DNA from: a virus
IMG/VR virus record: IMGVR_UViG_3300008113_004172
Location: 1 to 48,145 of that record
Length of the DNA: 48,145 nucleotides
Direction: 5' to 3' (one strand)
Shown piece after piece: positions 1 through 48,145 of the stretch. Below the pieces are notes generated by a model. That model had not been told where the DNA came from. It saw only the letters and a program-made list of their open reading frames with translations, and did no database searches. Numbering within the stretch: the first letter of the stretch is position 1; each line of letters begins with the position of its first letter. A program made the translations under genes and the position numbers.

Positions 1-13
1 AGTCAACCTATAA

Positions 14-211
14 ATGAAGTTCTTTTCAAAGAAACCTGAGACGTGTTTCTTTTGTCAAGTTACCTTGAGTGCAGACAACACGTTTACACTTCAATACTCA
101 TCCGCAGAAGGAGTGCATACTGCAAAGATGTGCGGCGTGTGCTCTAAAACATTTGACGAACTTGCAGATATGAAAGAAGAGCTATATGACTCAAGATTTA
201 AAACCATTTGA
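14..211 (+). CDS. small CxxC/CxxC putative zinc-ribbon protein
   Basis: A 65-residue protein with two CxxC pairs, CFFC near residues 12-15 and CGVC near 40-43, spaced like a small zinc ribbon. The middle is polar and the C-terminus acidic, with no membrane segment. Its last 26 bases overlap the start of gp62, so the two are probably translated together. I recall short cysteine-pair proteins beside gene 62 in marine T4-like phages, so a place in the replication module is likely, but I know no function. No clear Shine-Dalgarno is visible because only 13 bases lie upstream. Metal binding is inferred from the cysteines alone. Confidence 0.6.
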   Translation: MKFFSKKPETCFFCQVTLSADNTFTLQYSSAEGVHTAKMCGVCSKTFDELADMKEELYDSRFKTI

Positions 212-581
212 CTTTGTAAAGTCTGCGTCGCACAGTAAGAAGGATCTAATTCGTGGTTCTGACTTTCCTGAGCAAACTGAGAAGCAATACATTCCGTTCA
301 TTACAAATCGAGCGTTCGCTGCCTTCGAGGATAGCATACTTCATGCGAACGAAATGAACATGCGTCACCATCTTTTTAAAGACGCTCAGTATCGCTACTA
401 TCTCGGTGTCCTGAGATCAAGGAACAGGTTCTCTCCTTGGCTAAAGGAACAGAAGAATACAGACCTCGATATGATACAGGAATACTACTCTGTGAACAGA
501 ACGGTAGCAAAGATGTATCTTAAGGTACTGACTGAAGAAGACTTGAAGCGTCTGCGTGACAAATTCCAGAAAGGCGGATAA
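186..581 (+). CDS. 62: clamp loader small subunit (gp62-like)
   Basis: A 131-residue protein resembling the short gp62 of marine T4-like phages: an early KPFDFV segment, a central NEMN...H segment (about residues 55-62), LRSRNRFSPW near 76-85 and a C-terminal LRDKFQKGG. In T4, gp62 with gp44 forms the ATP-driven clamp loader that places the gp45 clamp on DNA for the polymerase. T4 gp62 is longer (about 187 residues); the short form is usual in marine relatives. Gene 44 would be expected just left of the window. The next gene is regA, as in T4. Identification is from recalled family features; I could not run an alignment. Confidence 0.75.
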   Translation: MTQDLKPFDFVKSASHSKKDLIRGSDFPEQTEKQYIPFITNRAFAAFEDSILHANEMNMRHHLFKDAQYRYYLGVLRSRNRFSPWLKEQKNTDLDMIQEYYSVNRTVAKMYLKVLTEEDLKRLRDKFQKGG

Positions 582-582
582 G

Positions 583-590
583 TATAAATA
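583..590 (+). promoter_or_regulatory. T4-type late promoter box TATAAATA
   Basis: An exact match to the T4 late promoter consensus (recognised by gp55-type sigma with gp33/gp45), lying one base after the gp62 stop and about 50 bases before regA. It would drive regA, the dUTPase-like gene and the downstream small genes late in infection. It is unusual to see a late box in front of regA, an early/middle gene in T4. Confidence 0.6.
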
Positions 591-641
591 CTCGGATGGC
601 TTTTATGAGCATCATCGCAATAATAATAACTATAAAGGTGA

Positions 642-926
642 ATGTATCAATCGTGCCATATTCTACATAAGCAGGGACACTACGCGATTCTTCACTTCAA
701 AGAACTATTCATTTTGGATGGTAAAGAAAATACATTCGCGGACGAGGATAGAGCTAGAAGAAACACTGTGATTAATCTTTTAGAAGAGTGGGATCTATTA
801 AAGATTGTTGATCCTTCAAAGTCTGAAGACCCAGTCGCACCACTCAGTCAGATAAAGATCATATCACACAAAGAAAAGGACGAATGGATCTTAGAACCTA
901 AATACAATATCGGAAAAAAGAAGTAA
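642..926 (+). CDS. regA: translational repressor RegA, N-terminally short
   Basis: 94 residues that match RegA from about residue 32 of the 122-residue T4 protein: YQSCHIL, then HFKE, DGKE, ARRNTVINLLEEW, ISHKEKDEW and the end PKYNIG. RegA binds early mRNA start sites and represses their translation. The first ~31 residues, which in T4 carry helix A and part of the RNA-binding surface, are absent: the codon just before this ATG is a stop (639-641), and none of the three frames in the 60 bases after gp62 encodes the missing end. The GGTG immediately before the ATG is too close to be a normal Shine-Dalgarno. It is either a deletion derivative with doubtful function or an assembly error. Confidence 0.75.
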   Translation: MYQSCHILHKQGHYAILHFKELFILDGKENTFADEDRARRNTVINLLEEWDLLKIVDPSKSEDPVAPLSQIKIISHKEKDEWILEPKYNIGKKK

Positions 927-943
927 TTGAAGGAAATTATACT

Positions 944-1405
944 ATGAATGTTTTTCGTCTAAACAAAAGAGCAGAGATACCAACGCCAACTTCTGATAGA
1001 CCAGGCCAGTTTGATATTAAAGCGTGTTTCGATCTTGGTTCTAAAGTTTCGTATCACAATAGCGTAAATAAAGAAAACTTTGTTCCTGTACGTGTTATTA
1101 GCGGTAATGTATGCGTACAGATATACCCAGCTCAGAGATTTGCAATACCAACTGGGTTGATCTTTGACATCCCTGAAGGTCATATACTAAGATTAATGTC
1201 GACGGCTAACGTTACCTTAAAGAAGGGTCTCGTTATCGTTGACGGAACTGGAATTATTAATCCACACAGCGGAGAAGCTTTTGTGACTCTGCATAATATA
1301 TCAGATACGCCTGCCATTATTAATGACGGCGAAAGTATTGCTCTAGGTATGCTTGAGCAAGCACTGGTCTATGATATTACAGAGACTAGTGAAAGACCGT
1401 CGTAA
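944..1405 (+). CDS. dUTPase-fold protein with degenerate active-site motifs
   Basis: A 153-residue protein, about the length of trimeric dUTPases (dUTP to dUMP plus pyrophosphate). Visible family features are FDIKACFDL (motif 1 region, residues 23-31), IPTGLIFDIPEGHILRLMST (allosteric-strand and motif 2 region), GTGIINPHSGEAFVTLHN (motif 3 region) and DGESIALGMLE (motif 4). The key motif 3 Asp and Tyr of canonical enzymes read as Asn/His/Ser here, and no glycine-rich motif 5 is seen, so catalysis is doubtful. A good Shine-Dalgarno (AAGGAA) precedes the ATG. A dCTP-deaminase-related or non-enzymatic member of the same fold is an alternative. Confidence 0.6.
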   Translation: MNVFRLNKRAEIPTPTSDRPGQFDIKACFDLGSKVSYHNSVNKENFVPVRVISGNVCVQIYPAQRFAIPTGLIFDIPEGHILRLMSTANVTLKKGLVIVDGTGIINPHSGEAFVTLHNISDTPAIINDGESIALGMLEQALVYDITETSERPS

Positions 1406-1458
1406 GACGGAAAGAACCGGGTTATAACCCACATTACACAACACACAGGAGAAAACCA

Positions 1459-1680
1459 ATGACTACTAAGAACCCATTCGAGATCCGTGCCGAAATGCTT
1501 CAGCTCGCAAAAGAGTATATGGATCAGCAGTACCATATGAACGTTCAGTTTGCCGAAAAGATGATGGATCAAGGCAAGAAGACCGCCGAAGAAATGAAAG
1601 AGCATTATAAGATGTACTCCATGGATGAACTCATGGAAAAAGCAAAAGAAATGTACTCTTTCGTAAGTAAGAAGGACTAA
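1459..1680 (+). CDS. small conserved marine T4-like phage protein
   Basis: A 73-residue, charged, mostly helical protein starting MTTKNPFEIR with repeated Met-rich amphipathic stretches (EYMDQQYHMN, FAEKMMDQGK) and ending FVSKKD. The first ATG follows a strong AGGAG with a 7-8 base spacer. I recall close relatives in T4-like cyanophages near hsp20 and regA but know no function. There are no cysteines, membrane segments or recognisable enzyme motifs. A coiled-coil or phasin-like helical pair is possible from the heptad-like pattern. Confidence 0.65.
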   Translation: MTTKNPFEIRAEMLQLAKEYMDQQYHMNVQFAEKMMDQGKKTAEEMKEHYKMYSMDELMEKAKEMYSFVSKKD

Positions 1681-1683
1681 CAC

Positions 1684-1746
1684 ATGTTAGATCCGGATCA
1701 TTCTTACTTAAGAAGTCTGTCTGAAAAGAAGACAGGCGGCAAGTAA
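1684..1746 (+). CDS. possible 20-residue peptide
   Basis: An ATG four bases after the preceding stop, with AAGGA at 1672-1676 and a 7-base spacer, opens a 20-codon frame (MLDPDHSYLRSLSEKKTGGK) closed by TAA one base before the late-promoter box. The ribosome site is well placed, which is the only reason to list it. It may also be the leftover front of a larger gene lost upstream of hsp20. Confidence 0.35.
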   Translation: MLDPDHSYLRSLSEKKTGGK

Positions 1747-1747
1747 A

Positions 1748-1755
1748 TATAAATA
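1748..1755 (+). promoter_or_regulatory. T4-type late promoter box TATAAATA
   Basis: Exact late consensus about 88 bases before the hsp20 start, in an otherwise non-coding 96-base gap. It would give hsp20 its own late transcript, ended by the hairpin at 2208-2235. Confidence 0.7.
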
Positions 1756-1842
1756 GAAGTGGAGGCGCCAAATGGGTCTCCACTTTTTGCAAACCGGTCA
1801 GATGACGGTTAGAATAAAACTCGCTTAATAAAGGAGAAACAA

Positions 1843-2304
1843 ATGAACACACGTAAGTTTAGTACAAACGATCTACTTAGCGATCCATTCTTTATTGGAT
1901 TCGACTCAATCTTAAATAAGATAGATACAATCAATAGATCCAACGCATCAAACTATCCACCATACAATCTAATTAAGACTGGTGAAGACACCTACGTTAT
2001 TGAACTAGCTGTAGCAGGATTTAAAGAAGAGGACTTTGATATCGAAGTTCACGACGGAGTCCTTACGATTAGCGCAAACGTAGTCGACACCGGCAGTACT
2101 AATACAACTTATCTACATAAGGGAATTGCAGCAAGAAGCTTTACTCGTAAGTTTACTCTCGCCGATACGATCGAGGTAAAGGGTGTATCTCTAGAAAAAG
2201 GTATGCTAAAAAAGGGAGCGAAAGCTCCCTTTTTTAATTTGCGCCAGCCGGTCTTGAAAGAGCGTCTAGGTCAGATCTACTCGCACCAAACGAGTTTATT
2301 ATAG
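1843..2304 (+). CDS. hsp20: Hsp20 small heat-shock protein, C-terminally altered
   Basis: The first ~120 residues are an alpha-crystallin domain protein of the IbpA type often found in marine T4-like phages: YPPYNLIKTGEDTYVIELAV (40-59), GFKEEDFDIEV (60-70), HKGIAARSFTRKFTLAD (92-108) and VSLEKGML. Such proteins hold unfolded proteins, and in phages are thought to help folding or assembly. After GML the usual last beta strand and C-terminal tail (iPe...k..I.I) are missing; the frame instead reads through the terminator hairpin at 2208-2235 and 70 bases into the 3' end of the opposite gene before stopping. The C-terminal ~33 residues are thus not Hsp20-like. The start has an AAGGAG site with an 8-base spacer. 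Oligomerisation, which needs the C-terminal tail, should be impaired. Confidence 0.8.
   Translation: MNTRKFSTNDLLSDPFFIGFDSILNKIDTINRSNASNYPPYNLIKTGEDTYVIELAVAGFKEEDFDIEVHDGVLTISANVVDTGSTNTTYLHKGIAARSFTRKFTLADTIEVKGVSLEKGMLKKGAKAPFFNLRQPVLKERLGQIYSHQTSLL
2208..2235. terminator. bidirectional rho-independent terminator
   Basis: A perfect GGGAGC/GCTCCC stem (2214-2219 and 2224-2229) with a GAAA tetraloop, flanked by six A's on the left and six T's on the right, so it works in both directions. It separates the rightward hsp20 unit from the leftward tail unit; the stop codon of the leftward gene (2236-2234) sits in its T-run. Confidence 0.9.
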
Positions 2305-4120
2305 TAGAAGCGGTGCCGCCTCTGGAATTAACATTTGTCTGACTGTTATTTGGTGCATTGATAATGATTGGTTTTGTAGCAGCCGCTTGAGTTTCAATAG
2401 CTGAAAGTTTTAGTCCCCAACTATCATCAAAGTTATTTGCTAAGATTTGTCCAGCATCGGTATTTCTTGGAACGACAGCTTCTAGGCCGTGTAGAGTTGC
2501 ACGAGTTCCTTCACCAAAGTTAACAAACCCTCTCGTCCCAGTTCTCATCTGTGGCCCAGATCCAAAATCTTCTTGGAATTCTGGAGTAACAACATTTCTT
2601 CCGCTTCTTCTAGCATTTAACTCTCTAGGAGTGAGTTCTCTAGAAGTTTCATCTTCATCCCATGAAAATAAACTTCCAAGCCAATCGATTATAGAGTATA
2701 CCTTTTCCATTATCCAATCTTGTAACTTAAACGGCGGGCCTTCCGACTCGTCAAACCCGAATAGTCCTTTAACGAAGTTTATTGCCATATTCACTGGTGC
2801 AAATACGAAGTCCTGCAACTTACCGAGGGCACCAAAGAGAGTCATGTCTTCTTCTGTGAACGTGAAAAGATCCGTGACTACGCTCAATGCAGACGAAACT
2901 CCATCAAATATAGATCCTATAACCTGCTTAAATATATCAGTAAAGCTAAACGAATCTAGAACTTCCGCTGCTTTTTCAAATCCTAGAGCTCCAGCAACCC
3001 ACGAAACGACGTTCTTTAACAGATCCAACGGGGCTGCAATTAGCGACGTGAAGAACCCAGAAAGCGCACCCTCAAAGGCACCGAGTATACCACCTTCTGC
3101 GTAACCATCTATTGCACCCTTAATCGTTTCAAACGCTGTCATAATGATTGCGATCGGGGCAAATATCTTTCCCACAACGCCAGCTATCTTTCCAATCTGC
3201 GATCCTAGAGATCCAAACCATCCTGTTATTGACTTAAAAATACCAGCTATTTTTCCAGGCCCACCACGAGGACCGGCCAATTCCTTTAAAGTAGTGAGAG
3301 CGGTTCTAAACGGTTCAATAAGAATATCTATTGTCTTTCCAACGGATGATATTAAAGCTGCAAATTTTGAACCAGAACCACCGGCCGAACCGGCAGGAAA
3401 CAAACCCTTTATACTCTTAATGAAATTATTAAACGCGTCATCTACTGCAACTCTTACAACCCCGGCCCTAACCTTAAAGTCGTCAACTATTGACTTAAAC
3501 CCAGCCGCTATCGAAGATATTCTAGAAGATAAGCTTACTTTAAAATCGTCGAATATCTTTACTAAACCCGGGGCGAATGCTTTAAAGTAAGTTTTTATTG
3601 CTGTTAGTTGCCCTTTGATTAGACCGATCGTTGCCCCAACACTTAGAGCAAGAGCCGCAGCCCCGACCGCAAGTGCTGCAAATTTACCTAGAATATTTTT
3701 ACCAAAGAGTGCAGCCAATCCACCTAACAAGCCAGCAAGAGTGTTATCAGATTGAGGCTGCGGGGCGGGTGGTGGGGTGGGGGTCGGCTGTTCTGGAGTT
3801 TGGTTTTCTCTACTACTTCTATCAGCAGCGGCAAGTTTGTCTCTCTGTTCTGCTTTTTCAGCTTCGCTTACTTGCAGATTTAACATTGTTTCCAATATTC
3901 CGGTCTGTTGTTTTATTTGATCATACGTAGACGACAATATCTTAGTCTGTGCTTCAATTTGATCATATACAGATACCATAATAGATTTAAAAATTCCAGC
4001 CTCAGATGACGCAGATCTGCTAGCGCTAGGCTTCAAAATAGATTCTAATATCCCAGTCTGTTCTTTAACATGGTTATCTACAGATTCCATTAATTGAGCT
4101 AGGTCGTTTACGTCCGCCAT
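2234..4120 (-). CDS. probable tail tape measure protein (gp29 analogue)
   Basis: 628 residues; an N-terminal third rich in heptad-like repeats with recurring EQTGILE / AQTKILS / QQTGILE phrases (residues ~20-90), a Pro/Gln linker (~110-125), a strongly hydrophobic Ala/Gly helix (about 143-170) and further hydrophobic helices to ~450. Near the C-terminus is FVNFGEGTRATLHGLEAVVP, a phrase typical of phage tape-measure and tail-length proteins. T4 gp29 has 590 residues. The position directly after gp26 and a frameshift-linked extension is the chaperone-then-tape-measure order seen in many long-tailed phages. It would set tail length inside the tube and help membrane passage. The function is inferred from context and composition, not from clear homology to gp29. 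Confidence 0.6.
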   Translation of the reverse strand: MADVNDLAQLMESVDNHVKEQTGILESILKPSASRSASSEAGIFKSIMVSVYDQIEAQTKILSSTYDQIKQQTGILETMLNLQVSEAEKAEQRDKLAAADRSSRENQTPEQPTPTPPPAPQPQSDNTLAGLLGGLAALFGKNILGKFAALAVGAAALALSVGATIGLIKGQLTAIKTYFKAFAPGLVKIFDDFKVSLSSRISSIAAGFKSIVDDFKVRAGVVRVAVDDAFNNFIKSIKGLFPAGSAGGSGSKFAALISSVGKTIDILIEPFRTALTTLKELAGPRGGPGKIAGIFKSITGWFGSLGSQIGKIAGVVGKIFAPIAIIMTAFETIKGAIDGYAEGGILGAFEGALSGFFTSLIAAPLDLLKNVVSWVAGALGFEKAAEVLDSFSFTDIFKQVIGSIFDGVSSALSVVTDLFTFTEEDMTLFGALGKLQDFVFAPVNMAINFVKGLFGFDESEGPPFKLQDWIMEKVYSIIDWLGSLFSWDEDETSRELTPRELNARRSGRNVVTPEFQEDFGSGPQMRTGTRGFVNFGEGTRATLHGLEAVVPRNTDAGQILANNFDDSWGLKLSAIETQAAATKPIIINAPNNSQTNVNSRGGTASTIINSFGASRSDLDALSRPAGAN

Positions 4121-4122
4121 TT

Positions 4123-4290
4123 TTAGTTCCTGCTTTCCTCTTGTTTCTTAACAAATTCGACCAGCAAGTCGAAATAAAGATCTCTTTCATAAGGCATCAT
4201 ATTTTCAATTTCTGTTATTGAATACTTGTGGTGTTGAGCCATTCCGAATATTTTTTGGTAATACATATAGAGATTTGTATGACTCAACAT
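4123..4290 (-). CDS. gp51-like / tail-chaperone C-terminal extension (55 aa)
   Basis: A 55-codon frame starting at an ATG that overlaps the gp26 stop (TGATG) and ending three bases before the next gene. The core AQHHKYSITEIENMMPYERD resembles the short protein annotated as gp51 (hub assembly) in marine T4-like phages. No Shine-Dalgarno stands before the ATG: the upstream sequence is the T7 run of the gp26 end. A -1 slip on that run continues gp26 straight into this frame with two linker codons (Tyr-Leu), giving a fusion of about 289 residues. It may therefore be made only as a gp26 extension, by start-stop coupling, or both. Confidence 0.65.
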   Translation of the reverse strand: MLSHTNLYMYYQKIFGMAQHHKYSITEIENMMPYERDLYFDLLVEFVKKQEESRN

Positions 4291-4991
4291 CAGATAAAAA
4301 AAGATTGAATTCCTTCTACAACAAATGTCTTTTTGTCACCGTTGGAATTTACGTATGGTATTTCATGACGAACCTTTGGAATAGTGTCAAAGAATTCTTT
4401 CATCTGTTTCACTACGTCACTGTGAAGGCTCTCAACGAAATCATCAACTTCTTTCTTTGAAAAGTCTTTAAAGTTATACACCGTGTCCTCAGACGCGAGC
4501 TTATCCATGCAAGAAATTAGAATCTCAAATGAAGAGTTTGTGGTTATCTCTTCTTCATTTAACATACCTTTAAACATGCTTATAGAAGGATACTTTAAAA
4601 ATAATGTATATGTATCATCTATCTTAATTCTATTAACGTGTCTTTCATCTTTAATCACTTTAACATTTGAAATTTCCATCGAAAGCTTAATCTTTTCTTT
4701 CGTATCAGGATCTTCTATCTCAAATTTTATTTCGTTATCTACGGACTTTGATCTAAGGTTAATGAGAATATATTCTAAGTCAAAAACTGCAAGATCTTCT
4801 GCATCAAAATCAATAAGGCAATTATTCACGATCTGATTTACCGCATTCATCATTTGTGTACTATCTTTTGCTTCTTGGGCAGTTAACAGTATCTTTTCTT
4901 CTTTTACCGTAAATGGTCTAAACTTAACTATCTTGTCATTAGAAGGAAGTCTCAACTCATATATCGGTAGATCAATCTTAGGTAGTGCCAT
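4290..4991 (-). CDS. 26: baseplate hub / tail assembly chaperone gp26
   Basis: A 233-residue protein with the start pattern of marine T4-like gp26: MALPKIDLPIYELRLPS, then KFRPFTVKEEKILLTAQEAKD (~24-44), and the DLEYILINLRSKSV segment (~70-85). This is the T4_baseplate family (Pfam PF12322 as I recall). T4 gp26 (about 208 residues) is needed to assemble the baseplate hub. The gene ends on a T7 run that can shift ribosomes into the downstream 55-codon frame, which supports a tail-chaperone role for the tape measure that follows. The start is preceded on its strand by AAGGAGAC. Confidence 0.8.
   Translation of the reverse strand: MALPKIDLPIYELRLPSNDKIVKFRPFTVKEEKILLTAQEAKDSTQMMNAVNQIVNNCLIDFDAEDLAVFDLEYILINLRSKSVDNEIKFEIEDPDTKEKIKLSMEISNVKVIKDERHVNRIKIDDTYTLFLKYPSISMFKGMLNEEEITTNSSFEILISCMDKLASEDTVYNFKDFSKKEVDDFVESLHSDVVKQMKEFFDTIPKVRHEIPYVNSNGDKKTFVVEGIQSFFI
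4296..4302 (-). promoter_or_regulatory. putative -1 ribosomal frameshift slippery site (T TTT TTT)
   Basis: On the minus strand the gp26 end reads TCT TTT TTT ATC TGA. The seven T's fit X XXY YYZ in the gp26 frame (T from the Ser codon, then two Phe codons). Slipping one base back gives TTT TAT CTG ATG and enters the 55-codon frame. Lambda G/GT and many other tail chaperone pairs just before tape-measure genes use this arrangement. Confidence 0.6.
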
Positions 4992-5006
4992 TCTATAGTC
5001 TCCTTA

Positions 5007-5804
5007 TTATTTAAAAATATTCCCAATTGTGTTCAAACCAGTTTTTATTTGAGAGAACCCATTGTTAAAGTTATTCAATCCCGTATTAAATCTTGTGAGA
5101 GCGTTAACTGCATCCTGAATTGATGTTGGTAGTCTTCCTTGGTTGATTAACTGACCAGACGTTCCAATTCTGTTTATTAACTCAAGGTATCCAGTCCCTC
5201 TCGTGTCTCTCTGCGTGTATGTTCCTTTTTTGAATCCTGATACGCTAACTCTTGAGTATGCAAAATTCACAGTAGCAGTTGCGTAACTGTCGTTGTCAGA
5301 CCAAGAAAGAGTTTCTCCAGATACTTCAGTAGGAAACGCGTCTTCTAAAACGTATTCATAGTAAATATCTTGAGAATCAGTACTATAGTTCTTAATTGTT
5401 ATTCTGGTCGATATATCTCTTATATACCCAAGTTCGTATGGTAACTGATCGTTAACTGATAAGTATCCGCCCCTAGTCGTATCAAAGTTAACTACGCTTT
5501 GCATCCACTGATGAAAGAAACTAATAACCTGATGATCTGAATCTAGCATAAAAATTGCGTTTACTGGCGTAGGAACCATTTGAACCGGAATGGACTGTCT
5601 AATGCCAAAGCCGTTTGGATAATTATCTGTAACGCTAACGTTTATGCCGGGCGCTTGAACCGCCTGACAAAAGAACGTTAGATCACGTAAAGCTATACCT
5701 CGTATAACTGGGGCATTCGCGATTTCAACCACAAATAAGTTCTTACGGGCAGCGCCGCCGTACTTATTCATTGTGCCTTTAAATTCGTTTATGTTAAATG
5801 GCAT
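5007..5804 (-). CDS. 54: tail-tube-fold baseplate protein (gp54-like tube initiator)
   Basis: 265 residues. The N-terminal phrase ARKNLFVVEIANAPVIRG...LTFFCQAVQAPGINV is the signature opening of tail-tube-fold proteins (T4 gp19 begins ARPNLFQVEI...FQCKATALPAG). The downstream parts, including MDSDHQVISFFHQWMQSV and YELGYIRDI...YEYVLEDAFPTEV, also follow the gp19 fold order. It is longer than gp19 (163 residues) and lies among baseplate genes rather than beside a sheath gene, so the tube initiator gp54 is the better match; with gp48 it would form the platform on which the tube polymerises. A second tube protein is the alternative. It overlaps the upstream gene by one base. Confidence 0.6.
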   Translation of the reverse strand: MPFNINEFKGTMNKYGGAARKNLFVVEIANAPVIRGIALRDLTFFCQAVQAPGINVSVTDNYPNGFGIRQSIPVQMVPTPVNAIFMLDSDHQVISFFHQWMQSVVNFDTTRGGYLSVNDQLPYELGYIRDISTRITIKNYSTDSQDIYYEYVLEDAFPTEVSGETLSWSDNDSYATATVNFAYSRVSVSGFKKGTYTQRDTRGTGYLELINRIGTSGQLINQGRLPTSIQDAVNALTRFNTGLNNFNNGFSQIKTGLNTIGNIFK

Positions 5805-6421
5805 TATCGCCCGCCTCTTATGATCTTTCTTGAGTCTTCCCAGACTTTACTCTTACTTGCGCCAACGAAGTTTTCTGTTGGCAAGAAAAGTGCTACGTCC
5901 CACTCTGATGGATTTATGTACACAAGCCTAGTCCTTACTTGTGATGCTAGATAGTGTTTCACGGTTGGTCTAAATTCCTTGTATTGAGATGCACCGTTCA
6001 ATAGACTATATGACGCCCTTAATTTAGTAGTTTCATCAAACTTATCATTCGATGCAACATTATATAAAGCATCCATTAATTTTGCTCTTTGTGTGAGTGG
6101 CAAGTAGTGAAAGTTAATACCAAGAAAGCCACCCTTTGCTCTATTTATCGGGAATATAAGAGGAAACCTATCATAGTAAGGAAGCGTATCTTTATGTTTT
6201 GGATCGTACACAAACATATACATATGGCCGATACGAAATCTATTCTCATAACGATCAGTTCCCATTTCACGTATGAACTTGAGTTCCTTGTCTTTAAACT
6301 CAGATTTCGCAATACCGTTTGCTTGGTCTCGGTACCAATCACGCGCGGCCTTTGTTCTCGCTGGCACCTGCCCAGAACGAATTCCCTTTAGGAGAAGATC
6401 GTCAAAAACCTTTGCTACCAT
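5804..6421 (-). CDS. conserved T4-like marine phage structural protein
   Basis: 205 residues, basic, starting MVAKVFDDLLLKGIRSGQVP. It carries MYMFVYDPKHKDTLPYYDRF (about residues 67-86), GGFLGINFHYLP (~97-108), then TKLRASYSLL and a C-terminal YINPSEWDVALFLPTENF. I recall this protein next to gp4 in T4-like cyanophages, where it is listed as a virion or hypothetical protein; its function is not known to me. Its place between gp4 and the tube-fold protein, one base from each, suggests head completion or head-tail joining. A gp2-like (DNA end protector) role would fit T4 gene order but I see no sequence proof. Confidence 0.6.
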   Translation of the reverse strand: MVAKVFDDLLLKGIRSGQVPARTKAARDWYRDQANGIAKSEFKDKELKFIREMGTDRYENRFRIGHMYMFVYDPKHKDTLPYYDRFPLIFPINRAKGGFLGINFHYLPLTQRAKLMDALYNVASNDKFDETTKLRASYSLLNGASQYKEFRPTVKHYLASQVRTRLVYINPSEWDVALFLPTENFVGASKSKVWEDSRKIIRGGR

Positions 6422-6422
6422 A

Positions 6423-6881
6423 TTACTTAATTCCTAGGTGATCTTCGGTTATAACTTGAAACTGCCAACCCTTTTCGGCGCAGAACTTTTTTGCTGCAAT
6501 CCATTTTGCTTCGTTTACTCCGTAGGTCTTCACTTCGTTAATATACCTTCTTGAAACTCTACCGGATGGAGTAGCATTCTTCTTTCTTATATCCGGTGGC
6601 TTGGTTTGAGCCTTAGGTTTTATCTCTATCATAATAGTCTCGGTAACACCCTCAGCAGTCTTTTTCTTTAGAACCACGTCTGGAAAGTAACGATGCATTC
6701 TTCCATCTATAGGAGATAAGTATGGAACTATGTACTCTTCAGAAGCCCACCATAATACATCTGGGTGATCATCTAGATGACGAAAGAACTTAAACTCCCA
6801 AAGAGAACGATAGGTGATTTTAGTTGGATCGCCATTATACTTCTCTGGATGTTTTGGTCTAAATCGGCCTTTGTAAGACAT
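6423..6881 (-). CDS. 4: head completion protein gp4 (gp50)
   Basis: 152 residues closely following T4 gp4 (150 residues): YKGRFRPKHPEKYNGDPTKI, TYRSLWEFKFFRHLD, ASEEYIVPYLSPIDGRMHRY, FPDVVLKKK and IEIKPKAQTKPP. The family shares a restriction-nuclease/TnsA-like core; the candidate catalytic residues are the E of the RSLWEFK segment, D of FPDVV and E-x-K of IEIKPK. gp4 works after DNA packaging, before the tail joins. First gene of the leftward unit; GGAAAG lies seven bases before the ATG and a late promoter box at 6930-6923 points at it. Confidence 0.9.
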   Translation of the reverse strand: MSYKGRFRPKHPEKYNGDPTKITYRSLWEFKFFRHLDDHPDVLWWASEEYIVPYLSPIDGRMHRYFPDVVLKKKTAEGVTETIMIEIKPKAQTKPPDIRKKNATPSGRVSRRYINEVKTYGVNEAKWIAAKKFCAEKGWQFQVITEDHLGIK

Positions 6882-6897
6882 GTCTTTCCGTTTTCAA

Positions 6898-6905
6898 TAT
6901 AAATA
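6898..6905 (+). promoter_or_regulatory. T4-type late promoter box, rightward
   Basis: Exact TATAAATA 39 bases before the gp48 start; start of transcription expected near 6912. It faces the leftward box at 6930-6923. Confidence 0.8.
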
Positions 6906-6922
6906 GAATCAATCTCATATCC

Positions 6923-6930
6923 TATTTATA
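6923..6930 (-). promoter_or_regulatory. T4-type late promoter box, leftward
   Basis: The plus strand reads TATTTATA, an exact TATAAATA on the minus strand, about 42 bases before the gp4 start. Transcription should begin near 6916 and run left through gp4 to the tape measure. Confidence 0.8.
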
Positions 6931-6943
6931 AAGGAAACTTGCG

Positions 6944-7888
6944 TTGCCCCCACCAAACTCGCCTCAGGCTGCCGTTAGAGGTAGCAAAGGTTCGAAAATA
7001 GTTCAGAGCCTGCGTTTCCCTATTCATAACCAGGGCGCGCATAGAATGTTGATGGTGTTCAATTCATATAAGTATGTTTCGCCAGGTCAACGTGGATTAA
7101 ATAAGATAGATAATTTAGGAAGAGACAGTCGTAGAGGACAGATTCCAGACGGAAAGACTGTCATTGAATTACCACTGCCAGCGAATCTAGAGGATGCATA
7201 CAACGTTCGTGTCCAAGGATACGACGCTGAACTGTCCGGTGCTCTCATTGCTGGTGCAGCTTCACAATTTGCTGGTGCTGGCGACCTAAGTACTGGAAAT
7301 ATATTAAACGCACTCGGTGGCGCCCTGAGCGGAACTGGATTAGATCCTGCGTCTATTATGTCTTCGGACATAGGTGACATATCCAGAAACGTTGCGTTTC
7401 TAGGAAGAAGAAATCTGCCATCAAATGCAGGCAGAGCTGTTGATACTGGTTTAGGAAACGTCATCAATCCGAAGACATCACTCTATTTCGATGGAGTTAA
7501 CCTAAAGCAGCTTGCATTTAACTGGACTCTCGCTCCACAAGACTCACAAGAGTCCGATGTGATAAGAGATATAACAAATGCCATTAAAAGAAATATGCTT
7601 CCTTCTTATGGAAACGCTGTTGGGTTTACACAGGCGCTCTTAAACTATCCTAGCACAGTTGACATATTCTTATTAGGTGTTGATCAGCAATACTATATGT
7701 ACTTCAAGACTTGTATGGTTCAAGGGTTCACTGTAAACTACACTCCGAACGGGTTGGCAGTTGTAAAGGGAGGTAAGCCAGCAATTGTCGGCATTGGTAT
7801 GACACTTGTAGAAGCTGACATTCACACATCAGAAGATTACGGTGGATCTAGCACAGTTAACCCTGGCTTAGTCGAGGATAGAAGATAA
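6944..7888 (+). CDS. 48: baseplate tail-tube cap gp48
   Basis: 314 residues. The order is a basic N-terminus, RFPIHNQGAHRMLMVFNSY, an Ala/Gly-rich variable middle (~105-165), then NPKTSLYFDGVNLKQLAFNW, SYGNAVGFTQALLNYPSTVD and a C-terminal VNYTPNG...PAIVGIGMTLVEADI, as in gp48 of T4-like phages. gp48 caps the baseplate hub and, with gp54, starts tube growth. The start is a TTG with AAGGA eight bases upstream; no in-frame ATG occurs before the conserved region, so TTG is favoured. gp53 follows with no gap. Confidence 0.85.
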   Translation: MPPPNSPQAAVRGSKGSKIVQSLRFPIHNQGAHRMLMVFNSYKYVSPGQRGLNKIDNLGRDSRRGQIPDGKTVIELPLPANLEDAYNVRVQGYDAELSGALIAGAASQFAGAGDLSTGNILNALGGALSGTGLDPASIMSSDIGDISRNVAFLGRRNLPSNAGRAVDTGLGNVINPKTSLYFDGVNLKQLAFNWTLAPQDSQESDVIRDITNAIKRNMLPSYGNAVGFTQALLNYPSTVDIFLLGVDQQYYMYFKTCMVQGFTVNYTPNGLAVVKGGKPAIVGIGMTLVEADIHTSEDYGGSSTVNPGLVEDRR

Positions 7889-8272
7889 ATGAGCGGCGAA
7901 TATTTCGAAAAGCTACCAGAGATAAGATATAACAATGTTCTTGTAAGAGATATTACAAGAAGAGTAAACTTTCTTAAACAGTCGATAGAGAATCCATACT
8001 CGTTTCTTCCTTATACGATAGAAGAAGGTGATCGCGCAGAAGATATTGCATATCATTATTACGGCGATCCAAACTATGCATGGCTCGTATATCTTGCAAA
8101 CAACATCATAGATCCGTATAACGAATGGCCCATGGATGAAGACACCTTTCATAGATACCTAATAGATAAGTATCAGGCTCAGTCCGGAGGAAGAAAAGGT
8201 TGGGATGTGGTAGACTGGACTAGAGATAGTTCTAGAGACGACAATATAATTTACTACTATAAAGAACTATAG
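7889..8272 (+). CDS. 53: baseplate wedge protein gp53
   Basis: 127 residues with the gp53 hallmarks YTIEEGDRAEDIAYHYYGDP, NYAWLVYLANNIIDPYNEWP and a C-terminal W...NIIYYYKEL. The first of these is the LysM-like turn that links neighbouring wedges around the hub in T4. T4 gp53 has 196 residues; marine forms are commonly shorter. The ATG directly follows the gp48 stop (TAA ATG). Confidence 0.85.
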   Translation: MSGEYFEKLPEIRYNNVLVRDITRRVNFLKQSIENPYSFLPYTIEEGDRAEDIAYHYYGDPNYAWLVYLANNIIDPYNEWPMDEDTFHRYLIDKYQAQSGGRKGWDVVDWTRDSSRDDNIIYYYKEL

Positions 8273-8331
8273 CATAAATTCATATATCTTAATCTAACCA
8301 TAAACAAAACGTACTTCGCTAAAGGAATAAC

Positions 8332-8583
8332 ATGGCAACCGATATCATAAAGATAGCACCAAATAGTTTTAAAACTATCTTTCTTCGTAAGGAAGATAGA
8401 TTAATACTAAGAACCGAAGCTGGGAGACGAATTGTACTTCAGCGTATCGTACCAGAACAATGGAAAGCATACCGTATATACGAGTATGAACAAGTTTTAA
8501 ACGATAACAAAAGAAATATACAACTAATAGATCGCACTTATCTATCTCAAATAGAAAAAGAATTGGAAGATAAGCTAAGATGA
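8332..8583 (+). CDS. small conserved protein between gp53 and gp27
   Basis: 83 residues, highly charged (many Arg, Lys and Glu). It starts MATDIIKIAPNSFKTIFLRK and ends in a helical ELEDKLR whose codons overlap the next ATG by four bases (ATGA). A ribosome site AAAGGAA precedes it. No known domain recognised. Its setting inside a fixed baseplate gene run suggests a small structural or assembly role. Confidence 0.65.
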   Translation: MATDIIKIAPNSFKTIFLRKEDRLILRTEAGRRIVLQRIVPEQWKAYRIYEYEQVLNDNKRNIQLIDRTYLSQIEKELEDKLR

Positions 8584-9866
8584 ATGGATTTGTTTTACCT
8601 GGATACTATAGGCTTATCTCAGCGGTGATCACTCCGCTGAATGGAGACGGCATCGAGATACTCGGTTTAATTCCAGAGTTCTCGATCGAAGAGTCTCTAG
8701 ATAAGGATAGCATTCGCGGTAGCGCATTGGTGTATGACAACATTGGTTTACTTGAAGATCTTCCATTAAGAGGTGAAGAACTGCTTACAATTCAAATAGA
8801 AGATGCACTAAAGAATAGAGTAACACACGAATTCGCAATATACAAAATCACCGATGTTGAAATCAAGAAGACAAACGACGGATTGACTTATAAGATACAC
8901 TTTATGTCAAAGTATTCTTTTGAAGCAATGTTTCGAAGAATTATAGAACCGTTCGACGATACTGTTTCAAACATCGTAGAAAACATTTTTAACAATTACT
9001 ACCCAGGCTCAAAGCAACTTATTCTGGAATCTACGATCGGTTTATTTAGATGCGTTATTCCAAACTATACACCTATGCAAGCGATGAACTTTCTTGCAAA
9101 TCGCGCCTATAGTCGAAAGAGCCCGTCCTGCTCGTTTCGTTTCTTTGAGACATCTGAAAACTATTACTTTGTTTCTGACGAGTATCTTATCAATCGTTTC
9201 CTTGAGAATAAAGAAGAAATCAAAGAATTTACATTTAGTGATGCAGTAGATAAGTCTGGAACTGAGTTTCTTGCTCAGATGAAGAACCTTGTCGAGATAA
9301 GAAACTCTGATAGAGTCAATAGCGCAATGGATTTGATTTCTGGCGCGTATCGTAGTAATGTAATAGAAATTGACTTAATAAAGAGACAAGTAACTCTCCC
9401 AGGTAGATCAAACAAATATGAATATGATTATCAGAAAGCAAAAAAGAACTACATGTCTTCTTCTGGTAAAGGACAAGGTCAAGATACTCATACTGACGAT
9501 TTCATAAACGGATATTTTACTCCAGAAAACGAGAGAAGATACATTGTTATTCGAGACTACGATGATTCTGGAACGAAGCAATTAAGAGGCGATCAGTTTA
9601 TTCCAGAGATCGTCACTAACCGTTTGGCCTATCGTAACCACCTAAATCATACAGTCGTTTATGCAAAGGCGCATGGCCGCCTCGATCTTAGGGCTGGTGA
9701 TATCATTAACATTAAGGTTCCTGAGTTTAAGATCTCTTCAAACCCCCGGCAGAATAGACAGCTATCCGGTTACTATATGATAAATGATCTGACGCATGTG
9801 TTCAATAAAGACATACATCAGACCGATATGAAACTTGTTAAGTATGATTGGAGTACAAGAGAATGA
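8580..9866 (+). CDS. 27: baseplate hub protein, gp27-like
   Basis: 428 residues. The beginning (VITPLNGDGIEILGLIPEFSI, then SIRGSALVYDNIGLLEDLPLRGEE) matches the first tube-fold domain of gp27-type hubs, and the middle (VSNIVENIFNNYYPGSKQL, MQAMNFLANRAYS) and the C-terminal KAHGRLDLRAGDIINIKVPE follow the VgrG/gpD/gp27 hub plan. gp27 trimers sit on gp5 and join the spike to the tail tube. T4 gp27 has 391 residues. Gene 5 follows with an ATGA overlap, the same 27/5 partnership as in other contractile tails. Confidence 0.75.
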   Translation: MNGFVLPGYYRLISAVITPLNGDGIEILGLIPEFSIEESLDKDSIRGSALVYDNIGLLEDLPLRGEELLTIQIEDALKNRVTHEFAIYKITDVEIKKTNDGLTYKIHFMSKYSFEAMFRRIIEPFDDTVSNIVENIFNNYYPGSKQLILESTIGLFRCVIPNYTPMQAMNFLANRAYSRKSPSCSFRFFETSENYYFVSDEYLINRFLENKEEIKEFTFSDAVDKSGTEFLAQMKNLVEIRNSDRVNSAMDLISGAYRSNVIEIDLIKRQVTLPGRSNKYEYDYQKAKKNYMSSSGKGQGQDTHTDDFINGYFTPENERRYIVIRDYDDSGTKQLRGDQFIPEIVTNRLAYRNHLNHTVVYAKAHGRLDLRAGDIINIKVPEFKISSNPRQNRQLSGYYMINDLTHVFNKDIHQTDMKLVKYDWSTRE

Positions 9867-11653
9867 GAGAAACTGGTGTAGGTCTATACGAACCTCTCTT
9901 CTTTATTGGAGTAGTTGAGAACAACATTGACGAGCGGTTAGAAAAGAGAGTCCAGGTCCGTGCATTTGGAGTGCATGGAACCGTGGATCAGGTGCCAACT
10001 GAGAAACTGCCGTGGGCTACTCTTATATATGGTAGCTACGATCCAAACTCCCCTCTACCCCCTATAAACTCATTTGTATTCGGATTCTTTGTTGACGGCC
10101 GTGATGCACAGCAACCAATGATACTTGGTCTCATACCTACACAGTTGACCGAAGTGATTAATCCTTCTGTAACTGGATGGGGTGCAGTTCCTGGGCGTGA
10201 CTCGAATATAATCGCAAAGGGATCTACTCCTGACGATTATGGCCAACCATCAAACTCAAGACTCGAAAGAGGCGAAGATATTGATCAGACTTATGTTCTT
10301 TTACAAGAGATGAACCGAGTAAAAGATGCGCCGACCGCAAAGATGAACAGCGACGATACTACTTCCTCGTTTGAAGAACCAGCTCCGGCATATAACGCAC
10401 AGTATCCATACAACAGAGTTATTGAAACAGCAAGTCACTCGATAGAACTCGACGATACTCCAGGCGCAGAAAGAATTACGATATTCCACAAATCCGGCTC
10501 TTATGTATCAATTGACTCGAACGGCACTTCAGTTCATAAGTCAATCTCTGATAAGTACGAGATAAATGATATGCATCAACATGTATATGTTGGTGGTAAG
10601 AGTCAAGTGACTATCATGGGAGACAGCCGCGTTCTCGTAAAAGGAAATAAGATAGAAGAAGTTGAGGGCGATTTAATGCAGATCGTTCACGGCAACCATC
10701 TTCTATCTGTTGCCGGTCAAATGAACCTTAATGCAAGCGAAGAAGTTCAGATGAGAGCTGCTAAACTTCGTCTTGAGGCTAACGTTGAAAGTGTAAACAT
10801 AAAAGCTGGAAGAGACGTTAAGATACAGAGCACGGAATCTACAAACATAAAGTCCAAAGCAACGTTTATTGATTCGGCCGAAACCACGGACATAAAGGCT
10901 GGAGACGACATTCATATTCAGTCCGGCGGAGATGTGCATGTTAAAGCGGCTAATGTTAAAATGGACGATAGAATTAATTTGGCTAACGGCGCTGCTGGCG
11001 ATGCAACTGGTGCTGCAGGTGCAGAAGGCGCTGAACTTCCAGAACCAGCTGCAAAGAGTGCAAGCACGACTAACTATAAGAACAGTGCTTCTTTCGGTTC
11101 TTCGGGGTATGCATCCCAGGACGAAAGTGGAAGTGGCTCTTCGTCGGGTTCGTCTGGTGCAGATCCAGCTGTAGAATTCTCGTCTCCGGCAAATGCAAGT
11201 ATGAATCTTCTATCTCTCGTGAAATCCTTCGAAGGATTTAGTCAGTATCCATATGAAGACTATGGTCAGTGGTCGATTGGTTACGGCAGTGGAGTTGGTC
11301 CTTCAAGCCAGCCACCAAAGATCCCTGGGCCTATATCTGAACAAGAAGCAACGAGACTTCTTGAAGAAAACCTTCAGAAGTTTGTTGTCAACGTCGAGAC
11401 AATAAATCAGAAGGGTAACTATAATTGGTCGCAAGAGTCAAAAGATGCTCTTGCTTGTTTTGCTTATAACATTGGTAGTATAAACGAACTAACTGCTAAC
11501 GGTACGAGAGATAATGCTACGATTGCGTCCAAGATGCTTGAGTATTCAAAAGCTGGTGGCGTTACCTTGAGCGCTCTCGTTCAGAGAAGAACTATCGAAA
11601 GACAAAAGTTTTTAAACGGTCTTGCTGGAACTAGCAGCGGTACACTCGTTTAA
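9863..11653 (+). CDS. 5: baseplate spike gp5 with C-terminal lysozyme domain
   Basis: 596 residues from the ATG that overlaps the gp27 stop. Domains: N-terminal OB fold (~1-100; GVVENNIDERLEKRVQVRAF, PWATLIYGSYDP); a linker with ASHSIELDDTPGAERITIFH (~190-210); a triple-stranded beta-helix (~240-370) with repeats such as IKAGRDVKIQS, IKSKATFID and IKAGDDIHIQS; a Ser/Gly-rich linker (~375-445); and a GH24 lysozyme domain (447-590) with FEGF (catalytic Glu), YEDYGQW (Asp) and SIGYGSG, where T4 lysozyme has Thr. The domain order differs from T4 gp5 (OB-lysozyme-helix). The spike pierces the outer membrane and the lysozyme cuts peptidoglycan glycan strands. Confidence 0.85.
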   Translation: MRETGVGLYEPLFFIGVVENNIDERLEKRVQVRAFGVHGTVDQVPTEKLPWATLIYGSYDPNSPLPPINSFVFGFFVDGRDAQQPMILGLIPTQLTEVINPSVTGWGAVPGRDSNIIAKGSTPDDYGQPSNSRLERGEDIDQTYVLLQEMNRVKDAPTAKMNSDDTTSSFEEPAPAYNAQYPYNRVIETASHSIELDDTPGAERITIFHKSGSYVSIDSNGTSVHKSISDKYEINDMHQHVYVGGKSQVTIMGDSRVLVKGNKIEEVEGDLMQIVHGNHLLSVAGQMNLNASEEVQMRAAKLRLEANVESVNIKAGRDVKIQSTESTNIKSKATFIDSAETTDIKAGDDIHIQSGGDVHVKAANVKMDDRINLANGAAGDATGAAGAEGAELPEPAAKSASTTNYKNSASFGSSGYASQDESGSGSSSGSSGADPAVEFSSPANASMNLLSLVKSFEGFSQYPYEDYGQWSIGYGSGVGPSSQPPKIPGPISEQEATRLLEENLQKFVVNVETINQKGNYNWSQESKDALACFAYNIGSINELTANGTRDNATIASKMLEYSKAGGVTLSALVQRRTIERQKFLNGLAGTSSGTLV

Positions 11654-11671
11654 GTATTCGGAGGATAATAC

Positions 11672-13264
11672 ATGGCCACAAGTGGTCTATGCGGTAAAAG
11701 AAATTGTGTAACTAGAGTTGGATCTACCGGCGAAATTATAGAGCTTGAGATTCCTGAAGCAATTGATATTGGTGAATTCACTTCAAACAGTGTTTCGTCT
11801 CTTATCAACACATTTCAGTCCGGAGTTATTTTTTCTGCCGAGGATACGGATCCAATCACGGAAGTTATTCGTAACTACGGCGCCGAACCATTTTACTCTT
11901 CTGTTTCTGCTGTCAACCAGTTTTTCGTAAGAGACGATGTAAAAGGCTCTGGAATATTTGACATACAAGACCCGCCAAGAAATGGGCCGGATGTAAAGGG
12001 TTTAATTGATCCTGCAATACATCCTCTATTAACGGACAGAATTAACACCGGCATCATCTTTACTCCAGTTGAAATAGCAGAGTTCATAAGAAACTTTGGT
12101 TATACTCCAATTACACTATCGACAACGTCTTCAATTATATCAATAAAACTAATAAATGAATTTGAAGCATTCTATACTAAAAACTTTACACAGAGTACAC
12201 TCGGCAGTTTCTGTTCTCTAGTTCCAGGCATCTTTGGTGCCATCGGCGCTTTCTTCACCGCGCTTCAAGACATAGCAAACCTAGTAAATAAACTAAAGAA
12301 CTTTGCTCTTAATTTTTCATTATCGTCTCTTATTGATCAGCTTAAGAATGGTATAACTAAAGTTTTGGACAAAGTGATTGATAAAGTAAAGAGCATAATT
12401 GAAAACTTTTCACTTGAAAACATTATCTCTGATATTAAAACGTTCTTAGTTGAAAAGATAGGAGGGCAGTTTCAAAAGATAAAGGAAGCTGCGTTGAAGT
12501 TCTTTGACCCAGAAAACCTTAAGAACTTTAAAGCTAAGATAGAAGCCATCATAGACTACGCGGCGAGTATATTTAAAAACCCTACACTCGAAGACATTCA
12601 GTTTCTCATATACAGATTTTGTCAATTCGTTTCTCAGATAGAGAACGGTATCAATGCAATTAAGAATCCTCTAGATACATTTATAAACTCTTACAAAGAT
12701 ACGGTTAGAATTCTTAGATCAAATTCCGCGCCTAACACTACGAGATCGGTAACGGCCGGAGCGATTCGTTACGACTTGCCAGCTAAGGGTAGTGGAATAA
12801 ATACAAGTAGAGAAATTTATACAGCCGCTGGAGATATTCCGCCAATGGGCCCGGAAGATTTTCAAGCAGTAACTCCTTGGAACGAAGGTAAGGGTGACTC
12901 TAGAGTAACGTTTAACGGTAGGTGGGTTGCTGCTTTAGGAAGAGATGGTTGGGAAAAAGTTGACATTGGAGTAAGAGCAATGTTAATGAAAGTGCAGAAA
13001 GACTTTGGCAGATCTCTGTTTGTAAATAGTGGATATAGATCACCTGAATATAATGCTAAGCTGAAAGGCGCCGCTAAGAACTCTTTGCATATGCAAGGAA
13101 AGGCTTTAGATATATCTTGGTCTGGCATAAACGACGAAACTAAAGAAGAGTTTATAAGATTGGCGAGAATACACGGATTTAGAGGAATAGGAAGATACGG
13201 CTCTGGGTCAGGAAACTTTATTCATATAGACGTAGGACCGGAAAGAACGTGGTCAAAGGCATGA
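11672..13264 (+). CDS. virion protein with C-terminal M15-type peptidase domain
   Basis: 530 residues. The N-terminal ~340 residues are unrecognised, with a hydrophobic stretch (~180-205, LVPGIFGAIGAFFTAL) and then a long helical region (~210-330). The C-terminal ~100 residues are a Peptidase_M15/VanY-type domain: SGYRSPEYNAKLKGAAKNS, zinc ligands in SLHMQGKALD (His473, Asp480) and FIHID (His518), as in D,D-carboxypeptidases and L-Ala-D-Glu endolysins. It probably cuts peptide cross-links at injection, complementing the gp5 glycosidase next door. GGAGGA precedes the ATG. The site between gp5 and gp25 marks it as part of the hub or spike. Confidence 0.7.
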   Translation: MATSGLCGKRNCVTRVGSTGEIIELEIPEAIDIGEFTSNSVSSLINTFQSGVIFSAEDTDPITEVIRNYGAEPFYSSVSAVNQFFVRDDVKGSGIFDIQDPPRNGPDVKGLIDPAIHPLLTDRINTGIIFTPVEIAEFIRNFGYTPITLSTTSSIISIKLINEFEAFYTKNFTQSTLGSFCSLVPGIFGAIGAFFTALQDIANLVNKLKNFALNFSLSSLIDQLKNGITKVLDKVIDKVKSIIENFSLENIISDIKTFLVEKIGGQFQKIKEAALKFFDPENLKNFKAKIEAIIDYAASIFKNPTLEDIQFLIYRFCQFVSQIENGINAIKNPLDTFINSYKDTVRILRSNSAPNTTRSVTAGAIRYDLPAKGSGINTSREIYTAAGDIPPMGPEDFQAVTPWNEGKGDSRVTFNGRWVAALGRDGWEKVDIGVRAMLMKVQKDFGRSLFVNSGYRSPEYNAKLKGAAKNSLHMQGKALDISWSGINDETKEEFIRLARIHGFRGIGRYGSGSGNFIHIDVGPERTWSKA

Positions 13265-13274
13265 GGGATTATAA

Positions 13275-13691
13275 GTGGTAGTACAATTAAACTCTCCAGG
13301 TAGAAGTAGGCCTAGTCTGTTCTCAGACTTTCATAAAGACATGACTCAAAATCCAATTTCAGAAGACCTTGCTATTAAAAGGGACGAAGAGGCCGTAAAG
13401 GAAGCAATAAAAAACCTTATTCTAACGGATAGAGGTGAGAGGTTAATGCAGCCTCTAGTCGGCGGTAATATTCGTGCTATGCTTTTTGAAAATAATACGC
13501 CGGCCACGATAAAGATTATTCAAGAGATGGTAAAAGAAACGGTAAGAATCTATGAACCGAGAGCGACTCTATTAGATGTAATAGTCCAATCTTCGTTAGA
13601 CGAATCTACTGTTCAAGTCGCAATCTATTTTTACATAAATAACGTCGAACAGCCGATCACACTAACGGTGTTCCTAGAGAGGACAAGATAA
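13275..13691 (+). CDS. 25: baseplate wedge protein gp25
   Basis: 138 residues of the GPW_gp25 family. KRDEEAVKEAIKNLILTDRG, ERLMQPLVGGNIRAMLFENN and YEPRATLLDVIV include the EPR phrase that caps the sheath-start interface. gp25 forms the wedge core with gp6 and gp53 and nucleates the sheath. The start is GTG with AGGG ten bases upstream; the next gene starts on the base after its stop. Confidence 0.9.
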   Translation: MVVQLNSPGRSRPSLFSDFHKDMTQNPISEDLAIKRDEEAVKEAIKNLILTDRGERLMQPLVGGNIRAMLFENNTPATIKIIQEMVKETVRIYEPRATLLDVIVQSSLDESTVQVAIYFYINNVEQPITLTVFLERTR

Positions 13692-15476
13692 ATGGCTACG
13701 AAACCAATCAATGAGCTCGATTTCGCAGCGGTTAAGGATCAATTTATAGAATTCCTTAAGACTCAGACTCAATTTAAAGATTACAACTTTGCGGGTTCGA
13801 ATATGAACGTTCTTTTGGATGTTCTAGCGTATAATACCCATATGAATAACTTTTATACGAACATGGCGATTAACGAGATGTTTTTGGACTCTGCAGTTCT
13901 TAAGAACTCAGTCGTATCTCATGCGAAAGAACTAAACTATCTGCCAAGATCACGATCATCTGCTAAAGCGGTTGTAAATCTGAGCATTATTGATTCTACA
14001 ACGCAATCTCAAACTATTTCTATTCCAAGGTTTACGGAATTTGTGACTACGTTGCAAGGAAGTTCATACACGTTCTTAACAAACCAATCATACATCGCAA
14101 AAAGAACTACTGGAAATACTTTTGTTGCAACAAACGTAGAGATATTCGAAGGTGAAATTCTTACGCAGTTTGAAAAAGACGGTTTCTTTCTTGACGAAGA
14201 AACTTTTCTGAGATGTAATCTCACGAACAACAATATAGACATTAGTTCAATTGAAGTGTTTGTAGATGAAGTAGCTACTGAAGGCCTCAATCAATTCGTG
14301 TACACTCCAGACATATTTGGTGTAACTCCAACTAGTAAAGTATTTTACTTAGATGCAAATTTTGATGATACCTATTCGATTTATTTTGGAAGAGATGTCT
14401 ATGGAGAGCAGCCTAAAAAGGATATTGACGTAAAAGTTCAGTATCGCTCATGTAACGGGACAGAGGCAAACGGCGCAAGCAGATTTTCAACTACGTTTAA
14501 GCCAAACGTAACAGTCTCAACTGTTGCAGTTGCTAGCGGTGGCGCCGAAAGAGAAAATCTTGAAAGCATTAAGTTTTTTGCACCCAAGTCTATTCAAATA
14601 CAAGATAGGGCCGTGACAGCAAACGATTATGCTATCCTATTAAGACAGCGGTTTCCAGAAATACAATCAGTTTCCGTGTACGGCGGAGACGAGTTGGATC
14701 CTCCACAATACGGTAGAGTCGCAATCACAGTCAATTTACAGGGAGAAGGAATTCTTTCTGATACGAGTAAGAGTGAATACATAAGATATATTTCTGATAA
14801 GAGTCCTCTTACGATTGAACCAATTTTCATTGACCCAGAATTCCTCTATGTTGAAACAATAATCGACATAACATATTCAAAGAAGTTTACGACCAAGTCT
14901 ACACAGGAACTAGAATCTCTCATAAGAAATAGAGTACTATCTTATAACTCCACAAACTTAGATGATTTTGGTGAGACTCTTAGATTGTCAAGGCTTGCCG
15001 CAATCATTGACGACATTGATGATGGTATTTTAAGTAACTCTCTATGTCTAAACCCGATTATCGAGTACGCACCGGTTCTTAATCTTACGCTAAATCCAAA
15101 GTTTAGATTTGATACGCCCCTAGTTAAACCGTACCCTTATCGTGCTGCGACCGGATTCGCAGACTTTAAACCCTCTATAGTTAGTACTTCGTTTACGTAT
15201 AAGGGAATTAAGTCAAAACTTCAAGATAACGGTGATGGTAGCATGCAAGTAGTAAGTGCTAGTTCTATAAACACTGAAATACTAAATCCATCAGTTGGTA
15301 CTGTTGATTATTCAACTGGCCTCGTTTCTCTCGTGAACTTTGTCGTAGAAGGTTTTTCTGGAAACGCAATTAAAATATACGCAGCCTCGGTGTCTGCGGA
15401 TGTAAAGTCCCCTAAGAGTCGTATCCTTACGATAAGAGATGAAGATATTGTCATCAATTTCATAGAGTCCAAGTAA
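13692..15476 (+). CDS. 6: baseplate wedge protein gp6 (baseplate J-like)
   Basis: 594 residues. KPINELDFAAVKDQFIEFLK, YNFAGSNMNVLLDVLAYNTH, MNMAINEMFLDSAVL-type segments and KELNYLPRSRSSAKA are the conserved gp6 N-terminus; IQDRAVTANDYAILLRQRFP, near residues 300-320, is the Baseplate_J signature. gp6 with gp7 makes the heterotrimeric wedge core and the iris around the hub. T4 gp6 has 660 residues. It overlaps gp7-like by one base (TAATG). Confidence 0.9.
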   Translation: MATKPINELDFAAVKDQFIEFLKTQTQFKDYNFAGSNMNVLLDVLAYNTHMNNFYTNMAINEMFLDSAVLKNSVVSHAKELNYLPRSRSSAKAVVNLSIIDSTTQSQTISIPRFTEFVTTLQGSSYTFLTNQSYIAKRTTGNTFVATNVEIFEGEILTQFEKDGFFLDEETFLRCNLTNNNIDISSIEVFVDEVATEGLNQFVYTPDIFGVTPTSKVFYLDANFDDTYSIYFGRDVYGEQPKKDIDVKVQYRSCNGTEANGASRFSTTFKPNVTVSTVAVASGGAERENLESIKFFAPKSIQIQDRAVTANDYAILLRQRFPEIQSVSVYGGDELDPPQYGRVAITVNLQGEGILSDTSKSEYIRYISDKSPLTIEPIFIDPEFLYVETIIDITYSKKFTTKSTQELESLIRNRVLSYNSTNLDDFGETLRLSRLAAIIDDIDDGILSNSLCLNPIIEYAPVLNLTLNPKFRFDTPLVKPYPYRAATGFADFKPSIVSTSFTYKGIKSKLQDNGDGSMQVVSASSINTEILNPSVGTVDYSTGLVSLVNFVVEGFSGNAIKIYAASVSADVKSPKSRILTIRDEDIVINFIESK

Positions 15477-17626
15477 TGTCAATAGATAAGCTAATATCCT
15501 TTCACATAGAAAGACAGTTTCCGGCGATATATCGTGAGGAGGGAGCTGAGCTAATTCAATTTGTAAAAGAATATTATAAATTTTTAGAAACAGAAGATAA
15601 CCAGTCCATCTACAACAGTAGAAGAATATTTGAGTATCGTGATATTGATACAACTTTAGATCGGTTCGTCATATTTTTTAAAAATAAGTATCTTTCCGAT
15701 CTTCCGTTTAATGATAATACTGTTCGCATAGTAATTAAGAACATTCTTGGCTTATATCGTAGAAAAGGATCGAAGAACGGATTAGAATTATTCTTTCGAC
15801 TCTTTTACAATGAAGCTATTAAAGTATATAACCCATCAAGAGATGTCTTTAAGCCGTCGGATTCCATATGGAGAAGCGGAAGATATCTACAGATGGTACC
15901 AAACGACGGGTTATTCTCTTCTCCGCGAGCACCAGGAAAGACTTACACTTATATAGATATAATTGGAAAAAAGATTACTGGCGGTGCTTCAAAAACAAAA
16001 GCAACCGTAGATAAGATTAACTTCATACTTATCAATAATACGTTCATACCGATCATTTTTATAAATGATAGCACCGCGGACTTTTTGAATCTGGAAAACA
16101 TATTTTGTGAATTAGATGGCGTGCCAATTAGTTTTGGAATTATTAACGGGTCATTAACAGCCGTAGACGTTGATACTAACTTCAGAGGAACGTTAAATAA
16201 CCAAGTAGGTGATTTAGTTACATTTAGAACAGTCCCAGATGGAATTGGCGCGTACGGAACCGTCACGGAAGTATCTGAAAATTTCACTGGTATTATAGAG
16301 TACAACATTCTTGATGGTGGATGGGGTTATTCTATTGATTCAACAAAACTACTCGTTTCAAACCAAATACTCTTCTTAGATAATATCGGCGGAAAATTCA
16401 ATATACTTGAAGCACTGGAAGATACTGCCGGAAACAGAGGTATAGTCATAGGACAAGACAATATATCTGTTGGTGTAAAAATGGATGCTGGTGACGAATT
16501 TTCAAACAACGCCACTATCTCCACGGTGGATAGAGTTGTAAACGTTAATATATCAGCCCTTTCTCCAGGTACTGAGATTAGAATTGTTGGTAAGAATGAT
16601 ACTTCTCCTGGACAGCTTTACCCGGACACAGCAAACACTGCTGACGTAATTTTGGCAGAAATAACAAATGAAGAAACCGTTTCTTTAATCTTTGATATCA
16701 TAGGTGATTATGTAGGAGTTTCTCTTAATGCTGCAAACTATAATTCTCCGCCGGCCGCGCAGCCGATGTCGGGTGGGACGAATCCTGTAACTATAAACAC
16801 CGTGCTATCATCCGCGTTTGACTTATTACCAGTTGAATTAGGAACTATTGTTAGATTTGATAACGTAAATCCTGGTGACAGTTATGTGAACGATGTGTTT
16901 GCAATTGCGTATGATACTCGAGTCACGCTATTTACAAAGAAGAAACAGTTAGTAACTCTAGAAAACATACCAGCTACTTTAAATGTTGGAAGTGAGATAG
17001 CCCAAGGTTTAATAAGAGGAAAGGTTATTGCTATACAAGATAGCACATTAACCGTAAGACCTTATTCATATACTGGGTTTAACGCGTCTACTTACATAAC
17101 CTTTGGCGGGGCAAATTGGAACGTTGTTTCTGTTTCTCAAGATTTTTCTTCAAGCGAAATATCTGGGTTTAACGCAAATATCGATGCGGTAACATCGTTT
17201 GGTGTTGGTAGAATACGAAAAGTGTCTGTTATAGATTCTGGTTATGGTTATGGAGACAATAGAACCGCAGAAATAATTGATAAAAACGGGAATGTTGCTA
17301 CCGTGGGAACAACTTCTGTTAGTGGGCAAGGTTCTTCTGGCGGGTTCTGGTCTTCTGTCAATTCGCACCTAAACGGTTATACAAAGACAATAATAGGCGA
17401 CGGTGTTGATAAATATTACGACTCAGGAAAGAGAGTCCATGACAATAGATACTATCAAGAATATTCTTATGAAATTCAATCCAAGATTGATATAAGAGAA
17501 TACGAAGAGCCTCTAAAACAAGTAACTCACGTCGCGGGAACAAAAGTATTTGGGCGATTTAATCTTGAAGAGATGGTAGAGTCAAACGTTAATATTAGTA
17601 ATGCGACTATAGCCCAGCCAGAATAA
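15476..17626 (+). CDS. 7: baseplate wedge protein, gp7-like
   Basis: 716 residues. Residues ~1-125 match the region of T4 gp7 near residues 740-840: T4 has AYIQYLSDGYG...RFFESRSYDFYSTKGIEASYKFLFKVLYNEEV; here EYYKFLE...FFKNKYL...YRRKGSKNGLELFFRLFYNEAI. The rest is beta-rich and not clearly like T4. The N-terminal two-thirds of T4 gp7 (1032 residues) is absent, as in marine relatives. The position between gp6 and gp8 supports a wedge core role. Several Gly/Tyr turns (SGYGYGDN, GDGVDKYYDS) resemble fibre-attachment loops. Confidence 0.7.
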   Translation: MSIDKLISFHIERQFPAIYREEGAELIQFVKEYYKFLETEDNQSIYNSRRIFEYRDIDTTLDRFVIFFKNKYLSDLPFNDNTVRIVIKNILGLYRRKGSKNGLELFFRLFYNEAIKVYNPSRDVFKPSDSIWRSGRYLQMVPNDGLFSSPRAPGKTYTYIDIIGKKITGGASKTKATVDKINFILINNTFIPIIFINDSTADFLNLENIFCELDGVPISFGIINGSLTAVDVDTNFRGTLNNQVGDLVTFRTVPDGIGAYGTVTEVSENFTGIIEYNILDGGWGYSIDSTKLLVSNQILFLDNIGGKFNILEALEDTAGNRGIVIGQDNISVGVKMDAGDEFSNNATISTVDRVVNVNISALSPGTEIRIVGKNDTSPGQLYPDTANTADVILAEITNEETVSLIFDIIGDYVGVSLNAANYNSPPAAQPMSGGTNPVTINTVLSSAFDLLPVELGTIVRFDNVNPGDSYVNDVFAIAYDTRVTLFTKKKQLVTLENIPATLNVGSEIAQGLIRGKVIAIQDSTLTVRPYSYTGFNASTYITFGGANWNVVSVSQDFSSSEISGFNANIDAVTSFGVGRIRKVSVIDSGYGYGDNRTAEIIDKNGNVATVGTTSVSGQGSSGGFWSSVNSHLNGYTKTIIGDGVDKYYDSGKRVHDNRYYQEYSYEIQSKIDIREYEEPLKQVTHVAGTKVFGRFNLEEMVESNVNISNATIAQPE

Positions 17627-17677
17627 ATAGAATAAATAAAAGCAAAATGCAGGGCGCAAGCCAAGTAGAGGTTATAT

Positions 17678-19348
17678 ATGACACGAACAGTTGCAACGAG
17701 CAATTATAGATCTGGCTTGACTCGTCTATTTGTCGAGGATATAGGATTTAACAGTTACTATCTTTTTGCGTCAAAGACCTCAAACACGTCTGTCATTAAT
17801 TCAAATACAAGTAAGCTAAACTTTTTAGAAAATACTCTTTTTGGAAAGAGAATTAATTCTGAAGAAGTTTTTTATATGATAAGAAACTATCCATGGCTTT
17901 CTGATACTACATACGACCAATATGACGACTCAATTGATATTAGTAAAAAGATGTACTATGCTGTAGTATACCCGGAAAACAATCAAACTGGCGACTATCG
18001 TATATACAAGTGCCTGTTTAATAACTACGGAGCAAGATCTATAAATCCGCCAAACTACAGTCTTTCTACGGCAGATCAGATCTATATTATGCCAGACGGA
18101 TATGTATGGAAATTTATGTACAGCTTAAGTGAAATAGAATTTGAAAAATATAATAACTTAGGATACATTCCTATTATAAATGAAGCGAATTCTAATACAG
18201 TCGTGTCTGATACCAGTTCTGTAGATCAAATATTTGTTACAAACGCCAATACGAACAAAGGATACGAAAAAGTCCAAGGGAGTATATTCGAGATTAACTC
18301 AGTCACCGGCGAAATAGTTATTAGCGAAACCGTTGTTAATAGCTTAAGTGCAGTTGGAAACTATTATGCTGGATATACATTTTATGTAACAAATAATATC
18401 CCGAATTCAAGAGCGTACAGAGTATCTTCTTATGCATACAATCCTACAACCAAAAGAGCAACGATAAAATTAGATGAAGGTGTTCCAAACGATGGTGTGT
18501 TGGTAACAACCTCTTCATATAGTCTACTCCCACGAATTGATATAAGAGGCGATGGTTCTGGCGCAGTTGCGATTGCAAATGTTTCAAATCTTGGCGCAAT
18601 AGAAACAGTCAGGGTTTTAAATAAAGGTTCTGGTTACACAAATGCAACCGCTACTGTGCCGGATCCGTTTGCATTTGATCCGGTTGCTTTTGGTTCGTTG
18701 AACGAAAGAGCAATCTTAAGACAAGTGCTGTCGCCACCTGGTGGGCATGCTTCAAACTTGGTTGACGAGCTTTCTTGCCGTCATGCTTTAGTTTATGTAG
18801 ATATAACGGATTTTGATAATACTATCATTTCTTCAACTAACAAATTTGCAAGTATTGGGATAGTAAAAAATCCAGAATTTAAGACCATACAACCTAGTAT
18901 ATTTGATAACAGAATCGAACTAGCTCTAGATTCTCATTTGTTATCTGCAGACGAAATAGTTACCCAGATTGAAACGGCAGATACTACGAGCGAGTTTTAT
19001 AACGAAGTTCGTTTTCGCGGAAAAGTTCATAATGTTTCGAATAACTTTATTTACTTGTGTGAATACATGGGTTCATTTCCTAATGACATTGGTACTTATG
19101 CAAACACTGACTTTAGTGATATATCTCTAAAAGTTAATCTTCCTCTGCTATCTCCACAGAACGAAGTTCTAGTGATAAATATCGATAACAATCCAGCGTA
19201 TCCTATTGATTACGGTGTGAATTACCCTGGTTTTAGATTATCTCCATATGTACAAAGATCCGGAGAAGTTTACTATATGAGCAGCTTCGAACCAATTACT
19301 AGAACAGAAGAGTCAAGTGAACGATTCAAAATACTTCTTGAGTTTTAA
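17678..19348 (+). CDS. 8: baseplate wedge protein gp8
   Basis: 556 residues. VATSNYRSGLTRLFVEDI at the start, YRIYKCLFNN then MPDGYVWKFMYSLSEIEFEK (~105-160), matching T4 gp8 YRCLDV and GDGYVWEYLFEI, and an end RSGEVYYMSSFEPITRTEES that mirrors T4 HSGEMIYMENRPPI. gp8 dimers form the outer wedge. T4 gp8 has 334 residues; the extra ~200 are an inserted beta-rich middle. AGAGG lies before the start. Confidence 0.8.
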   Translation: MTRTVATSNYRSGLTRLFVEDIGFNSYYLFASKTSNTSVINSNTSKLNFLENTLFGKRINSEEVFYMIRNYPWLSDTTYDQYDDSIDISKKMYYAVVYPENNQTGDYRIYKCLFNNYGARSINPPNYSLSTADQIYIMPDGYVWKFMYSLSEIEFEKYNNLGYIPIINEANSNTVVSDTSSVDQIFVTNANTNKGYEKVQGSIFEINSVTGEIVISETVVNSLSAVGNYYAGYTFYVTNNIPNSRAYRVSSYAYNPTTKRATIKLDEGVPNDGVLVTTSSYSLLPRIDIRGDGSGAVAIANVSNLGAIETVRVLNKGSGYTNATATVPDPFAFDPVAFGSLNERAILRQVLSPPGGHASNLVDELSCRHALVYVDITDFDNTIISSTNKFASIGIVKNPEFKTIQPSIFDNRIELALDSHLLSADEIVTQIETADTTSEFYNEVRFRGKVHNVSNNFIYLCEYMGSFPNDIGTYANTDFSDISLKVNLPLLSPQNEVLVINIDNNPAYPIDYGVNYPGFRLSPYVQRSGEVYYMSSFEPITRTEESSERFKILLEF

Positions 19349-19358
19349 GGAAACATAA

Positions 19359-22300
19359 ATGCCGATTAATAAAGACCTTAACGTTGCACCATACTTCGAT
19401 GATTTTGATCTTACGAAGCAGTTTCATAGAATTCTGTTCAAGCCTGCATTTGCTGTGCAAGCAAGAGAACTAACTCAACTACAAACGATTTTTCAGAATC
19501 AGATAGAACAGTTCGGTGATAATATCTTTAAAGAAGGATCTATCATCAAAGGTTGTAACTTTACTGAGCTGAAAGACCTAAACTACGTCAAGGTGACCGA
19601 TAAAGTTGGTTTTGATCCAACTAATTATGTTGGCTTTAATGACACCGTAGAAATTGGAGCGACCGAATACGATCGAGACAATTCATTCGAACTCAGAGGT
19701 GCGGTATCTGGAGTCACGGCAAGAGTCATAGCCGGTTCTCGTGGCTTTGAAACGAGAAACCCAGATTTGAACACGTTCTATATAAACTATACATCAACAT
19801 CATCCGGAAATAAAGTATTCCAGCCCGGCGAACTTATTAGAATTTTTAAGATAAGCATTGTCGAGATTGGAACTAGTATTAACAGAACTGAAGAAGAAGT
19901 AGCGACAATAAACGTCACAACGTTTTCCGGCGCAGTTGGTAACTCATTTGGTTTAAGATCAGCCCCAGGCATTCTTTTCCAGAAAGGTCACTTTCTATAC
20001 GCAGAAGAGCAACTCGTCGTAATATCAAAGTACACTGGTATCCCAGACAATGTTTCCGTTGGATATACTATTGAAGAACGCATAGTGAACTCGTTCCAAG
20101 ACTCTTCTCTTTTTGATAACGCAAATGGATCGACGAACCAAAACGCGCCTGGAGCAGACAGGCTTAAACTTATACCAGTTCTTACAGTTCTTCCTACAAA
20201 CGTAGCCGACTCCGACACTGCATTTTTTACTCTTACTCGCTATACGAACGGTAGTCCTATTCTTCTTAGAGACGTATCTCAGTATAACGCGCTAGGTGAA
20301 GAAATGGCACGTCGCACATATGAAGAATCTGGCGACTACATAGTAAGAGACTTTAATACGAAAGTTATAAGAAGAGACGGAGCGCTAAAGGCTAGTGTTA
20401 GCAGCGGCCTAGCATATATAAAGGGTTATCGTGTTGAAAGCTTAGGAGAAGTAATTCTTAACATAGATGATATTTCAAATACTGCTATTGACCAAAGAAC
20501 AAACCAAGCGGTATCATTTGATTATGGTGGTTACTTAAATCTTCTTAGTACTGCATCTTCTGGAGAAGTAACTCTAGGAGACTTCTCAACAGTATCTTTA
20601 AGAAACACGTCAAACGCTGCAGCTGGAACTGCTAGAGTTCGCAACGTAACTAATGACAAGGTGTTCCTGTTTGATATTCGTCTAACTGGTGGAAATAAAA
20701 TCACTGACATTGAAAGAATACAGGGAACGAGTGGGCAATTACGAGTTTCGAATAATTCTGTAATTCAGCAAGCAAGTCAAACATCTATGATATTTGACAC
20801 CGGCATGACAAGCTTGAAATCTACAAGCAATATATCGCTGCCTGTAAGAACATCTAGATCATTAACTGGGCAATCAGGAACTTCTATAATTTTATCTCCT
20901 GGTATTGGAGAAGATTTCAATTTAGACAATGATGATATACTATATGTAGACGATAATAATCTTAAGATAAATGTGCTTAGCACAATTATTTCCGGCGGTA
21001 ATCTCGTGTTAACACTTGCTAGCAGCACAACGGCGGCCGCTACAGTTTATTTTAATAAGAGAATCGTGAGTGCTACTCCTTTCACAAAAGTTTCTACGGA
21101 TCTTTTTGTAAAATGTACTTTCGCAAACACCGATATAAATGATTCTTCAAAGTTTAATCTTGGGTTCCCAGATGTTTACGAGATATCGTCGATTGTAGAT
21201 TCGTTAAATAATAACGTGACTGACAGCTTTAGATTAAGAACAAACCAAAAAGATAACTATTACGATCACTCTTACATAGAATTTATACCAGGAAGACCCG
21301 CTCCTTCTTCTGGCCTAATGACTGTTAGCATGAAAGCATTTAAATTAAATGATACTGGAGGACAATACTTCTTCACCGTAAATAGCTACGTTGGATCAGG
21401 AGTTCCTAATAATAAGGTTCAGATATTTAAAACGAGTGGCGGCAAAACTTTCAATCCGCGTGATTGTATAGATTTTAGACCATATGTTGATCCAAAGAGT
21501 GGCGCAAACTACACAAATGCGGCGTTAATAGGAACGGCACCAACCGTTAGTAGCTCTACAACCGGTGTAAATCTTGCACCAGTATTTACTCTGCCAGGCG
21601 GTCGTGAAATACTTACTCCAGCATTTAGGCAGTTTGCTGAAATTGATTACGAATACTATCTAAATAGAATCGACGCAGTGACTGTAGATTCTTACGGTAA
21701 GATAGAAGTAGTAAAGGGAACCGAAGCCGAAATTGCGGTAGTGCCAAATATAACCGGCGATCATATAAAGATATCGGAAATATACATTCCAGGTATACCT
21801 GCTTTAACGCCAGACGAGGCGGCAGCTCAAAATCAACTCAAGTATTCAGTTAAGTTGACCCCTAAGGGAACTCACAGATATAAGATGAAAGATATTGAGA
21901 ATATCGAAAAGAAACTTGATAATCTAGGATATTATGTTCTTTTATCAGCTCTTGAGGCCGATACTCAAAACTTAAATATAACAGACGAGAACGGGCTGTC
22001 CAGATTTAAAAATGGTATCGTAGTAGATCCATTTAATGACCTTAGTATCGCAAATCTTGAGAACACCGAGTTTAATGCTGCTTTAGACTTTACAGAAAAG
22101 TCTCTTATGCCAGCCGTTAAGACATATCCGTTGAACCTTAGGTACAATTCATCTTCGTCTGCTTCTTTATTCCCGTCAACATCAGACGCAAAAGTAGCAA
22201 CACTTCAGAGAAATACAGACGTTGCAGTTCTTTCGCAACCGTACGCAACGGAATTTAGAAACTGCGTCAGTAATTTTTATAGTTATCTTGGTCAAGGCAT

Positions 22301-24797
22301 ACTCAAACCGGAATACGATTCTGCATATGATACAGTTACAAATCCAGTCAATATAGATATTGATCTAGTAACTCCGTTCCAACAGTTCACAGACGCACTT
22401 CAAGAATTTATACCTCTTACGTCAACAAACAGCACTATCATTGGCAGCACCCTGATAGATCCAGGAAGACGAAGTGTTATAGGTAGAAGAGGAACTGGGG
22501 CTACTTGGGAAGATAGGTGGGAAGACACGACTAGAACCGTCAGTCCTACTGGTGTGCAGGTAATCGAACAGTCAGTTGGTGATTTTGTTACAAACTTTAG
22601 CTTTAATCCTTACATGCGTTCCAGAGCAGTTAGAGTGTATATGGCCGGGCTTCGTCCAAATACCATTCATTACTTCTTCTTTGATAAAGTTGATGTAAAT
22701 CAATATATCATTCCTGGGAATAGGGTCGATAATGTAGATACAATACGTAGATTCGGTTCTGCTGGAGATACAGTAACTTCTGATGAAAACGGTGTGGTTC
22801 GCGCAATATTCTTACTGCCACCAAAGACATTCTTTGTAGGGGATAGAAAGTTAGAAGTAGTTGATGTAGATCAATACGAGTCAATCGAAAGTAGCTCTAC
22901 ATCATATGGTGAAGTAACATACAGAGCATATAACTTCTCTGTTGAAAAATCTTCGCTTACAGTCTCAACTAGAACTCCTCAATCATTTATAAGTGAAACT
23001 ACCACTGATAGAACATCTATAAGAAGAGCTCTACCTCCACCTCCTATTCCTGATCCACCATCGCCAACACCTCCAACTAGACCACCTGCGGTGAGAGGCC
23101 GAGGAAAAGATCCTATTGCACAGACATTCTTCGTAAAAAGCGGCATGGGTCTTGGATCAAACTCGATATTTGTTTCAAAACTAGATCTTTTCTTTAAGAG
23201 AAAGAGCGTCATAAACGGCGTGAATGTTGAAATACGAGAAGTCATAAACGGTTACCCATCATATACTGTGCTTCCGTTCTCAAGGGTGCATTTAACACCG
23301 TCGCAAGTTCTAACTTCAGACGATGCGTCTGTTGTTACTACCGTAACATTCGAGACTCCTGTAAGACTTGACGTTGAAAAGGAATACGCGTTTGTAGTGT
23401 TACCAGATGCTTCAGATCCAGACTATCTTATATTCACATCTAAAGTTGGCGGTGTTAACCTAACACCTGGCTCAAACCAAGGACTACCGGTTGTTCAAGA
23501 CTGGGGTGACGGGGTTCTGTTTACCTCTACAAACGGAACTGCTTGGTATTCATATCAAGATGAAGATATTAAGTTTGCCCTATATCGTCATAACTTTAAT
23601 GCTAGTACAGGATCGGTCACTCTTGTTAATGACGATCACGAGTTCATTAGCTTAAGTTCTACATCGGGTGTCTTTAATACTGGCGAACAAGTATACACCA
23701 TAGAGTCAAGAGACGGTTCTACTTCAAACACGGTAGGTGTAACTAGCGGAAATAACTTTATCACTGGTACAAATCTATCAGCCACGTACTCAAGTGGGGA
23801 TTATATACTCTTAAACGACGGCGTTTCAAATAAACAGATCTTCAGAGTTAACAGTTCAAACTCTACAGTTATCGTTGCCGATAGTCCGGCATCATTCACA
23901 GATAGCCTTGACGCGGTTCCAATTACTCTTGGAACTCTAGTTCATTACAATTCCAAGTATCCGGACTTCATAATTCTTGAGGGATCCACCGCAACATCTA
24001 CAAGAAAGTTTACGTCAAGTGATACGATCTATGGATTTGATAGTGAAGCTGAAGCTACTGTGTTAAGTATAGATGACGTTAACTTTAGTTACTTGCAACC
24101 TTCTATTACAAGAACAAACAATAGTGTGACTAGAACAACTCTCAGTGGAACTTTCGTAGACCCAGCGGTTACTACAAATACATATACTAAAGATACGCCA
24201 TTCAATGATAAGACTGTATTTACTGAAAAAGGAATGGTCGTATTTAGTAAATCAAATGATATAACAAGAGCAAAGGGTCTTTATTTCACCGTAAACATGT
24301 CTAATGGTGAAAATGTAACTTCTACACCGTTTATAGACGTAGAGATGGCATCTGTCCTCGCATATCAATACAAGATTACAAATGATCCTGCGACAACTTC
24401 AAAATATATATCCAAAACGGTAGAATTAGTTGAAAGTCTTGACGCGGAAGATATGCAGATATATGTTACCGCCTATCGTCCAAACGGAACCGATGTTCGA
24501 GTGTATATAAAACCACAGGCAGCAGAAGATCCTAGCGTATTTGAAACTAACAGTTGGATAGAACTAGAATTGACTCAAGGAGTGAATCAGTTCTCATCCG
24601 TTAGTAATATAAGAGACTTTAGGGAGTTTGTGTTTACGGTTCCTAATACTGCAAAAACAAGCGGAGTGCTAACATATACAAACAGCATCTCAACGTTTGA
24701 AGGTTACCGCCGTTTTGCGATAAAAATAGAACTTCTTTCTGAAGATATTTTTAAAGCGCCTAGGTTGTTGGATTACAGAGGAATAGCACTAACATGA
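19359..24797 (+). CDS. very large baseplate/fibre-base protein (DUF4815-like)
   Basis: 1812 residues. The first ~100 (NVAPYFDDFDLTKQFHRILF, KPAFAVQARELTQLQTIFQN, IEQFGDNIFKEGSIIKG) are the start of the DUF4815-type proteins found in T4-like marine phages, where they are among the main virion proteins. A long beta-rich body follows; a proline stretch (about 1222-1245, PPPPIPDPPSPTPPTRPP) is a hinge before a C-terminal part starting with DPIAQTFFV, then SVSKLDLFFKRK-type and VNVEIREVINGYP phrases. Its position after gp8 corresponds to T4 gp9-gp10-gp11/12, so it probably bridges wedges to fibres. A gp10-like role is inference. Confidence 0.65.
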   Translation: MPINKDLNVAPYFDDFDLTKQFHRILFKPAFAVQARELTQLQTIFQNQIEQFGDNIFKEGSIIKGCNFTELKDLNYVKVTDKVGFDPTNYVGFNDTVEIGATEYDRDNSFELRGAVSGVTARVIAGSRGFETRNPDLNTFYINYTSTSSGNKVFQPGELIRIFKISIVEIGTSINRTEEEVATINVTTFSGAVGNSFGLRSAPGILFQKGHFLYAEEQLVVISKYTGIPDNVSVGYTIEERIVNSFQDSSLFDNANGSTNQNAPGADRLKLIPVLTVLPTNVADSDTAFFTLTRYTNGSPILLRDVSQYNALGEEMARRTYEESGDYIVRDFNTKVIRRDGALKASVSSGLAYIKGYRVESLGEVILNIDDISNTAIDQRTNQAVSFDYGGYLNLLSTASSGEVTLGDFSTVSLRNTSNAAAGTARVRNVTNDKVFLFDIRLTGGNKITDIERIQGTSGQLRVSNNSVIQQASQTSMIFDTGMTSLKSTSNISLPVRTSRSLTGQSGTSIILSPGIGEDFNLDNDDILYVDDNNLKINVLSTIISGGNLVLTLASSTTAAATVYFNKRIVSATPFTKVSTDLFVKCTFANTDINDSSKFNLGFPDVYEISSIVDSLNNNVTDSFRLRTNQKDNYYDHSYIEFIPGRPAPSSGLMTVSMKAFKLNDTGGQYFFTVNSYVGSGVPNNKVQIFKTSGGKTFNPRDCIDFRPYVDPKSGANYTNAALIGTAPTVSSSTTGVNLAPVFTLPGGREILTPAFRQFAEIDYEYYLNRIDAVTVDSYGKIEVVKGTEAEIAVVPNITGDHIKISEIYIPGIPALTPDEAAAQNQLKYSVKLTPKGTHRYKMKDIENIEKKLDNLGYYVLLSALEADTQNLNITDENGLSRFKNGIVVDPFNDLSIANLENTEFNAALDFTEKSLMPAVKTYPLNLRYNSSSSASLFPSTSDAKVATLQRNTDVAVLSQPYATEFRNCVSNFYSYLGQGILKPEYDSAYDTVTNPVNIDIDLVTPFQQFTDALQEFIPLTSTNSTIIGSTLIDPGRRSVIGRRGTGATWEDRWEDTTRTVSPTGVQVIEQSVGDFVTNFSFNPYMRSRAVRVYMAGLRPNTIHYFFFDKVDVNQYIIPGNRVDNVDTIRRFGSAGDTVTSDENGVVRAIFLLPPKTFFVGDRKLEVVDVDQYESIESSSTSYGEVTYRAYNFSVEKSSLTVSTRTPQSFISETTTDRTSIRRALPPPPIPDPPSPTPPTRPPAVRGRGKDPIAQTFFVKSGMGLGSNSIFVSKLDLFFKRKSVINGVNVEIREVINGYPSYTVLPFSRVHLTPSQVLTSDDASVVTTVTFETPVRLDVEKEYAFVVLPDASDPDYLIFTSKVGGVNLTPGSNQGLPVVQDWGDGVLFTSTNGTAWYSYQDEDIKFALYRHNFNASTGSVTLVNDDHEFISLSSTSGVFNTGEQVYTIESRDGSTSNTVGVTSGNNFITGTNLSATYSSGDYILLNDGVSNKQIFRVNSSNSTVIVADSPASFTDSLDAVPITLGTLVHYNSKYPDFIILEGSTATSTRKFTSSDTIYGFDSEAEATVLSIDDVNFSYLQPSITRTNNSVTRTTLSGTFVDPAVTTNTYTKDTPFNDKTVFTEKGMVVFSKSNDITRAKGLYFTVNMSNGENVTSTPFIDVEMASVLAYQYKITNDPATTSKYISKTVELVESLDAEDMQIYVTAYRPNGTDVRVYIKPQAAEDPSVFETNSWIELELTQGVNQFSSVSNIRDFREFVFTVPNTAKTSGVLTYTNSISTFEGYRRFAIKIELLSEDIFKAPRLLDYRGIALT

Positions 24798-24970
24798 TTA
24801 GAGACAATTCATCAAAAGCGTTAGTCAATAACGACGTGTCAGCTCTTAATAAATACAAGATAGAAAGAGATAAGCTAAGACAGTACGATCGTCTTTGCCA
24901 GGATGTAGTAGCAATAAAAAAGACTCTCTCTCTTCTCTGTGAGAGACTAGACATAAAAGATGGTATTTAA
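24794..24970 (+). CDS. 58-residue helical protein
   Basis: A short frame opening on an ATGA overlap with the previous stop and closing three bases before the next gene. Sequence starts MIRDNSSKALVNNDVSALNK and continues as a charged coiled-coil-like helix with two cysteines (YDRLCQ, SLLCERLD). No known family; start-stop coupling and exact fit between two structural genes make it a credible gene. It may be a small fibre-attachment or assembly factor. Confidence 0.65.
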   Translation: MIRDNSSKALVNNDVSALNKYKIERDKLRQYDRLCQDVVAIKKTLSLLCERLDIKDGI

Positions 24971-24973
24971 GAA

Positions 24974-26257
24974 ATGGCAAAACCAGGTTTAACACAGGTC
25001 ACTACCGCGCAAACTTTCCAAGCGTGGTTAGATAAGACGAATGATATTGTGGATATTTTTAAGACCGATGCGGTAACAGCTTCTGCTCTAGGTGACACTA
25101 CTACAGGTAACGCAACTCTTGTAGGTTCATTCACCGCCAATACGGTAATAGCGTTTAATACATTAAGAACTGATGCTATTTCCCCAAAGGCTGGGTCAAC
25201 TTCAATATCTGCTTCGGCTCCGATAAACATAACAGATTCGACTCAAGTTCTTCAAACTCTTACGAGTACAGCCGGACCTAGAGTAAACTTTTCTTCATCT
25301 TCTAATATATGGCAAACAGGATTTGAAGACACCGCAACCAACAACTTTATCATTGATATTGGCGGCGGGGCTGCAAAGTTAAGACTAACAACGGCAGGTG
25401 ATCTCAGTGTTGCCGGTAGTATAACTTCTGGAAACGGCGGCTTTGTTGGAAATCTTACTGGTAATGCTGACACTGTAACAAATGGCGTGTACACGGTTGG
25501 AAATCAGACAATAGCCGGTGTGAAAACATTTAGTAGCAACATTGTAGGAAATCTTACTGGTAACGCATCCACTGCAACTACCGCTGGGGCATGGACAACC
25601 GCGAGAACTCTTACGCTTGGTGGCGATTTAACTGGTAACGTTAGTATCAAAGGTGATCAGAACGTTACATTGACCGCAACGATAAGTGGAGGCGCCGCTA
25701 GCACCGCCGATTCGTGGACAACCGCAAGAACTCTTACACTTGGTGGCGATTTATCTGGTAGTGTTAGTATCAAAGGTGATCAGAACGTTACATTAACCGC
25801 AACCGTAGCACCGAACAGTGTTGCTCTTGGAACGGATACAACTGGTAACTACGTTGCAGGATTAACACAGGGTAACGGTATTTCTATAGGAGGTACTGCC
25901 GGTGAAGGTTGGTCGCCGACTGTTAGCATGTCTGGGTCATACACCGGAACATTTACTGCTTCTGGTGACATTACGGCCTTTTCTGATATAAGAACAAAGA
26001 AAAACGTTTTAACTATAGAAAACGCTCTTGAAAAAACTCTAGCTTTAAGAGGAGTCACGTTTTCTAGAATAGATGACGAAGAAGAAACGCGAAAAATTGG
26101 TTTAATCGCGCAAGAAGTTGAATTGGTGTTACCAGAAGCAGTTGTTACAAATGAAGACGGGTTTAAAACTCTTGCTTACGGTAATATAGTCGGTCTTCTT
26201 ATTGAGGCAGTCAAAGAACTCCAAGCAGAGATAAAGGCAATTAAAAACGTTAGTTAA
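24974..26257 (+). CDS. fibre with C-terminal S74 self-cleaving chaperone
   Basis: 427 residues. N-terminal helical part (TTAQTFQAWLDKTNDIVDIF), then beta-rich repeats including two copies of TLTLGGDLTGNVSIKGDQNV-like units (~207-275), and a C-terminal Peptidase_S74 domain (336-427): SDIRTKKN with the candidate nucleophile Ser337, LRGVTFSR, IGLIAQEVELVLPEAVV and LLIEAVKELQAEI. S74 domains fold trimeric fibres and then cut themselves off before the Ser. It is the first of the fibre genes and starts three bases after the small coiled-coil protein. Confidence 0.8.
   Translation: MAKPGLTQVTTAQTFQAWLDKTNDIVDIFKTDAVTASALGDTTTGNATLVGSFTANTVIAFNTLRTDAISPKAGSTSISASAPINITDSTQVLQTLTSTAGPRVNFSSSSNIWQTGFEDTATNNFIIDIGGGAAKLRLTTAGDLSVAGSITSGNGGFVGNLTGNADTVTNGVYTVGNQTIAGVKTFSSNIVGNLTGNASTATTAGAWTTARTLTLGGDLTGNVSIKGDQNVTLTATISGGAASTADSWTTARTLTLGGDLSGSVSIKGDQNVTLTATVAPNSVALGTDTTGNYVAGLTQGNGISIGGTAGEGWSPTVSMSGSYTGTFTASGDITAFSDIRTKKNVLTIENALEKTLALRGVTFSRIDDEEETRKIGLIAQEVELVLPEAVVTNEDGFKTLAYGNIVGLLIEAVKELQAEIKAIKNVS
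25592..25803 (+). repeat. internal direct repeat, 89-base units, 123-base period
   Basis: Units at 25592-25680 and 25715-25803 differ at only a few bases and encode the two WTTARTLTLGGDL...KGDQNVTLTAT modules of the fibre. The 41-codon period keeps the frame, so unit number can change without breaking the gene. Confidence 0.8.
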
Positions 26258-26272
26258 AACTGTTTGGCGATG

Positions 26273-26281
26273 TGTTATAAT
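26273..26281 (+). promoter_or_regulatory. possible extended -10 promoter (TGTTATAAT)
   Basis: A perfect TGnTATAAT lies in the 129-base gap after the S74 fibre. No convincing -35 stands at 17 bases, as is normal for extended -10 sites. It could be a host-polymerase promoter or chance in AT-rich sequence. Confidence 0.3.
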
Positions 26282-26356
26282 TAGAGAGTAGGTGTATCTA
26301 TATAATGCTTACCATATAACAACCGCAAGACAAACATAATGTTTTTATGTCTTCGA

Positions 26357-26364
26357 TATAAATA
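26357..26364 (+). promoter_or_regulatory. T4-type late promoter box TATAAATA
   Basis: Exact consensus 22 bases before the ATG of the 1074-residue fibre gene, giving the fibre cluster a fresh late start after the baseplate genes. AGAGG just before the ATG is the ribosome site. Confidence 0.75.
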
Positions 26365-26386
26365 AAAGAAAAAGAGGTTTCTTTCT

Positions 26387-29300
26387 ATGTCTAAAATATC
26401 AGAACTTGGTAGGATTACTGGCAGTCTCACAAAATCCAAAGATTTGTTTGTTACTGTTAGTCTAGATCAAGGCGACGATGGAACAAAGACTCTTACTCGC
26501 GCCGAGTTAGTAAATGCGGTTCAGCAAGAAATTTTCGATACGATCAAGATCGATGGCGGCGATTACATTCAAAATATTCCGTTGAATAATGTAACTATCG
26601 ACGATTCTGCGGTGCAAGATTCTACAATACAAGATTCTATAATCGATGATTCCGTTATTAACAATCCAAACATAAATGTAGACACAGAATTCACACCTAG
26701 CATCTCCGGCGACGACTATTTTTATCTAAAGGATATATCTTTAGGTGAAACCGTCGCGATGTCGTATTCGCAATTATATGACGAAATTTCAAAATCTGTA
26801 AAAAAAGCAAAAAAGATATATGTTAGCGTTGATGGGAACGATAACAATCCCGGAAGCTATATGCAGCCTGTTGCCACGCTAGAAAAAGCGGTACAGATGG
26901 CTAACGCCGCGTCCTTAACAGTACCAACTGATATACTAGGAAGAAAATTAGTACACATTTCAGTAAATCCTGGATCGTACTATACAAACGGAGAGCTGTC
27001 TCTTCCTGATTGGTGTTCCGTAACTTCATCTTCTGGTCAGTATACAACAAACATAGTTATGAACAATGGATACGAATCAAAGAATTGCTTTCTTCTTGGT
27101 TCTGGTTGCTATGTGCAAGGTTTTTCTTTCTTTAACTTTAAAGTAGATAACTTCGACGATCCTACTGGCGGTTTTGCCTTTGCATTTAGACCAGGCGTAA
27201 AAATTACAAGATCTCCTTACCTCAGAGACTGTAGCCAAATATCAAATTATTTCGAAAGAGATATACCCCCTCTCTTAAATCCTTTCAATAGTAGAGGAAC
27301 TATCGACGATCTTGGGTACGAATTAACTATTTCGAATGTTTCGCCGAGTGCGAGCAAGTTTGAAGTTGGTGATAGAATAGAGACTAGTAACGGTGTTGCT
27401 GGTGTCATATCCAGAATAGCAGAAATCGGCAGTGGTACCATCTATGTTAGAAATAACACAGGTCTTTTTGAATCAAACACTTCTATAACAACATCATCTG
27501 GCGGAACTGCGACGATTACAGATGTTGGGGAAGAAGATTATCCAAATAAAGACGTTGGGCGTGGCGGTGGTATGATACTCGCGGATCGCGCTCACGTCGA
27601 TCAAGATTCGTTATTCCCATACATACTTGCGTTCGGCGCAACACCAAGAACTCAAAACGGTATTGGATATGTTGCGAAGAACGGCGCAGGCATTAACGGT
27701 ATCAGCTCTCTATCGATCTTTTCAAGATGCTCTTTCTACGCCCTAAACGGTGGACAGATTACTCTAAACAACTCTGGAACACAGTTTGGCGATATATCTA
27801 TGAGAGCAAAGGGTTCTACACCGGTTTTCAATCCTTATCAGACTTCAGTTTTACTATCTTCAAATACGGTTTTAGCTGACACTCTTACAAACAGCGCAAA
27901 TACAATCATAGATGACTTAATAGATAACTACATTACCGCCAATACATCAGTTGGTGGTTTAGGTCTTCAAACTTATAACTCAACAAAATGCGAAAGAGAC
28001 GTTGGGTATATTCTAGAAGGAGTCGGATACGATCTTGCTCTCGGAACGAACTATTGGTCCATCGTAAACGGCATCGCGTACAGAAGAGCAGAATCAGAAA
28101 TCGTTGTGGATGAACAACTCGTCGAAACATCCGGCGCAATTGAATATCTTAAGACCACCGTCGCCGAGCTGTTAGAAGAAAGCCCAGAGAGCGTAACTCG
28201 AACAGACGATTCTTTCGATGAAATTATAGACATTCTAGAAAACGGCATAGCTTCTGCAGATGCGCTCGTATTCTCAAGCACAGGAAACACAAACTTTAAT
28301 AAAGCAAGACTCTTGCTAATTGCAAATAGAACACTTATCAGAAACAGAGTAATAAGCTATATTAACACCACGTATCCGGCATTAGTATACGACGAAACAT
28401 TATGCAGCAGGGATACAGGGTTTATCGTTGACGCGTTAACACACGATCTTAACTATAACAGTAACATAGCTACGATAGTAAATGCTGACGCGTATTTCAC
28501 AAACGCAGTTAGCACGCTGCCAGTTGACCAAAGAGCTCCTACTGCAGACGCAATTAGATTCTTAGGTACGATTTGTTCTTCAATTATGTTGGGCACTCTT
28601 AGCGGTCAATCAACCGCTTCGGGCATCGCGACACAGGCTGAAGCAAACAGATGTATAGAACTAACAGGCATAATAGAAAGAGTGATATCTAAGAACAGTC
28701 TTCAAGAACTTCCTGGTGCTCAAGAGCCAGATCTTTCATGGGTTAGCACAGTTTATAAAAATAGCAAGGAACTAATTGAAAAGAACGTAAAGAAGTTAAA
28801 GAAGCTAACGGTTGCGTTTGTTAACTCTGAATACAACTTCATAGATGACAATTTAACTCGAAGAGATGCGCGAAATCTCATAACATCAATAGCGAACGAT
28901 TTTAAACTTGGAAGACAAACAGGAACTAGAATATTTACAGCCGGATTGTTTAACTTCCAAGGTAAGCACGTGTTTTCAGTATTCAACCCAAACACGGTTG
29001 GATTAAATTACATCGGAAGTTATGCTTCTACTTCTGCGGTTAGTGCGACCACCGTCAATGTTAATGATGCCATCATAGTATACTCGTCACCATCTAACTT
29101 GTATGCAGGTACGGTTTACTATTCAAACGGTTCTGCCTGGGTTTCAGATGGAGCGAATGACGTCGATCTATTAAATGCCTTCACTGGATCGTTTAATCAC
29201 ATAAGAACGTATATTAAAAACAACATCACAACATCGGTAGCAAACGAAACTATGCTAGACGGATTGATAGACGACGTATTGATTGCCAGTGTAAGAAATC

Positions 29301-29611
29301 CTAGCGTTATTAATTTTGGAAGTCTCGTTGAAAGTCTTTCGCATCAATTCAACCTTGCATCAGCCGGTGTTAACATAAATGCGCTTCCACTAAACTTTAG
29401 AAGACTAGGTGCGCCGATTTCAGCATCTGCTTCTGTATCTCAAGAAGATGGTGGACGAGTAAGATGGTCCGGTGCAGACGAATTAAATAACCAATACTTC
29501 GCAAGAGGTCTTAAAATCAATGGTAGAACCGGTCGCCTTGAAGGAAGACCGTTTACATCTTCAGTTAGAAAACTAGCTCGTAGGGCTTCAAATAGTAGGG
29601 CAATCTTATGA
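26387..29611 (+). CDS. large virion fibre protein, probable beta-helix
   Basis: 1074 residues. The N-terminus (SKISELGRITGSLTKSKDLF...DDGTKTLTRAEL) is a typical phage-fibre attachment head. TIDDSAVQDSTIQDSIIDDS-type repeats (~75-100) are followed by a YVSVDGNDNNPGSYMQPVAT segment (~145-165), the usual opening of right-handed beta-helix fibres, and beta-helix-like turns to ~480. A helical middle has duplicated motifs (KCERDVGYILEGVGYDLALG near 535 and LCSRDTGFIVDALTHDLNYN near 670). The C-terminus is basic. Similar long proteins are virion components in marine T4-like phages. Receptor or accessory fibre; substrate unknown. Confidence 0.65.
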   Translation: MSKISELGRITGSLTKSKDLFVTVSLDQGDDGTKTLTRAELVNAVQQEIFDTIKIDGGDYIQNIPLNNVTIDDSAVQDSTIQDSIIDDSVINNPNINVDTEFTPSISGDDYFYLKDISLGETVAMSYSQLYDEISKSVKKAKKIYVSVDGNDNNPGSYMQPVATLEKAVQMANAASLTVPTDILGRKLVHISVNPGSYYTNGELSLPDWCSVTSSSGQYTTNIVMNNGYESKNCFLLGSGCYVQGFSFFNFKVDNFDDPTGGFAFAFRPGVKITRSPYLRDCSQISNYFERDIPPLLNPFNSRGTIDDLGYELTISNVSPSASKFEVGDRIETSNGVAGVISRIAEIGSGTIYVRNNTGLFESNTSITTSSGGTATITDVGEEDYPNKDVGRGGGMILADRAHVDQDSLFPYILAFGATPRTQNGIGYVAKNGAGINGISSLSIFSRCSFYALNGGQITLNNSGTQFGDISMRAKGSTPVFNPYQTSVLLSSNTVLADTLTNSANTIIDDLIDNYITANTSVGGLGLQTYNSTKCERDVGYILEGVGYDLALGTNYWSIVNGIAYRRAESEIVVDEQLVETSGAIEYLKTTVAELLEESPESVTRTDDSFDEIIDILENGIASADALVFSSTGNTNFNKARLLLIANRTLIRNRVISYINTTYPALVYDETLCSRDTGFIVDALTHDLNYNSNIATIVNADAYFTNAVSTLPVDQRAPTADAIRFLGTICSSIMLGTLSGQSTASGIATQAEANRCIELTGIIERVISKNSLQELPGAQEPDLSWVSTVYKNSKELIEKNVKKLKKLTVAFVNSEYNFIDDNLTRRDARNLITSIANDFKLGRQTGTRIFTAGLFNFQGKHVFSVFNPNTVGLNYIGSYASTSAVSATTVNVNDAIIVYSSPSNLYAGTVYYSNGSAWVSDGANDVDLLNAFTGSFNHIRTYIKNNITTSVANETMLDGLIDDVLIASVRNPSVINFGSLVESLSHQFNLASAGVNINALPLNFRRLGAPISASASVSQEDGGRVRWSGADELNNQYFARGLKINGRTGRLEGRPFTSSVRKLARRASNSRAIL

Positions 29612-30072
29612 CAGCAAACACTGTAATCACGACAGTTAGAACATCGCAGTCTCCGGACGCAAAACCAGTAGCAGTAAATAAAACGCTAACAACAAATTTT
29701 GTTGAAATTATTTCAGTGCCTGATTTTGAAGTACCAGAACTTGTGTTTGGTGGTAGCTTTATAACCGCGCCTGGTGTAGCAGAAGTTATATCTCCACTTA
29801 TGATTTCAAATAAAACACCAAATACCGTGTATGTAGATCTTCAGATATATCGTCTATATGATTACTCTACAGATCCAGTCACATCCGTCACTGGCACATT
29901 TTCTCTAGCAACAAACATACCAATTCCAGGATACGACGTGCTTCCGTTTCCACTCAATGGACAGTTCTTCTATAATGGAGATCTTCTTGAGGCGAAGGCG
30001 AGTACAAACGATGCTATAGACATTACATTATCGTTTACACTTGGGCAAGCAGAAGAATACTTGGAGGATTGA
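29608..30072 (+). CDS. small beta-rich structural protein
   Basis: 154 residues, almost entirely beta-strand in pattern, with no cysteines. The core VPELVFGGSFITAPGVAEVI and TVYVDLQIYRLY suggests an Ig-like or jelly-roll fold, as found in small head or fibre decoration proteins. It starts inside an ATGA overlap with the fibre gene and ends three bases before the collagen-like gene, so it belongs to the fibre operon. No family recognised. Confidence 0.6.
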   Translation: MTANTVITTVRTSQSPDAKPVAVNKTLTTNFVEIISVPDFEVPELVFGGSFITAPGVAEVISPLMISNKTPNTVYVDLQIYRLYDYSTDPVTSVTGTFSLATNIPIPGYDVLPFPLNGQFFYNGDLLEAKASTNDAIDITLSFTLGQAEEYLED

Positions 30073-30075
30073 TAT

Positions 30076-31668
30076 ATGACTCTTAAGACACTAAGAGGTA
30101 AAATTCCAATAATAGGGCCTGCTATTAAGCAGGCACTACCTATTCAATTAGATCCTACTGCATATGAAGGTTCTATTTTATACGCAGAAGATGGTGCATT
30201 AAGAATATCTGATGGAGCTAATTGGAACGTTGTAAGTCCAGGATCACAGGGTATTCAAGGCGTACAGGGTATTCAAGGCATACAAGGCATTGGCTCCCAA
30301 GGCATACAGGGCCCGCAGGGCGTACAAGGTATCCAAGGTTTTCAGGGCGTACAAGGGAATTTAGGGCCTGGTATTAATATCATTGGTTCCGTACCAGATG
30401 TAAATGTGGCTCCTCCAAATAACCCTCAAACTACTTTAAATGCCGCCTTTCCAGCAGCTTTAGCTGGCGACGCAGTAATTGACGAAGCACTAGGTGATGT
30501 CTGGGCATATAACGGCACAACTTGGATTAACGGTGGAGAAATAAGAGGCCCACAGGGTATACAAGGTACTCAAGGTATACAAGGTCTTCAGGGTAGCAAT
30601 GGAAACACTGGCGGTCAAGGTACTCAAGGTTTTCAAGGTACTCAAGGTTTTCAAGGTACTCAGGGTATAAGAGGCGACGAGGGAATTCAAGGTACGCGAG
30701 GCTTTGTGGGAGAGCAAGGCACTCAAGGCATTCAGGGATCGCAAGGTGTTCAGGGTGATTTAGGAAACCAAGGTACTCAAGGTATTCAGGGCCCACAGAG
30801 TGTGCAGGGACCTCAGGGTGTACAAGGTAATTTAGGAAACCAAGGTACTCAAGGACTTGAGGGCGCAGCAGCATTCCAGGGCATCCAGGGTACACAGGGT
30901 CCTACTGGTATTCAAGGTGCGACTGGCGTTCAAGGTACAACTGGTTCGCAAGGCATTCAGGGTACAACTGGAACTCAGGGAACGATCGGTACTCAGGGAG
31001 CAACCGGTGTACAAGGAACGACAGGCACACAAGGTCTTACTGGAACACAGGGCCTTGGTGGTACTGGAACACAAGGTTTTCAAGGTACAACAGGCGAACA
31101 AGGAACGACGGGTACACAAGGTACAACTGGAACACAAGGAACTATTGGATCTCAAGGTGTCAGTGGAACAGTCGGCGGAACCGGTGTACAGGGAACTCAA
31201 GGACTCCAAGGCAATCAAGGTGAACAAGGACTTCAGGGAACTCAGGGTGAACAAGGAACTACTGGCTCGCAAGGTGTTGATGGTACTATCGGAGGCACCG
31301 GTGTACAGGGAACTCAAGGGACGACAGGCGAACAAGGAACTACTGGCTCGCAAGGCGTTGATGGTACTATCGGAGGCACCGGTGTACAGGGAACTCAAGG
31401 GACGACAGGCGAACAGGGAACGACCGGAACCCAGGGTGCTGGCGGTGGTACAGGAAGTACTGGTGTACAGGGTACACAGGGAACGACCGGTGCGCAAGGT
31501 ACTACTGGAACGCAGGGAATAACCGGATCTCAAGGTACTACAGGCTCGCAAGGAATTTCTGGAGCAGCCACTACAGTAAGCGATGATACAGCTCAACAAC
31601 AGGAACGGTCACCGATCTTAATGTTTCTTCGTCTAAATTATTCTTTAATCCATCTACCGGCCAGTTGA
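30076..31668 (+). CDS. collagen-like tail fibre, 3' frameshifted
   Basis: 530 residues as read. A head (~1-55; SILYAEDGALRISDGANWNV), a short Gly-X-Gln collagen-like stretch (~57-97), a globular insert (~98-155; DEALGDVWAYNGTTWINGG) and a long Gly-X-Y domain (~157-497) made mostly of GxQ triplets such as GIQGTQG and GTTGTQG. Such repeats form trimeric triple helices in phage fibres; Gln at Y, rather than Pro, is typical of phage collagen. The last ~30 residues (after SDDTA) are out of the natural frame: the following base change shifts the gene out of its S74 domain at 31593-31955. Confidence 0.75.
   Translation: MTLKTLRGKIPIIGPAIKQALPIQLDPTAYEGSILYAEDGALRISDGANWNVVSPGSQGIQGVQGIQGIQGIGSQGIQGPQGVQGIQGFQGVQGNLGPGINIIGSVPDVNVAPPNNPQTTLNAAFPAALAGDAVIDEALGDVWAYNGTTWINGGEIRGPQGIQGTQGIQGLQGSNGNTGGQGTQGFQGTQGFQGTQGIRGDEGIQGTRGFVGEQGTQGIQGSQGVQGDLGNQGTQGIQGPQSVQGPQGVQGNLGNQGTQGLEGAAAFQGIQGTQGPTGIQGATGVQGTTGSQGIQGTTGTQGTIGTQGATGVQGTTGTQGLTGTQGLGGTGTQGFQGTTGEQGTTGTQGTTGTQGTIGSQGVSGTVGGTGVQGTQGLQGNQGEQGLQGTQGEQGTTGSQGVDGTIGGTGVQGTQGTTGEQGTTGSQGVDGTIGGTGVQGTQGTTGEQGTTGTQGAGGGTGSTGVQGTQGTTGAQGTTGTQGITGSQGTTGSQGISGAATTVSDDTAQQQERSPILMFLRLNYSLIHLPAS
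31261..31422 (+). repeat. 81-base tandem duplication in collagen domain
   Basis: Units 31261-31341 and 31342-31422 differ at about three positions. Each encodes 27 residues (nine Gly-X-Y triplets) including GVDGTIGGTG. The period is a multiple of nine bases, so triple-helix register is kept. Confidence 0.8.
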
Positions 31669-31955
31669 ACGCAAACGAATTCAACTCGCTATCGGATATT
31701 ACATACAAAGAAGATTTCCAAACGATAGATAGCGCTACAGACATACTCGATAAAATAAAGGCATATCAGTTTACGTGGAAAAACACTGGTGTTAAAAGCT
31801 ACGGTGTAATTGCGCAAGAACTTGAAAAGTTACTACCAGAACTAATAAACAATACGCATGGTTCTAAGTATGTCAACTATATTCCTCTAATTGCTATCTT
31901 GTTAGAAGGATATAAAGATCTTTCTAGTCGCATAAAGAGTTTAGAAAAAGAATAA
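31593..31955 (+). pseudogene. displaced S74 chaperone end of the collagen fibre
   Basis: In the -1 frame from about 31593 the sequence reads STTGTVTDLNVSSSKLFFNP, STGQLNANEFNSLSD, then a complete Peptidase_S74 domain (YQFTWKNTGVKSYGVIAQEL, LLPELINN, LIAILLEGYKDLSSRIKSL). This is the natural continuation of the collagen-like fibre, so one base (probably a T after GCT at 31591-31593) is missing. No slippery heptamer is near the junction, which argues against programmed frameshifting. An ATG at 31665 could start the domain on its own but has no ribosome site. Confidence 0.75.
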
Positions 31956-32017
31956 ATATACACGACAGCCGAGTATCCTACGTGGACGCGAAGATGGCTT
32001 GATGATTGAATCAGTGA

Positions 32018-32179
32018 TCGCCGCTTTGTCTCCAAGTATATATTCCGGGTGTAACTGGCCAATTAAGATATAACACAACGGACGCAACATTCGAAGGTTT
32101 TAACGGGACTGCGTGGGGCCCGCTAGGGGGTGGTGCTGACGAACTTGCAAGAACTCTGGCAACGTTGGCGCTACCATAA
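32018..32179 (+). pseudogene. remnant C-terminus of a further tail fibre
   Basis: A stop-free frame without a start, after a TGA at 32015-32017. Its part IPGVTGQLRYNTTDATFEGF then NGTAWGPLGGGADE is the common C-terminal module of phage fibres (GQLRYNT...FEGYNGTAWG). It ends in a TAA that shares its last A with the ATG of the first RCC1 gene, so the intact fibre gene was once translationally coupled to it. The bases 31956-32017 upstream hold fragments in other frames and no gene. Confidence 0.6.
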
Positions 32180-33528
32180 TGACTGTAGGAATACAACCAC
32201 TCGTAGATGAAGTAAATACAAATGTAGCAGGGGCGTTAACAACCCTAGAGCAGTTGCAACTCGCGAGTGTAATGCAAGATTTTGATCAAGGATTTACAAA
32301 GTGCGTAGCTAACTGCGCAGCGCTTCCAGCTGCAGCTGATAACAAAGGTCGTTGGATCTTTCTTCAAGACGTTTGCAGTTATCGTTGGAGCGACGGGACA
32401 GCTTGGTCAAGAGATTTTGCTAGTATTGAACAAAATATTGCTTTTTCATTTGGATGCAATGCTGATAACCAGCTGGGTGACAGAACCACAACCAACAGAT
32501 CTTCTCCAGTGTCAGTCTTAGGTGATGTCTTATACTGGTGTCAGGTGAGCGCTGGTAATGGATTTAATATTGGAGTTCGCAGTGATATGACTGCTTGGGG
32601 TTGGGGCTGTAACGCAGGGGGCGAACTAGGTGACTGTACTAGCGTTAATAGAATCATACCTAGGCCAGTCGTTGGTGGCTTTGGTGACTGGTGTCAGGTT
32701 AGTGCCGGAGCAAATCATAGTATAGGTGTTCGTCAGAATGGAACTGCTTGGGCCTGGGGGTTGGGATCATGTGGTCAGCTGGGTGATGGAACTTCAGTAA
32801 GCAAGTCTTCTCCAGTATTAGTCGTCGGCGGTTTTACGGACTGGTGTCAAGTAAGCGCCGGTGAACACTTCATACTTGGTGTTCGTCAAAATGGAACGGC
32901 CTGGGGTTGGGGTTGTGGTAGTGGAGGTCGTCTCGGTAACGAAACAACAGTCAATAAATGTTCTCCAGTATCAGTCGTTGGCGGTTTTAGTGACTGGTGT
33001 CAGGTTAGCGCTGGGTCCGCTCACAGTCTAGGTGTTCGACAGAACGGGACCGCTTGGGCCTGGGGATGTAATACTTGTGGCCCACTGGGCGACGGCACTA
33101 CAGTTGATAAATCTTCTCCTGTGTCAGTCGTAGGTGGCTTTACCGACTGGTGTCAGGTTAGTGCCGGAGCAAATCATAGTCTAGGTGTTCGACAGAATGG
33201 AACTGCTTGGGGTTGGGGTGCTGGCGCTGACGGACGCATTGGTAACGGAACTATAGTTAGTGTATCTTCTCCAGTGTCAGTCGTCGGCGGGTTCACGGAC
33301 TGGTGTCAAGTAAGTGCCGGGCTTGGGCACAGTCTAGGCGTTCGCCAAAATGGCACCGCTTGGGCTTGGGGACAGGGTTCAACTGGTCGTCTTGGTGATG
33401 GCACGGTCGTAAACAAATCTTCTCCAGTGTCAATCGCTGGCGGACTAACCGGTTGGAGATGCGTAAGTATATATACAAATGGTAATCATAGCTTAGCTGT
33501 TAGATCTGATAGTACGAAGGGTTTTTAA
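32179..33528 (+). CDS. RCC1 seven-blade propeller protein A
   Basis: 449 residues. An N-terminal domain (~1-85: a helix, then LPAAADNKGRWIFLQDVCSY and a DGTAW turn) precedes seven RCC1 repeats of about 51 residues with consensus LGDGTTVNKSSPVSVVGGF then DWCQVSAG, HSLGVR and NGTAWAWG. The strand FSFG before repeat 1 supplies the piece missing from the last repeat, the usual ring closure of seven-bladed propellers. RCC1 folds bind partners on one face; in a phage fibre cluster an adhesin is the likely role (inferred). Six paralogues form a tandem array; no signal peptide or membrane segment is seen. Confidence 0.8.
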   Translation: MTVGIQPLVDEVNTNVAGALTTLEQLQLASVMQDFDQGFTKCVANCAALPAAADNKGRWIFLQDVCSYRWSDGTAWSRDFASIEQNIAFSFGCNADNQLGDRTTTNRSSPVSVLGDVLYWCQVSAGNGFNIGVRSDMTAWGWGCNAGGELGDCTSVNRIIPRPVVGGFGDWCQVSAGANHSIGVRQNGTAWAWGLGSCGQLGDGTSVSKSSPVLVVGGFTDWCQVSAGEHFILGVRQNGTAWGWGCGSGGRLGNETTVNKCSPVSVVGGFSDWCQVSAGSAHSLGVRQNGTAWAWGCNTCGPLGDGTTVDKSSPVSVVGGFTDWCQVSAGANHSLGVRQNGTAWGWGAGADGRIGNGTIVSVSSPVSVVGGFTDWCQVSAGLGHSLGVRQNGTAWAWGQGSTGRLGDGTVVNKSSPVSIAGGLTGWRCVSIYTNGNHSLAVRSDSTKGF

Positions 33529-33529
33529 T

Positions 33530-34843
33530 ATGAACGTAACGAATCTAATACTCAATCTTAAATCAAAAATCGGCGATGCTACGATTGATCAGCAGATGCT
33601 TTCAAAAGCAATAAAATTGTTAGAACTTGGTACTATTGAATCAGTTTCATCATTTTCAAGTCTTCCGAACGCTGCTACAACAGGCAGAGATAAATTATAC
33701 TTGGTTGAGTTTGACGGCCTATACAAAACTAACGGAACTTATTGGGCGCCTTTTGCTCAGGATTTTTCACCAGCTTTTTCCTGGGGATGTAATACTTGTG
33801 GCCCACTGGGCGACGGCACTACAGTTGATAAGTCTTCTCCAGTGTCAGTCGTTGGTGGCTTTACCGACTGGTGTCAGGTAGATGCAGGTCACAACCATAG
33901 TCTAGGAGTTCGTACTAACGGAACTGCTTGGGCTTGGGGTCAAGGCTCAGATGGTCGCCTTGGTGACGGAACAGCAGTCAATAAATCTTCGCCTGTGTTA
34001 GTCTCTGGAGGATTTAGTGACTGGTGTCAGGTAAGCGTTGGATATATGCAAAGTATAGGAGTTCGACAGAACGGGACCGCTTGGGCTTGGGGTGCTGGTA
34101 TTGGCGGACAACTTGGTGATAATACAATAGTTGATAAGTCTTCTCCAGTTTCAGTCGTAGGTGGCATTACAGACTGGTGTCAAGTAAGTGCTGGGGAATG
34201 CTACAATTTAGGAGTGCGCCAAGGTGGGGGCGCTTGGGCGTGGGGATCGGCAATCAACGGGAAACTAGGCGACGGAACAACAGTCGGTAAATCTTCGCCA
34301 GTATTAGTAGCAGGCGGTTTTAGTGACTGGTGTCAGGTAGATGCAGGTAACTACCATAGTCTAGGAGTTCGACAGAACGGGACTGCTTGGGCTTGGGGCA
34401 CTGGTTGCCGTGGGCAGGTTGGTGACGGAACAACAGTTAATAAATCTTCTCCTGTGTTAGTCGTAGGTGGCTTTACCGACTGGTGTCAGGTTAGTGCCGG
34501 ATTTGTTCACAGCATAGGAGTTCGTCAGAATGGAACCCTGTGGGCATGGGGGCAAGGGGTAGGAGGTCTACTAGGTGATAACACTGTAGTTGCTAAATCT
34601 TCTCCAGTGTCAGTCGTTGGAGGTTTTACAGATTGGTGCCAAGTGAGTGCTGGAGGTGTTCACAGTTTGGGTATTCGCACAAATGGAACAGCTTGGGCTT
34701 GGGGTTGCGGCACAAATGGTCGCCTTGGTGATAATACAACAGTTAATAAATCTTCGCCTGTGTTAGTCTCTGGAGGATTTAGTGACTGGTGTCAGGTAAG
34801 TACTTTTGTCACTAGCGCAGCAATTAGGAGAACGAATGTATGA
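33530..34843 (+). CDS. RCC1 seven-blade propeller protein B
   Basis: 437 residues. The N-terminal ~78 residues (NLILNLKSKIGDATIDQQML helix, then SSLPNAATTGRDKLYLVEF and NGTYW) differ in sequence from protein A but keep its plan. Seven RCC1 repeats follow, closed by an N-terminal FSWG strand. Repeat 1 is encoded by DNA that matches repeat 5 of gene A exactly for about 50 bases (33059-33110 and 33780-33831). Repeat 3 has QGGGAWAWG for QNGTAWAWG. It begins two bases after gene A and ends with an ATGA overlap into gene C. Confidence 0.8.
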   Translation: MNVTNLILNLKSKIGDATIDQQMLSKAIKLLELGTIESVSSFSSLPNAATTGRDKLYLVEFDGLYKTNGTYWAPFAQDFSPAFSWGCNTCGPLGDGTTVDKSSPVSVVGGFTDWCQVDAGHNHSLGVRTNGTAWAWGQGSDGRLGDGTAVNKSSPVLVSGGFSDWCQVSVGYMQSIGVRQNGTAWAWGAGIGGQLGDNTIVDKSSPVSVVGGITDWCQVSAGECYNLGVRQGGGAWAWGSAINGKLGDGTTVGKSSPVLVAGGFSDWCQVDAGNYHSLGVRQNGTAWAWGTGCRGQVGDGTTVNKSSPVLVVGGFTDWCQVSAGFVHSIGVRQNGTLWAWGQGVGGLLGDNTVVAKSSPVSVVGGFTDWCQVSAGGVHSLGIRTNGTAWAWGCGTNGRLGDNTTVNKSSPVLVSGGFSDWCQVSTFVTSAAIRRTNV

Positions 34844-36210
34844 ACTTAGCACAATTTCAAATATTACTCCAAAAAGCAATCGACAGTTCAAGTAATACAC
34901 TCGATTACCTATTTCTATCAAGAGCAGTCCAAACTCTAGCCGTAGGACAGGTAAGAGAAGTTGCCACATACGCAAACTTACCTTCAGCTGCATCTAACGA
35001 AGGACTGTTAGTATTCGTAACGGCGGATGAAAGGATTTATTGGAGTACTGGAACTGGCTGGTATAATCTTATCGATGAAAATAAAGGAATTGCGTATGCA
35101 TGGGGTGGTGGGTTTAGAGGTAAACTAGGTGATAATACAGAAGTCAATAAATCTTCTCCAGTTTCAGTCATTGGTAGCTTTACAGACTGGTGTCAAGTAA
35201 GCGCCGGTGGTAGTCACAGTATTGGCCTTCGCTCTAACGGAACTGTCTGGGCATGGGGGTGTAGTGCATATGGCCGCCTCGGTGATAACTGCACTGTTCT
35301 ACCAAGTTCTTCTGGTAGATCTTCACCAGTATCAGTAGTCGGCGGTTTTACAGACTGGTGTTATGTAAGTGCCGGGGATGACCACAACTTAGGTGTTCGT
35401 ACTAATGGAACTGCATGGGGTTGGGGAAACCCGTGCCATGGGGTACTAGGTAACAACTTCAACGGTTCCATTAATGTTATTGATGGAACCGGTGGTTTCT
35501 CTTCTCCTGTGTCAGTCGTAGGTGGCTTTACAGACTGGTGTCAAGTGAGCGCTGGGAACGCTCACAGTCTAGGTGTTCGACGGAACGGGACCGCTTGGGC
35601 TTGGGGATGCGGTAGTTACGGTCTTCTTGGCGATGGCACTACAGTATGCAAGTCTTCTCCAGTATTAGTCGTCGGCGGTTTTACGGACTGGTGTCAGGTA
35701 GATGCAGGTGGCGGTCGCAACTTAGGTGTTCGCCAAAATGGAACTGCATGGGGTTGGGGTTGCGGCTCCAATGGTCGCCTTGGTGACGGAACAACAGTTA
35801 ATAAATCTTCTCCAGTGTCAGTAGTTGGAGGCTTTACCGACTGGTGTCAGGTTAGCGCTGGGTCCGCTCACAGTCTAGGTGTTCGTACTAACGGAACCGC
35901 TTGGGCGTGGGGAGCGGCTTTCTGCGGGAAACTAGGCGACGGAACAACAGTCAATAAATCTTCGCCAGTATCAGTCGTCGGTGGGTTCTTTGACTGGTGT
36001 CAGGTTAGTGCCGGAGCAAATCATAGTCTAGGTGTTCGCCAGAATGGAACCGCTTGGGCATGGGGAATTGCTGCTTGCGGCGTTTTAGGATCTGGTGCGC
36101 CTGCCAATGCATCTTCTCCAGTATCAGTCGTCGGTGGCTTTACAGACTGGTGTCAAGTAAGCGCTAGCAATTATCACAGCTTAGCTCTAAGAAGAACAAA
36201 TTTCGTATAA
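34840..36210 (+). CDS. RCC1 seven-blade propeller protein C
   Basis: 456 residues. N-terminal helix (LAQFQILLQKAIDSSSN), the YANLPSAASNEGLLVFVTAD attachment-like module, then seven RCC1 repeats opened by the closing strand AYAWG. Repeats 2 and 3 carry longer loops (LPSSSGR and NNFNGSINVIDGTGG) where other blades have the short TTVNK turn, so this protein has the most altered rim. An 80-base stretch (35500-35579) is identical to gene F at 40103-40182. Confidence 0.8.
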   Translation: MNLAQFQILLQKAIDSSSNTLDYLFLSRAVQTLAVGQVREVATYANLPSAASNEGLLVFVTADERIYWSTGTGWYNLIDENKGIAYAWGGGFRGKLGDNTEVNKSSPVSVIGSFTDWCQVSAGGSHSIGLRSNGTVWAWGCSAYGRLGDNCTVLPSSSGRSSPVSVVGGFTDWCYVSAGDDHNLGVRTNGTAWGWGNPCHGVLGNNFNGSINVIDGTGGFSSPVSVVGGFTDWCQVSAGNAHSLGVRRNGTAWAWGCGSYGLLGDGTTVCKSSPVLVVGGFTDWCQVDAGGGRNLGVRQNGTAWGWGCGSNGRLGDGTTVNKSSPVSVVGGFTDWCQVSAGSAHSLGVRTNGTAWAWGAAFCGKLGDGTTVNKSSPVSVVGGFFDWCQVSAGANHSLGVRQNGTAWAWGIAACGVLGSGAPANASSPVSVVGGFTDWCQVSASNYHSLALRRTNFV

Positions 36211-36234
36211 TGATAATTACAAAGGAGAAAATAA

Positions 36235-36876
36235 ATGTATGCAGTAGTTTATAACGATAGAGTAATTGTCGGACCAATGGATTGGAACCGCGCAATTTTT
36301 CAAGGATCTCTAGAAAAAGAAAATGTCACGGCTGGCATTCCTAGAGTAGCGCCAGAAACTCTTCCATATATTATTAATGAAGACACAAGAATTGCACTAG
36401 TAGAAGAACAGAGACCAGAAATCAATCCTATGGTAGAATACTACTATGGACCACAGTGGGATCTTTCCGGTGACAAGGCGGTCGCAGTATATGAAGTAGT
36501 AGATACACTAGTTGATTTCGCTCGCGATAATTTTAAAACTAAAGCGGCCGAAGCAAGATGGAAAAAAGAAACAGCTGGAACGAAAATAAATATACAAGGT
36601 ACCGAAGTTAGTCTAGATACTAGCCGTGACGGAAGAAATATTTTCATACAGAAGTATTCTATTATGACGGAAGAAGAAGTTGCAAATTGGAAATTCCCAG
36701 AAGGTTGGCTCACTCTTACAAAGAGCGATCTTGGTTCTATTGTTTCTGCCGGTTCGAGTTATATTCAAAGTTGCTTTGACTGGGAGAAAACAATTAATGA
36801 TGAAATTAATGCAGCGACATCAAAAGAAGAATTGGTATCTATTGGTGAACAAATAGCGGAACAGATGGTAGAATAA
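36235..36876 (+). CDS. DUF4376-like fibre-associated protein
   Basis: 213 residues. The first half (YAVVYNDRVIVGPMDWNRAI; PEINPMVEYYYGPQWDL) is a common start of phage fibre-linked proteins; the second half (residues ~100-205: ARWKKETAGTKINIQGTEVS, SLDTSRDGRNIFIQK, EGWLTLTKSDLGSIVSAGSS, SCFDWEKTINDEI) resembles DUF4376, often met beside tail fibres as an assembly or adaptor domain. It has the best ribosome site in the region (AAAGGAG) and the only non-RCC1 gene inside the array. It may help several propeller proteins fold or attach; inferred from position. Confidence 0.6.
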   Translation: MYAVVYNDRVIVGPMDWNRAIFQGSLEKENVTAGIPRVAPETLPYIINEDTRIALVEEQRPEINPMVEYYYGPQWDLSGDKAVAVYEVVDTLVDFARDNFKTKAAEARWKKETAGTKINIQGTEVSLDTSRDGRNIFIQKYSIMTEEEVANWKFPEGWLTLTKSDLGSIVSAGSSYIQSCFDWEKTINDEINAATSKEELVSIGEQIAEQMVE

Positions 36877-36877
36877 T

Positions 36878-38242
36878 ATGCCCCCAATCGATAAACCAGG
36901 TTTGGTATCAAAACTAACGACCGTAGTTAATACTGCGTATGAAACCGGGTCATATCTTGTTGAAGACGTATTAGCAACATCTTTATCTATGACTGCACTG
37001 AGTGAGATTAATATTGTCACTGTATCTGACGTACTTTCATTGCCGAATCTTAAATATTACGATTCGCCAAACGCAATGATCTATTACGTTAACGATATAG
37101 ACGTATTTGCGGTAAGTTCTAATTTTAAGTGGCTAACACTTGACGGCAGGCTTCTAAGGCAGGATACCACATACGGAAAAATTTGGTCTTGGGGAAATAA
37201 CAATCTTGGCCAACTAGGTGATAGTACAGCAGTTTCTAAATCGTCTCCGGTATCAACTGCACCATCTGGTTGGTGTCAGTTAAGCGCTGGCGAATGTCAT
37301 AGTTTGGCCGTCTGTACAAATGGTACAGCATGGGCTTGGGGTTCAAACTTTTTAGGTAAACTTGGTGACAATACTGCTGTCACCAAGTCTTCTCCAGTGT
37401 CAGTAGTTGGCGGCTTCACAGACTGGTGCCAAGTTAGTGCTGGGAACTATCATAGTCTAGGTGTTCGCACTAATGGAACGGCTTGGGCTTGGGGGGCAAA
37501 CACTTTTGGGCAGCTAGGTGACTGCACTACAGTCGCAAAGTCTTCACCAGTATCAGTAATTAGCGGTATTACAGGGTGGTGTCGTGTAAGCGCAGGCACA
37601 CTGTTTAGTATCGGAATTAGAGCAAACGGTGAAGCGTTTGGTTGGGGCAATGCCGGGTCTGGCCGTCTTGGGGATGGTACCACAGTTTCTAAATCTTCGC
37701 CTGCTCTAATTTCTGGAGGATTTAATAACTGGTGTCAGGTTAGTGCTGGCGGAGGTCATGCACTAGGAGTGCGTACCAATTCATCCGTTTGGGCTTGGGG
37801 AGGAAACTCTTTCGGTCAACTCGGTGATAACACGGTAGTTTCTAAATCTTCTCCAGTACAAGTAGTCGGTGGTTTTAATAACTGGCGCGAGGTAAGCGCT
37901 GGTGGGTGTCACAGCCTTGGCCGCAGATCTGATGGAACTTTATATGCCTGGGGGAATGGTTGCTGCGGCAACCTCGGAGACAACTGCACAGTTTCCAGAT
38001 CATCTCCAGTGTCAGTCTCTGGAGGATTTACAGACTGGTGCCAAGTAAGCGCAGGATGCTGCCATAATATAGGTGTTAGAACTAATGGCACAGTCTGGGC
38101 TTGGGGTGTCGGGACATGTGGTCGTCTAGGAGACAATGCTGTCGCTAATAGATCTTCGCCAGTATCAGTCGTTGGTGGCTTTACAAGCTGGTGCGCGGTT
38201 AGTGCAGGTAACGACCATAGTCTAGGGATAATAAGCTTATGA
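36878..38242 (+). CDS. RCC1 seven-blade propeller protein D
   Basis: 454 residues. N-terminal ~97 residues start MPPIDKPGLVSKLTTVVNTA and include VSDVLSLPNLKYYDSPNAMI and YYVNDIDV. Seven RCC1 repeats follow after IWSWG. It is the most divergent member: blade 1 has STAPSGWCQLS, blade 5 has DWCQV replaced by NWREV and GRRSDGTLYAWG, and blades 5-6 carry cysteine-rich loops (GGCHS, NGCCG, GCCHN). It starts one base after the DUF4376-like gene and ends with an ATGA overlap into gene E. Confidence 0.8.
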   Translation: MPPIDKPGLVSKLTTVVNTAYETGSYLVEDVLATSLSMTALSEINIVTVSDVLSLPNLKYYDSPNAMIYYVNDIDVFAVSSNFKWLTLDGRLLRQDTTYGKIWSWGNNNLGQLGDSTAVSKSSPVSTAPSGWCQLSAGECHSLAVCTNGTAWAWGSNFLGKLGDNTAVTKSSPVSVVGGFTDWCQVSAGNYHSLGVRTNGTAWAWGANTFGQLGDCTTVAKSSPVSVISGITGWCRVSAGTLFSIGIRANGEAFGWGNAGSGRLGDGTTVSKSSPALISGGFNNWCQVSAGGGHALGVRTNSSVWAWGGNSFGQLGDNTVVSKSSPVQVVGGFNNWREVSAGGCHSLGRRSDGTLYAWGNGCCGNLGDNCTVSRSSPVSVSGGFTDWCQVSAGCCHNIGVRTNGTVWAWGVGTCGRLGDNAVANRSSPVSVVGGFTSWCAVSAGNDHSLGIISL

Positions 38243-39366
38243 TAAATTCACAAAACCTCATAAATAAAATTTGTGCTTGCATAAGTGGAGGCGGGCTCAC
38301 AGCGTTACAAACTTGCCAAACAAACGGTGCCTTAACTATTCTAAGTAATCCTGTATCTAGCGTAGCAAGTTTTGCTAACTTGCCAAACGCAGTAACATAC
38401 GCAGGAAGACTGATATATGTTAATGATGAAAACCGCTATTATCACGCGGTAGACGGATATTGGTTTAATAATCTCACTAGTGAAGTTTTTAACTATCGCC
38501 CAGACATTTATGCTTGGGGATATAATGCCACAGGTGGGCTTGGCGACGGAACCGTAGTCAACAGATCTTCTCCAGTATCAGTCGTTGGCGGCTTTACAGA
38601 TTGGTGTAATGTAAGTGCCGGATACCTCCACGGTTTAGGTGTTCGTACTAATGGAACCGCTTGGGCATGGGGAGTTGTTGGCGGCTTTACAGACTGGTGT
38701 CAAGTGAGCGCTGGGAACGCTCATAGTCTAGGTGTTCGTACTAACGGAACTGCTTGGGCATGGGGTCCTGGGACATACGGTCGCCTCGGTGACAACAGCA
38801 CAGTTTCCAGATCATCTCCAGTATCAGTTGTTGGCGGCTTTACAGACTGGAGTCAAGTAAGCGCTGGGGGCAGTCACAGTCTAGGTATTCGACGAAATGG
38901 AACGACTTGGGCATGGGGGGATGGAGTATCCGGTCGTCTTGGTGACGGAACAACAGTCAATAAATCTTCTCCTGTGTCAGTCGTAGGTGGCTTTACAGAC
39001 TGGTGTCAAGTGAGCGCTGGGGGCGGTCGTGCGGCGGGCGCTCACAGTCTAGGTGTTCGTACTAATGGAACTGCATGGGCTTGGGGGGATGGAACATGCG
39101 GTCGCCTTGGTAATAATACAATAGTCAACAGATCTTCTCCAGTATCAGTCGTTGGCGGCTTTACCGACTGGTGTCAGGTTAGTGCCGGAACAAATCATAG
39201 TCTAGGTGTTCGACAGAACGGGACCGCTTGGGCTTGGGGAACTGCTTTCTGCGGCGTTCTTGGCGACAACACGATAGTTTCAAAATCTTCTCCAGTGTCA
39301 GTCGTCGGCGGGTTCACGGACTGGTGTCAAGTAAGCGCAGGCGAAACTCATAATCTAGGAAGCTAA
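38239..39366 (+). CDS. RCC1 propeller protein E, damaged
   Basis: 375 residues as read. N-terminal domain (NSQNLINKICACISGGGLTA, SFANLPNAVTYAGRLIYVND, YHAVDGYW) then RCC1 repeats after IYAWG. Repeat 2 has lost the first ~20 residues in frame (WAWG runs directly into VVGGFTDWC near 38670). Repeat 4 has a GGGRAAGAH insertion. After HNLG in repeat 6 a deletion of about 75 bases, not a multiple of three, brings a stop (39364-39366); the rest of the last blade survives out of frame at 39365-39469. The seven-blade ring cannot close normally as read. Confidence 0.75.
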   Translation: MINSQNLINKICACISGGGLTALQTCQTNGALTILSNPVSSVASFANLPNAVTYAGRLIYVNDENRYYHAVDGYWFNNLTSEVFNYRPDIYAWGYNATGGLGDGTVVNRSSPVSVVGGFTDWCNVSAGYLHGLGVRTNGTAWAWGVVGGFTDWCQVSAGNAHSLGVRTNGTAWAWGPGTYGRLGDNSTVSRSSPVSVVGGFTDWSQVSAGGSHSLGIRRNGTTWAWGDGVSGRLGDGTTVNKSSPVSVVGGFTDWCQVSAGGGRAAGAHSLGVRTNGTAWAWGDGTCGRLGNNTIVNRSSPVSVVGGFTDWCQVSAGTNHSLGVRQNGTAWAWGTAFCGVLGDNTIVSKSSPVSVVGGFTDWCQVSAGETHNLGS

Positions 39367-39469
39367 GTCTTCGCCAGTGTCAATCGTAGGTGGACTAACT
39401 GGCTGGTGTCAAATAAGCGCTGACCTTTGCTCTAGCATGGCTATTCGCCAATCACGGAAAGGATTTTAA
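39365..39469 (+). pseudogene. out-of-frame last blade of RCC1 protein E
   Basis: In the shifted frame the bases encode KSSPVSIVGGLTGWCQISAD then a SSMAIRQ ending and stop TAA at 39467-39469, the base before the ATG of gene F. This matches the terminal half-blade of the intact paralogues (such as GGLTGW in A and F), showing the lesion is a deletion inside gene E. Confidence 0.75.
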
Positions 39470-40804
39470 ATGGCTACGCAAGATGACATAAACAACTTTA
39501 CTTCTAGTAATTCTGTCGGATGCTTTTTAAAGCTAGCAGCACAAACATACGTTGATACTACGAATAGAAGTATTTCTGTTGCGACCGTAGACGATCTTCC
39601 GGACTTAAGCGGTAATACTATTATACCAGGAACTATATTTTACGTTGAAAGTTTGGGTGTTCCAGTAATTGCGCAAGTCGGGTGCTGGAGCGGATTGGAT
39701 AACCGTCAGTTAAGAAGCGATTTTAATACGAATTTAATTTACGCGTGGGGGTTTCCTACTTCAGGACGCCTAGGTGATAATACTACTGTGTCTAAATCTT
39801 CTCCAGTGTTAGTCGCTGGAGGGTTTAATGACTGGCAAGCAGTAAGCGGCACTGGCTCGCATGCCTTAGGCATACGTTCTAATGGAATCGCTTGGGCTTG
39901 GGGTGCTGGTACTTCTGGAGAACTTGGTGATAATACAACAGTTGATAAATCTTCTCCAGTGTCAGTCGTTGGTGGCTTTACAGACTGGTGTCAAGTAAGC
40001 GGTGGTGGTGTTCACAGTTTGGGTATTCGTACTAATGGAACTGCATGGGGTTGGGGCGCAAACACTTTTGGCAATATTGGTGATAACACCGGTGGTGGTA
40101 AATCTTCTCCTGTGTCAGTCGTAGGTGGCTTTACAGACTGGTGTCAAGTGAGCGCTGGGAACGCTCACAGTCTAGGTGTTCGTACTAATGGAACTGCATG
40201 GGGTTGGGGATGTAATACTGGCGGTGGACAACTTGGCGACAACACGACAGCGACTAAATCATCACCAGTATCGGTTGTTGGCGGCTTTACAGACTGGTGC
40301 CAAGTAAGTGCGTCGGTGCACAGTCTAGGTGTTCGCCAAAATGGCACCGCCTGGGCTTGGGGGGATGGAGCATGCGGGCGTCTTGGTGATTACACTACAG
40401 TTGCTAAATCTTCTCCAGTGTTAGTCGTCGGCGGGTTCACGGACTGGTGTCAAGTAAGCGCAGCAAGATGCCATAGTCTAGGTGTTCGACAGAACGGGAC
40501 CGCTTGGGCTTGGGGTCTTGGAACTGACGGCCGTCTCGGTGACAACACTGTAGCTGCCAAATCTTCTCCAGTGTCAGTCGTCGGTGGCTTTACGAACTGG
40601 TGTCAGGTGGCTACAGGCTGCACCCACAGCATAGGTGTCCGACAGAACGGAACTGTCTGGTCTTGGGGTGACAACACCTTTGGACAACTAGGTCACGGCA
40701 CTTTGGTTGCTAGATCTTCTCCAGTGTCAGTTGCTGGTGGGTTAACCGGCTGGAGTCAAGTTAGCGCAGGCATAGTGTTCAGCACAGCCGTAAGAGCAGT
40801 ATAG
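39470..40804 (+). CDS. RCC1 seven-blade propeller protein F
   Basis: 444 residues. The N-terminal ~88 residues (FTSSNSVGCFLKLAAQTYVD, DDLPDLSGNTIIPGTIFYVE) share only the general plan with the other members. Seven RCC1 repeats follow after IYAWG. Repeat 1 has DWQAVSGTGSHALGIR for the usual DWCQV phrase; repeat 4 has lost two residues (SASVHSLG). The last blade ends SAGIVFSTAVRAV. It directly follows the gene E remnant and is the last gene before the sugar island. Confidence 0.8.
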   Translation: MATQDDINNFTSSNSVGCFLKLAAQTYVDTTNRSISVATVDDLPDLSGNTIIPGTIFYVESLGVPVIAQVGCWSGLDNRQLRSDFNTNLIYAWGFPTSGRLGDNTTVSKSSPVLVAGGFNDWQAVSGTGSHALGIRSNGIAWAWGAGTSGELGDNTTVDKSSPVSVVGGFTDWCQVSGGGVHSLGIRTNGTAWGWGANTFGNIGDNTGGGKSSPVSVVGGFTDWCQVSAGNAHSLGVRTNGTAWGWGCNTGGGQLGDNTTATKSSPVSVVGGFTDWCQVSASVHSLGVRQNGTAWAWGDGACGRLGDYTTVAKSSPVLVVGGFTDWCQVSAARCHSLGVRQNGTAWAWGLGTDGRLGDNTVAAKSSPVSVVGGFTNWCQVATGCTHSIGVRQNGTVWSWGDNTFGQLGHGTLVARSSPVSVAGGLTGWSQVSAGIVFSTAVRAV

Positions 40805-40820
40805 CATCATAGTTTTTTTG

Positions 40821-40828
40821 TATAAATA
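40821..40828 (+). promoter_or_regulatory. T4-type late promoter box TATAAATA
   Basis: Exact consensus after a T7 run in the 131-base gap between RCC1 gene F and the methyltransferase gene; it would start late transcription of the sugar island. The AAAGGTG before 40936 is the ribosome site of the first gene. Confidence 0.75.
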
Positions 40829-40935
40829 GAGTAGAAGCTATTAAACTCATAGCGTCGCAAAAAGATCTTATATAAAATTTTAGACTTTTTGAGTAATTTT
40901 AATATTACAAACTTTTAATATGAAAGGTGATTTAA

Positions 40936-41496
40936 ATGAAGATTAATCTTGGCGCTGGTGGAACGAAGCTCGATGGTTTTGTAACTCTAGATTACGACCC
41001 GCTTGAAAATCCAGACTATATCGTAGATCTGGAAAAAGACACACTGCCATTCGAAGATAGCACAGTTGAAGTTGTTATCGCTCATCACATACTCGAACAT
41101 CTTGGGCCTGGTTATTTCCATTGCCTTAAAGAAATCTATCGAGTCTGTAAGCATGGAGCGACGATAGACATTCGTGTTCCGCATCATCGGCACGACTACT
41201 TCTACGACGACCCAACACATCGTAGACCAATTACTGTTGGTGGTCTTCTTCTTTTTAGTAAGAAACATAATAAACTATGCAGGGAACAAGGCGCTGCGTC
41301 AAGCAGACTCGGTGATTACTTTAAAGTTGACTTTGAGATCCTAGATTACAACTATATGCCATCTCAGCAATACCGAGATCAGTTTGTTGGTGAACCGAGA
41401 GATGTTGTTGAAAAGTATCTTCGCGAACACAATAACATTATTGAAGAACTCTGGGTGAATTTAGTGGTGATCAAAGATGAACACGGCGGAAAATAA
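40936..41496 (+). CDS. class I SAM-dependent methyltransferase
   Basis: 186 residues. MKINLGAGGTKLDGFVTLDY contains the glycine motif (NLGAGG) and acidic residue that hold S-adenosylmethionine; DLEKDTLPFEDSTVEVVIAH and HILEHLGPGYFHCLKEIYRV are motifs II and III of the Methyltransf_11 type, found in surface-sugar gene clusters. HHRHDYFYDDPTH gives a His/Asp-rich substrate region. The substrate is unknown; a sugar or lipid is likely from the neighbours. It overlaps the next gene by 20 bases. Confidence 0.75.
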   Translation: MKINLGAGGTKLDGFVTLDYDPLENPDYIVDLEKDTLPFEDSTVEVVIAHHILEHLGPGYFHCLKEIYRVCKHGATIDIRVPHHRHDYFYDDPTHRRPITVGGLLLFSKKHNKLCREQGAASSRLGDYFKVDFEILDYNYMPSQQYRDQFVGEPRDVVEKYLREHNNIIEELWVNLVVIKDEHGGK

Positions 41497-42826
41497 ATTT
41501 AAGATAGAAGATCTAAAACCCGTTGTAATGGATCTTCTATCTCACGAAAAACGCGAAATCGTATTTGATATTCTTAACATGTATTTTCAAAGAGCAGAGG
41601 GTATAGGGGACTTTGATGCTCTTGGATATCTGGCACTAAAAGCAGAACACCGCGATTTGTATCTGAAATGTGCAGAAGCTGCATATACGAAGGCCGAAAG
41701 TCCTCAACAACTATACATCGCCAGATCAAACCTCTATAAAGCATATAACGCAATGAATATGCCGGATGATGCTCTATTCTATATTAATCTAAATCTGATG
41801 ATCACGCCGGATGACTTTGAGACTCAGACTCAAAAAGCGTTTAATATCGCACTCAAGGGAGATAGAACGGCGTCAGAAAAGATACTGTTAGACTTACTTG
41901 AAAAACATCCAGAGAAGCGAGAGGACATGAGAAGTGCTCTGTCGGGTAAAACGCTTCGTGAAGGAAAACTTGCAGAGGGAGTCTTGTCGTTCCTTGGGAC
42001 GTTTAAGCCAAAGAGTGGCAAGTTTGATGATGCTCTTAAGATGAAGCGGTGGACCGGAGCAATTCAACCAGGTAAGACTGTCTATATAGAGGGAGAGGGA
42101 GGTATAGGTGACGAGATCATCAACATTCGCTTTTTCAAATATCTTAAAGACTTAGGAATGAGACCAATACTCTACTCGTCGTGGTCTAAGTATCGCGAAG
42201 ACACCGTGAATATGTTTCGTAGAAATGGGTTTGAAGTAATAACTGAGTACTATTCAATTGATCGGACACAACTATGGGCACCGATGATGAGTCTTCCAGG
42301 GTATCTCAATCTCGACGAATCTAAATTGTGGTATGGTTCGTATCTTAAACCTTTGAATGATCCAAAGAATAAAATCAATAGCACTAAGTTTAAAATTGGT
42401 ATCAAGTGTTCAGGAAATCCATACTTTTCGCAAGATGAGTATCGTAAGATACCAATCGAAAAGATGTTAGAATACTTACCAGAGAACGCAGAGATCTATT
42501 ACATCGACAAGCAGCCAATAAATAATCCTAGAGTAATAGATCTATCGTCAAGAATAGAAACTTGGGAAGATACACTCGACTTTATTGAACAGATGGACTG
42601 TATCGTAAGTTCGTGCACGAGCTTGGTTCATGCCGCTGGCGCTATCGGAAAAACATCTTTTGTTGTAGTTCCAATTGCGGAGTATTACATTTGGTCTACT
42701 TCCAGTAAGACGTCAAAGTCTCCTTGGTATGGAGATAACTTTCAAGTACACAAACAGACTAAAGTTCGAAGCTGGGACGAACCTCTGCAATGCGTAAATG
42801 AACAACTTTTGAAATTGATTGGATAA
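41477..42826 (+). CDS. TPR plus heptosyltransferase-like glycosyltransferase
   Basis: 449 residues. An N-terminal helical TPR-like part (~1-170; YLALKAEHRDLYLKCAEAAY, SNLYKAYNAMNMPDDALFYI) joins a GT-B-like C-terminal half: VYIEGEGGIGDEIINIRFFK (~199-220) as in GT9 N-domains, and MDCIVSSCTSLVHAAGAIGK near 374-393, equal to the donor-binding DT..aHlAgAlg phrase of heptosyltransferases. Proteins with TPR and GT9/41-like halves occur in phage and bacterial surface clusters. The sugar is unknown. Confidence 0.7.
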   Translation: MNTAENKFKIEDLKPVVMDLLSHEKREIVFDILNMYFQRAEGIGDFDALGYLALKAEHRDLYLKCAEAAYTKAESPQQLYIARSNLYKAYNAMNMPDDALFYINLNLMITPDDFETQTQKAFNIALKGDRTASEKILLDLLEKHPEKREDMRSALSGKTLREGKLAEGVLSFLGTFKPKSGKFDDALKMKRWTGAIQPGKTVYIEGEGGIGDEIINIRFFKYLKDLGMRPILYSSWSKYREDTVNMFRRNGFEVITEYYSIDRTQLWAPMMSLPGYLNLDESKLWYGSYLKPLNDPKNKINSTKFKIGIKCSGNPYFSQDEYRKIPIEKMLEYLPENAEIYYIDKQPINNPRVIDLSSRIETWEDTLDFIEQMDCIVSSCTSLVHAAGAIGKTSFVVVPIAEYYIWSTSSKTSKSPWYGDNFQVHKQTKVRSWDEPLQCVNEQLLKLIG

Positions 42827-42828
42827 TT

Positions 42829-43332
42829 ATGAACAAAACATATCACTTCATAACAGGTCTGCCTCGGTCGGGTTCAACTCTGTTATCATCTATACTTCGT
42901 CAGAACCCAAGGTTTCACGCTTCAATTACTGACCCACTGGCAAGTCTAGTTAAGGGAGTTATTGAACATAGTCAAGACGCTCCTGGAATGAAATCTGAAG
43001 TTCCTGTTGAACGCAGAAAGAACCTTGTGCGGCATTTATTCGAAGGTTACTACGAAGACGTCGATAGGCCAGTAGTATTCAATACAAATAGAGCATGGAC
43101 ATACCTAACAAATGTTACTCGTGATCTCTATCCAAAATCAAAATACATAGTTTGTGTAAGGGATTTGAATTGGGTAATAGACAGCTTTGAGTCTGCCCAT
43201 CGCAGAAATCCATTCTCCACAAACACGGTGACTGGTGGCGTAGGAAGTTCAGTGTATCAACGAGTAGATAGTCTTATGAAGGAAGACGGGGTTGTAGGTT
43301 TTCCATACGTTGGAATTAAGCAGACTTCATAG
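42829..43332 (+). CDS. sulfotransferase, truncated by internal deletion
   Basis: 167 residues as read. HFITGLPRSGSTLLSSIL at the start is the PAPS 5'-phosphosulfate loop of sulfotransferases; SKYIVCVRDLNWVIDSFESA near 105-124 is the 3'-phosphate-binding part. The frame stops after FPYVGIKQTS, but the family's C-terminal part continues in another frame from 43326. About 30 residues (the usual IEYD...TM..IY segment) are missing between the two pieces. An intact version would sulfate a sugar or polysaccharide. Two bases separate it from the preceding gene. Confidence 0.7.
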   Translation: MNKTYHFITGLPRSGSTLLSSILRQNPRFHASITDPLASLVKGVIEHSQDAPGMKSEVPVERRKNLVRHLFEGYYEDVDRPVVFNTNRAWTYLTNVTRDLYPKSKYIVCVRDLNWVIDSFESAHRRNPFSTNTVTGGVGSSVYQRVDSLMKEDGVVGFPYVGIKQTS

Positions 43333-43514
43333 AAGAACCTTATTTTGAACATGATTTTAATAATGTAGAAGCTTCTTGGGATGAGTACGACGCAGAGATT
43401 GGTATTAAACTTCACGACGTTCGTAAGAAAGTTGAATTCCGCGAAAGAAAGTTTATACTTCCACCAGATATCCTTAATAAGCACGCAAATATGGAATTTT
43501 GGCGACAACTATGA
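43326..43514 (+). pseudogene. C-terminal part of the sulfotransferase, other frame
   Basis: Reads FIEEPYFEHDFNNVEASWDE, then YDAEIGIKLHDVRKKVEF and a LPPDI...FW end, the standard C-terminus of this sulfotransferase type. Its TGA (43512-43514) overlaps the next gene's ATG at 43511, the operon's usual ATGA junction, so the original gene ended here. The frame lacks any start of its own at the junction. Confidence 0.75.
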
Positions 43515-44137
43515 CTATAATAAAAAGAGAAGATGGTTTATATTGGCCAGAAATCGATGTCGATTCTTGCTATACATGGACTAATGTTGAATTATACACC
43601 GTAGATTCAATAGTAGGATCTCTTAAGAATAAGCGCACAATAATTCACGCGGGTGGAAACGTTGGAGCATACACTTTAAAATTTGCCGAAGCATTCGAGA
43701 CAGTTTATGTGTTTGAACCGGATGTTACAAACTTCAAGTGTCTATGCATGAATACTGCAGATCATGAAAACGTATTTCAGTTTAGAGCAGCACTAGGTAG
43801 TAAGGCATCGCAAGTTTCTATCACTAATGACACTCCAGAAAATTGCGGTACGTTTCGTGTAAAGGAAGATGGAAACATTCCTGTAATAACGATAGACAGT
43901 CTTGGATTGACAGACATAGATTGTATACATTTAGATGTTGAAGGTTACGAAATGAATGCATTACTCGGAGCAGAGAACACTATAAAACTGCATCGTCCAT
44001 TAATTGTAGTAGAATGGCTGGATCACGGTAAAAATTATGGTTGGGATAAAAAAGATATTATGAACTTTCTGCTTGATATGGGATATAATCAAATGAAACA
44101 AATCGGTTCTGATATGATGTTTAAAAATGAAAATTGA
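43511..44137 (+). CDS. FkbM-family methyltransferase
   Basis: 208 residues from the ATG that overlaps the sulfotransferase stop. TIIHAGGNVGAYTLKFAEAF (~41-60) is the SAM-binding motif, VYVFEPDVTNFKCL carries the family EPD phrase, and IDCIHLDVEGYEMNALLGAE is the LDVEG motif of FkbM enzymes. They O-methylate sugars and other surface molecules. An upstream TTG in the same frame exists but lies inside the old sulfotransferase end, so ATG 43511 is preferred. It overlaps the next gene by 11 bases. Confidence 0.8.
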   Translation: MTIIKREDGLYWPEIDVDSCYTWTNVELYTVDSIVGSLKNKRTIIHAGGNVGAYTLKFAEAFETVYVFEPDVTNFKCLCMNTADHENVFQFRAALGSKASQVSITNDTPENCGTFRVKEDGNIPVITIDSLGLTDIDCIHLDVEGYEMNALLGAENTIKLHRPLIVVEWLDHGKNYGWDKKDIMNFLLDMGYNQMKQIGSDMMFKNEN

Positions 44138-44909
44138 TATATTTTTACGAACTTGCGACGTCACAAACGTTCATACTGATTGGCGAGTTAGATACCACGG
44201 AATTGAAAAATCAGATCTTATTGTAGGATGTGTATCATCTTTAGTAAACGCAATAAATAATACTAAAGGAATGGATATTAATCTGACGGTTCTCGACGAT
44301 CATTCTTCAGAAGATACGGTTCAAAGAATCAAAGAGATCATTCAGAAAGTAGAAAATTCTAAACTAATACAACTCGATCAAAGTGGATACAATCATTCTG
44401 CTCATCAGCAGTGGATCCTTTGTAGGGATAGCAATTCGGACTTAGTGTATTCTGTTGAAGACGACTATCTTCACTGCCCCTCGGCAATACAGGAAATGGT
44501 TGACTCGTTTTATATGTTTTGCGATAGATTGAAACGAGAAGACATAGTGATATATCCATTCGACGAGCCGTCTGAATACGATCCTCCTGCTAGAACAGAC
44601 TTCATAGTCCATGGCTCTGCTCGTCACTGGAGAACTGGAATATTTACAACAAACGTCATGATGACTACTCCAAAAATGTTTCGTGACAACTGGGAACTTT
44701 TCGAGGTTCTTGCTCTTAAGTATAACGGTGACTATCTTAATCCGAGAACGGAACACTACGAAGAGTCAAATACGATCTGGAAGATATGGCAGAGCAACAA
44801 AGCGATTAGATTCAATCCGATCCCAAGTCTTGCATTACATATGCAATTTGAGCAACAGAAAGATCCTTTTATAGAATGGCAACAATGGTGGAAAGATTAC
44901 GCAAAATGA
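44127..44909 (+). CDS. GT2-like glycosyltransferase
   Basis: 260 residues with a GT-A layout: RTCDVTNVHTDWR at the start, LTVLDDHSSEDTVQRIKEII (nucleotide-binding side) and LVYSVEDDYLHCPSAIQEMV, whose EDD would be the metal/nucleotide-sugar motif. The later region has RHWRTGIFTTNVMM and a Trp-rich end (IEWQQWWKDYAK). It is a paralogue of the partial gene at 47462 (shared CVSS, DDHS..ETV and DDY phrases). The sugar transferred is unknown. Confidence 0.7.
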   Translation: MKIDIFLRTCDVTNVHTDWRVRYHGIEKSDLIVGCVSSLVNAINNTKGMDINLTVLDDHSSEDTVQRIKEIIQKVENSKLIQLDQSGYNHSAHQQWILCRDSNSDLVYSVEDDYLHCPSAIQEMVDSFYMFCDRLKREDIVIYPFDEPSEYDPPARTDFIVHGSARHWRTGIFTTNVMMTTPKMFRDNWELFEVLALKYNGDYLNPRTEHYEESNTIWKIWQSNKAIRFNPIPSLALHMQFEQQKDPFIEWQQWWKDYAK

Positions 44910-45841
44910 ACACTACATTTATTATTAACGGCGGTGCAGGAAGAGTAATTGCAGCGATACCTGCATTAGAAAAATTTCATAGACTAAATCCAAAGAATGA
45001 TTTTAGAGTAATCGTTCACGGGTGGCAAGACTTATATTGGAGCCATCCTATTCTTCAACCAAGAACGATAGGAATTCATCAAAAGAATATCTTTGAAGAG
45101 TACGTAAAGAATTATAATCTAGTGTGCCCAGAACCTTATTATATACACGACTACTACAATCAAAAGATATCACTAGCTGAAGCATTTGACCGTCAAATAA
45201 ATAATACGACGGATCATAAGGATCTCGAAAAGCCTAACCTATACATCAGCACCTATGAGCGTACATCTGTTCAGAGAATTGTTGAAGAGTTTAAGCAGAT
45301 ACATAAGAAGAATAAAGTAGTGGTATTTCAGCCTTATGGAAGTACTATGACGATTTCAAACAATAGACCATACGATATTTCAAACAGAAGTTTAGATGTC
45401 GATGACTACTTAAAGATCGGAAAGTTTTTAAACGATAAAGACTGTCTAATCTTCTTCTTTGGTAACAGAGAACTCAAACATCCTGGAGATAACTTTAGCG
45501 CGGATCTAACTAACTTTAATCCTGAACTAAGAATGTACATGGCTCTAATAAGCGAGTGTGATTATTTCGTAGGATGCGATAGCGTAGGTCAACATATGGC
45601 TAGAGCTTTTGATAAACCCGGATCTGTGTTTATGGGTAGTACGTTTGAAAAGAACGTAAGTTATCCTGACCATTTTAAATTCTTTAGAAAACAGGGACAA
45701 GATCCAGTTTACAGTCCGATTCGCCTTGGTGGAGTAGAATCGGACTTCACGGACAGATTGAATGACGGAATCATGAATTTTTCTGCGAACGAAATTAACG
45801 AGTCCTGCCAAGTAATACTTAAAGACATATATGACGAATAA
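44906..45841 (+). CDS. heptosyltransferase-like (GT9-like) glycosyltransferase
   Basis: 311 residues from the ATG in the ATGA overlap with the preceding stop. FIINGGAGRVIAAIPALEKF is the GT9 N-terminal loop. KVVVFQPYGSTMTISNNRPY is the middle substrate region, and LISECDYFVGCDSVGQHMAR near 215-234 equals the donor-binding phrase (D..vg.DS...H.A.A) of heptosyltransferases. It is close in type to, but not a copy of, the 41477 protein. A role in LPS-like or capsule sugar transfer is inferred. Confidence 0.7.
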   Translation: MNTTFIINGGAGRVIAAIPALEKFHRLNPKNDFRVIVHGWQDLYWSHPILQPRTIGIHQKNIFEEYVKNYNLVCPEPYYIHDYYNQKISLAEAFDRQINNTTDHKDLEKPNLYISTYERTSVQRIVEEFKQIHKKNKVVVFQPYGSTMTISNNRPYDISNRSLDVDDYLKIGKFLNDKDCLIFFFGNRELKHPGDNFSADLTNFNPELRMYMALISECDYFVGCDSVGQHMARAFDKPGSVFMGSTFEKNVSYPDHFKFFRKQGQDPVYSPIRLGGVESDFTDRLNDGIMNFSANEINESCQVILKDIYDE

Positions 45842-45852
45842 TTGGAGAATCT

Positions 45853-46398
45853 ATGAGTAACACAAATTTTTCTGTAAATCGTTCTGTAATTAATTATATC
45901 CACGCAAGAGACTACTTTCCGAAAGATGAAGTAGAACAACTTCGGCCTCTTGTGCAAGATGTGCATTGGGTAGATAAAAAGTTTGGTAAAGAGATGGAGC
46001 ATTTCAATCTCATCTTCAACGACATCGATCTTGTAATCGGTAAGATGGTTGGCGACATAGTTGAGATAGATAGAGCAGCGTCAGGAACCCTTCGTAGAAC
46101 AATACACGAAGTAATACACTTCGAAGATTTTGCAGACTTAAACGACTGGAGATTCGTCGTTTCACTCGAAGAAAATGAATTTAAGACATATATACACAAA
46201 GATGGATATAAGAGTGTTCTTGATTTTATTAAAGATGAAGAGAGTCAAGATAAAGAACTCGACTATCTTAATAATGACGAATGGGAAGTAGAGACATCAA
46301 TAAAAATGAAACCAAACGATGTCTTATTCTATCGCCCATGGATCTTTCATTCATTTCAAGACGGCATACTTCACTACTACAAATTAAAAGTATTGTAA
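45853..46398 (+). CDS. 2OG-Fe(II) oxygenase/cupin-like protein
   Basis: 181 residues. TYIHKDGY (His115, Asp117) and PWIFHSFQDG (His166) form an HxD...H set like the iron ligands of 2-oxoglutarate oxygenases. VLFYRPWIFHSF with a following YYKLKV is the late-strand pattern of the double-stranded beta-helix. The usual 2OG-binding Arg is not obvious (Lys occurs in that place). GGAG precedes the ATG. A hydroxylation of sugar or nucleotide-sugar substrates is possible from the neighbours. Confidence 0.5.
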   Translation: MSNTNFSVNRSVINYIHARDYFPKDEVEQLRPLVQDVHWVDKKFGKEMEHFNLIFNDIDLVIGKMVGDIVEIDRAASGTLRRTIHEVIHFEDFADLNDWRFVVSLEENEFKTYIHKDGYKSVLDFIKDEESQDKELDYLNNDEWEVETSIKMKPNDVLFYRPWIFHSFQDGILHYYKLKVL

Positions 46399-46405
46399 GT
46401 GCATA

Positions 46406-47077
46406 ATGTCTATTAACGTTTATGTGGTTACTTCAACTATAGTTACAGGAATTGGCCACATAGATCCGCAGACTAGATTTTATGAAACTATCGAAACAAT
46501 TAAGAGTATAAGAAAACAAGACAAAGATTCATATGTTATATTAATAGATAACTCTTTGTCTAAGTTGCCGGATGCTGAAGAGAATTTAATATCGAGTATG
46601 GCTGACTATTACCTATACGTCGGAGATAGAAAGCAATGTATAGAATTCAACAAGAACGGAGTTCGTTCTGCCGGCGAAGCGTTTATTCTTTTAGTATCCT
46701 TTGATGTTATTCGTAACGAAATTAGAAACGAAGTAAATAGAATATTCAAGGTGTCCGGAAGATACAGACTTACAGAAAGTTTTGATCCGTTAGAGTACGA
46801 CTCATTCAAAGGAAAATACTGTTTTAAGTCAAGAGAAGAAAACATGAGACACGATGAAACCGCGTGTTTCTTACATACACGCCTTTGGTCCTTTTGTTAC
46901 ACTTTATTAGATGACGCTAATGACTTATTAAGAAAGTCTCTTAAGACGATTTTTGAAAAAAATGTTAACATAGAAGAAGCCATGTTCGTTAACATAAATA
47001 AAAACTTGATAGCAGAAAAAGATATATTGCATTGTGAAGGTATGCTTGCTATGTGGAATGAAAAGGTATCAGAATGA
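46406..47077 (+). CDS. glycosyltransferase-like protein
   Basis: 223 residues. NVYVVTSTIVTGIGHIDPQT is a GT-A-like first strand. ETIKSIRKQDKDSYVILIDN continues as in family 2 enzymes. IFKVSGRYRLTESFDPLEYD is a phrase seen in phage and bacterial surface-glycan transferases. There is no clear DxD pair (a SLSKLPDAEE loop instead), so it may be an inactive or unusual member. Four bases overlap the next gene. Confidence 0.5.
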   Translation: MSINVYVVTSTIVTGIGHIDPQTRFYETIETIKSIRKQDKDSYVILIDNSLSKLPDAEENLISSMADYYLYVGDRKQCIEFNKNGVRSAGEAFILLVSFDVIRNEIRNEVNRIFKVSGRYRLTESFDPLEYDSFKGKYCFKSREENMRHDETACFLHTRLWSFCYTLLDDANDLLRKSLKTIFEKNVNIEEAMFVNINKNLIAEKDILHCEGMLAMWNEKVSE

Positions 47078-47493
47078 AAGTATTCATAAACGGAACTTTT
47101 GATATACTGCATCCTGGTCACATGCGGCTTATCACTTTTGCCTCAAACTACGGAGACTATCTAAAGATCGGCATAGACTCAGATAGTAGAGTTAAAAAAC
47201 TAAAGGGCGCATCTCGACCAATCAATAACCAAGATACGAGAGCAACTATGCTTTTTCATGTGAAAGGCGTTGACGAAATTTCTATCTTTGACAGTGAAGA
47301 AGAACTGATAAATATTATCAGAGAGTATGAACCGGACTATATGGTTGTCGGTTCTGACTACAGAAATAAAAAAGTGATAGGCAGCGAGTATGCAAAGAAA
47401 CTGATATTCTTTGATAGAATAGAAGAATACTCTTCGACTCGAGTGATAGAAAAGATAAGAGATGAACGTACACTATGCGCTGCAAACTTGTGA
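47074..47493 (+). CDS. cytidylyltransferase (RfaE2/TagD-like)
   Basis: 139 residues. FINGTFDILHPGHMRLITFA has the HxGH motif (His13, His16) of nucleotidyltransferases. RPINNQDTRATMLFHVKGVD and YEPDYMVVGSDYRNKKVIGS match the RfaE C-terminal domain, which makes ADP-heptose; glycerol-3-phosphate cytidylyltransferases are also similar. The end (EYSSTRVIEKI) has the usual S-T-[RS] tail motif. It would supply the activated sugar or polyol for the transferases here, in line with the heptosyltransferase-like neighbours. Confidence 0.75.
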   Translation: MKVFINGTFDILHPGHMRLITFASNYGDYLKIGIDSDSRVKKLKGASRPINNQDTRATMLFHVKGVDEISIFDSEEELINIIREYEPDYMVVGSDYRNKKVIGSEYAKKLIFFDRIEEYSSTRVIEKIRDERTLCAANL

Positions 47494-48145
47494 TATCGCG
47501 TCAAACCAGGTAACCAAGAGATACTGCTGTGACACGAAACACGAGCTTATTCGAAAGTGCGTGTCTTCTTTCTTTCAATCAGTTCACGAAGCAGCCAAAA
47601 GAGATAGATCTATTAATCATCGCATAGCAATATTCGACGATCATTCTACGCAAGAAACAGTTTACTTTATTCAAGAATGTGTTAAAATATATTCAAAAGA
47701 AAACGTTCAGGTTGAGCTGTATCATCTAGAAAACTTAGGCATAATGAATTCGATCCGCTCTTGCTACGAATGGCTATTGAGTAATGGAACGGATTTAGTA
47801 TACCAAGTTCAAGACGATTATCTTTTTGAAAAATCTGCGATAACCGAGGTCATTGATACATACTTTAGGATGCTGATTGAGACAAACACGCAACCAATCG
47901 TAACACCCTATAATGCGCCGTATCTTTGGTCTGCCGTATATCGAAACAGTACTACTCCGAGAACGATCTTTATGGGAGAGAAGAGATACTGGATTCAGAT
48001 ATACGACGTGTCTTGTTCGTTTTTAACGAGTCATCAAAATTTCATAAATAATAGTGATATACTCGAGAAGTTCTTAAATCTGGATCCTCGAGATCCTGAA
48101 CTTGAAAAGATCTCTCTCAATAAGATAATGGTAGAAAGAGGTTGT
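47462..48145 (+). CDS. GT2-like glycosyltransferase, cut by window edge
   Basis: 228 codons read without a stop to the right edge. ALQTCDIASNQVTKRY...CVSSFFQSV, then RIAIFDDHSTQETVYFIQEC and DLVYQVQDDYLFEKSAITEV follow the 44127 protein, and QDDY stands where it has EDDY. GMNSIRSCYEWLL-type phrase fits the GT2 helix. It starts 32 bases inside the cytidylyltransferase gene with ATG at 47462, so expression is coupled. The C-terminus is unseen. Confidence 0.65.
   Translation, partial: MNVHYALQTCDIASNQVTKRYCCDTKHELIRKCVSSFFQSVHEAAKRDRSINHRIAIFDDHSTQETVYFIQECVKIYSKENVQVELYHLENLGIMNSIRSCYEWLLSNGTDLVYQVQDDYLFEKSAITEVIDTYFRMLIETNTQPIVTPYNAPYLWSAVYRNSTTPRTIFMGEKRYWIQIYDVSCSFLTSHQNFINNSDILEKFLNLDPRDPELEKISLNKIMVERGC

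Follow-up and report, generated by a model that had tools for sequence, protein, structure and literature searches.

What would a phage do with six genes for RCC1 propellers, lined up behind its tail-fibre genes? The window, i.e., the whole stretch of DNA analysed here, is the 48,145-nt virus record IMGVR_UViG_3300008113_004172, from a freshwater virus of bacteria. We lean toward a reading in which the six genes encode a receptor-binding device with three components, present in two sets and with exchangeable ring heads, on the tail of a T4-like phage.

The RCC1 gene array and its neighbourhood

The RCC1 genes, all on the plus strand, are A (32179-33528), B (33530-34843), C (34840-36210), D (36878-38242), E (38239-39366, damaged) and F (39470-40804). 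The Pfam RCC1 profile PF00415 matched all six, with E-values of 2e-31 to 1.4e-50 per protein, and PF25390 was passed by five, gene E scoring 145.6 against a cut-off of 150. Along the whole record 40 RCC1 repeats were found, 39 of them above the Pfam cut-off. Blade splitting gave seven blades each in A, B, C, D and F; for B and D the splitting pattern returned six units, the fifth of which held two blades, and the blade HMM confirmed seven. The Pfam, repeat and blade counts agree with the initial annotation of seven blades per gene, with one gene damaged and the other five intact.

The rings occupy 32440-33528 in A, 33773-34843 in B, 35092-36210 in C, 37181-38242 in D and 39737-40804 in F. The single-chain structure prediction proposed earlier was run for gene C, the sole member modelled, and AlphaFold returned a closed seven-bladed RCC1 ring (mean pLDDT 89.7), as had been expected from the repeat number. 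Residues 81-452 aligned with solved RCC1 propellers, and the predicted N-terminal closing strand was present at residues 82-89. The best fit was HERC2 RLD2 (Z 52.8, rmsd 1.6, 359 aligned residues); the fold is also that of RCC1, UVR8 and BLIP-II (Z 49.2, 49.2 and 33.5). Unlike these proteins, the phage rings have a tail context, three N-terminal classes and two hypervariable loops per blade.

The ring of gene E (38506-39366) gave six blade matches. Its blade 2 lacks the first half, the reading frame breaks off after blade 6, and the remnant of blade 7 lies in a different frame 5' of F (39367-39469). In all five near-identical contigs spanning this gene (L009, L011, L012, L014, L016) it is intact, with 452 aa and seven blades. 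The damage may be an assembly fault, since the window misses, at several places, short stretches that its relatives have.

The genes had been described as six in tandem, but between C and D the array is broken by a non-RCC1 gene (36235-36876, plus strand). Its product carries a DUF4376 domain (PF14301; 36.8 bits, cut-off 25) and belongs to the tail-fibre family phrog_10508. The structural model had a pLDDT of 97.4 and its BFVD matches were DUF4376 proteins, with no PDB match at E <= 0.001. A prefoldin-like helical hairpin was considered, with a Z of about 7, which is within the uninformative range, and we claim no fold. According to the available portions of the respective papers, DUF4376 proteins elsewhere are known or putative tail-fibre chaperones (PMC7289586, PMC7882524, PMC10579305) and mature the receptor-binding fibre in other phages (PMC7289586, PMC7882524). 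The window protein is probably a tail-fibre assembly chaperone. The same sources place the DUF4376 domain beside fibre genes in phage Mu (Tfa) and Alteromonas phage V22 (gp27), as here (PMC10579305), and describe V22 gp27 as required for a working receptor-binding protein (PMC7289586). In contrast to these chaperones, the gene studied here is located inside a trio of paralogous ring-protein genes.

Pfam and PHROG matches place the RCC1 genes in a fibre gene cluster. On the same strand, 5' of the array, we annotated a long tail fibre distal subunit (24974-26257; PHROG, 2e-51), a large tail-fibre protein of 1074 aa (26387-29611; PHROG, 3.7e-16) and a collagen-like tail-fibre protein (30076-31668; Pfam Collagen, 3.9e-51, and PHROG tail fibre). 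The latter is followed by an ORF with a Peptidase_S74 (endosialidase-type chaperone) domain (31665-31955; Pfam S74, 3.1e-13, and PHROG tail), probably the split-off C-terminus of the collagen-like fibre gene. Across nine loci scanned from 22 listed, the nearest large protein 5' of the array was of the fibre, collagen or S74 type in eight. The array adjoins an island (40936-47493, plus strand) known from profile matches. It encodes two methyltransferase-type proteins, a sulfotransferase, a cytidylyltransferase-type protein, a glycosyltransferase-like protein scoring just below its cut-off, and unassigned ORFs.

Three N-terminal classes in sets of three

The N-terminal domains had appeared unrelated. 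Alignment and tree instead place them in three paralogous classes, each with two window genes: alpha in A (32179-32439; alpha HMM 104 bits) and E (38239-38505; 105 bits), beta in B (33530-33772; beta HMM 86 bits) and C (34840-35091; 102 bits), and gamma in D (36878-37180; gamma HMM 103 bits) and F (39470-39736; 102 bits). The window is therefore 2:2:2 for alpha:beta:gamma, with one alpha gene (E) damaged. In the tree, whose class labels were set by visual inspection of the alignment, alpha and gamma each formed a clade of 18 rows (support 100/99 and 100/95); beta comprised the remaining 18 rows, united as one group in only 10% of the bootstrap trees. Each of the ten phages in the tree had equal alpha, beta and gamma numbers. 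The tree was built without L009 (which duplicates the window strain), L020, L025, L049, L052, L053, L056, L060 and genes 1 and 2 of L028. Class HMMs made from the ten tree phages gave 2:2:2 for L092 and 3:3:3 for L147, both collected later, and 2:2:2 for L160. A second N-terminal family, in which short tags of mostly about 35-60 residues precede the ring, likewise falls into three classes.

The array tally comprised 62 loci from 64 clusters, L147 and L159 each having two DUF4376 ORFs. The near-identical relative L012 stood in for the window here, in the positional comparison and in the tract analysis. RCC1 genes numbered 3, 6 or 9 in 34 of the 36 complete, non-redundant DUF4376-associated arrays, counts that are not independent because the arrays share ancestry and were found by way of either DUF4376 or RCC1 similarity; for the latter reason the presence of DUF4376 in the arrays is also partly produced by the search. 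Apparent exceptions were re-examined after the first count and both counts are reported: a 35th array fits if the inverted neighbour in L202, a third RCC1 gene on the opposite strand that matches no class model, is included. When a 5-kb margin was required on both sides, 19 of 21 arrays held 3, 6 or 9 genes, with unchanged exceptions. L143, whose third gene, with a gamma tag, is cut at the contig end, was omitted from the 36, and from the contig carrying two cassettes (L203 and L099) L203 alone was counted as complete. The genes are closely packed, with 184 of 207 junctions within 50 nt, including 54 overlaps.

The alpha:beta:gamma ratio was 1:1:1 in all 12 seed (class-defining) arrays and in 19 of 21 held-out complete arrays, i.e., class numbers were equal in 31 of the 33 classified complete arrays. 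L126, L136 and L206 were classified by tag search along the whole protein instead of the first 160 residues, with weak scores for L206, and L053, L056 and L123, with three genes each, have no class assignment. Ten complete arrays exceed three genes. Nine of them were balanced and spread over five gene orders; the exception was L201 (1:1:2). The comparison of gene count and order with related phages, suggested at the outset, revealed sets of three in several orders. Some loci depart from this layout. L149 and L195 have a DUF4376 gene and no RCC1 gene within the stretch examined, and a 202-kb contig (L028 and L026) carries a 2:2:2 set plus two further RCC1 genes that lack class tags, one with 19 blades and one with 7. 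The rule of three does not hold for RCC1 groups outside the DUF4376 arrays; L069, for example, has four RCC1 genes without tag match. Equal gene numbers would fit any obligate set, a heterotrimer being one case.

Conserved classes kept at 1:1:1 across many phages point to joint assembly, and not to interchangeable alternatives. Joint assembly could also take the form of a branched complex, in which homotrimers of alpha, of beta and of gamma use their N-terminal domains to dock at three different sites of one adhesin, as Ackermannviridae tail spikes do, with 1:1:1 reflecting three obligatory docking positions. The N-terminal classes are indeed distinct and positionally conserved, and Ackermannviridae are known to have a receptor-binding complex of the branched kind (PMC11414711, available portion). 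However, tags as short as those of the second family leave little room for both docking and trimerisation, and docking sites do not require sets to double or triple in step. We consider such a branched complex unlikely.

Alternatively, the triplet may have arisen once, with whole triplets copied later, also in nested fashion, so that the balance would be inherited and functionally meaningless. Most arrays are plain triplets of shared ancestry, and the orders ab|gabg and ab|gabgabg resemble end-to-end copies. By our derivation, abb|gag, aabg|bg, aa|bgbg and ab|abggabg could result from nested triplet insertion with loss of a DUF4376 copy, and nested insertion could yield all expanded orders while keeping the balance without selection. 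Yet block copying does not explain why loss of single members is rare: abb|gag is complete in four phages, with same-position N-termini 42-63% identical on average, and L201 has the only unbalanced extra copy among the ten expanded complete arrays. Duplication as the whole explanation is, in our estimate, improbable.

Variable loops and probable exchange of rings

Tags and rings behaved differently when arrays of different phages were compared. The best match of an N-terminal domain was at the same array position in 36 of 36 between-phage comparisons, and that of a ring in only 6 of 36, which is chance level. The longest identical ring tracts within one genome measured 48-104 nt in eight arrays, while between four of these eight genomes no identical tract exceeded 35 nt. 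The long within-genome tracts favour exchange over mere fast change at variable sites. Fast change at such sites could also erase a positional signal in the rings.

Between the window and one relative, 6.8 kb of DNA 5' of the array are identical, whereas the array itself differs in patches. The patches by which strains differ are short, and some, though not all, of them have an identical counterpart at another site of the array. Retroelement-driven diversification was considered and rejected on account of these patches and of a search for RVT_1 that was negative in all 11 records, ten of which may be fragments; in a control, RVT_1 was detected in 3 of 14 genomes.

According to loop entropies, the variable residues concentrate in two loops per blade (statistics limited to blades that are flanked by two W-x-W-G motifs and exactly 51 residues long; L012 contributed 23). 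The two hypervariable loops are predicted to share one face of the ring, as judged from strand order in the model and not from coordinates. A few relatives have adhesin-like extra domains, namely Gly-rich ones and one weak Gp38-like domain. The surface-adhesin role proposed initially gains support from the fibre genes upstream of the arrays, the embedded DUF4376 gene, the presumed one-face loops and these extra domains.

The further proposal of a family of alternative adhesins fared less well. A host range widened by six independent receptor-binding proteins, each able to stand in for another, would be in line with the hypervariable loops and with patchy strain differences next to identical upstream DNA. 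Such proteins would leave unexplained the three classes, their equal numbers in 31 of 33 arrays and the usual minimum of three genes; the window genes form two sets of three partner classes that are conserved at 1:1:1 across many phages. We therefore hold interchangeable adhesins to be very unlikely.

A proposed three-component adhesin and related phage systems

For the window phage we infer a virion location, receptor binding, a chaperone role for the DUF4376 protein and a heterotrimer. In the three-component device, each set would combine a single alpha, beta and gamma protein, three obligate partners that assemble together into a tail-fibre adhesin, possibly a heterotrimer. The class-specific N-terminal domain would act as an assembly tag that places the chain in the shared complex, the simplest form of which would be an alpha-beta-gamma heterotrimer at the tail-fibre end or attached to the fibre. 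The C-terminal seven-bladed RCC1 ring would bind the host surface through the hypervariable loops on one face, and the DUF4376 protein, encoded between the partners, would assist their assembly as a Tfa-like chaperone. With two or three sets, a phage could present binding faces in different combinations. The rings would be overwritten time and again as the repeated genes recombine, while the N-terminal tags keep their position, so that heads could swap without disturbing assembly.

Phage fibres are generally homotrimers, and an obligate heterotrimeric adhesin would, if true, be a new receptor-binding design. More tentatively, and with less than even confidence, we suggest that a widespread class of tailed phages carries such an obligate alpha-beta-gamma adhesin, with a different seven-bladed RCC1 ring at the end of each arm, chain identity set by a conserved tag, rings traded freely between positions by recombination and one chaperone guiding the process, as an antibody-like combinatorial head. 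If right, a multi-chain design with exchangeable heads would join phage host recognition, and a large group of phage RCC1 proteins commonly annotated for DNA condensation would be corrected to tail adhesins. The ring would also represent a natural repeat scaffold, in which the frame is constant and two loops per blade vary.

A role as genome-condensing or DNA-organising proteins inside the head, a frequent annotation of phage RCC1 genes, is carried by the PHROG names of the window proteins and has been suggested for phAPEC6 and W70 in the accessible parts of their publications, but we set it aside as highly improbable on gene context and variability, given the tail-fibre cluster, the adjacent DUF4376 tail-fibre-type gene, variation confined mainly to two loops, and relatives with Gly-rich and one weak Gp38-like extra domain.

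The initial annotation knew of no described phage system with such an array. This stands for the three-class cassette with its chaperone, for which no description was found in the open-licence literature searched; it does not stand for multi-copy RCC1 genes, which are published for jumbo coliphages. The accessible reports list 13 copies in 121Q, 6 in PBECO4, 11 in phAPEC6 and 1 in GAP32, with a suggested role in DNA condensation, and describe the one RCC1 protein of GAP32 as a virion protein. In 121Q the RCC1 genes are in tandem, as in the window; unlike there, they lie among small hypothetical genes with gaps of about 70 nt. The 121Q RCC1 stretch gave no tag model match, and the sole DUF4376 match of this phage is far from the array. 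Escherichia phage W70 (Septuagintavirus) has three adjacent RCC1 genes, like a triplet, and in the accessible part of its description all three proteins are found in purified virions, with spectrum counts of 233, 196 and 141. The W70 genes are very divergent, one of three ORFs matching the blade model, with no tag match in the RCC1 stretch and no DUF4376 match in the whole record. The virion evidence for RCC1 proteins thus comes from distant phages (GAP32, W70). The receptor-binding protein of Staphylococcus phage phi11 is a trimer with three propeller domains, but differs in being a homotrimer with five-bladed propellers of another type (PMC4901313, available portion).

A cultivated phage carrying the cassette is Synechococcus phage S-SRM01, whose gp335, gp337 and gp344, with gp336, form a minimal set that makes a direct test possible. 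These genes carry the annotation "regulator of chromosome condensation" or "hypothetical", and the terms "RCC1" and "chromosome condensation" are absent from the main text of the S-SRM01 paper (PMC8557907). The cassette order is alpha, DUF4376, beta, and then gamma 4.3 kb further on; DUF4376 scored above the cut-off, and six blades were detected in the alpha ring.

Ring fold and setting of the RCC1 array

The record (48,145 bases) is classed in IMG/VR as linear and is possibly a fragment. It carries T4-type tail and baseplate genes, and its gp6-like baseplate protein, searched against phage records, has its nearest matches in Sinorhizobium phages phiN3, phiM19 and phiM12, at 39% identity. The six RCC1 genes A (32179–33528), B (33530–34843), C (34840–36210), D (36878–38242), E (38239–39366) and F (39470–40804) are flanked by fibre genes (24974–31955) on one side and by an island of transferase-type genes (40936–47493) on the other. 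Inside the array, between C and D, lies a DUF4376 gene (36235–36876), coding for a probable tail-fibre assembly chaperone.

The seven blades per gene given by the initial annotation held throughout, except for the damage in E. This gene was intact in all five near-identical contigs spanning it (L009, L011, L012, L014, L016). Short stretches kept by near-identical relatives are missing from the window near 32045, 38672, 39360 and 43323, partly within the repeats and partly beyond them. This points to gaps in the assembly and makes an assembly fault as likely as a real lesion in E. Some of the relatives have their own gaps at other places. In the fibre region, a collagen-like ORF and the next Peptidase_S74 ORF (30076–31955) look like a single gene broken by a frame change; in locus L017, one 1400-aa ORF combines matches of collagen type with these C-terminal PHROG families. 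In the S74 region (31661–31931), 19 differing sites form a patch that divides the near-identical strains into two groups, and the 6.8 kb of DNA upstream of it are identical between the window and its near-identical relative L012.

C, the one protein of the six modelled, gave an AlphaFold model with a mean pLDDT of 89.7 and a pTM of 0.81 (50 aligned sequences). Its residues 81–452 matched HERC2 RLD2 (Z 52.8, rmsd 1.6, 359 residues aligned), and its ring matched human RCC1 (Z 49.2) and BLIP-II (Z 33.5). The N-terminal ring strand proposed earlier reappeared in this model, where strand 82–89 is predicted to open the ring. Variation was measured over 51-residue blades, in bits at variable positions. 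The two most variable loops per blade were those after WG and after SAG, with 2.4 and 3.2 bits versus 0.45 and 0.41 in the other two loops for the window strain (23 blades), 2.9 and 3.9 versus 1.3 and 1.1 for the family with long N-termini (210 blades), and 2.9 and 3.7 versus 1.3 and 0.5 for that with short N-termini (131 blades). Judging by how the antiparallel strands follow one another in the model, both variable loops would lie on the same ring face.

Three N-terminal classes and sets of three

The N-termini, at first described as unrelated, share one common domain pattern when aligned with relatives, and fall into three classes. Classes were given by eye to 54 N-termini from ten phages and afterwards tested on a tree, in which alpha and gamma (18 rows each) came out as clades with support of 100/99 and 100/95; beta, the other 18 rows, is less firmly defined, as no more than 10% of bootstrap trees unite it. 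In the window, the alpha genes are A and E, the beta genes B and C, and the gamma genes D and F. Class numbers were equal in all ten phages, at 1:1:1, 2:2:2 or 3:3:3. Contig 3300046318_000439, which is among the ten and had its two ends read separately as L028 and L026, additionally carries two RCC1 genes without class tags. Many arrays have a second, short N-terminal type, also with three classes. Loci L053 and L056 show a third type; there the DUF4376 gene is surrounded by three genes, whose positions in the two loci seem orthologous by eye. L028, on a 202-kb contig, encodes RCC1 proteins at 9272–13138, 13148–14599 and 16290–18779, the outer two of 19 and 14 blades, the middle one with a collagen-like N-terminus followed by a seven-blade ring.

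When viral contigs were searched with the DUF4376 protein and with alignments of it, 175 DUF4376 ORFs emerged (one contig being counted more than once), which fell into 64 clusters when grouped at 90% identity. RCC1 genes on the same strand were chained within 5 kb into arrays, complete if at least 2 kb of sequence followed past both ends (n = 38). Of these arrays, 25 had three RCC1 genes, 8 had six and 2 had two, and one array each had nine, four and none. With L149, which lacks an RCC1 gene, and L143, whose third gene runs off the contig, set aside, the number was a multiple of three in 34 of 36 complete arrays, and in 19 of 21 with 5 kb margins (again without L149); these counts are not independent trials, because the arrays share common ancestry and were gathered via the DUF4376 gene or RCC1 similarity. 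The exceptions were L202, whose third RCC1 gene has the reverse orientation, and L201, with four (alpha, beta, gamma, gamma). With class models built from 15 seed loci, classes were balanced in 12/12 complete seed arrays and in 16/18 held-out arrays with every gene classifiable; seeking tags along whole proteins added L126, L136 and L206 as balanced (19/21).

Packing was tight, with 184 of 207 gene junctions at most 50 nt and 54 overlapping. Exactly seven blades were detected in 183/207 genes, some cut by contig ends, and 15, 20, 21, 27 or 38 in a few. The single proteins of 20, 21, 27 and 38 detected blades (L145, L203, L117, L198), three of the four near multiples of seven, suggest chains of several rings. 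Contig 3300042292_000567 (L099/L203) has two adjoining cassettes, each with one DUF4376 gene. RCC1 groups without a DUF4376 gene did not keep the rule of three, e.g., L069, whose four RCC1 genes match no tag model. L149 and L195 have DUF4376 relatives and no RCC1 gene within the stretch examined; the chaperone type may serve other proteins as well.

Probable exchange of rings between positions

Four phages of identical six-gene order (L012, standing for the window, L017, L018 and L024) were compared by position. The best match of an N-terminal domain was the same position in 36/36 comparisons, with a mean identity of 42–63%, versus 26–27% for other positions. For rings it was the same position in 6/36, as expected by chance, and ring identity differed by no more than about 1 point between same and other positions. 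Different RCC1 genes of one genome shared identical tracts of up to 48–104 nt in eight arrays; between the four genomes no identical tract exceeded 35 nt. In the window, a 66-nt tract in C is identical to one in F, and C's relatives differ there. Some strain-specific patches have a copy elsewhere and others have none. Assembly mixing of repeats could mimic exchange in any one contig, yet the pattern was seen in 8/8 arrays measured.

A putative adhesin and its relatives in known phages

The DUF4376 gene scored over the Pfam cut-off, and a model of its protein matched phage DUF4376 proteins, including that of the cultivated Synechococcus phage S-SRM01. Co-expression of gp27 of Alteromonas phage V22 is required for a working receptor-binding protein (PMC7289586), gp27 being later listed as a DUF4376 tail-fibre chaperone (PMC10579305); PMC7882524 (see also PMC10877375) describes a Campylobacter prophage fibre whose assembly is mediated by the DUF4376 part of Tfa. 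In 9 of 22 listed loci, chosen for large ORFs, the nearest large upstream protein was a fibre, collagen or S74 type in eight and a baseplate protein in the ninth. An extra Gly-rich domain was over cut-off in two relatives (L108, L142); a Gp38-adhesin match in L201 was below it. RCC1 proteins occur in virions of jumbo coliphage GAP32 (PMC5259590) and, as three adjacent proteins with counts of 233, 196 and 141, of Escherichia phage W70 (PMC11370258).

The simplest account would be an adhesin built from one chain per class, with ring heads traded among positions; as a fibre, its natural form might be a heterotrimer. The chief alternative would be a branched complex in which chains dock at three sites. 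Next comes a balance inherited by copying whole triplets. Among complete arrays with more than three genes, 9/10 were balanced, and the orders of expanded arrays (a, b, g for the classes; slash, DUF4376 gene) were abb/gag, ab/gabg, ab/gabgabg, aabg/bg and aa/bgbg, plus ab/abggabg in L147, an array with a contig end 254 bases away.

Propeller-bearing trimers are known from phi11 (PMC4901313), and multi-copy RCC1 genes have been reported in jumbo coliphages, with a suggested role in DNA condensation. In coliphage 121Q (L210) the RCC1 genes follow one another at intervals of ~70 nt in a neighbourhood of small genes, which sets them apart from the close-packed, fibre-linked arrays described above; the sole DUF4376 match of 121Q lies elsewhere in the genome. 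The RCC1 genes of W70 were too divergent for class assignment, without a tag-model match, and no DUF4376 match was found in its whole record. In the open-licence literature searched, neither the three-class rule nor a chaperone gene embedded in such a set was reported, and nor was an uncoupling of ring from N-terminal tag.

In the cultivated Synechococcus phage BUCT-ZZ01, a lone 14-blade RCC1 protein (L082, 6131–8233), encoded close to a fibre gene, takes the place of a set of three. A search of 50,697 phage records with L110's DUF4376 protein gave a match in S-SRM01 only (two records). There the order is alpha, DUF4376, beta, with gamma 4.3 kb on, past a long-tail-fibre gene. The whole S-SRM01 record gave 20 RCC1 matches, those printed falling within the three cassette genes, which have 20 detected repeats (6, 7 and 7).
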